From positions 1 to 39,671 of IMG/VR virus record IMGVR_UViG_3300023170_000067: a stretch of 39,671 nucleotides of DNA; one strand, written 5' to 3'. The notes under the pieces were generated by a model, which worked only from the letters and a program-made list of their open reading frames with translations, ran no database searches and was not told where the DNA came from. Source of the DNA: a virus. Made by a program: the position numbers and the translations under genes. Below are positions 1 through 39,671 of the stretch, piece by piece. Position 1 is the stretch's first letter. Each line of letters starts with the position of its first letter.

Positions 1-1667
1 GCAGATCCTGCTGATCCGGCTGATCCAGCACTACCTGCACTGCCTGCTGAACCTGCTGATCCGGCACTTCCAGCACTGCCTGCTGAACCTGCTGATCCGG
101 CACTTCCTGCACTGCCTGCTGAACCTGCTGATCCGGCACTTCCTGCACTACCAGCAGATCCAGCACTACCAGCAGATCCAGCACTACCAGCACTACCTGC
201 TGAACCTGCTGATCCAGCACTACCTGCGCTGCCTGCTGACCCCGCTGATCCGGCACTTCCAGATGAACCAGCACTACCTGAACTTCCTGATGATCCTGCT
301 GAACCTGCACTTCCAGATGACCCTGCACTTGCATCACGACCAGATGAACCTGATGTTCCAGATGAACCAGCACTGCCAGATGAACCTGATGTTCCAGATG
401 AACCAGCACTACCTGAACTTCCTGATGATCCTGTTAAACCAGATGAACCTGCTTTACCTGAACTTCCTGATGATCCTGTTAAACCAGATGAACCTGCTTT
501 ACCTGAACTTCCTGATGATCCTGAGATGCCTGAGCTGCCTGATGTTCCGGCACTACCAGCAGTACCTGATGATCCTGAACTCATCTGTGTTAATATATTT
601 GATCTCAGTATAACAGAACTACTATTTTGTCCAGATTCTATATAAAGACCATCATCAGAATTAACAGTGATATGATCAACTTTTGATACTGTATTTCCTG
701 AAATTTTTGATTCAGTAACTTCTAATGGAGGTGAAGCTTCTCCAAATTCCAATGTTCCATTAGCAGTAACACGTAGAACATCTCCTTCTATACCTAAATT
801 AGATTCATTTACTTCTTTTAATTCTGTTACAGATAGAATTTTTTGTTGATTAGTATCCCTAATCGTAAAATCATTACCCGATGAACTAGCAAATCCTAGA
901 ACTGCATTTTGTGTTCCTGTACCAATTTTTAGAGATTGAGTATCACCTATCGTTAGAGAACGATTAATAACTAAATTTTTGTCATCATCTATCGATAATA
1001 TATCAGGATCAAAAGATAAGATTATTGTGGAAGTATTTTGTGCAGCAAATAAACCGCTTCCGGTTTTGATGGATTTGAATTGAAGAGTTACTGTGCTAGT
1101 GTCTTGTTTTACATCAGATAATATTTGAACTGTATTGGAAGAAACTGATAAGTTTTGTGCATTTGCGGTTTTTGCGTCACCTCCTCCGCCTCCATAATAT
1201 TCACCCCACCCAACAGCAACTTTTTGAGCAGTTTGGGCTGCTTGAGAACCTATATTTTTAACAATAGTTTTTAATGTCTCTATTTCTTGTTTTAAAGGTT
1301 CTACCTTTGCATCATCACCTTTTTCACCTTGTGGACCTTGTGGACCTTCAAGTCCTCTCGGTCCCACAGGACCTTCAGGACCTTGCAAACCTTGTGGACC
1401 CATCTTACCGGGTTCGCCTTTTTCGCCTGTATCACCTTTAGGTCCAGGCAATCCTTCTAAACCTTTTTCCCCTCTCTCACCTTTCGGTCCTTGCTCACCT
1501 TTAATTTCAAGAACTTTTATTTTTTCACCAGTTACAGGATCTAAGATTTCTCTAATTTCTTTTATGAAATCTTGTTTAGCTCTTTTTAATTCTTTTTGAG
1601 TATATGTTAAAGAGGCAGCTAAAACTTCATTAAGTTTTAGCTGTTGGTTTTTATTATCGGTTGACAT
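1..1667 (-). CDS. Collagen-like / Gly-x-x repeat fibre protein, 3' end beyond the window
   Basis: An open frame starts at ATG 1667-1665, only 4 nt after the portal stop, and runs without a stop to the left edge (at least 555 codons). Residues about 1-55 form a charged helical head containing [15 protein letters not shown]. Residues about 55-118 are 21 consecutive collagen triplets ([12 protein letters not shown] ... GPQ GEK GDD). A Gly5 hinge follows near residue 157. Residues about 160-360 are beta-rich and fibre-like. From about residue 363 to the edge, Gly occurs at nearly every third position with Ser, Ala or Thr between (GSS, GSA, GTS, GKA, GLT). One triplet is broken (GRD ASA). The frame was checked codon by codon at several places. 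The protein is probably a trimeric host-contact or decoration fibre. Collagen triplets are known in phage fibres, but the role here is inferred. The Pro-free Ser/Ala repeat could form a polyglycine-II-like bundle rather than a collagen helix. Confidence 0.88.
276..523 (-). repeat. 45-bp in-frame tandem repeat inside the Gly-x-x fibre gene
   Basis: A unit beginning acctgaacttcctgatgatc (plus-strand reading) occurs at 276, 411, 456 and 501. The units at 411 and 456 are identical over all 45 bases, and the one at 501 matches for 23. The copy at 276 is offset by exactly three units, with diverged units between. Each unit encodes 15 residues (five Gly-x-x triplets, including GKA GSS GLT), so gain or loss of a unit keeps the frame. 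It lies within a longer degenerate Gly-x-x tract covering about 1-580. Confidence 0.85.
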
Positions 1668-1671
1668 TTAA

Positions 1672-3348
1672 TTAATCGTCTAAATTTATAGTAGAAAGAA
1701 TATCATTAATAGTGTTTTTCAATTTCTCATCATTTTTACTGGAATCTATTTTTTCTTGTATAATTTTATCAATTTTCTCTTCCGTCAATAATTCTCCATT
1801 GTCATAAATTTTTGAGTCAGTCTGTAGACCCATTTTCATATCATCTTCTCCTGAAAATCTAGGATCTTCTAACTCTTTGGCAATTTCATCATCATTTATT
1901 CTTATTTCATCATCACTCATTTGTAAAATATTTCTTCTAATATAATCATTAGAATAATATTTACCGGCATATTCTGATAAATCTCTGAGTAAGTTTAATC
2001 TATCCTGTAAAACTTCATTTCTTTTTATTTCTGTAAAATGACTATCAGATTCATAATGATAATATATTTCATTTTTTATTTTTTTCCAATCATCACGATT
2101 CATGATGCCCTTCAAACTCAACTGTCTTTCTAACAATTCATCAAATAAAATTGAAAATCTATTTTGTAGTCTATTCACGAATCTTGTGAATTTTACTTCA
2201 TCTCTAGAAATTTCGGTTGCTCGGCCTATAGTATAACTTGCTTCTGATTCCAATCTGGATAAAGGTACTCCGAGTGATTTGTAAAGTTTTTTCTGAAAAT
2301 ATATGACATCTTCAATATCTCCAAGATTTTGTCCTCCTGGTAATGTTGTAACTTCGGTTCCTCTACCTCCTTCCATTCTTGGCATCCAATAGTCTTCAAG
2401 CATAGACATATGTTTTCTATCATCACGAATTTCTCCAGTGTTAGCATCATAAACAAGTTTATTTTTATATCTAGCCATTAAATCACGCATATACTGTTCA
2501 GCACGAACTTTTGGTAAATTACCTACATCTACATAAAAAATTCTTCTTTCAGGAGCTCTAGATATACGATATATTACCAATGAATCTTCTATCATCCTTA
2601 ACATATTCAAAGGTTTAATAGCTTTATGTAAATATGATAAAACTAAAGATTTATTAGAATTTAATAATCCTGAATGAAAATATACAATGGAATCTATTGA
2701 AATTTTTAATCCTGATGCTGCATTAGTAAATGCAGTACCCATAGTTTGACCTTGTGACTGATAGATTCCTTTTTCATTGTATACATAATATTCTTGAATT
2801 TGTTTTTTAGTGGAACCGTCAGGAAGTCTGGTTGTTTGGTTTTCTCTGATTTTTTTTATTTTGCGAGGATCCAAAAGGCGTAATTCATATATACCTTTTT
2901 TTGGATTTTTATCATCGATCATCACATGATAATACATTCTGCCATCAATATACCATCTTCTAAATAAATCATAACCTACATTTTGAAAATCTAATAGTTT
3001 TGTAAGTTCTTTGAATTCAATTCTAATTTTATCTTTTATATTTTCAGATAAATTTAAATTATCTAATTTAATATCAACTATAGGTTTATCTTTAATAGAT
3101 ATGACCGCTTCATTAACAATGTCATCTATGGCATTTTCAACTTCTGCCTGTATAGCCATATCTCTATAACGATTTATTAATTCTGTTTCACTTTTTATGG
3201 CACCTTCAGTATCAATATAAGTTCCATAAACTCCTCCTGAAGCGACAGTAACAGCACCATCATCACGTTCTGCCTCTGCAAAAGTTTGTATTTTTACATC
3301 TTTTTTTTCTTTTTTTCCAATAGTAAAGCCGAAAATGTCAATTGCCAT
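1672..3348 (-). CDS. 20: Portal vertex protein, gp20-like
   Basis: The portal forms the dodecameric ring through which DNA is packaged and ejected, and it nucleates the head and holds the neck. At 558 residues it is slightly longer than T4 gp20 (524). The central signature of T4-type portals is present: ISRAPERRIFYVDVGNLPK, then KNKLVYDANTGEIRDDRKHM, then a W-M-P-R-x-E-G-G-R-G-T-E stretch and LPGGQNLGDIEDV, then KSLGVPLSRLESE. The N-terminus has the usual acidic segment with NRYRDMAIQAEVENAIDDIV. The start at 3348 is preceded by CAGGAA as a Shine-Dalgarno. It follows the tail tube gene after a 90-nt gap that holds an inverted repeat, and it is followed after 4 nt by the collagen-like fibre gene. 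Confidence 0.98.
   Translation of the reverse strand: MAIDIFGFTIGKKEKKDVKIQTFAEAERDDGAVTVASGGVYGTYIDTEGAIKSETELINRYRDMAIQAEVENAIDDIVNEAVISIKDKPIVDIKLDNLNLSENIKDKIRIEFKELTKLLDFQNVGYDLFRRWYIDGRMYYHVMIDDKNPKKGIYELRLLDPRKIKKIRENQTTRLPDGSTKKQIQEYYVYNEKGIYQSQGQTMGTAFTNAASGLKISIDSIVYFHSGLLNSNKSLVLSYLHKAIKPLNMLRMIEDSLVIYRISRAPERRIFYVDVGNLPKVRAEQYMRDLMARYKNKLVYDANTGEIRDDRKHMSMLEDYWMPRMEGGRGTEVTTLPGGQNLGDIEDVIYFQKKLYKSLGVPLSRLESEASYTIGRATEISRDEVKFTRFVNRLQNRFSILFDELLERQLSLKGIMNRDDWKKIKNEIYYHYESDSHFTEIKRNEVLQDRLNLLRDLSEYAGKYYSNDYIRRNILQMSDDEIRINDDEIAKELEDPRFSGEDDMKMGLQTDSKIYDNGELLTEEKIDKIIQEKIDSSKNDEKLKNTINDILSTINLDD
1683..1690 (-). promoter_or_regulatory. Candidate late promoter for the collagen-like fibre gene
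   Basis: The minus strand reads TATAAATT, 7 of 8 matches to the T4 late-promoter octamer TATAAATA. It lies inside the 3' end of the portal gene, 15 nt before the fibre ATG. No clear Shine-Dalgarno sequence precedes that ATG. In DNA this AT-rich a chance match is quite possible. Confidence 0.35.
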
Positions 3349-3363
3349 GTTTATTCCTGAAAT

Positions 3364-3403
3364 GCAAGTGAATAAAATATTACTGTTTTATTTATTCACT
3401 TGC
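3364..3403 (-). other. 13-bp perfect inverted repeat between gp19 and gp20
   Basis: Arms 3364-3376 (gcaagtgaataaa) and 3391-3403 (its exact reverse complement) enclose a 14-nt loop. It lies 35 nt after the tail-tube stop and 15 nt before the portal ATG. Neither strand has the run of T expected of an intrinsic terminator directly after the stem, so it may be an RNA-processing, stability or attenuation element. The first arm in transcription order overlaps a candidate late promoter. Confidence 0.6.
3389..3396 (-). promoter_or_regulatory. Candidate late promoter for portal gene
   Basis: The minus strand reads AATAAATA, a 7 of 8 match to TATAAATA. It lies 40 nt before the portal ATG, exactly the distance of the matching octamer before the tail sheath gene. 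It is embedded in the upstream arm of the inverted repeat 3364-3403. Confidence 0.45.
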
Positions 3404-3438
3404 AAAATCAGAAAATATTACATATTTACATTTGTTTG

Positions 3439-4032
3439 TTATGCAATACTAATCGGGGTTGGACCTACAGTAGTAGTTTCTGCAGTAGATGGTGTTGTTG
3501 CTGTCCAATAATCATAAGCAAAAGTTACAGTAAATTCTTCAACGGAATCATTATCACCCCAATCCAAAGTTATTTCACTAATATCTATAGGAAATAAATT
3601 TTTAAATTCATATTGTCTTTGTATAAACGGAGCACTTGAAGATCCTATTTTTGAAAGTTGATTAACTATTGCAGAATCCGCTAAAGCATAACCAGAATGA
3701 TCTTCTCTATAATTTTCTTCATGCGCATTAATATTTTCCATCCAATGTTCAAAAGCGGAACGATAAGCAAAACTTTCATCATTTATCACTGTTACCGTCC
3801 AATCGGCAAAAGTTCTATTTCCTGCCAATTTTACTTCTCTGCCAAAATATGGTACTGTTACAACACCTATAGTAGATCCAGGTATTGATGCTGCCCTACA
3901 AAAAAACTTAAAATCTCCAGAAGTATTTTCAAAATAATAATTTGCTAAACCAGGTATTTGAACCTCAAACAAATTTGGTCTTGCGCCATCTAGTGCCATC
4001 GCACTTCTAAATGATGAAACATTAAAAGCCAT
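3439..4032 (-). CDS. 19: Tail tube protein, gp19-like
   Basis: This is the subunit of the inner tail tube, stacked in hexameric rings inside the contractile sheath, and it forms the channel for DNA. At 197 residues it is somewhat longer than T4 gp19 (163). The N-terminus FNVSSFRSAMALDGARPNLF with FEVQIPG, and the central SIPGSTIGVVTVPYFGREVK followed by FADWTVTVINDESF, are typical of T4-type tubes. The C-terminal third contains ITLDWGDNDSVEEFTVTFAY and then a short Thr/Pro/Ser-rich tail, probably the extra length. The ATG is preceded by AAGGAGAAA at good spacing, 16 nt after the sheath stop. It lies between sheath and portal, as in T4. Confidence 0.97.
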   Translation of the reverse strand: MAFNVSSFRSAMALDGARPNLFEVQIPGLANYYFENTSGDFKFFCRAASIPGSTIGVVTVPYFGREVKLAGNRTFADWTVTVINDESFAYRSAFEHWMENINAHEENYREDHSGYALADSAIVNQLSKIGSSSAPFIQRQYEFKNLFPIDISEITLDWGDNDSVEEFTVTFAYDYWTATTPSTAETTTVGPTPISIA

Positions 4033-4048
4033 TTGTATTTCTCCTTAA

Positions 4049-6502
4049 TTAAATTGCATTTACTACTTCATTGAATTGAACACCAGTGCCCACTGCCACA
4101 AAGTTCAAATTAATGAAGTTAATTGATCTTGTTGGTTTTACGAAAATATCTCCTCTAAATTCATTTCTATCTATGACATTTGGAGGATTGTTTGTAGTAT
4201 CACATACAACTTTATAATCAGTTATACCTCTTCTACTTTTTACTTCTCTTAAAAAAGGAGTTACTATGCTAACAAAACTCGCTCTTGTAAAATCATCATT
4301 AAATTCAAAAAGAGAAAATTGTGCGGCATTGGCTATTGCTTTTTCTAGAATGATAAACAATCTTCTAACATTTATTCTATCAAAAGCTGAAGGTCTACTT
4401 AAAAGAGTTTTATCTCCAAAAAGTATAGTACCACCACCAGGTAATGAAATTACAGGATTAATACCTGCAGAATATAATAAGTCACGCTCTGCATTGTTTG
4501 GATTGAATGCTAATTTTGTGACATTTTTAACATTTCCTCTAGTAAAACCAGCCGGAGAAATATAAGGATTAATATTATCAGATTGCGCACATAAACCCGC
4601 AATATCTCCATTCAATGGAACCCATCGATAAACACCTGAAAACCTATCGAATGCATACTTGAAGTTTCCGTCCATTACAGCATAACTAGAACTAGGAAAA
4701 GATTTTCTTCTATTTACGATACTAGTAGTTTCATTACCTTTGGTAGCAATATCTGAATATTGCGGAGAAACAAATGCGACACAATCTTTTCTATGCTCAC
4801 ATATATCATTTATAACATATGTGCAAACATCATCAGGGTGATCTCCACACATTATCAAAGATACGTCAACATCTTCAGGTTTTCTAAAATACGTATAGGC
4901 ATTTACTATATCAACAAAAGCACGTATATCCTGTCCGAAGACAGGATCTTTAAAACCATCAGATCCACCAGAAAGACTATAGGTTGCTATTCCTTTTTTT
5001 CCTGCATTAGAATATGCTCCATTAAAAGGAAGTCTTCTGAGAACAACTGAGGTGTTGACTCCCTGATCATTTTTTTCATAGAGAATGTCACTAAAACCGT
5101 CTAAAACGGTTCCCCACTCCATTGATATATCAAAAAGTTCATTATCATCAAACTCAACGCCAAGATTAAAGCAATCGGTCCGATCACCAATCCCATCATG
5201 GTCTCCCCATCTGAGATATTGAGAATTTTGACTTATAACATCTCTATAATAAAGTGTGGTAAGATCATCATTGGTCGCATTTGCACAAACTGATACATTT
5301 GGATAAGTTTCCAAAACAGATGATGATGATTTTGCACCAGCACCTCTATTATCTTTAGTTCCTGTAAATACCCCGTCCTCATCTACAACTACTACATGAA
5401 TTTCATCATTCAAATTTTTATTTTGAGTTCTGTTATAACCAAATTTAGATGTTAAAGGAGGATTTTCAAAAAGTGATCTAAATTCCCATTCTCTACCAAA
5501 TGCAGTGCCAGCGAGAATTGATCTTATCAAAGGTTCAGTAACTTCTAGCGAGGTTTCAGTTGTTATCGACTTTACTCTTCTCTTATCAGATGTTCCAGAA
5601 GCATCTACAAAAGTTATTAAATCACCTACGGATAATTGTTTTTGAAAAAATGTTCTTGTTCCTGTGATTGTTGTAGAACCTGTTTCTCCTGTTATCGTTC
5701 CAAACATTGAACTAGAAGGAGTTTCAAATGCAGATCTTGCATGTCTAATAATTTTGTTTGATGGATATGAACTTGTTCCTAACAAATTTTCAACAACTGT
5801 TGCATCTGTATCTGAATATTTTACAGCTCTAAATACAGTATTACTGAGAACTGCTGTGACTATTCCTTTGATACCGACAAAAGCATCATCGTCACCTTGA
5901 ATGCCTCCTGATAATTCTATGACATCATTAACTGCTATATTACCATCAAAATATATTACTTCAGTACTTGTAAATTCATCAGAACTGGCTGTTGCCGTAA
6001 AGGTGCCAGGCAATTCAATAGATGTGTTTGCATCTAAAATTACACTTCCATCCGTCTGAACCCGAGTATTTGCTCTATCAGGCATACATATGCTGACTTT
6101 TAGGGAATCTCCATTATAACCTGCATATTTTGCTATAAAAGAAATTCCGTCAACTCCTGAAGAATAATTTTTATCATAATCATCTTGATTTTTAATTAAT
6201 TGCTGCGCACCAGTTGTAGTCGAATTAAATGCTCCACCATTGGTATTTGCAGCTCTAATAACTTTTAAATTATTTGAATAACTTAAAAAATTTGAACAAG
6301 TCATAACAGAACCGTAAGTGTATGCATCTGTTTTTCCAAACAATTGTGTTAATTGATTTGAATCAGTAATGGTTACCACTTCTTCAATGGGTCCCCACAA
6401 AAAATAACCTGCATATCCTCCTACTGATGTAGACGGAATAGGTACTCTAGTGGTTAAATCTATTTCAGCGACCGATACTCCCGGACTTACCATGAATGCC
6501 AT
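4049..6502 (-). CDS. 18: Contractile tail sheath protein, gp18-like
   Basis: This is the sheath subunit that polymerises around the tube and contracts at infection. The N-terminus has SPGVSVAEIDLTTRVPI and GGYAGYFLWGPIEEVVTI, and the C-terminus has YKVVCDTTNNPPNVIDRNEF with FVKPTRSINFI, both hallmarks of T4-type sheaths. Also present is the stretch FKYAFDRFSGVYRWVPLNGD followed by GLCAQSD. At 817 residues it exceeds T4 gp18 (659). The extra length seems to lie in residues about 140-420, a Thr/Ser-rich, beta-rich part likely exposed on the sheath surface. The start at 6502 is fixed by AGGAG with 5-nt spacing, and a candidate late promoter lies 40 nt upstream. Confidence 0.98.
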   Translation of the reverse strand: MAFMVSPGVSVAEIDLTTRVPIPSTSVGGYAGYFLWGPIEEVVTITDSNQLTQLFGKTDAYTYGSVMTCSNFLSYSNNLKVIRAANTNGGAFNSTTTGAQQLIKNQDDYDKNYSSGVDGISFIAKYAGYNGDSLKVSICMPDRANTRVQTDGSVILDANTSIELPGTFTATASSDEFTSTEVIYFDGNIAVNDVIELSGGIQGDDDAFVGIKGIVTAVLSNTVFRAVKYSDTDATVVENLLGTSSYPSNKIIRHARSAFETPSSSMFGTITGETGSTTITGTRTFFQKQLSVGDLITFVDASGTSDKRRVKSITTETSLEVTEPLIRSILAGTAFGREWEFRSLFENPPLTSKFGYNRTQNKNLNDEIHVVVVDEDGVFTGTKDNRGAGAKSSSSVLETYPNVSVCANATNDDLTTLYYRDVISQNSQYLRWGDHDGIGDRTDCFNLGVEFDDNELFDISMEWGTVLDGFSDILYEKNDQGVNTSVVLRRLPFNGAYSNAGKKGIATYSLSGGSDGFKDPVFGQDIRAFVDIVNAYTYFRKPEDVDVSLIMCGDHPDDVCTYVINDICEHRKDCVAFVSPQYSDIATKGNETTSIVNRRKSFPSSSYAVMDGNFKYAFDRFSGVYRWVPLNGDIAGLCAQSDNINPYISPAGFTRGNVKNVTKLAFNPNNAERDLLYSAGINPVISLPGGGTILFGDKTLLSRPSAFDRINVRRLFIILEKAIANAAQFSLFEFNDDFTRASFVSIVTPFLREVKSRRGITDYKVVCDTTNNPPNVIDRNEFRGDIFVKPTRSINFINLNFVAVGTGVQFNEVVNAI

Positions 6503-6542
6503 ACTTTCTCCTAAATTTGTTGTTAATTTTGTTAACTGAATA

Positions 6543-6550
6543 TATTTATT
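6543..6550 (-). promoter_or_regulatory. Candidate late promoter for tail sheath gene
   Basis: The minus strand reads AATAAATA, 7 of 8 to the T4 late octamer, 40 nt before the gp18 ATG. This leaves a leader of about 35 nt containing AGGAG. It lies in the 98-nt gap 6503-6600, which also holds the plus-strand promoter of the HNH gene. Confidence 0.5.
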
Positions 6551-6587
6551 ATTTTGATGTTTTTAAATTGACATTTATTTATCTTAA

Positions 6588-6595
6588 TATAAATA
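6588..6595 (+). promoter_or_regulatory. Late promoter of the HNH gene, perfect TATAAATA
   Basis: An exact TATAAATA lies on the plus strand, with 5 nt between it and ATG 6601. In T4 late promoters transcription begins about 6 nt after this octamer, which would place the start at or within a base of the ATG. No Shine-Dalgarno is seen. The same octamer and spacing occur before the only other plus-strand gene, at 11876. Confidence 0.65.
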
Positions 6596-6600
6596 TTTTA

Positions 6601-10168
<3,568 letters not shown>

Positions 10169-10171
10169 TTT

Positions 10172-10576
10172 TTAATCCTTATCTTTTAACATTTTTTGTA
10201 ATTCTGCGGTGCTCCCAACAAATAATGCATTTGTAACTTTACTAGGTGTATTTTTAACTTCCTGATTAATATCTTTAATTTGTTTATGCACGTTGACTAA
10301 ATTTTGACTCTGTTCACCAACTGTTTTTATCAATTGACCCAATACCTCATACATTCTAGCATTACCACTATCTTTTGCTTCCTGCATCAATTCGTTTATA
10401 GCATCATGACCTCTTTCTATGATATTATAAAAATTCTCTCTAGCATACTTATAATCCGTATTGACATCATCATCTGTAGATTCAACATTTATTTTTTCAA
10501 TAGTATTATTAATTAATTTAATATTTGAATCATTAGAAATGTTCAATAATTCATCTAACTTATCTGGAAAATTCAT
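10172..10576 (-). CDS. 16: Terminase small subunit, gp16-like
   Basis: This regulatory packaging subunit binds DNA, stimulates the gp17 ATPase and helps start packaging. At 134 residues it is close to but shorter than T4 gp16 (164). The match to T4 gp16 rests on layout and motifs: an acidic LDELLNISND start; then DYKYARENFYNIIERGHDA corresponding to the T4 DDYGVVRRN segment; the helical core ARMYEVLGQLIKTVGEQSQ with LVNVHKQIKDI, aligning with T4 HMEVFATLMGQM and LKLHKDMKDI; and the C-terminal ALFVGSTAELQKML, like T4 VFMGSPTELMDE. The core helices should form the coiled-coil oligomer. It starts 2 nt after the lipoprotein-like gene, and in this phage it is separated from gp17 by a 1.5-kb gene. 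Confidence 0.88.
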   Translation of the reverse strand: MNFPDKLDELLNISNDSNIKLINNTIEKINVESTDDDVNTDYKYARENFYNIIERGHDAINELMQEAKDSGNARMYEVLGQLIKTVGEQSQNLVNVHKQIKDINQEVKNTPSKVTNALFVGSTAELQKMLKDKD

Positions 10577-10578
10577 TA

Positions 10579-10917
10579 TTAGTCCTCATACCAATTTATG
10601 CCTTTTGATTTACAGAAATTACCTGCGGTTTTCATTTCTATTCCTAACTTACCATTTCTTAATTTATTCAAAAATTCATCATCTCTTAATTTTTTTCTCA
10701 TCTGATCTAAAGAACAACCACAATACAATATTGCTTTATTTCCATTCCATTTTGTATCAGTTTCTTTAAATTTATTTTCATGAACTTTTTTAAGACTTTT
10801 TTCACAACTTGACATACCATAATGTACAATAGAGGATTTCCAAGGTCTATCGCTTTTTTTATAATCACCCATACATCCATAAAGAAAAAATAATATTATT
10901 ATCACATTTAATTTCAT
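10579..10917 (-). CDS. Small predicted lipoprotein, unknown role
   Basis: The protein has 112 residues. The N-terminus MKLNVIIILFFLYGC reads as a lipoprotein signal peptide: one Lys, a hydrophobic stretch, then the lipobox Leu-Tyr-Gly-Cys15. Tyr at -2 is unusual. The mature part is basic, with four further cysteines (38, 66, 68, 102) that could form two disulfides in the periplasm. A central YCGCSLDQMRKKL resembles nothing I can name. The start overlaps the gp15 stop as ATGA, and it ends 2 nt before gp16, so it belongs to the late operon. Candidate roles, all inferred, are superinfection exclusion at the cell surface, a lysis accessory such as an outer-membrane spanin, or envelope modification. 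It lacks the Pro-rich character of many o-spanins. Confidence 0.8.
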   Translation of the reverse strand: MKLNVIIILFFLYGCMGDYKKSDRPWKSSIVHYGMSSCEKSLKKVHENKFKETDTKWNGNKAILYCGCSLDQMRKKLRDDEFLNKLRNGKLGIEMKTAGNFCKSKGINWYED

Positions 10918-11837
10918 GTTTCATACTCACCTGTTAAATTGTTATAATAAGCACTAGGATTAAATATTGTAATGCTTTTTAAATTTTCAGTTTTATCAGC
11001 AGTTTCAGATATAGGTGTGATTGAAATTTTACTTATAATATTTTTTGACCCAACATTTGAATCACTATTTTCAAATAATAAATGAGTTTCATCTTCTAAC
11101 AATAATCTGTTGATAGAAAAATTATTTGAATTTTCTAAATTTAAAAAAACTAATTCCGAATTATTTAAATTTACTTGATCAATTGGAGTTCTAAAACTGA
11201 TATCAATTGATTTAATAATTTTATCTGAAGTTCTAATATTTGGATATATGAACCCTTTTAAAGTAAAATCTAATGTCCATACTATTGCCCTTCTCTGCAA
11301 AAAATCTCCTAGATAATCATCTTCTACAGATGAAGAATTTAAAACAATAGGAACATCTAATTTCAATCCCATATCAGTTAAAATATTGACTGATACTGTA
11401 AATTCTGGTGTAAAATAAGGTAAAATTTGTTCTAATATTTGAGTACCATCTTCTGCATTATCGACAAATACAAACAAACTAAAATCAAAAGTATAAGGAT
11501 TTGGATTGTACATCGTTTTCAAAGTTCTAGAATTTGATACATAACTTTTATTTACCATTTTGCCGATGGAATTTAATTTCCTCTCCGGATCATAATTAAT
11601 TGCGGTCATCTCAAATCCAATTCTAGGTAATTTTATAGAAATTTGTTTGTCTAAATTTGGATCTGCTTCTAATCTAGCTAAAAATTTCTGTTTCGGTCCA
11701 TAAGCGACCGGAACCTTTATTTTAGATACCACATTATTATTTGAATCTTTTTTTTCTATACTAATGTCGTTAAATAAAGTTCCAAATAATGCAACATATT
11801 TTCGAATTGTTTGATGGTAGAAAGTTTGTCCTAGCAT
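10914..11837 (-). CDS. 15: Tail sheath stabiliser / tail terminator, gp15-like
   Basis: This protein caps the completed tail and joins it to the neck. At 307 residues it compares with 272 in T4. The N-terminus LGQTFYHQTIRKYVALFGTL matches the T4 gp15 pattern F-Y-N-x-x-x-R-R-Y-x-x-L-x-G-x-L-F. It is followed by IKVPVAYGPKQKFLARLEAD and the LPRIGFEMTAINYDPERKL motif (LPRI is shared with T4). The YNPNPYTFDFSLFVFVDN segment is also typical. The C-terminal 80 residues contain a LLLEDETHLLFEN motif, also seen in baseplate proteins of this phage, and look like an added beta-rich tail. The ATG is preceded by TGGAG. The start faces the divergent 117-residue gene across a 51-nt gap. Confidence 0.94.
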   Translation of the reverse strand: MLGQTFYHQTIRKYVALFGTLFNDISIEKKDSNNNVVSKIKVPVAYGPKQKFLARLEADPNLDKQISIKLPRIGFEMTAINYDPERKLNSIGKMVNKSYVSNSRTLKTMYNPNPYTFDFSLFVFVDNAEDGTQILEQILPYFTPEFTVSVNILTDMGLKLDVPIVLNSSSVEDDYLGDFLQRRAIVWTLDFTLKGFIYPNIRTSDKIIKSIDISFRTPIDQVNLNNSELVFLNLENSNNFSINRLLLEDETHLLFENSDSNVGSKNIISKISITPISETADKTENLKSITIFNPSAYYNNLTGEYET

Positions 11838-11875
11838 TTTACTCCACTGATTAATATATTTCTATTATTTAGTTT

Positions 11876-11883
11876 TATAAATA
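11876..11883 (+). promoter_or_regulatory. Late promoter of the 117-residue plus-strand gene, perfect TATAAATA
   Basis: An exact TATAAATA is followed by 5 nt and then ATG 11889, the same spacing as before the HNH gene. Transcription would be expected to start at or next to the A of the ATG, giving a leaderless message. No Shine-Dalgarno is present between the octamer and the start. Confidence 0.65.
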
Positions 11884-11888
11884 GTTAT

Positions 11889-12242
11889 ATGACAACATCA
11901 ATAAAAACACAAGGACAAAATTTAGTAATGTATCAAGGAGCTACATTTGAGCAAACATTTGTCGCAAAAGATAAAAATAGTTTAAACGTATCTTTATCTG
12001 CAGGAACTTGCATATCTCAAATGAGAAAAAATTACAGCACATCTAATTCTTCTCATATTTTAACATTTTCCACAACAATTAATGACAGTGCTGTGACTAT
12101 TTCAGCATCTGCTAGTGATACTACAAATATGGAACCTGGTTTATATTTTTATGATGTTGAATTTAGGCAATCCGATAATGTAACTGTTGAAAAAATTGTA
12201 AATGGTATGGTAAATGTTATTGGGGAATCAACAAAAATTTAA
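11889..12242 (+). CDS. Small beta-rich protein, possibly Ig-like or tail-associated
   Basis: The protein has 117 residues. After a short lead it reads LVMYQGATFEQTFVAKDKN, a pattern (hydrophobic, Q-G-A-T-F, then a polar strand) that I associate with small phage proteins whose N-terminal domain is an Ig-like sandwich, such as those with BppU-type N-termini. That assignment is tentative. A later strand LYFYDVEFRQSDNVTVEKIV and a closing GMVNVIGESTKI complete an apparently single domain. There is no signal peptide or membrane segment. It is encoded against the late operon between gp14 and gp15, driven by its own TATAAATA, and its stop overlaps the gp14 stop in TTAA (12239-12242). It may be a virion decoration protein or a recently acquired gene. 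Confidence 0.85.
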   Translation: MTTSIKTQGQNLVMYQGATFEQTFVAKDKNSLNVSLSAGTCISQMRKNYSTSNSSHILTFSTTINDSAVTISASASDTTNMEPGLYFYDVEFRQSDNVTVEKIVNGMVNVIGESTKI

Positions 12243-14755
12243 TAATTTGTTTCACTGAATGGATTTGTTTCTGAAAAATCTATGATAGAATCAGCTTCTT
12301 TTTCTATAGTATCATTTGTCGCCAGTTCATCATTAATAAAATTTTGTTCATCGGTTTGATCATAAACTCTTACAGAATTTCCATCAGAAGTTTTTATGAA
12401 TTCATTATCATTAAAAGACCCTCCAGAATTGATTATTTTTATAGTAGTGGAATCTTTAAATGAAACTTCTCCTTTTAGTCCAGAATCATTGCCTATAACT
12501 ATATCTCCCTTTAATATATTTGTTTTTGGGGCATCAATAGTTAATGTTGGGGGCGAAGAATATCCATAACCAGAATTGTCTATATTAATTAGTTTTAAAG
12601 ATCCATTAGCATACATTTCGGTTGTAAAAGATGCTTTATAATCTTGAGCTAATCCAGTCGGATTTGAAATTGTCACGGTTGGATTAGTATAATAAAATTT
12701 ACCTGAATTTACAATGTTTATTTTATCTACTATACCTCTACTGCTATTATATGAAGAAGTTGCCGTGGCATTGATATTTTCAAAATCATTATAATTTCCT
12801 GTGGGATCTGAAATTGTTATGGTGGGGACTGAATTATAAAAATTTCCACCATAGTCAATATTAATTGATTGTAAGATTCCATCAGATATAACAGGAGACA
12901 TAATTGCTTTAAAATCATTACTCGTTCCTGTCGGAGAATCTATTGATATCAATGGAACTGATGAATACATTTCTCCATTTTCCGTCAAAGATATAGAAGT
13001 AATGATTCCGTTTTCTACTGTTGCAGTAGCAACTGCCTCCTTTTTTTCAAAACCTTCATAATTAATTTTGTAAGAATCATCGATATCAATTATATAATCT
13101 CTAGAAGTTGTTGGCGTATTTAAAGAATTGAAATTAGTACCATTATAATAGATATCATCTACAATGAATCCTTTTGAACCTGAATTTTTTAAAATGATTC
13201 CGCCATTTCCTGTAAATGAATTATAATTGGTAAACCACTCATCGGTCCATACTCCATTAAAAGGTGCCGTGTAATTTACAACTTCATTCGAATCGATTAT
13301 TATTTTTAGATAAGTTAAATTAAAACCACTTCTACTTTTTATGAACTGTAAGAAATGCCAATTTCCATCAAGTATATCTGTTGCAGGACAAGATGGATAA
13401 TGATATAATTGATTAGCAGAATCATAAGTTGTAAATTTTATCTCTCCATTTGTGTTCAATATTGATATTACACTTTGAATCTGATTCTCATTTTTAAATT
13501 CAAATATTGACACATCTGATATACCTGAATTTGTGTGTAAATTTTGATCATATTTGAACCAAAATGAAAAATTTCCTCCATAATTAATATTTGAACTATA
13601 ATCACTTCTAAATTTTCTTAGTATCTGATCATTATTATTAGATTTTGAAAATTGATAAGAATAATTACCAAATTTACTATCTGTTGTCCAATTTGATGGA
13701 ATCTGAATAGTGTCCTGAATTGTCACATTCGGAACATCTTTATAGTACGTACCAGAATTACCTAGAACAATAGAAGAAATATAATTAGTTCCACTGAAAC
13801 TATTTGAAGTCATTATGGCAGAAGCAGTTGCAGTAATAGGATCAGTAGTAGGCGGATTAACAATTATGGTGGGATTATTGTTATAAAAGCTTCCAGGATG
13901 CGTAACGCTAACACTTGAAACTGAGTTAGATATTAATGATGATGTTGCCGTTGCTGTAATCGGATCCCCTGGACTATCTATTATTATTGTAGGATCCTCC
14001 ACATAATATGCGCCAAAATTTGTGATAATAAAGCCGGTCAAACTTCTATTTGAAACTATTGCTGTTGCTGTTGCCGTTGTAGGTGATAAATCAGGATCGG
14101 TAATCGTAACGGTTGGATTATAAAAATATCCACTACCATAATCTAATATATTAATTTTAGAAATTCTATAGTCTGATATGTCCGCAGAAATTATTGCTGT
14201 ATTGCCAATTAGATATTTATATTCTGAAACATAGGAATATTTTTCTTCAATTTGATCGATATCATCAATTCCAGTGTCAATAGTTTGATCATCATATTGA
14301 AATAACTCACAGGTTAAATCATAGATGGGCAATTTACCAAATTGATAAAAAATTGATTCATGCTCAACAAATTTTATTTCATACAATTTTTTATTCAATG
14401 GAAAAAATATTAAATCCCCTTCTTTAGGACGAACATAATCCAGAATTTCTAAATTTTCCCATCTTCTCCTAGCAATTGAAAATGTAACCTGGTCTCTTAT
14501 TTCCAATCCAAATCTAGAAATAAAATCTCCATCTCCTTCAAACCCATCTACCGATTTTACATACATCTCTACTAGAAAAGAACTATTAAATTCTGATATT
14601 GTATCTTCTAAATATAGTTTATCCAAATTAACCAATGTTCTCGGTAAATAATATACATCAATTCCAAAATTTTTGATAGATTCAATAATTAAATCTTGAT
14701 GTAGATTTTGTTCAGGAATATTTTGAAAATGATTGAAATATGGATTCGTTGGCAT
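12239..14755 (-). CDS. 14: Neck protein gp14-like, with a ~600-residue LamG and repeat insertion
   Basis: gp14 forms, with gp13, the neck that closes the filled head and receives the tail. T4 gp14 has 256 residues; this has 838. The gp14 part is residues about 1-180 (NPYFNHFQNIPEQNLHQDLI, IDVYYLPRTLVNLDKLYLED, FISRFGLEIRDQVTFSIARR, RPKEGDLIFFPL, FYQFGKLPIYDLTCELFQYD). It resumes at about 785-838, ending ADSIIDFSETNPFSE. Between them are four beta repeats (about 203-347; e.g. GSGYFYNPTVTITDP), then a LamG/concanavalin-like domain (about 355-545; GGNFSFWFKYDQN, DGNWHFLQFIKS, ILKNSGSKGFIVDDIYYNG), then four more repeats (about 592-745; e.g. GKFYYTNPTVTISNP). The insertion should project from the neck like whiskers and may bind glycans; that is inference. 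It overlaps the gp13 stop by 1 nt. Confidence 0.95.
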   Translation of the reverse strand: MPTNPYFNHFQNIPEQNLHQDLIIESIKNFGIDVYYLPRTLVNLDKLYLEDTISEFNSSFLVEMYVKSVDGFEGDGDFISRFGLEIRDQVTFSIARRRWENLEILDYVRPKEGDLIFFPLNKKLYEIKFVEHESIFYQFGKLPIYDLTCELFQYDDQTIDTGIDDIDQIEEKYSYVSEYKYLIGNTAIISADISDYRISKINILDYGSGYFYNPTVTITDPDLSPTTATATAIVSNRSLTGFIITNFGAYYVEDPTIIIDSPGDPITATATSSLISNSVSSVSVTHPGSFYNNNPTIIVNPPTTDPITATASAIMTSNSFSGTNYISSIVLGNSGTYYKDVPNVTIQDTIQIPSNWTTDSKFGNYSYQFSKSNNNDQILRKFRSDYSSNINYGGNFSFWFKYDQNLHTNSGISDVSIFEFKNENQIQSVISILNTNGEIKFTTYDSANQLYHYPSCPATDILDGNWHFLQFIKSRSGFNLTYLKIIIDSNEVVNYTAPFNGVWTDEWFTNYNSFTGNGGIILKNSGSKGFIVDDIYYNGTNFNSLNTPTTSRDYIIDIDDSYKINYEGFEKKEAVATATVENGIITSISLTENGEMYSSVPLISIDSPTGTSNDFKAIMSPVISDGILQSINIDYGGNFYNSVPTITISDPTGNYNDFENINATATSSYNSSRGIVDKINIVNSGKFYYTNPTVTISNPTGLAQDYKASFTTEMYANGSLKLINIDNSGYGYSSPPTLTIDAPKTNILKGDIVIGNDSGLKGEVSFKDSTTIKIINSGGSFNDNEFIKTSDGNSVRVYDQTDEQNFINDELATNDTIEKEADSIIDFSETNPFSETNY

Positions 14756-15762
14756 TAACCTGGTCCTACCATAAAATCTATTGGTAATTGATATTTAATT
14801 TGAACTTGTTCTTCTATTTCTCGTAGTTCATTTACGGCATCATCGAATAATTGTCTACCATCGAGCGTTACACCTCCTGGCAATGAAACTCCTTGGTATT
14901 TTATTAGATTTGATCCCCATTGTTTTTTAAATAATGCAGTAACATATCTTTTTAAAAACATATCGTTATAAATTTTACCATATAAAGACGGATCAATAAT
15001 TCTATATGCTTCTACAACAATATATTCGCCAATATCTATATCGGAAACCCAATCCATATCCAAATATAATCTGCTTTGATGTCTATTGAATCTTATAGGT
15101 TTTTTACCAACAAAAATATCATTCAATAATTGTATATGCTGCATTGACATTTGGTAATTTATGATAGAAGTTGCCGTTAAATATGGCAATTCATTTAAAT
15201 GAAATTGATATCTAAAGGAAAACATATCACTTGTAGTTTGTCCCCCTCCAGTATCTTGTATGTCAAAAATACTAATAACTCCCGTTATTGAATCGGTCAA
15301 TGGAATGTATTTGTTATCAACATCTCCAAACACTACTGGATTATCAATTGCATCGACAATCGCAGAACTTCCAGATTTTTTACCTATGATAGTTTCACCA
15401 CTTGAGAAACTAGATGACACATTATTATTTGAAATTCCAGTACTATCTTTGTGATTTTTGAATGTTATGAAACTTGAATTCGAAGTTGTTAATGTGGCAG
15501 AAGCATTCGATGTTTGTCCCTCTATAATTTCACCATTTGAAAAATCACCTATGACAGTATTAACAGAAACCGTTGATCCTGTTATTTGATGACGGTGATA
15601 TATTTTTTCAATAGAATCAAAGTGATATTCCTGAAAGTATTGTAAACCCTCGTCTATTCTGTCCTCAAGTTGATCATCATCAACATTAATTTCTATGACC
15701 GGTTTTCCAAGAGTTCTCAGACAATATTGTTTTAATTCTTCTCTAGATAATGGTTGCGACAT
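14755..15762 (-). CDS. 13: Neck protein, gp13-like head completion
   Basis: gp13 is the head-completion protein under the portal that works with gp14. At 335 residues it is close to T4 gp13 (309). The N-terminus LKQYCLRTLGKPVIEINVDD with QLEDRIDEGLQYF is nearly diagnostic. The C-terminal half, with MDWVSDIDIGEYIVVEAYRI, LKRYVTALFKKQWGSNLIKY and LPGGVTLDGRQLFDDA, is also characteristic. Residues about 65-140 hold two copies of a GE-x-I-x-G-x-x-S-G/N-x-x-A module (GEIIEGQTSNASAT and GETIIGKKSGSSAI) that look like a surface insertion. The message reads GGAAATAAATG before the start, a weak ribosome site. It follows the long fibre gene after 17 nt. Confidence 0.96.
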   Translation of the reverse strand: MSQPLSREELKQYCLRTLGKPVIEINVDDDQLEDRIDEGLQYFQEYHFDSIEKIYHRHQITGSTVSVNTVIGDFSNGEIIEGQTSNASATLTTSNSSFITFKNHKDSTGISNNNVSSSFSSGETIIGKKSGSSAIVDAIDNPVVFGDVDNKYIPLTDSITGVISIFDIQDTGGGQTTSDMFSFRYQFHLNELPYLTATSIINYQMSMQHIQLLNDIFVGKKPIRFNRHQSRLYLDMDWVSDIDIGEYIVVEAYRIIDPSLYGKIYNDMFLKRYVTALFKKQWGSNLIKYQGVSLPGGVTLDGRQLFDDAVNELREIEEQVQIKYQLPIDFMVGPG

Positions 15763-15779
15763 TTATTTCCAATTTTAAT

Positions 15780-18700
15780 TTAAGAAATTGTTGGGTTAAA
15801 TAAATTTAAAATGGTACCGGCACTATTATAAATTGGAATTGCACAATCCACTTGATCTCCGGTCGAAGCTTTTGCTGATAATCTAGCTGATATTTTTACA
15901 TTTTTAGTAAACTCGGACATACCATCAAATTTTGACTTATTTGAAGTTACCCATAAACCAGGTGTTTTTACGTTACCCGTTTCATTTATGACACCATTAG
16001 TTCTTATAGTTATTTTTTGACAAGTAATATCACCTGCATTGGTTATATTTCCATAACTTGAACCATCGTAACCAAGTAAATTCAGTGATGTGCCTCTGAT
16101 TCCAGCACCAGATATAGAACCCGTAGTACCTGCTGAAAGACTGGTACCTGTAATTGCTCCTTGTGCGGTTATATAAGAACTAGATGTTATGTACGAACTT
16201 GCAACTATCGAAGTTGCATTCACTCCTTGAAAAGTAGATGTTCCACCAGTAGCATTAAAATAAGTGCCCTCAACATAACCAGTTGCACTATAATTACCTG
16301 CTACGCTTACCGATTGATAAGTCACAGATGCTGCTCTTATATCTCCAGTTACAAATATATCTCCCGATACCGTAAGATCTTGAGTGACGGAGGCATTTCC
16401 AGATATGTAAACATTACCGTTCTCATTAGTAGGCCACGAAACTTTTAATGTACCTCCTGCTATTGAAGATTCACTTCTACTATCAACTGTTAATATTCCA
16501 GTTGATTTTAAATTCTTCTTTGTCCATAAATCTCCGTTGGTAGTTATAGCACCTTCTGAATATGTAGTTCCATCAATAGTTGTACTACTTTTAACATGTA
16601 AATTACCGTCCTTAACTATTAACCCGTTTTTTACATATAATTTATTTTGGATATAATTATTAGCGGTTGTACTTAATACTTCTAGTTTTCCGTTGACAAC
16701 TTTAACACCTGTAGAATTAGTTGTATTTCCTGTTGTTATAACCAATGAATTTGCAGTTATTTCGCCATCAAAAGTTATATTTCCATTTGCTGTAAGTTTA
16801 TTTCCTTTGAAAGTAGCATCTTTATTAACTGTTAAAGTGTCTTTCAATAATGTTTGTTTTTCAACAAAAAGTCTATCATGTATGGTTAAATCTTTTGTAA
16901 TTGTGGTATTTCCGGTAACATACACATTACCCTCATTGTTGGCTTTAACTACTGTTAATGTACCGCTTCCTAGTTTATTGACATTATCAGTCCCTGTGCC
17001 TATAGTTTCAATGTATTTTTGACTATAAAAATGTAAATCAGTTGTTATTTGTTTACCGGCACTTATACTTCCTGTTACAGTTAAATCATCATCACCAATA
17101 ATATCTCCCTGAGATACTCTGAGTGTTCCATTAATTATATCAACATCACCTCGACCAATTGTTAAAGTTCCTGCAATGTAATTATTAACCAGAGGATTAT
17201 CGACCCATAAATATCCTCTAGGTTCTAATTCCTCATGGCCTGCATAAGTATGACCAACCGCATTTGGATTTTCTCCTCTTACGATTAAATTACGATTTAT
17301 AAACAAATCGTCACTACCAATTATGTCACCTTCAGATACATTTATATTACCTATTACTGTAGCGTCTTGTTCAACTCTTAAATTCCTAACATTTAAATCA
17401 GTATTTTGCATATCGAAATCACCGGAACCCTTGATATTTCCTGATATAGTCAAATCACCAAATATTTCAGTATTACCTTTATTATTCAATCTGCCTACTA
17501 TCCAAGTATTACCGTATTTAACTCCAGTATCCGTATATTCTCCAGTCACAGTTAATGCAACACTTTCCAAAACATCATCTTTTATATTAACCAAAGAAAC
17601 AGCATTTTGAGAATATACCAAACCAGAAATATTTACATTTGCCGTAACATCTGTATTACTTCCATTAAACTTTACATTACCGCCTACAGTTAAATTTCCT
17701 CTGGAAAATGTGTTAGAACTAACACTATCAATATATAAATTTGCTCCAAAAAATCTAGTATTTCCGTTAAAATTAGAAGTTCCTTTTACATGCGTATTTG
17801 ATGTAGATGAGCTTACAATTACATTCTGTCCCGTGTGATATAGTTTACCATCGAATGTTACTGTTTTATTAGTAGAATCAAAACGAACATCTCCATCAAA
17901 AAAAGAATCTGTTTTTACATGTAAATCTTTATCGACCGTAAGATGGTCTTTCATCAAAACATTGCTTTTAAAATAAGCAAGAGGATTTACTGTAAAAGGT
18001 CCAGTGTAATCAAATAATGCATTGCCACTTACTACAAAATCACCATCAAAAGTAACTCCTCCTCTCGCATCTAATGGACCTTGTACGAGTAAAGATGTCT
18101 CAAAAGTTGTAGGATGTCCAAATGTAAATTGACCATCCGCTGGATTAGGCCCAGTATCTGTAAATGTTACACTACCATTTGCCAAAGAAATATCACCATC
18201 AATTGTCATATCACCATTTGCCGTAACATGTTTATCAATATGAACATTATGTTTAATTAAAACATTATTGGCAACTGTCATTTTTCCTGGAAATAATAAA
18301 CTATTGTTATATTGATTGAATTCTATACCCCAATATTCTGGTCTACGATTTTTTGCTTCATTTCCAGGACCTGCATCCCATATAATTTGACCCATTCCTA
18401 AATAACTGTATCCTTGTCTTGTTCCTCCTGGATAGGTGGCATATAATGTTGTACCTGATGTGCTGTCTGTAGCATTTTCTCCGATTCCAAAAATAGCATA
18501 TCCATCAGTTCCATGTGCATCCATCAAAAATATAGTAGTATTTCCATTCTGATGAACTACATTTGAATTAATTCTCATCTCATTTCCATTGAAAATCGAA
18601 TTTGCCTCAACACCTAAAGTTCCTCCCACATGCAATGTATGCCATGCTGTACCATCTCCAATTACTTCAATGACTTCGTTGGGTGCCACTGCGGTTGGTT

Positions 18701-20468
18701 CGTTGGTCTGTCTTTTAATTAGAATGGTTTCACCATCTACCAATGATAAATTAACACCTACTTTGCCTAATGATTCCACATTTAAAACTTTACCATCATT
18801 GTTTTCTACAAGAAGTGTATCTCCTAAATTATCAGCATGAGTTCTTACGTAAAGAGATGATCCTAAAGTACCTGCTCCTTCGCTAACTATACTCACCAAA
18901 TTTGAGGTATGATCTGATATGGATCTAACAAATATAGCGGAACCTGATGTTATATTATCTGAAAAAATATCAATAGTGTTTGCTGTTGTATTCTCAGAGT
19001 CAACAAAAATAGAATAATAATTAGAATCAGAATTTATATACAAACCTCTTCCGGATTTTGTATATAAATCCATCAATCTTGTTCCTGAAGCATCTTCATG
19101 ATTCTGATTTAGAACAAATAACTTTCTTGAATCATTAGTTTGATTATCATCATTTAATTCTACAATAGAACCTGTCCAATTAATGGTTGAAGTTCCATAT
19201 CTCATATTAAGTAAAGAACCGGTGGTCAATGTAGTGGTTCTAATATCGATTATATCAGATGTTGATTGATCACCATCAACAACAACTGCAGATCTATTTC
19301 CTTTATCAGCATTAATATAAAGAGCATAAGTATCGTCTAAATTATTCTGATGGATATGTAATTTTCCTTGAATATTTTCAAACGAACCTTGTGTTGCAAT
19401 TTCTAAACTTCCTCCATTATCAGGATAAATTTTTACTGTTTCAGATTGATTAACACCTAATGTTAATTTGTTTGAATCATTACTATATTTTATGAATCCT
19501 TTTGTAGGTGATACAGCATCACCGAACTTTATATGTGAATTTGAAGTGGTATTTGCTAAAAAAGTCATTCCGACAGAAGTATTACCCTCAACTACCAATT
19601 CATCAGAATTGGCATCAACTGTAATTTTTTGAGAATTGACATCCGCAAAATCTCTTCTAATATGCAATCTACCAGAAGATGATACGGGATATCTCAAAGA
19701 TCCTGGACCTGACCATTCCGGAAACTTACCAATACCAACATTAGCGTCATCATTTGATGCAAATATTGCGCTGGTATTAGTTATTAAATAGTAACCTGTG
19801 TTAGCCGTAAAATCTGATGAATGTATTAGTCCTGAGTAAAATTCAGAAGAATCATATTTTCCCCCTAAAACCGTAGCACCTGTAAAATTATGAGTTCCAC
19901 TTTGCACAGTAATTGTTCCATAATAAGTACTATTGATTTTTAGACTAGTTCCATGAATCGTTCCAGCAGTTCCTGTTCCTCCTGAAGGCACATAAGGGTA
20001 AACATTAAGTATCTGCACTTCACCCAAATTTGTTATCACTGCTTCTGTAAAATCTATTTGCGATTGTCCATCCGCTCTTAAATCTTGACCATTTAATAAT
20101 ATTTCACTATCTCTTATTTGAACACTTTGAATGTAAGAATCAGGATTTGAACCGCTTACGGTAGAACCACCTCGAACTTTTATTTGACTAGCGATTCCTA
20201 GAGAAACAACATTTGCATCTGTAAAATCAACAATAGAAGATTGGCCAGTAAATGTTAATTTAACACCAGTGACGGTATTGGCGGATACAGAATTTGAAGA
20301 GATAACATTTATATATGTCGCACCAGTGAAATCTGTTGTAACAATAGCATCGATAGGATCATCATCCGATGATTCTCTCAAAACTTTCAATGCTTTGTTA
20401 GTTTCGTTTCTCCAGTCTTCAAAAGTATTGATTAATTCTACGTCTATTAAAGTTTCAGATATTGCCAT
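15780..20468 (-). CDS. Long tail-fibre-like protein, 1562 residues
   Basis: This is probably a trimeric fibre contacting the host. The N-terminal ~35 residues (VELINTFEDWRNETNKALKV) resemble the attachment head of fibres in other T4-like marine phages. The rest is Gly/Asn/Thr-rich and repetitive, built from irregular units of about 20-30 residues with patterns such as L-T-V-x-G-N and D-G-D-I, expected of a beta-helical shaft. Residues about 270-360 contain LHIRRDF and IKYSNDSNKLTLGVNQSETV, like the knob-preceding domains of fibres. The C-terminus ends in SAKASTGDQVDCAIPIYNSA and a short hydrophobic tail. I see no intramolecular S74 chaperone triad at the end. The start is preceded by CAGGAT overlapping the upstream stop. 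Host-binding assignment is by composition and position, not homology. Confidence 0.88.
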   Translation of the reverse strand: MAISETLIDVELINTFEDWRNETNKALKVLRESSDDDPIDAIVTTDFTGATYINVISSNSVSANTVTGVKLTFTGQSSIVDFTDANVVSLGIASQIKVRGGSTVSGSNPDSYIQSVQIRDSEILLNGQDLRADGQSQIDFTEAVITNLGEVQILNVYPYVPSGGTGTAGTIHGTSLKINSTYYGTITVQSGTHNFTGATVLGGKYDSSEFYSGLIHSSDFTANTGYYLITNTSAIFASNDDANVGIGKFPEWSGPGSLRYPVSSSGRLHIRRDFADVNSQKITVDANSDELVVEGNTSVGMTFLANTTSNSHIKFGDAVSPTKGFIKYSNDSNKLTLGVNQSETVKIYPDNGGSLEIATQGSFENIQGKLHIHQNNLDDTYALYINADKGNRSAVVVDGDQSTSDIIDIRTTTLTTGSLLNMRYGTSTINWTGSIVELNDDNQTNDSRKLFVLNQNHEDASGTRLMDLYTKSGRGLYINSDSNYYSIFVDSENTTANTIDIFSDNITSGSAIFVRSISDHTSNLVSIVSEGAGTLGSSLYVRTHADNLGDTLLVENNDGKVLNVESLGKVGVNLSLVDGETILIKRQTNEPTAVAPNEVIEVIGDGTAWHTLHVGGTLGVEANSIFNGNEMRINSNVVHQNGNTTIFLMDAHGTDGYAIFGIGENATDSTSGTTLYATYPGGTRQGYSYLGMGQIIWDAGPGNEAKNRRPEYWGIEFNQYNNSLLFPGKMTVANNVLIKHNVHIDKHVTANGDMTIDGDISLANGSVTFTDTGPNPADGQFTFGHPTTFETSLLVQGPLDARGGVTFDGDFVVSGNALFDYTGPFTVNPLAYFKSNVLMKDHLTVDKDLHVKTDSFFDGDVRFDSTNKTVTFDGKLYHTGQNVIVSSSTSNTHVKGTSNFNGNTRFFGANLYIDSVSSNTFSRGNLTVGGNVKFNGSNTDVTANVNISGLVYSQNAVSLVNIKDDVLESVALTVTGEYTDTGVKYGNTWIVGRLNNKGNTEIFGDLTISGNIKGSGDFDMQNTDLNVRNLRVEQDATVIGNINVSEGDIIGSDDLFINRNLIVRGENPNAVGHTYAGHEELEPRGYLWVDNPLVNNYIAGTLTIGRGDVDIINGTLRVSQGDIIGDDDLTVTGSISAGKQITTDLHFYSQKYIETIGTGTDNVNKLGSGTLTVVKANNEGNVYVTGNTTITKDLTIHDRLFVEKQTLLKDTLTVNKDATFKGNKLTANGNITFDGEITANSLVITTGNTTNSTGVKVVNGKLEVLSTTANNYIQNKLYVKNGLIVKDGNLHVKSSTTIDGTTYSEGAITTNGDLWTKKNLKSTGILTVDSRSESSIAGGTLKVSWPTNENGNVYISGNASVTQDLTVSGDIFVTGDIRAASVTYQSVSVAGNYSATGYVEGTYFNATGGTSTFQGVNATSIVASSYITSSSYITAQGAITGTSLSAGTTGSISGAGIRGTSLNLLGYDGSSYGNITNAGDITCQKITIRTNGVINETGNVKTPGLWVTSNKSKFDGMSEFTKNVKISARLSAKASTGDQVDCAIPIYNSAGTILNLFNPTIS

Positions 20469-20471
20469 TTC

Positions 20472-20687
20472 TTAATCCTGAGAAATTTTTTCTAATATTT
20501 TTCGCAACATACATTTTAATTCGAATATTTCACTCTTCAAATTATTTATTTCATTCGAATGATTCATTAGCAAATTATTTTGTTTTACTTTATTTCGATG
20601 ATTATCAAGAGTTTTTTTATCATTTCTTATAATCGCATTAGAATACGTATCTTTAAGATACTTTGGATCATCTGTTTTCACAATCAT
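20472..20687 (-). CDS. Small coiled-coil protein, conserved type near tail genes
   Basis: The protein has 71 residues and overlaps the upstream gene as ATGA. The N-terminus VKTDDPKYLKDTYSNAIIRN followed by DKKTLDNHR matches a pattern I know from short genes beside fibre and baseplate genes in T4-like phages: an Asp-rich start, S-x-A-I/V, then a lysine-rich helix. The last 35 residues (SNEINNLKSEIFELKCMLRK) form a regular heptad coiled coil. Its function is unknown. The position between the DUF4815 protein and the fibre suggests a linker, fibre-attachment or assembly factor. Confidence 0.85.
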   Translation of the reverse strand: MIVKTDDPKYLKDTYSNAIIRNDKKTLDNHRNKVKQNNLLMNHSNEINNLKSEIFELKCMLRKILEKISQD

Positions 20688-23600
20688 GGAACACCTACAC
20701 TATCCAATGCGATTGCTTTCATGTCTAAAATTTTAGGTATCCCTATAAATGTAGTTTGTACATCTCTATTCAAGGTAAATGCTATTTTTATAGCAAATGT
20801 TCTAAAAGTATCAAATAAAGACCCATCAGAATTGGTGTAAGAAATATATTCATCTTTGGTTCTAAATACAAAATTCTTAGTATCATTTTCATTTAATGAA
20901 TATGTTGATTCTGCTGTATCTTGTACCATTGCAATGTAAGGTTTTTCATCAAAAGATTCTGGATCACTATTAGATAAAACTTTATAATATACATGTATAT
21001 TTGATCCTCTAGGCTTGTAAGCATTCAAATATATTCTCAAATCTCTAGCATCAAAATTTTCTTCCAAAGTAACACGTTTACTAATATATCTTGATAATAA
21101 ATTTCCGCCAAATGAATGACTTACATTTGCGGTCAACATCTCTTCTGGTTTTGCTCCTTCGCCATTAACCTTAACAACCATCGAAGTTGTTGAAGCAACA
21201 TTATCAGTCAACACTCCAGGTGAACCACCATCATAAATTGTTATTGTAGGTGTCGTCACATAACCTGAACCAGGATTTACAACATATACACTTTTAATAC
21301 TTGTATTTGAAAAAACTTCTGCAGCCAATGTTGCTCGGTCTGTTCCATAATCTGGCATTGAAACTTCAAATAAATCTGTATTACCATGCGCATCAGTATC
21401 ATATCCCTGACCAGTATTCGTAATTATGATATTATTATTTGTAATCTCTCCATTATTTAATATATTCTCTACAGTTATGAAACCCATTCTAGTAACATCA
21501 AATACTGGAGATAATTTGGTATTTGTTGTTTCAAAATACAAATTTATCATTAAAGAATTAGAATACTGCGCATTATTTACATCAGACATATAAGTGATTT
21601 GTTTTTGCTGTTGCAAATCAACCGTTTTATTAGGAGTAAATCTAATTTCAGGATTTCTTGTTATGGAATCTTTTTCTGTCAAAGAATGTTTAAAATCTAC
21701 GAATGTATCAGTAAATTCTAATTGATCTGTCATTAACTTAAAAGTATCAAAATAAGTATTAGAATATTTTTTATTTGCTGAATACAGTTCATTCTTAAAA
21801 TTTGCCAGACCACTTAATGCTGAAAATTCACACATATATACTTCAAACATTAATCCTGAATTGTTTACACGATTGTATGTACCAGTATTTGTTGGTAAAA
21901 ATAAAGACCCCACAAAATCATTTTTATTAACAGTCAAGGAATCAAACGGATTAGTTCCTGTAATTAAAGCATTTACATCAAAACCATATAAATTGTATGA
22001 ACTACTATTAGAAAGTAAAGTTATCGCATATTCGCCAGGTTCAACATAAACAGGATGATCAAACACAAAATTAGTTTTAGATCCTTTATCCAAACCACTT
22101 GCGTTTGGTGTATTTGAGTTGCCAAGTTCTAAATCGGGATAAATTTGCTGTGAAGTTAAAGCATCTGTTTGTGCAGTTGGTGTTTCAGTATTTGCTGTTA
22201 CTCGTCCTGGACTTAATATTACTTCAGATCCTGGAATTATAACCGATGGACTAGGATTACCATTAACAATTGGCCTTAATTGCAAAGTGACTGGAGTTTT
22301 CGCTCCGACAGTATCATCTTTTGTTCTAAAAAATAAAACCACTCTCTCTAAAAAAACACCTTTTGGATATAAATCTTCACTGATGTAAAATGTTTGTGCC
22401 AATGGATGATAATAGTTTGTCGTACCTGTTTCATTAGATTCTAAGACATCTTTGATTATTATTTCACTTGCGATATCGTTTCTTCTTAAAATTAATGGAC
22501 GTGTAGAAAATATTCCATTTTCATTTTTATTATCGATTAAACCTTTAGAATAAAAAGTTTGTTCGGCAACTGATGTTGTTAATTCTGGTATATTTTCAGA
22601 ATCATCACACACTCTAAATAATAAATCATTAGATTTAAAAATTGATGATGGTACAAAAAATTCTCCAGCTACTACTCCATCTTGATTAACAGACAATTGC
22701 TGATCTTGTAGTGTAAAATTTTGAATGCTTTCGATTATTCCTTCACAAAAATGTTCTTTACCTCTGATTTTTTGGCCTATTCTAAACGAATCTTCATTGG
22801 AAAAATTTGTTACCATTATAGCACATGAATTGATAGTATTCCTATCTGACATGAAAACAACTGTAGCAGTATTTCCTGCCTGGTCTTCGGAACCGGGTTC
22901 ATCTAAAATTTCAATTTCCTCGTAATTATTTGGTGTTGTTCTAAAAACGTTTGCGGTATTTACATTTTTGAGATTAATAATAGTTGCTTGTTTTATTTGA
23001 TTAGTCACTCTAGTATCACCAAAAAATGCAAAAACATTTTTATTTGGTTTTAATCCTTTGGCTAAGAATGTTATTTTTTGTTCCCTTACTCCAAATACAA
23101 CACTCATATTCAAAACTTTGTTGCCAAAAGTTTTTATTATTTGTTCTGGAATATTTCCTGTTGTGAGTCCAGATAAAGTTTTTTGTTGATTTGTCGTTGT
23201 GGTAGAACGATCACTGATAGATGGACTTCCTAAATCAACAATACCGTTTTTAGTATCATTATTGATTTGTTTGCCTGACCAAAAATCTTCCCAATCTTTC
23301 CACTGAGAACCATGACCATTTTTATATTCTATTTTTCTCCAGTTATCAAATTGTCCCTCAATATTAACTTTAATATTAGCTTTATTAACCGTGTCATACC
23401 ATATATCACTAGGAGGATCTAGAAACATAGATCCAATATAATTCTGTAAACCCGGACTTATCTGAATAGTCTTTTGAAACGATGCGCCATTCCAATTTCC
23501 TGTTGTTAATTGACTAACAATAGGTGTTTTTATAAACGGTAATGTCAAAATTCCAGAATTATTTACAAGAGTTGTTGAATCAGTGTCAATATTAAATTTA

Positions 23601-26600
23601 AAAGCATCACTATAAAATGAAGGTCTTAATTTTTTATTTTCAAAATCTATTGCACATGAATAATCTAAATTCAAAACATCTCCAATATTATGTCCGGAGA
23701 AAGGATCTACTAATATACCATTTTTAAATCTATCATTATTATTCGAATCAGTAATTACTAATCCGTCGGCTTCTTTTTCCATCAAACTCAATGATGTATA
23801 ATATTCCAATGTTTCTATTCTACGTTCTAATTTTCCAATATCCCTCATAGTATATCTTTTATTATCAATATATCGTATCTGCACATCACTAATTAATGAG
23901 GTATATGGTGCTAAGTCTAGACTATATAATGTCAAAGAATCTTCATCATCTGGAGGTAATACAGGTTCTAAATCAGATATACCTTCTATAACTCTAAACT
24001 GTCGGTCTTTACCTAGTACTAACTTATCTTTTCTTGGTAGATAGTGATTATAACTACATTCAAATGCAAAATCATAATCAGGCATACATTTTTGAGAAAA
24101 AACGTTTGATGTTAGAATATCATTTGTTGATGATGATCCAAATTGATCTTCCGTTTCAATACCAACTCTTTTAGGTCTAAAATCTATAACATCTCGTAAA
24201 TTGAAAGTTTTTCCTGTAGTTGGACTTGTATAATATGGTATGCTTTGATATTGAGTATTACCGGTTCCTGAATAAATGTATGAATCAACGGTAAAAGGTC
24301 CAAAACCTTCATGATTATAGTAATTCAAAATTACTAAAATTTGACCTGCTGGAACAGTAGCATTATTTTTTAATCTAATATTCGCATAATTATAGTAATT
24401 ATCTTTTTGACCGTTGTCAAATATAAAATCATTTGTTACATTATAAATACTTGGAATTCCTGTTGTTTGGGAAGAAATTGCCGCCGCAACCATCGCATTT
24501 GATACATTTTGATTCGGATTTCTTGAGTCTACTATTGTTACTATTTCTTTAACATCTGAGATTTTTAAACTATTAATAGCACCAGGACTGTAATCTAATT
24601 CTGTTCCGAATGCTATTTGTCCTTGCTGTGCTTGAACCAATGATGGGGTAAGAGTCGAACTTCTTGAATCAACAACTGCTCCACTAGTATTGCCTGAAAC
24701 TAATATTTTTTTACCTATGAGTCTACCTTCATCAGCATCTGATGCTATCATTGTGGCAACTACATGAATATATTTACCCTCATAATTAAAATTTATACTG
24801 TCAGGATGTGTTGACCCCACATTTATCTGCAATTGTTCTGCTCCATTCAATGATGTAATAGATCTACCGGCAGATAATCCTGTGCCTGATGTATTAGAAA
24901 ATTCAATATAATCTCCTTCTACACCCGTTTGAGATGAATCTGGATCTAAAACAGTAACTATGTAATTTTGCTCTGCTTGTGATTCCGATAAAGTCAAATT
25001 TGAAATCGTTCCTGGATAAAATTTTTCCTTAGAACCAAAAGGAGTATTTAAAGTTGCAACATTACCTGTTAATGGCTCATAGAATGTTCTCTTAAATTTA
25101 TATTCTCTGTTTGATGTCGATTCTATTGCTTTATTATTAAATGGAAATATCAAAGTTCTCTGATCATCATTATCATCAAATAGTACTGTTTCTCCTTCTT
25201 CAGTCAATGTATTTTTACCAGTAACATCAACATTAAATGCTGAAGTGATTACTGATGTGCCCCCTCCAGTATCCTTTAATTTTATACCAGATTTAACATC
25301 TTTCAATGAAAAATTAATTGAAAAAGTAGAGTCTGATTGTGTAGGTTGGGTGAGTGGAGTGTCTAAAACTGCAGTATATTGCACACTGGGATCACCATTC
25401 ACACTTGTTCCAGTATAAGAAATAATTTTTCGTATATCACTTGTGACAACACCTAAAAAACTAGTATTAACAGTAATTGTCGCTCCAAATAAACAATTTG
25501 GGGTTTTATAATAATCATCAATCGTTATTAAACTGGTATTAGAATTCGATGCTGTTACTGTGCTATCGTGCTTTGAAAATCTAAAATCAAATAAATGCAT
25601 ATTAAAAGTCGATGGATATAATCTATGATAAGTTCTATTAACACTATCGGTAGCATATTTACTGTCGATGGTTAAAGATCTACCTCCATGGTGGTCTATT
25701 TGTCTAACTCTTGCTGTTCCGATTTTAGTTCTATTTGTATCATCAGTTGATAAAACATCAATACCCACAAAAGATATCTCTGCATCAGCATCTGAAGTTA
25801 TAAGATTCACAGTTCCATCAGTTCTTGATGTTGATGGCCATTTTACAATATGTAAATCAACTATGTCCATACCAGAACCTCCCCCATCTGCTGTATCTAT
25901 TCCGGTATCTAAAACATTATTAGCAAAAAAATCAGTTACCCGCATATAAGGACCAAATTCTAGTCCTTGCTGTTCACTCACAACATTTCGTAAATCTCTA
26001 GCCTTTTTAAGATCGACATACTTTGTTGTTATAGTTTCATGCTCATAACCTTTTACATATGCTTTTCCTGGTCCTAATTGTAATGTTAATTTTGATTCTA
26101 CACCAATATTTTGATTTTCTGTGCCATTTCCTAAAGATTTTCCTGTAGATAATATCAAATATGAAGTATTTTGTATTGTTCCTACAGTAGCTGTTTTTGC
26201 AGTGTTACCAGATAAATAAATGACATCGCCTTGATTTAAATCATTGACAAAGTTAGTTCCTGTTCCATCTAGATTGTCCGATGTATTTTGTGTAGTTCTA
26301 GGACTCGCCACACCAAAAATTTTATGTTGTAAAACATCAATAGGAAAAGGTCTGACTGTAAAATCACCGTTAGTATCATAAGTTCTTCTCGCCAAAGTTT
26401 TTTCTATTTCACCTAAAACAGGATATACTATTTCTTCAGTTTTTTTACCGTTTTCAATCCTTAATAATTCAATAAAATTTGATGTTACATTTTTTTCTAT
26501 TGGATTTACAATACCTCTAATGTACTCAACATCACCTATTACAGGAGTTGATGGTTTACCTTGTATATTAAAACTAAAAGAAATACTAGTTCCAACTTCT

Positions 26601-27550
26601 GAAATTACATGCTTACCGTTCACTGTGTTATCAAGTGCTCCAGTAACAACAACTGTATCTCCAACACTTAAATTATGATCTGTGGCAGTTGTTATATTAA
26701 TTTTACCAGATTTTAAATCTTTTTCATCAACCGCAAAAGTTACACCAGCAGGTATGATTTTTTTACCTTTTTCATAAAAATCTTTTTTCACCAATGTTAA
26801 AGAAATTTTATATCTATTCCCTCCAGGTGCGCTAAAATTAGGATATCCCAATGCATTATCTAACAATGTTGTATCATCAATGCTGGATACAATTCTTTCA
26901 TCTATTTCTAAACCTATTCTATTTGTGGGGGTATTGGAATATTTTTCAAGTATTATAGTTTGTTTCGGAATATATAAAAAATATCCTCCAATATAAAAAA
27001 TACCTTCACTGATTCCACAAATAGAACCACTTTTTGATGATAGGGATGTAACTAATGTTTCGGAAAATAATATTCCTTCTGAACTATCAGTTACAACTGC
27101 AAAATAAGAAACTCCATCATCTATTGTATTAATAACTTCACCATCTAAAAATAAATCTTCACCAAAATAATTTATCATAATGGTGTTGTTATCTATATTT
27201 GTATACGTAGATGCGGCAATAACTTCTGCCTTTGCCAAAGAAGTTTGTCCTTGAATGGTTCTACCAACTAAATTATTAACATCTATCTCTTGTCCTAAAT
27301 ACTCTACTTTTAGTGTCAATGAATTTATTTTTGTATTGAGAGTTAACTCGCCACCAAAAACTCTTGATCCCTCGACAAAATTAACTTCACCTAATTTTTC
27401 TATTTGATTTAAAAGTATGGATTGTATTTGATTTAATTCTCTCGCTTGTACAGAAAACCCTGGTCTAAATAAAATTTTATAAAATTCATTGTCTTCAGAA
27501 AAATCATCAAAATATGGTGATATATTAAAATTTTGTGTAAGTTTAGGCAT
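20684..27550 (-). CDS. Giant DUF4815-type tail/baseplate structural protein
   Basis: The protein has 2288 residues. The N-terminus (ISPYFDDFSEDNEFYKILFR, PGFSVQARELNQIQSILLNQ, IEKLGEVNFVEGSRVFGGEL) is the DUF4815 signature found in marine T4-like phages. The middle has FTVDSYIYSGTGNTQYQSIP and FNLRDVIDFRPKRVG, then YTMRDIGKLERRIETLEYYT, a predicted coiled coil. Later come AQTFYISEDLYPKGVFLERV with a Pro-rich strand region, and near the end FDARDLRIYLNAYKPRGSNI. Inserted modules include an H-N-L-x-x-G-D repeat (TDHNLSVGDTVVVTGALDN) and G-S-G-Y-V-T-T-P-T-I-T-I repeats. It lies where T4 has gp9-gp12, none of which I recognise here, so it may replace the baseplate periphery that carries fibres. 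The start uses GGAG. Confidence 0.93.
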   Translation of the reverse strand: MPKLTQNFNISPYFDDFSEDNEFYKILFRPGFSVQARELNQIQSILLNQIEKLGEVNFVEGSRVFGGELTLNTKINSLTLKVEYLGQEIDVNNLVGRTIQGQTSLAKAEVIAASTYTNIDNNTIMINYFGEDLFLDGEVINTIDDGVSYFAVVTDSSEGILFSETLVTSLSSKSGSICGISEGIFYIGGYFLYIPKQTIILEKYSNTPTNRIGLEIDERIVSSIDDTTLLDNALGYPNFSAPGGNRYKISLTLVKKDFYEKGKKIIPAGVTFAVDEKDLKSGKINITTATDHNLSVGDTVVVTGALDNTVNGKHVISEVGTSISFSFNIQGKPSTPVIGDVEYIRGIVNPIEKNVTSNFIELLRIENGKKTEEIVYPVLGEIEKTLARRTYDTNGDFTVRPFPIDVLQHKIFGVASPRTTQNTSDNLDGTGTNFVNDLNQGDVIYLSGNTAKTATVGTIQNTSYLILSTGKSLGNGTENQNIGVESKLTLQLGPGKAYVKGYEHETITTKYVDLKKARDLRNVVSEQQGLEFGPYMRVTDFFANNVLDTGIDTADGGGSGMDIVDLHIVKWPSTSRTDGTVNLITSDADAEISFVGIDVLSTDDTNRTKIGTARVRQIDHHGGRSLTIDSKYATDSVNRTYHRLYPSTFNMHLFDFRFSKHDSTVTASNSNTSLITIDDYYKTPNCLFGATITVNTSFLGVVTSDIRKIISYTGTSVNGDPSVQYTAVLDTPLTQPTQSDSTFSINFSLKDVKSGIKLKDTGGGTSVITSAFNVDVTGKNTLTEEGETVLFDDNDDQRTLIFPFNNKAIESTSNREYKFKRTFYEPLTGNVATLNTPFGSKEKFYPGTISNLTLSESQAEQNYIVTVLDPDSSQTGVEGDYIEFSNTSGTGLSAGRSITSLNGAEQLQINVGSTHPDSINFNYEGKYIHVVATMIASDADEGRLIGKKILVSGNTSGAVVDSRSSTLTPSLVQAQQGQIAFGTELDYSPGAINSLKISDVKEIVTIVDSRNPNQNVSNAMVAAAISSQTTGIPSIYNVTNDFIFDNGQKDNYYNYANIRLKNNATVPAGQILVILNYYNHEGFGPFTVDSYIYSGTGNTQYQSIPYYTSPTTGKTFNLRDVIDFRPKRVGIETEDQFGSSSTNDILTSNVFSQKCMPDYDFAFECSYNHYLPRKDKLVLGKDRQFRVIEGISDLEPVLPPDDEDSLTLYSLDLAPYTSLISDVQIRYIDNKRYTMRDIGKLERRIETLEYYTSLSLMEKEADGLVITDSNNNDRFKNGILVDPFSGHNIGDVLNLDYSCAIDFENKKLRPSFYSDAFKFNIDTDSTTLVNNSGILTLPFIKTPIVSQLTTGNWNGASFQKTIQISPGLQNYIGSMFLDPPSDIWYDTVNKANIKVNIEGQFDNWRKIEYKNGHGSQWKDWEDFWSGKQINNDTKNGIVDLGSPSISDRSTTTTNQQKTLSGLTTGNIPEQIIKTFGNKVLNMSVVFGVREQKITFLAKGLKPNKNVFAFFGDTRVTNQIKQATIINLKNVNTANVFRTTPNNYEEIEILDEPGSEDQAGNTATVVFMSDRNTINSCAIMVTNFSNEDSFRIGQKIRGKEHFCEGIIESIQNFTLQDQQLSVNQDGVVAGEFFVPSSIFKSNDLLFRVCDDSENIPELTTSVAEQTFYSKGLIDNKNENGIFSTRPLILRRNDIASEIIIKDVLESNETGTTNYYHPLAQTFYISEDLYPKGVFLERVVLFFRTKDDTVGAKTPVTLQLRPIVNGNPSPSVIIPGSEVILSPGRVTANTETPTAQTDALTSQQIYPDLELGNSNTPNASGLDKGSKTNFVFDHPVYVEPGEYAITLLSNSSSYNLYGFDVNALITGTNPFDSLTVNKNDFVGSLFLPTNTGTYNRVNNSGLMFEVYMCEFSALSGLANFKNELYSANKKYSNTYFDTFKLMTDQLEFTDTFVDFKHSLTEKDSITRNPEIRFTPNKTVDLQQQKQITYMSDVNNAQYSNSLMINLYFETTNTKLSPVFDVTRMGFITVENILNNGEITNNNIIITNTGQGYDTDAHGNTDLFEVSMPDYGTDRATLAAEVFSNTSIKSVYVVNPGSGYVTTPTITIYDGGSPGVLTDNVASTTSMVVKVNGEGAKPEEMLTANVSHSFGGNLLSRYISKRVTLEENFDARDLRIYLNAYKPRGSNIHVYYKVLSNSDPESFDEKPYIAMVQDTAESTYSLNENDTKNFVFRTKDEYISYTNSDGSLFDTFRTFAIKIAFTLNRDVQTTFIGIPKILDMKAIALDSVGVP

Positions 27551-27553
27551 TTG

Positions 27554-29329
27554 TTAAAACTCCAGAATTATCTTATAATTTTCAACCTGATCGGTAACTC
27601 TTTGAACTTTTTTCTTATTCTCTATGTAAAGTATATCACCGGAATAAGGTTTCATATCTCTATCTTTAAAAACATTAATTTTTGCCGTAGCGCCAGATTT
27701 GTTTCCTGTTATTACAGAATTTACTGAAAAATCACCTAAAATCGAATTAACTCTCATAGTAGATCTGCTTGTAAAATCAACTAAAAAACCATTAGCTGTA
27801 CTAGATTCTAGTGTTTCTCCGACATATATTTTTTCATCTATTAAAAATCTACCTGATAATTCTATTAATTCTAATGTTATCATCTGACTAGCATACGCAG
27901 AAGTATAAAATTCATTGTTGGAATTTAATGGATCTCGTAAAATGCCAAATTGTCTATAATCATTAGTTGTGGTAAAATATCCAAATTCATTGCTCGTTAA
28001 TGTGGTATCAATCATTAATCTGTTACCATTTAACTCTTCAATAGCATTTTTTCCGTGCCCTCCAACTGGCCCTATTATTATTTTCGCAGTTGCGCCTTGA
28101 CCATGCTGACTATTAGCACTAATAATAGCGGTCCCTCTACGATATGAATATCCTTTATTTGATATCAGTGTACTTGTGATACCATGTGTTGCATTTCCTA
28201 AAGTTCTTGCGGTAGCACCAACACCATCTCCTTTTACAGTCAAACTGGGTGAAATTATGTATCCGGAAGAAGTATTAGGTGTTACAACAAAAGGAGTTTG
28301 TGTTATAATTCTACGAGATTGAGAATCATATCTAATTATCTTAGACTGTTCACCTTGTCCTGCATTATTTGATATGTAAATGGTTGATCCGACATATATG
28401 TTATCATTTTGATTATCTGCCGATGAAGATAAAAACATCGCTGTCGAATTCAATACAGATGTGAACCTCCCTTCACTAAATACATATGTCGAAATAGAAT
28501 CTGCTGTCGATTTTGCCAATGCGCCAGATGTCAATCCTTTTATGGTTTCAGTATTTGAAAATTTTTCTCCGGGATAACTAACTATAATTTCTGTATTACC
28601 TGTCTCAAAATATTCTAGTGTTGCATAAATATCACTGACACTAGAATATAAAGTTTCTCCAACTATAAAATCTTGTGTATCACCATCATTATTAACTGGT
28701 TCAGTTTCTAAAAAAACTTTAAAATATCCATTAGAAGTTTTTGAGATAATATCTATCGCACCATCAACGGCAGAATCTTCAACATCTCTTTGATTTCCAA
28801 CAACTGATTGTACTGTTACTTTTTGAACAGGAATAAAATTATCGTCAGAAAATTTTAAAATATCTTGTGGTTTTATGGTGTACATGTATTTCCACTTATA
28901 ACCATCGGATGTTTCTATAACATTCAATCCTGTACCTGTTGGCTTAACAGTTGAGAAGCCATTCGATAAATTATTCTGTAAGCATTTATAGACATTATTG
29001 TCATCTGTCACTACATAAAAATTTTTATCAAACATATCATTCACATCGTGAGTGTATGCAAAATAATCAGAACTAAATGACCATTCTATTCTTGGTATAA
29101 TATGTTTAACATCTCCAGGTTTAATTTTTTTTGCAGATAACATATCATCCCAATATTTGAAATGAGTATTTGCTATCGATTGTGTAGGGCCAGGAGGATT
29201 TTCTTCATTATCCCATTCATCAGTTTTACCGATAAAAAGATACATATTAGTCGGATCTATTTCCGATAATGATTCAACAATTTGTTCCGCAATATGAATT
29301 TTAAAATTATTTGTAATTAATCTAGGCAT
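27554..29329 (-). CDS. 8: Baseplate wedge protein, gp8-like
   Basis: gp8 is a wedge component that bridges to gp7 and gp10 in T4. The first ~180 residues carry the T4 gp8 pattern: NMYLFIGKTDEWDNEENPPG (T4 has ITFGRSEPWSSNEN), HIIPRIEWSFSSDYFAYTHD (T4 VIPRRDW), NNVYKCLQNN (T4 WLVYRCLD), and GYKWKYMYTI (T4 GYVWEYLFEI). The protein has 591 residues against 334 in T4. The excess follows residue 180 and includes repeated GE-x-x-x-x-S/G-S-x-A units (VGETLYSSVSDIYATLEYF, GLTSGALAKST, GNKSGATAKINVF) plus a G-Y-S-Y-R-R-G-T-A-I repeat. A candidate AATAAATA promoter ends 5 nt before the ATG and no Shine-Dalgarno is evident. Confidence 0.93.
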   Translation of the reverse strand: MPRLITNNFKIHIAEQIVESLSEIDPTNMYLFIGKTDEWDNEENPPGPTQSIANTHFKYWDDMLSAKKIKPGDVKHIIPRIEWSFSSDYFAYTHDVNDMFDKNFYVVTDDNNVYKCLQNNLSNGFSTVKPTGTGLNVIETSDGYKWKYMYTIKPQDILKFSDDNFIPVQKVTVQSVVGNQRDVEDSAVDGAIDIISKTSNGYFKVFLETEPVNNDGDTQDFIVGETLYSSVSDIYATLEYFETGNTEIIVSYPGEKFSNTETIKGLTSGALAKSTADSISTYVFSEGRFTSVLNSTAMFLSSSADNQNDNIYVGSTIYISNNAGQGEQSKIIRYDSQSRRIITQTPFVVTPNTSSGYIISPSLTVKGDGVGATARTLGNATHGITSTLISNKGYSYRRGTAIISANSQHGQGATAKIIIGPVGGHGKNAIEELNGNRLMIDTTLTSNEFGYFTTTNDYRQFGILRDPLNSNNEFYTSAYASQMITLELIELSGRFLIDEKIYVGETLESSTANGFLVDFTSRSTMRVNSILGDFSVNSVITGNKSGATAKINVFKDRDMKPYSGDILYIENKKKVQRVTDQVENYKIILEF

Positions 29330-29334
29330 ATTAG

Positions 29335-29342
29335 TATTTATT
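29335..29342 (-). promoter_or_regulatory. Candidate late promoter of gp8
   Basis: The minus strand reads AATAAATA, then CTAAT, then ATG. This is a 7 of 8 match to the late octamer with the same 5-nt spacing as the two plus-strand genes, again implying a leaderless or near-leaderless start. The gap between gp7-like and gp8 is only 21 nt. Confidence 0.4.
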
Positions 29343-29350
29343 AATTTTAA

Positions 29351-32300
29351 TTAAGATTTAATTTCTATGGTTATCTCTACATCATTAAAAGGAGTTTTTG
29401 GTTCAAAAAGTAATTTTCCTTCTAATGATGTAGTGCCACTGTATAAAAAGTTTTGAGTACCTATACCATCTTCTAATAATAATTCTCCAGTATCATTAAT
29501 CGATGACACGACATGCATATGATTATTTGAACCGTCATAAGGTAAATTCAGATGTAATATGTCTCCTTTTTCTTCAAGATCCAAATTTCTTGTCGATTGC
29601 AATCTAAATGTTTGATTATTGCTACCATTACCTAACGGAACACTTAAAACTAATTCTTGATTCTGTATTGTAGTATCTTCGGTTATCATTCTATCAAAAA
29701 TGCTATTTTCAAGTAATAAATCAGAATCATCATTCTCTAATTTTATAACACTAAAATCAATTATATCAACAATTTTTGCAATTTTATCATCTTTGGAAGA
29801 AAGAGAAATGATATCGTTTACCGTTAAATCTTTATGGAATCTAGTATTTATACCTTTTAGCGTGGTTATTCCATCATTTAAACCATTCGCAGTTGTATAT
29901 CCTCTTACTGTTTGTTCCAATATCAAAAATGATTCAAATTGTTTTTTATCATAATTTGTTTCAGAAGGATTTAAACTTTCTAAAGAAAAATATACAGTGC
30001 TTGTATCATCTTCTAAAATAATAGGAACATTATTGTAAAAATTTTCCGTTATTAAATTAAAACTACCTTCTGCCTCAGAATCAACTCTAGTTTTAGTTGA
30101 TACACAAGATGAATTTATAATTGATACTATTTCTACTTCTTGGTCATTGTTAGTTAAAGTTATAATATCTCCGATTTCAAAATCATTTTGGAAATCAGAA
30201 GATAAAACATTATATAAATTTGCCGTGGAAAAATCAGGAATTATATCATCATCAATATTGAAACGAACAGAAATTTCAAAAGTTTTTTGATCTATAATAT
30301 TTTCTATCAAATATTCATTATCATAAAACCTAAATTTCTGTCCTCCAAAAACAGTATATAATGGGGAATTTTGAATTAAAACCGTATCATAGTTTTTTAA
30401 ATTGTGATTTATTTCTGTTTCAATTTTTATAGTTCGCAAAGAATAATCCAAATTTTTCACTTTTGGTAATGGATAATTATAACTATTGGAAAACATCAAA
30501 TTAGAAGTATAATTTATTATTCCTGCGGTTATATTATTTGTATAGACATTAGTGTTTAAATCAAATCCAGTATTACTATTTAAGGTGTGAGTTAATAATT
30601 GTATATTATTATCTTGATCAACAGTTATTTTACTGATTATAGATCTATACTCTTTACCATCGGATAATCTTTGATAGAGTGGATCATTTAATTTAAATTG
30701 ATTAAAATTACTTTCTCGATAAAAATAAGTTTCTAGTCCTATTAAAGAGTATCCGTCTTCCATGACCAAATTATCATAATTTTCTAAAACAAATAAATTT
30801 TGTTTGGTATATGCAACAGGATTACTCAGTGTTAATAAACTAATTGTATTTTGACTATCCGTAGTTATTTTGCCATAATAATTATGTTCTAACTTTAATT
30901 CCCCAAAAGATGTTTTGAATTTTTGCTCATTATCAATTATAATGCTGTTATTAGCATCATAATCATCATTCAATTTTTTAATTGTACTCGTAGCAGATAT
31001 TATATTATTTCCGCCCTGAACTCTAACTAAAGTACCCGATCCATAATCACTAACATTTTTTCTTACCAAATAATTTATTTGATGATTAGGTTCAAAATAG
31101 GATTCGGCAATAATTTTTTTGACATCTTGATTTTCTAATAATATTCCTGATCCATCTTCAAATGTTAAATAATTATCAAAACTAAAATTAATATCATCAG
31201 TTGGTATCACATACTCACCAAACATTTTTGTGCCTGCAGGATGTATTAATTTTTTCAATAGTTGTTCATATTCCGCAAACTGTATTTTATTTTTCAATAC
31301 ATACGAAAAATCTTGATAATAATAACCATCATATATTTTTTTGTTATAACTTAAAAAACCATTTTCATCAAGATACTTGCCTGAGGTATTTGCTATAGTT
31401 CCTATATTTGCAGTCAATATAGCATTACCATCTCCTATTAAATTTGCAGAAACAATTGGATTCGTAGTATAACCTGCACCAGGATTAGTTATCTCTATTT
31501 CTCCAATTGCACCTGCATCATTTTCCTTCGCAGAACCAACAATTCTAGCATTTTCCCCTTTATCTAAATTTATTGAGAAAACAGATCCGGAATTTGTCAC
31601 ATAAGCTTGTGCTCCACTATTATATCCAACAATAAAATCATTTTCTGAAAAATCTACTGTAGAAATCAAAAATCTATCAGAAACATCATGATTATATGGT
31701 ATTGTAAATTTTACGTAAATACCTTCATGAAAAAATAAACTTCCTGTGACTGGTGTTGTAGCATTCTCATCTATTTCGTATTGAAATGCGTAATCATTTA
31801 AAACAACAATTTGATTTTCTCCATTATAAGAATTATCAACTGAACCAACTACATTTACATTAATTCCTGTTGTTAAACCATGCTTGTATAGGGTTGTAGC
31901 AATTGCTTTATTGCCATCTTTTTCTATCGATTCTATAGGAAAATCTAGTCTTTGCCAATCGGCAGTCATCGATATTGGATCTGAGATGTAATCTATGTCG
32001 GTAAGATTATCCGCTATATCAATGTTTTTATCATTTGCAACTAGTCCTCTTCTAATTTTGAATTGATTAGGACCTGTTCCTTTGCCTCCTTCAGTCACCA
32101 ATAAATCATATATGGTTGGATTACTAGGATTGATGTAACTAGAATTATTAACCGTCAAGTCATTAGATCCTAATCCGTAAGTTCCCAAATATTCAGAATT
32201 TTTCATTCGCATTCTGAAGGGACTAAAATCTAACTTTTCCCCGTCATATACTAACCCTAAAAATGTACCTATTTTACTGCCGCCATTGCTGGTAATCGAA

Positions 32301-33862
32301 TATATTCTTTCTCCTGGCGTGAAAGAACCTGTTATAGAAGGAGTAAATACTGATGAATCAGGATCTTTGTTTAAATTTAAGATCAATACACCACTATCTT
32401 CTGGAATTTTTACGGTTATTCGGTCAGTTGCGGTAATTTTGGGCAATGCCTGATATCTCGAACCAATAACTAAAGTTTTGATGGAAGATATTGTCCCCGA
32501 ATTTAATTTTCTGAAACCAAAAGCATCTACTAATCTATCGTAATGACCAGCATTTGGATCTCCTGATAAGCCATATTTTGATGCCGAAAGTCTTACGCCT
32601 GCAAAATCAAAAATGATGTCATTATTAAATGAAAAAGTGTAAGAATTAGTTATAGAATTAATTCTACCGGCAAAACCTGATCCTTGTGTTCCAAAATTGT
32701 TCACCGTTAAAATTGAATCTGTTGTATAACCATCACCTCCATCTAATATATCAAAATCTGTTAAAATTCCTGATGCTACATCCTTAACTCTAGCGGTTGC
32801 TTCTAACCCTCCTCCTCCTGTTATGGTTAATAAGTCTCCAACACTATAATTAGTTCCAGGACTTATTATGTTTACCTTATTGAGAACACCATAAGTAGTA
32901 CCTTGTGAAAATTGGTCATCGACAACATTTGTTTTTACAACTTCTCCTATGACAAATCTTCCTGATAAATTTTTTAAATATAATTCTGTTATTGTTAAAT
33001 TTCCAATGGCAAATCTATCAACCCTATCTATCACAGCACTAGCTAAACTTTTAACTCCTGTTATAAGTCTGCCCTCAAAATCTGTTAAATCATTGCTTGT
33101 TTCAATTCTAAGTATACTGTCAGATGTCCAATCACCCGATGAAAGTTTAAATATGTCTTCTTTGGGGGTGTAAAAAACTAAATTTTGCTCGTTATATAAT
33201 GATTTGAATAAAAAATCAAATGTGACATTTGTGCCTTTTGATCTATAAACTTCAATGATGTGTTTAATAACGTTTGATTTATCTGCTTCTATGTTTAAAT
33301 CAAAATTGTGTAAAAATGTTTTAAATAAAATATCTATAAAATTTGTTGTTGATGTATTCAAGTCTATATTTTTCAATAAAGATCTTGATGCAAAAATTGG
33401 ATTTTTAAAAAAAGAATTTACGTTTGCTTCAACTCTTGATGTTTGTCCTTTGATTACCTCATTTTGTATGAAATCAACTCTTGTTAAATCTTTTACGTAA
33501 ATTTTATCATTAGATATGAAAGTATCTCTATCAATAGTTGCGGTCGCACCTGATTCTTGTCCAACTATTTGCTCACCTTGAATAAAACCGCTAAGATTAT
33601 TTCTTCCACTTTCTAATATCAATACAAAATCATCTTCTGTCAATAAACTATCTTCACCATTTTCAATATAAAATTTAAATTCAAATTGAGTAACATTTTC
33701 AACGGTTAATTCATGCAATTCCATCCACTTATAGTACGTTTTGATGAAATTACTGAATTCTGGTCCTTCTTCTAAAATAAAAGAAGGTAACTGATTTTCT
33801 ATTAAATTGGAGATTCTTTTTTCTATTAAAAGATTTTCAGAATCGTTTAAAAATATACCCAT
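29351..33862 (-). CDS. 7: Large baseplate wedge protein, gp7-like by position
   Basis: The protein has 1503 residues (T4 gp7 has 1032). It lies between gp6 and gp8, exactly where T4 has gp7. The N-terminal ~230 residues (EEGPEFSNFIKTYYKWME at about 32-48; FIDILFKTFLHNFDLNI; HIIEVYRSKGTNVTFDFLFK at about 201-220) form a conserved head seen in marine T4-like phages. A second conserved block near 845-890 includes FAEYEQLLKKLIHPAGTKMF. Between and after these are many inserted modules: GEQIVGQESGATATI, G-D-G-Y-T-T-D-S-I-L-T-V, LYKHGLTTGINVNVVGSVDN, and LLLED/LLLEN motifs. Direct similarity to T4 gp7 is not obvious to me, so the name rests on order. It would form the core of the wedge with gp6 and gp8. 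Confidence 0.82.
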   Translation of the reverse strand: MGIFLNDSENLLIEKRISNLIENQLPSFILEEGPEFSNFIKTYYKWMELHELTVENVTQFEFKFYIENGEDSLLTEDDFVLILESGRNNLSGFIQGEQIVGQESGATATIDRDTFISNDKIYVKDLTRVDFIQNEVIKGQTSRVEANVNSFFKNPIFASRSLLKNIDLNTSTTNFIDILFKTFLHNFDLNIEADKSNVIKHIIEVYRSKGTNVTFDFLFKSLYNEQNLVFYTPKEDIFKLSSGDWTSDSILRIETSNDLTDFEGRLITGVKSLASAVIDRVDRFAIGNLTITELYLKNLSGRFVIGEVVKTNVVDDQFSQGTTYGVLNKVNIISPGTNYSVGDLLTITGGGGLEATARVKDVASGILTDFDILDGGDGYTTDSILTVNNFGTQGSGFAGRINSITNSYTFSFNNDIIFDFAGVRLSASKYGLSGDPNAGHYDRLVDAFGFRKLNSGTISSIKTLVIGSRYQALPKITATDRITVKIPEDSGVLILNLNKDPDSSVFTPSITGSFTPGERIYSITSNGGSKIGTFLGLVYDGEKLDFSPFRMRMKNSEYLGTYGLGSNDLTVNNSSYINPSNPTIYDLLVTEGGKGTGPNQFKIRRGLVANDKNIDIADNLTDIDYISDPISMTADWQRLDFPIESIEKDGNKAIATTLYKHGLTTGINVNVVGSVDNSYNGENQIVVLNDYAFQYEIDENATTPVTGSLFFHEGIYVKFTIPYNHDVSDRFLISTVDFSENDFIVGYNSGAQAYVTNSGSVFSINLDKGENARIVGSAKENDAGAIGEIEITNPGAGYTTNPIVSANLIGDGNAILTANIGTIANTSGKYLDENGFLSYNKKIYDGYYYQDFSYVLKNKIQFAEYEQLLKKLIHPAGTKMFGEYVIPTDDINFSFDNYLTFEDGSGILLENQDVKKIIAESYFEPNHQINYLVRKNVSDYGSGTLVRVQGGNNIISATSTIKKLNDDYDANNSIIIDNEQKFKTSFGELKLEHNYYGKITTDSQNTISLLTLSNPVAYTKQNLFVLENYDNLVMEDGYSLIGLETYFYRESNFNQFKLNDPLYQRLSDGKEYRSIISKITVDQDNNIQLLTHTLNSNTGFDLNTNVYTNNITAGIINYTSNLMFSNSYNYPLPKVKNLDYSLRTIKIETEINHNLKNYDTVLIQNSPLYTVFGGQKFRFYDNEYLIENIIDQKTFEISVRFNIDDDIIPDFSTANLYNVLSSDFQNDFEIGDIITLTNNDQEVEIVSIINSSCVSTKTRVDSEAEGSFNLITENFYNNVPIILEDDTSTVYFSLESLNPSETNYDKKQFESFLILEQTVRGYTTANGLNDGITTLKGINTRFHKDLTVNDIISLSSKDDKIAKIVDIIDFSVIKLENDDSDLLLENSIFDRMITEDTTIQNQELVLSVPLGNGSNNQTFRLQSTRNLDLEEKGDILHLNLPYDGSNNHMHVVSSINDTGELLLEDGIGTQNFLYSGTTSLEGKLLFEPKTPFNDVEITIEIKS

Positions 33863-33867
33863 ATTTT

Positions 33868-35685
33868 TTAATTATTTGTAGTTAATGTGGAAGATATATC
33901 ACTCATTTCAACCGTTACATTATTTTCCTTAATTATCAGTATTTGCTCATTTTTCGTATTGATATCATAAGAATCGGGCATTACAAAAATATCTAATGTA
34001 GTTCCAGTTATAGAACTTGGATTAAAATTATTTAATGTCATAATTCCAGTATCTAAATCGATAGATCCTATATTTGCTTTTCTAATTATTCTTTCCCCAT
34101 CTATAAAATTATAAACTCTTAAAACATTACCATCATTATCTATTCTACAATTTTCTCTAAAAACATTTATATCATCTACAATAGAAAAATACGATGATGT
34201 AACTGATCCGACAAAACCTGAATAAGGATAATATAACGGATTATTGAATAAAATTGAATAATTTATTTCTGAACCTAAAATGGGATTTAATTCCTTTTTT
34301 AATAGTATTTTAGTATCATTACCTATTATGGATGAATCAGTATTATCGATACTTCTCTGTAAAGACGATATAACAAATGAATTTTCAAAAGATTCAAGAT
34401 TTGATGATGAATAATTGACAATGGATTGTGTGATTAATCTTTTTATGGTATCTGAACTTCTATTTGTCAAAGTTGAATTAAATTTAACTTTTGCATTAAC
34501 TAAAACATCAAGATAATCTATATCTACAAATTCGGGTGTTATGGATGCTACATTATATTTTTTTAATATATCATTTTTTATTCTTTGTTTAACTGAAGTA
34601 GATAAATTTATTCCTAATTTAGGTCGAATTCCCACAAAAACTTTACCAAATTGCGGAGGATATGCATCTTCCCCACCAAAAACTACAACAGATTGAGCCC
34701 CAGGATAATCTCTATAAATTAAAGATTTATAATCGTCTAATGTTACTGCTCTATTTTGAGTAGAATATTGTCTAGGAGCATTGAATCTAATAGAATCCAA
34801 AGATTCTTCATCATTTCCTCCATTAGAATTACTATTAGTTGTAATTATAACATTATCATATCCTGCTATTGATCCGATAGAAAAAAATGAATTTGCACCA
34901 TTACCTAAAACTCCTGAACAAACATTATAATCGACTATGACAATATTACCTGTTTTCGGTTTTCTACCCAAAACATTATCTCCAAATATTATTTCCTGAT
35001 AAAAATCTGTCGTATCTTCTACAAAATACACATTTGATGTATTTTTTATTTCCAATATATCATCAGCTAAAGTATACTTAGATCTTTTGGTTTCTATGGA
35101 TGATTCTTGAACATAAACTTCTATTGAAGAACTGTCAATACCTCTATTTGGTAATATAAATCTTTGAGTAGTATCAGAAGTATCAACGGTAAATCTATAA
35201 GTTAAAGGTTCTCCTTCTTTTACCGATACATTAGACACAAAAATTGTAGAATTTAAAGTAGGATTAGAAACAGTATATGCGGTATTTGTACAAAATGTAT
35301 AATTTATACCATTTATTGTAGAAAAGATTTTTGTATTTTTAGGAACTGTTAAACTATTGACATTAGTTTCAGTAGAGAATACTAAATTAACATTTGCAGT
35401 TGCACCTGTCCTAGATCTAGGTTTATATCCAATTTGTTTTGACAATGAAATTAAAGATGATCTTAGCACTGCCGAGTCCAAAAACATCTCATTGGCAACC
35501 ATATTCAAATAAAAAGAATTATAATGTGTATTGTATGCTAAAATATCCAACAATGAATTAATTGTTGAACCTTCATAATCAAAATCTCTAAAATAATCTT
35601 GAGATTTTAAATATTTTTTAAAATTATTTTTAATTTCATTGAAATCTAATTCGGAAACTCTTAATTTTGATGCTTCATTCATCAT
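33868..35685 (-). CDS. 6: Baseplate wedge protein, gp6-like
   Basis: gp6 dimers form the inner ring linking baseplate wedges, and this family shares the Baseplate_J-like core of contractile injection systems. At 605 residues it is near T4 gp6 (660). The diagnostic N-terminal block at about 28-97 is clear: FRDFDYEGSTINSLLDILAY, NTHYNSFYLNMVANEMFLDS, SLISLSKQIGYKPRSR. Later RAVTLDDYKSLIYRDYPGAQ and VVFGGEDAYPPQFGKVFVGI, with IRPKLG, are typical of the J-like region. The start overlaps the gp25 stop by 1 nt (TAATG), and a second in-frame ATG follows immediately, so either may be used. Confidence 0.96.
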   Translation of the reverse strand: MMNEASKLRVSELDFNEIKNNFKKYLKSQDYFRDFDYEGSTINSLLDILAYNTHYNSFYLNMVANEMFLDSAVLRSSLISLSKQIGYKPRSRTGATANVNLVFSTETNVNSLTVPKNTKIFSTINGINYTFCTNTAYTVSNPTLNSTIFVSNVSVKEGEPLTYRFTVDTSDTTQRFILPNRGIDSSSIEVYVQESSIETKRSKYTLADDILEIKNTSNVYFVEDTTDFYQEIIFGDNVLGRKPKTGNIVIVDYNVCSGVLGNGANSFFSIGSIAGYDNVIITTNSNSNGGNDEESLDSIRFNAPRQYSTQNRAVTLDDYKSLIYRDYPGAQSVVVFGGEDAYPPQFGKVFVGIRPKLGINLSTSVKQRIKNDILKKYNVASITPEFVDIDYLDVLVNAKVKFNSTLTNRSSDTIKRLITQSIVNYSSSNLESFENSFVISSLQRSIDNTDSSIIGNDTKILLKKELNPILGSEINYSILFNNPLYYPYSGFVGSVTSSYFSIVDDINVFRENCRIDNDGNVLRVYNFIDGERIIRKANIGSIDLDTGIMTLNNFNPSSITGTTLDIFVMPDSYDINTKNEQILIIKENNVTVEMSDISSTLTTNN

Positions 35686-36164
35686 TAGCCTCTTGTTGAC
35701 TGTAAAAATGTATCTATTTGTTGTACAATATTAGTATTTTTAAGTGAATAAGTAATAACAACGTCATATCCATCTTCATCTTGTCTGGCTGTCACTGATA
35801 CTGATATTAAATTAACTCTTGGTTCGTAATTATCTATTACATTTGTTATAGAATCTTCCAAAATTCTTTCGCTAATAAAATCGACTGGTTCAAATAATAG
35901 TTGTTTAATATTACTGCCTATATTTGGTCTAAATAATTTTTCGTAAAAATCTGTCAATAACAATGATTTTATCGATTGTTTAACAGAGTTTTCTCCTTTT
36001 TTTACAACTAAATCCGTATTGGTAGAATTAGTTACAAAAATAATATCTAGATCTAAAGATTCGGATCTTCTTATTCTTTCGTTTATAATTTGTCGACCAA
36101 CATCATCATACTCATAGATATATAAGGAATCATAATAATCTGTTTGTTGAGAATTATTAGCCAT
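35685..36164 (-). CDS. 25: Baseplate wedge protein, gp25-like
   Basis: This is the small wedge protein that, with gp6 and gp53, forms the core bundle starting sheath assembly. The family is GPW/gp25, widely conserved in contractile systems. At 159 residues it is a little longer than T4 gp25 (132). Seen are SIKSLLLTDFYEKLFRPNIG with SNIKQLLFEP at about 66-93, the hallmark ending in F-E-P; then NYEPRVNLISVSVTARQDED with the conserved E-P-R-V near residue 114; then a final strand YDVVITYSLKNTN. It lies directly upstream of gp6, as in T4-like phages, and 10 nt after the 110-residue gene. Confidence 0.96.
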   Translation of the reverse strand: MANNSQQTDYYDSLYIYEYDDVGRQIINERIRRSESLDLDIIFVTNSTNTDLVVKKGENSVKQSIKSLLLTDFYEKLFRPNIGSNIKQLLFEPVDFISERILEDSITNVIDNYEPRVNLISVSVTARQDEDGYDVVITYSLKNTNIVQQIDTFLQSTRG

Positions 36165-36174
36165 TAAATTACTT

Positions 36175-36507
36175 TCAAATTACTGTTGTACTAGCACTAA
36201 ATGACAATTGTTGCACATTTAGAGGAGGTATTACAGGAACAGGAGTAGGTGCTCCTAATGCTGGTATTGTAACAGTTAATGTTCCTGTCGCACTACCGGT
36301 TGATAAATTAACATTTCCGGGATAGAATAATTCTACCTGTAATTTAGAAGCAAATACTCCAATTGCAGTTGCAATATCATTTGCTAATTCTTCTTTTGCT
36401 GTCGGACTAGGGTTCAATTCTGCTTTGTCTAATGCAAATTTTATTGATGATGCTAAAGTCGCTGTGTCTATCAATTCAAATCTCCTATTTTGTTGTGAAT
36501 TTTGCAT
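36175..36507 (-). CDS. Small protein of unknown function upstream of gp25
   Basis: The protein has 110 residues. I do not recognise it. The N-terminal ~60 residues look helical (ASSIKFALDKAELNPSPTAK, then EELANDIATAIGVFASKLQV). The C-terminal part is Gly/Thr/Pro-rich (GSATGTLTVTIPALGAPTPV, PVIPPLNVQQL) and looks extended or beta. There is no signal peptide and no cysteine. Its start lies 23 nt inside the 3' end of the upstream Ig-like gene, so translation is probably coupled. Its position in the wedge cluster suggests a baseplate or hub part, but nothing in the sequence shows which. Confidence 0.82.
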   Translation of the reverse strand: MQNSQQNRRFELIDTATLASSIKFALDKAELNPSPTAKEELANDIATAIGVFASKLQVELFYPGNVNLSTGSATGTLTVTIPALGAPTPVPVIPPLNVQQLSFSASTTVI

Positions 36508-39500
36508 ATGTATAGGATTTATCTAAAATCACTCCATATGGATTTTCAACAGTATCATTATTATTTATTCGCAAATAATAGTCGGTTAATGTTGTAAGTT
36601 CAGAATCAGGTATAAAAACAATTCTATTTTTATGAATATCATATATCGTCACTGTTCCTGTGATAAAATTACTTTGAAAATTTGGATCCGTAGATAATTC
36701 GAAAGAATTATTTTGTCCTATAGTAAAACTAGATAATGAAACGGTCTCGTTAAAAATAATTTGTATTAAGGGAATTAATGAAATGTCTGTTATACTATTA
36801 TCTTGATTTGAATCATATTCCAATAAATTTACATTATCTATTATTAATTTTAAAATTTTAAAATCATCAGTTGTTGAAACTTTAAAAGTATAATTATGAA
36901 TTAATATTTCAGTTTCCGAAGTTTGTGATGAATTTGTTGTGTAAGGAAGTGTTCCTCCTTTAGTTTTAGCGGTTCCTCTAGTACCAAAATATATGAAACT
37001 ATTTTGAGATAATTGCAGATCATCATTCTTCATCAATAATGACAATTTAAAAAAAGTATCATTATTTGAACTAGTTATATAAGGACTAAATGGTATGCAA
37101 TTAGAAAAATTTGAATCATAAGATAGTATTAAATTGTCAGTACTTTGAATATTCTGATTATTTTTATTTGTGTTGAATGAGAGAGAATCAACATTCATTG
37201 TTTGATCAAAAGCAAAATGGATATCTGTCGTTGGCGAAATATTTTCTTGATTTGAACTAAAATTTGTTACAAGTTGATCACTAATATTAGTGGCATAAAA
37301 TTTAACTAAATTTGGTTCGGTTTTTGTATTAAAACCAGGTAATGTTGGTTCTGATGGATCACTTGTTTTTCCAATACCCTTACTCGTATATCCATAAATT
37401 CTATCGTTTGCTCTAGCAAAAGTCACATCAGTATATTTTTCTCGATATATTAATCTACTTTCATTTTCTATAAATTCTATTACAGTTCCTTCAGGAGCTT
37501 TACCAATAGCAGTATAATCTACGGAAAATCTATATGTTTGTTCATTTTCCTCAAATCCACATATTTCACCGGGAGCTATATCAATAATGTATTTACCAGA
37601 TTCAATTGGAGTGTAGTCAATGTATGATAAATCTCCTTGTTCATCTAAACCATATTGATATACCTTTCCTCTACCTCCAGTGGTAAATCCATAAAAAACT
37701 TTTCCACTTGTTAGTCCGTCTATCTGAAAATTCTGATTTATCAAATTCAATGCTGATCTAACGAACAATCTCTTAGTACCTCTGATAGTCTCTCCAGAAA
37801 CATAGTAATTTTCAACATCATCTGGAATAGTTTGCAAAACCAATGATTTTATATCACTAATTTTTTGTTCTTCCAAATAATTTTTATTTAATGCTTTATC
37901 GCCTACTTTTTTTGTAATTTTTAATTTATAATTTGAATTTGACGATAACTTTGTTAAAGGCTTAAATGAAAATGTGTCCGATTCTTCGATAGTTTTTAGA
38001 ACTACAGGTGATTCCATTTGAACAACCGTATTAAAATCATCACACGATAATTGTATTGTTCCAGAAGGTCTTGTGGATTCAGTGTTAACTGTGATAGTTG
38101 TAGGATCTATAGATTCATCAAACATAATAAGTATAGATTCACCATTTAAATCCAATTCAACATCTTCATATGTGGTAGGATCAGATATTTGAGATATTGT
38201 CCTGCTATCTAAGATTTTTTGATAAAGCACACTACTTGAATTACTGTCGGAAAAATATATTTTTTTCACTGTAGGAGGTGTGGTATCTAATTCATAGATA
38301 GGAATTTCTGAAGGTTCATTAGTTGTCGTATCAGATTCAACAGGCCTAAAACCAGTAGTAATTGGTTCTGTGGTTTGAAAATTATAAGTCATAGTAGTTC
38401 CACCCAAATCAGAAACATCGGATTTAACTTTTAAATAATAGTTTGTATATTTTTCAATTGTGCTAGGTGTCAAGATGAATTGTGAATTTCCTGTGTTTGA
38501 TGTCACACTGTCAAAATCAACTAAAGACAGTAAATCAAAATTGTCATTTGATTTTGACAATTGAATTGTGCTACTTAATTTTGTTAAATTTTCAGAAAAA
38601 GGAATAATGACACCATTTGAACATATTAAATGTGAAGAGTTTGATACAGTTATAGTAGAAGTATTCATTGATTGACTGAAATTGATTTGAATAATTCCTA
38701 CCTTCTCTTGATAATTATCGACATCATTTAAATTTTCAGATGTTTCTTCAATACCAGTTAAAAAATATAAAAGTTCTGTTCGTTGAGTGCTAAGTACAGG
38801 AGAATTTTCATTTATTGTTTTAGTAATTAGATATCTAAATGAATATTCATCTAAAATTTCAGACACTAAAAAAGGACCAGTAAAAATCGTGTCAATTTTT
38901 CCATCAATGTAAATTTTATCTCCGATAGACAAAGTATGCTTTAAATTTGTTGTAACTGAAGCAGTTGAATCGTTTCTACTAATTTCGGAGATTTTAATTT
39001 TACTCGTTGTTGATTGGCCTTCTGATGGATAAATTTGTGTAATTTCTGGTGCCGAAGTATTAAAAGGATGAACATTATGATTTGGATAGGTATTTGCTTT
39101 AATGTGACATAATAATTTTTCTTGGCCATTTGATATTTCTAGAATTGAATTATTTACAAAATTATCTGTTATAATTTGATTATCAGAATTCACGCAAACA
39201 TAATTTATAACATCTTCATCTTTTTTTATTATGCGCCCTAACATAACATCATTATCAGGAGAAATTGATGCTCCTCCATTCGGATTAGCATACAATAAAG
39301 TTTTCATCGATGAATTCAAATTGATATCATCTCTAAATGGTATGTGATTTTGAAATGTTGTTGCTTTTTTTAGTGTTACTTTTTTCTGACCGTCAATAGT
39401 TTTAACATTAACTATATCTTGATTTTTAGACAAAATCGGATGATAATTTAATCTACCTGCATTTTTTGATGAAATGTTATAAGGAATCGTAAATTTAAAA

Positions 39501-39671
39501 TCATCTTTTCTGGTCACACGATAAGTATCAGTTTTAACATCACCGGATACTACATCATAAATTTTTATCAAATCTTCATCATTTAAATTATGTTTATTGT
39601 ATGTTGTTATTTCAGTATTCGTGCCATCAGAAGAATATGCTACATTCATTCGATAACAACTTAAATCAAGA
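36485..39671 (-). CDS. Large Ig-like repeat structural protein, 5' end beyond the window
   Basis: The frame is open from the right edge; the codons before the first ATG (39649) read Leu-Asp-Leu-Ser-Cys-Tyr-Arg with no stop and no ribosome site, so the true start lies outside the window. At least 1061 residues are present. Numbering from that Met, residues about 1-60 and 225-275 hold H-N/T-L-x-x-x-D modules (KHNLNDEDLIKIYDV, KHTLSIGDKIYIDG). SbsA-type Ig-like units follow at about 310-425, 455-600, 785-930 and 930-1054, each with an I-x-x-x-F-x-x-S/T-M/I-N/D core (INFSQSMNTSTITV, LIMFDESIDPTTITV, IHFAFDQTMNVDSLSF, QIIFNETVSLSSFTI) and closing Y-Y-L-K/R-V. The unit between about 610 and 780 is different, Gly/Tyr-rich and unknown. 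It lies upstream of gp25, suggesting a baseplate or tail-tip protein that binds surfaces. Confidence 0.85.
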   Translation of the reverse strand, partial: LDLSCYRMNVAYSSDGTNTEITTYNKHNLNDEDLIKIYDVVSGDVKTDTYRVTRKDDFKFTIPYNISSKNAGRLNYHPILSKNQDIVNVKTIDGQKKVTLKKATTFQNHIPFRDDINLNSSMKTLLYANPNGGASISPDNDVMLGRIIKKDEDVINYVCVNSDNQIITDNFVNNSILEISNGQEKLLCHIKANTYPNHNVHPFNTSAPEITQIYPSEGQSTTSKIKISEISRNDSTASVTTNLKHTLSIGDKIYIDGKIDTIFTGPFLVSEILDEYSFRYLITKTINENSPVLSTQRTELLYFLTGIEETSENLNDVDNYQEKVGIIQINFSQSMNTSTITVSNSSHLICSNGVIIPFSENLTKLSSTIQLSKSNDNFDLLSLVDFDSVTSNTGNSQFILTPSTIEKYTNYYLKVKSDVSDLGGTTMTYNFQTTEPITTGFRPVESDTTTNEPSEIPIYELDTTPPTVKKIYFSDSNSSSVLYQKILDSRTISQISDPTTYEDVELDLNGESILIMFDESIDPTTITVNTESTRPSGTIQLSCDDFNTVVQMESPVVLKTIEESDTFSFKPLTKLSSNSNYKLKITKKVGDKALNKNYLEEQKISDIKSLVLQTIPDDVENYYVSGETIRGTKRLFVRSALNLINQNFQIDGLTSGKVFYGFTTGGRGKVYQYGLDEQGDLSYIDYTPIESGKYIIDIAPGEICGFEENEQTYRFSVDYTAIGKAPEGTVIEFIENESRLIYREKYTDVTFARANDRIYGYTSKGIGKTSDPSEPTLPGFNTKTEPNLVKFYATNISDQLVTNFSSNQENISPTTDIHFAFDQTMNVDSLSFNTNKNNQNIQSTDNLILSYDSNFSNCIPFSPYITSSNNDTFFKLSLLMKNDDLQLSQNSFIYFGTRGTAKTKGGTLPYTTNSSQTSETEILIHNYTFKVSTTDDFKILKLIIDNVNLLEYDSNQDNSITDISLIPLIQIIFNETVSLSSFTIGQNNSFELSTDPNFQSNFITGTVTIYDIHKNRIVFIPDSELTTLTDYYLRINNNDTVENPYGVILDKSYTYAKFTTK

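Follow-up and report, generated by a model that had tools for sequence, protein, structure and literature searches.

A collagen-like Gly-x-x fibre gene behind the portal of an uncultured T4-like phage lineage, at the head of a candidate host-recognition island

In an uncultured T4-like phage, the gene directly behind the gp20 portal encodes a fibre that combines collagen triplets with long Gly-x-x repeats. On balance, we lean towards reading its product as a very long, probably homotrimeric virion adsorption fibre, and the gene as the first of a host-recognition island set between gp20 and gp21. Under this interpretation, a conserved N-terminal segment would attach the fibre to the particle, and the fixed-length collagen with the helix that follows it would act as a trimer clamp, as suggested by their constancy and by phage collagens such as EPclA. 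The Gly-(Ser/Ala)-x rods would then serve as spacers of evolvable length, bearing folded beads and a terminal, exchangeable receptor-binding tip. The rod, bead and tip architecture itself was seen in relatives, and from it we infer the function, including receptor binding by the tip and beads. Fibre length and tip would change through repeat gain and loss and through domain exchange, in keeping with the differences seen between relatives.

The fibre gene at the edge of the window

The stretch of DNA analysed here (the window) is a whole IMG/VR record, a linear fragment of 39,671 bp. Along its minus strand come gp25, gp6 and more baseplate genes, followed by a VrlC relative and a fibre, then gp13 to gp20 and finally the Gly-x-x fibre gene, which starts 4 nt past the gp20 stop codon (Table 1). 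The fibre frame runs from 1667 to 3 on the minus strand and is free of stops in the window, as stated in the preliminary description. It is left open by the end of the IMG/VR record, a contig-edge effect and no structural peculiarity.

Table 1. Features of the window, with residue numbers referring to the Gly-x-x fibre behind the portal
Feature	Position	Strand	Basis or remark
Collagen-like / Gly-x-x fibre gene, N-terminal 555 aa	3..1667	minus	cut by the contig edge; in L003 the frame reaches at least 1,210 aa
N-terminal anchor, residues 1-56, mostly helical-looking	1500..1667	minus	conserved across the lineage: alignment A1, 67 loci
Collagen stretch, residues 57-119, 21 perfect Gly-X-Y triplets	1311..1499	minus	Pfam, triplet count
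Predicted post-collagen helix, residues ~118-146	1230..1316	minus	low-confidence AlphaFold2; conserved in alignment A2
Predicted beta-rich middle, residues ~150-364	576..1220	minus	conserved in near relatives; low-confidence AlphaFold2
Gly-x-x stretch 1, residues 365-445, 27 triplets, Ser/Thr/Ala, no Pro	333..575	minus	
In-phase Gly-to-Ala break ASA, residues 446-448	324..332	minus	within the recurrent GRDASAG motif
Gly-x-x stretch 2, residues 449-555	3..323	minus	runs off the contig edge
gp20 portal, directly upstream of the Gly-x-x fibre gene	1672..3348	minus	Portal_T4, E 2.2e-176; phrog_213
ORF with an HNH-like look, between gp17 and gp18	6496..7026	plus	opposite-strand; similar ORF at the same gp17/gp18 position in relative G022 (84100-84522)
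500-aa phrog_1462 protein, upstream of gp17	8666..10168		432-aa ORF at this place in G009 and G022
Classic VrlC-gp14 host-recognition interval: VrlC-like gene, 71-aa ORF, 1562-aa fibre, gp13	14755..27550	minus	
gp13	14755..15762	minus	
Fibre at the classic site, 1562 aa	15780..20468	minus	only 574-584 aa in G022 and G009
VrlC-like gene	20684..27550	minus	
1054-aa protein with Ig-like-looking repeats	36485..39649		1329-aa relative in G009; PHROG gave no match at E 1

Two further elements of the preliminary description were confirmed within these 555 residues. The 21 perfect collagen triplets are uninterrupted and include 10 Pro residues, matching the Pfam Collagen profile (PF01391) at E 3.8e-37 with 126.3 bits against a cut-off of 27.2. 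The part of about 190 residues with Gly at every third position and almost no Pro spans residues 365-555 with the single ASA break; no Pro occurs C-terminal of residue 314, and residues 449-553 comprise 35 triplets, of which 31 are GSA. The beta-rich middle of the same description is best treated as a prediction, being indicated by an AlphaFold2 model of low confidence (11 sequences; mean pLDDT 44.5), and it matched no known family, PHROG included.

The N-terminal anchor matched no Pfam or PHROG family and was absent from 50,697 isolate phage records, and a search of isolate phages with the anchor plus the post-collagen helix as query returned zero matches. PHROG tail fiber matches fell mostly over the collagen and Gly-x-x parts and were largely driven by composition, the anchor and the middle matching nothing. 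Profile searches against PDB sequences with the middle, a bead and a tip gave no credible match. As structural analogues of the Gly-x-x part, a PDB axial fibril match was rejected for being rich in Pro, and silk-like GAGAGS packing was rejected on the period of 3.

The codons of the repeat speak directly to its status as coding sequence. Neighbouring (GSA)n triplets show 62 synonymous and 5 non-synonymous codon differences, against simulated means of 13.5 and 59.3 for the same number of random changes, and the other two forward frames of the region contain stops. The Gly-x-x stretch is under strong selection for its amino acids, and on this synonymous pattern we reject an origin of the repeat by simple slippage. 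An independent contig, L003, encodes a fibre whose first 365 residues are identical to those of the window. Of the 1,667 bases compared, 11 differ, and nine of these fall at third codon positions.

An uncultured lineage with a large gp20-gp21 island

Scanning for relatives of the window's gp20 yielded 80 loci, comprising 61 readable loci with portal identity of at least 71%, 3 that ended too early and 16 distant ones. A homologous fibre lay directly behind the portal in all 61 readable relatives, starting 5-48 nt downstream of it, and in none of the 16 loci with portal identity of 56% or less; in the distant-portal loci examined, short ORFs come first, at the position of the prohead core genes. 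Searches anchored on the N-terminal segment (alignment A1) found gp20 immediately upstream in 67 of 67 loci, with portals down to 61.7% identity. By portal, the best isolate match is the cyanophage S-CREM1 of Synechococcus, at 54.5%. Given its presence throughout these relatives and the absence of its anchor from isolates, the fibre gene therefore marks an uncultured, aquatic T4-like lineage, the only one among the loci examined with a fibre at the portal site. One lineage member is a 161-kb contig (PAAV01000055.1; G022, loci L124-L130) filed under a Chloroflexi MAG (NAT137); this filing probably reflects a binning error, or else gives a weak hint of the host.

The preliminary description had called a fibre out of place behind the portal, and the comparison with isolates bears this out. 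T4 has prohead core genes and gp21 after its portal, and in S-CREM1 the portal is followed by three prehead core genes, of which the second served as gp21 counterpart in the query, and then by the major capsid gene. With a joined gp20 and gp21 query, the two were adjacent in 58 of 60 records evenly sampled from 2,507 isolate phage records. In the three long lineage members, the gap between gp20 and gp21 extends to 32.6 kb (G006), 24.1 kb (G011) and 26.4 kb (G022), compared with 0.85 and 2.2 kb in two records from outside the lineage.

The known host recognition cluster of T4-like marine phages is a large, variable island holding fibres, seemingly unrelated genes and radical-SAM cassettes, with mean sizes for the VrlC-gp14 cluster of 44.6 kb in pelagimyophages and 34.2 kb in cyanomyophages (PMC7029224). 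The lineage island resembles it in being large and variable and in carrying fibres together with accessory metabolic genes. It differs in place: the known cluster always lies between VrlC and gp14, whereas the large island of the lineage lies between gp20 and gp21, and the VrlC-gp14 interval measures 5.9 kb in the window and is smaller in G006, G009 and G022. Because the classic site is small and the gp20-gp21 site is loaded, the simplest reading of the gene orders is that the lineage would carry its recognition island at a new place.

In the three long relatives, the island contains fibres, a Cys-repeat protein, radical-SAM enzymes and lipid- or polyketide-like genes (loci L083/L084 for G006, L085/L086 for G011 and L128/L129 for G022). 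The Cys-repeat protein follows the fibres in all three, and the L019 and L064 contigs reach its start. It is about 180-200 aa long, terminates in Cys-rich repeats (FCPCNCN / CDYCTCDC), is matched to phrog_26958 and located near radical-SAM genes (L085:6348-6956; L128:18878-19408), and it is a possible modified-peptide precursor. Pfam identified three radical-SAM proteins, an Asp/Asn hydroxylase-like protein and a 2OG-Fe(II) oxygenase in both G011 and G022. To these, G011 adds an acyl carrier protein (ACP), a KAS III/chalcone-synthase-like protein, a phosphopantetheinyl transferase, a weak SDR match, fatty acid desaturases, a TauD-like oxygenase and a Rieske-type oxygenase, in place of which G022 has an AMP-binding enzyme. 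At the G006 locus L083, a row of about seven adjacent ORFs behind the ACP/KAS-like genes shows His motifs like those of desaturases (HRYxxH, NNHH). They seem to stem from gene expansion on the spot, and their Pfam support as desaturase-like comes from the G011 counterparts only.

Known from relatives, the island thus described looks like a phage-borne biosynthetic cluster within the capsid module. Our literature search for phage-encoded biosynthetic clusters with radical-SAM enzymes and ACP found none combining all of these. Hydroxylation of the fibre collagen by the island oxygenases was considered, with gene neighbourhood as the sole evidence for it.

A fixed clamp with variable rods, beads and tips

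Every lineage member is metagenomic, and repeats may be collapsed or chimeric in such assemblies. It could accordingly be asked whether the open fibre frame is an assembly or repeat artefact, as repeats break assemblies and 46 of the 61 readable relatives' contigs stop inside the fibre gene, just as the window does. Such an artefact is scarcely credible against the codon pattern of selection in (GSA)n and against closed fibre genes of 879 to 4717 aa on 15 contigs, plus one closed gene on a contig from a separate MAG. For the relatives, these closed genes on independent contigs refute the artefact reading.

The collagen stretch of the fibre is nearly constant in length, with 20-21 triplets in every member of the 61-locus set but L013. 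In L013/L121, the anchor is followed by 81 Gly-x-x triplets with few Pro in place of collagen, which may represent a natural exchange of the one repeat for the other. The predicted helix behind the collagen is a possible coiled-coil trimerizer. The EPcl proteins of E. coli O157 prophages offer a likeness, as modular fibres with collagen beside a coiled coil and with end domains, and EPclA, which has coiled-coil and C-terminal trimerization modules, is trimeric (PMC3368898); we take a trimer as the default for the lineage fibre because these prophage collagens are trimers. EPcl proteins differ in having other N- and C-terminal domains, in being far shorter and in lacking long Pro-free Gly-x-x rods.

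Behind this segment, the fibres vary in length, composition and ending. Near-identical strains differ in the triplet counts of single runs (51 versus 50, 45 versus 44, 58 versus 47, and 47 versus 35), and uninterrupted runs reach about 108 triplets in relatives. The rods are broken at stereotyped motifs, GRDASAG and GLTYASSG, and carry beads, most of which belong to one of two recurrent domains: the first ends in FARTGD, the other has an INHNLGxRP signature. At least four C-terminus types occur on one N-terminus type: a PKD-containing end with a large phiCbK-gp73-like tip (G001, L061); an end in '...LVSRKKAITYGLIF'; an end in '...KHDLIGIAL..FVEVKI', common to fibre 2 of other members; and a short end (L044). 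One tip class matches phage proteins, annotated tail fibres among them. The G011 fibre gene bears a C-terminus that belongs to fibre 2 in G006, and it looks like a fusion.

A complete form of the gene, with its end and C-terminal tip, is present in G001, a relative with an 88% identical portal and a closed fibre gene of 4717 aa. This protein has 29 Gly runs with 747 Gly triplets, which alone would come to about 650 nm at 0.29 nm per residue, an arithmetic value that assumes extended-rod geometry. Pfam found only Collagen and PKD_4 in it, the latter with two matches. Downstream lie an 850-aa collagen-containing protein, proteins of 104 and 121 aa and the first part of another Gly-x-x fibre.

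Two other structures for the Gly-x-x part were weighed against parallel homotrimeric rods. It might be a flexible, disordered linker, leaving only the collagen, beads and tip folded. Ser-rich Gly-repeat sequences are expected to be weak triple-helix formers, and the stretch has almost no Pro or hydrophobic residues, both of which favour a linker. We nevertheless judge this improbable, as the strict period-3 Gly is kept by selection over hundreds of triplets in all relatives, and the stereotyped breaks (GRDASAG, GLTYASSG) are unlike those of a free linker.

Alternatively, the stretch could consist of packed polyglycine-II helices that themselves form a receptor-binding lattice, in the manner of gp38. 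A Pro-free sequence of small residues with Gly in every third place fits polyglycine-II geometry, and the gp38 proteins of phages S16 and PP01 have polyglycine-II sandwiches, packed as a lattice with protruding loops at the fibre tip (PMC12892980). The likeness to gp38 of S16, PP01 and T2 lies in a Gly-rich, period-3 sequence in a T4-like phage. That protein is a compact tip of short packed helices, whereas the lineage fibre presents a shaft with long rods between beads; the short Gly-rich motifs alternating with hypervariable loops that characterize gp38-type tip proteins were not found in it. A lattice of this kind appears quite improbable here, and we rank polyglycine-II below parallel homotrimeric rods in likelihood, since the runs extend to about 108 triplets, since they are placed between clamp, helix and beads in the shaft and not at the tip, and since no gp38-type family match was found for the fibre.

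Tip homology and the site of attachment

The G001 tip, taken as the last 555 aa, is 51% identical to the L061 tip and matches phrog_8578 (E 1.4e-32); AlphaFold2 models of the tip (2 sequences) had a mean pLDDT of 32. In tblastn searches, it matched 51 isolate phages, all of Alphaproteobacteria: 38 named for Caulobacter, 8 for Brevundimonas, 2 Bertelyvirus (host Caulobacter), 2 for Agrobacterium and 1 for Sinorhizobium. Because tip homologues were found only in alphaproteobacterial phages, this distribution suggests an alphaproteobacterial host for the lineage. To judge from its nearest relative, the window's own fibre may bear a gp73-like tip as well.

In phage phiCbK, the counterpart of the G001/L061 tip is gp73 (hhalign probability 97.7%). 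Its gene lies between the capsid genes gp68/gp69 and gp76, an order shared by Brevundimonas phage Bajun, and gp76 is a candidate head filament mediating flagellum attachment (PMC3556154). We found no established role for gp73, and some of its homologues carry a tail-protein annotation.

Attachment of the lineage fibre to the tail or baseplate seems most likely, since in position as in gene content the island stands in for a recognition cluster in which tail fibres are encoded. Against a tail fibre stand the position of the gene among head genes and the head-side location of one tip homologue in phiCbK, and on these grounds a head or neck site is the strongest rival. The fibre would then be a filament catching an appendage or surface at a distance before the tail binds, much as the head filament of phiCbK catches the flagellum of Caulobacter. 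Its gene follows the portal by 4 nt within the head module, the gp73 homology and the alphaproteobacterial hosts of all 51 isolates with the tip point in the same direction, phiCbK gp76 is likewise very large and Gly-rich, and the long capsid fibres of Agrobacterium phage 7-7-1 bind flagella (PMC12796354). We regard such a filament as fairly unlikely all the same: a part for gp73 in the filament is not established, other lineage members have quite different tips, and gene place does not determine the attachment site.

The lineage and phiCbK share a very large, Gly-rich protein encoded on the head side (4717 aa in G001), and the G001/L061 tip is homologous to gp73. The lineage differs in its T4-like portal, its contractile-tail gene set and its collagen and (GSA)n rods, and in the G001 protein Pfam found no concanavalin A-like lectin domain of the kind that gp76 has at its centre.

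A more far-reaching proposal, which we think improbable and put forward by way of speculation, holds that the lineage moved its recognition machinery to the head module. A head or neck filament, some 0.6 micrometre long if all 747 G001 triplets form extended rods, would capture alphaproteobacterial hosts from afar in the manner of phiCbK, and a conserved tailoring pathway in the island would modify a virion or secreted product. That pathway would comprise the Cys-repeat protein, three radical-SAM enzymes and 2-oxoglutarate oxygenases and, in some members, the ACP/ketosynthase/desaturase set.

The adsorption fibre that we favour is of a kind that metagenomic collections probably under-record, since its repeats break assemblies. 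T4-type phages almost always keep the portal, prohead core and protease together, and the lineage breaks this rule with an island of 24-33 kb. A fixed trimer clamp kept separate from rods that evolve in length would allow length to be tested as an adsorption trait from sequence data.
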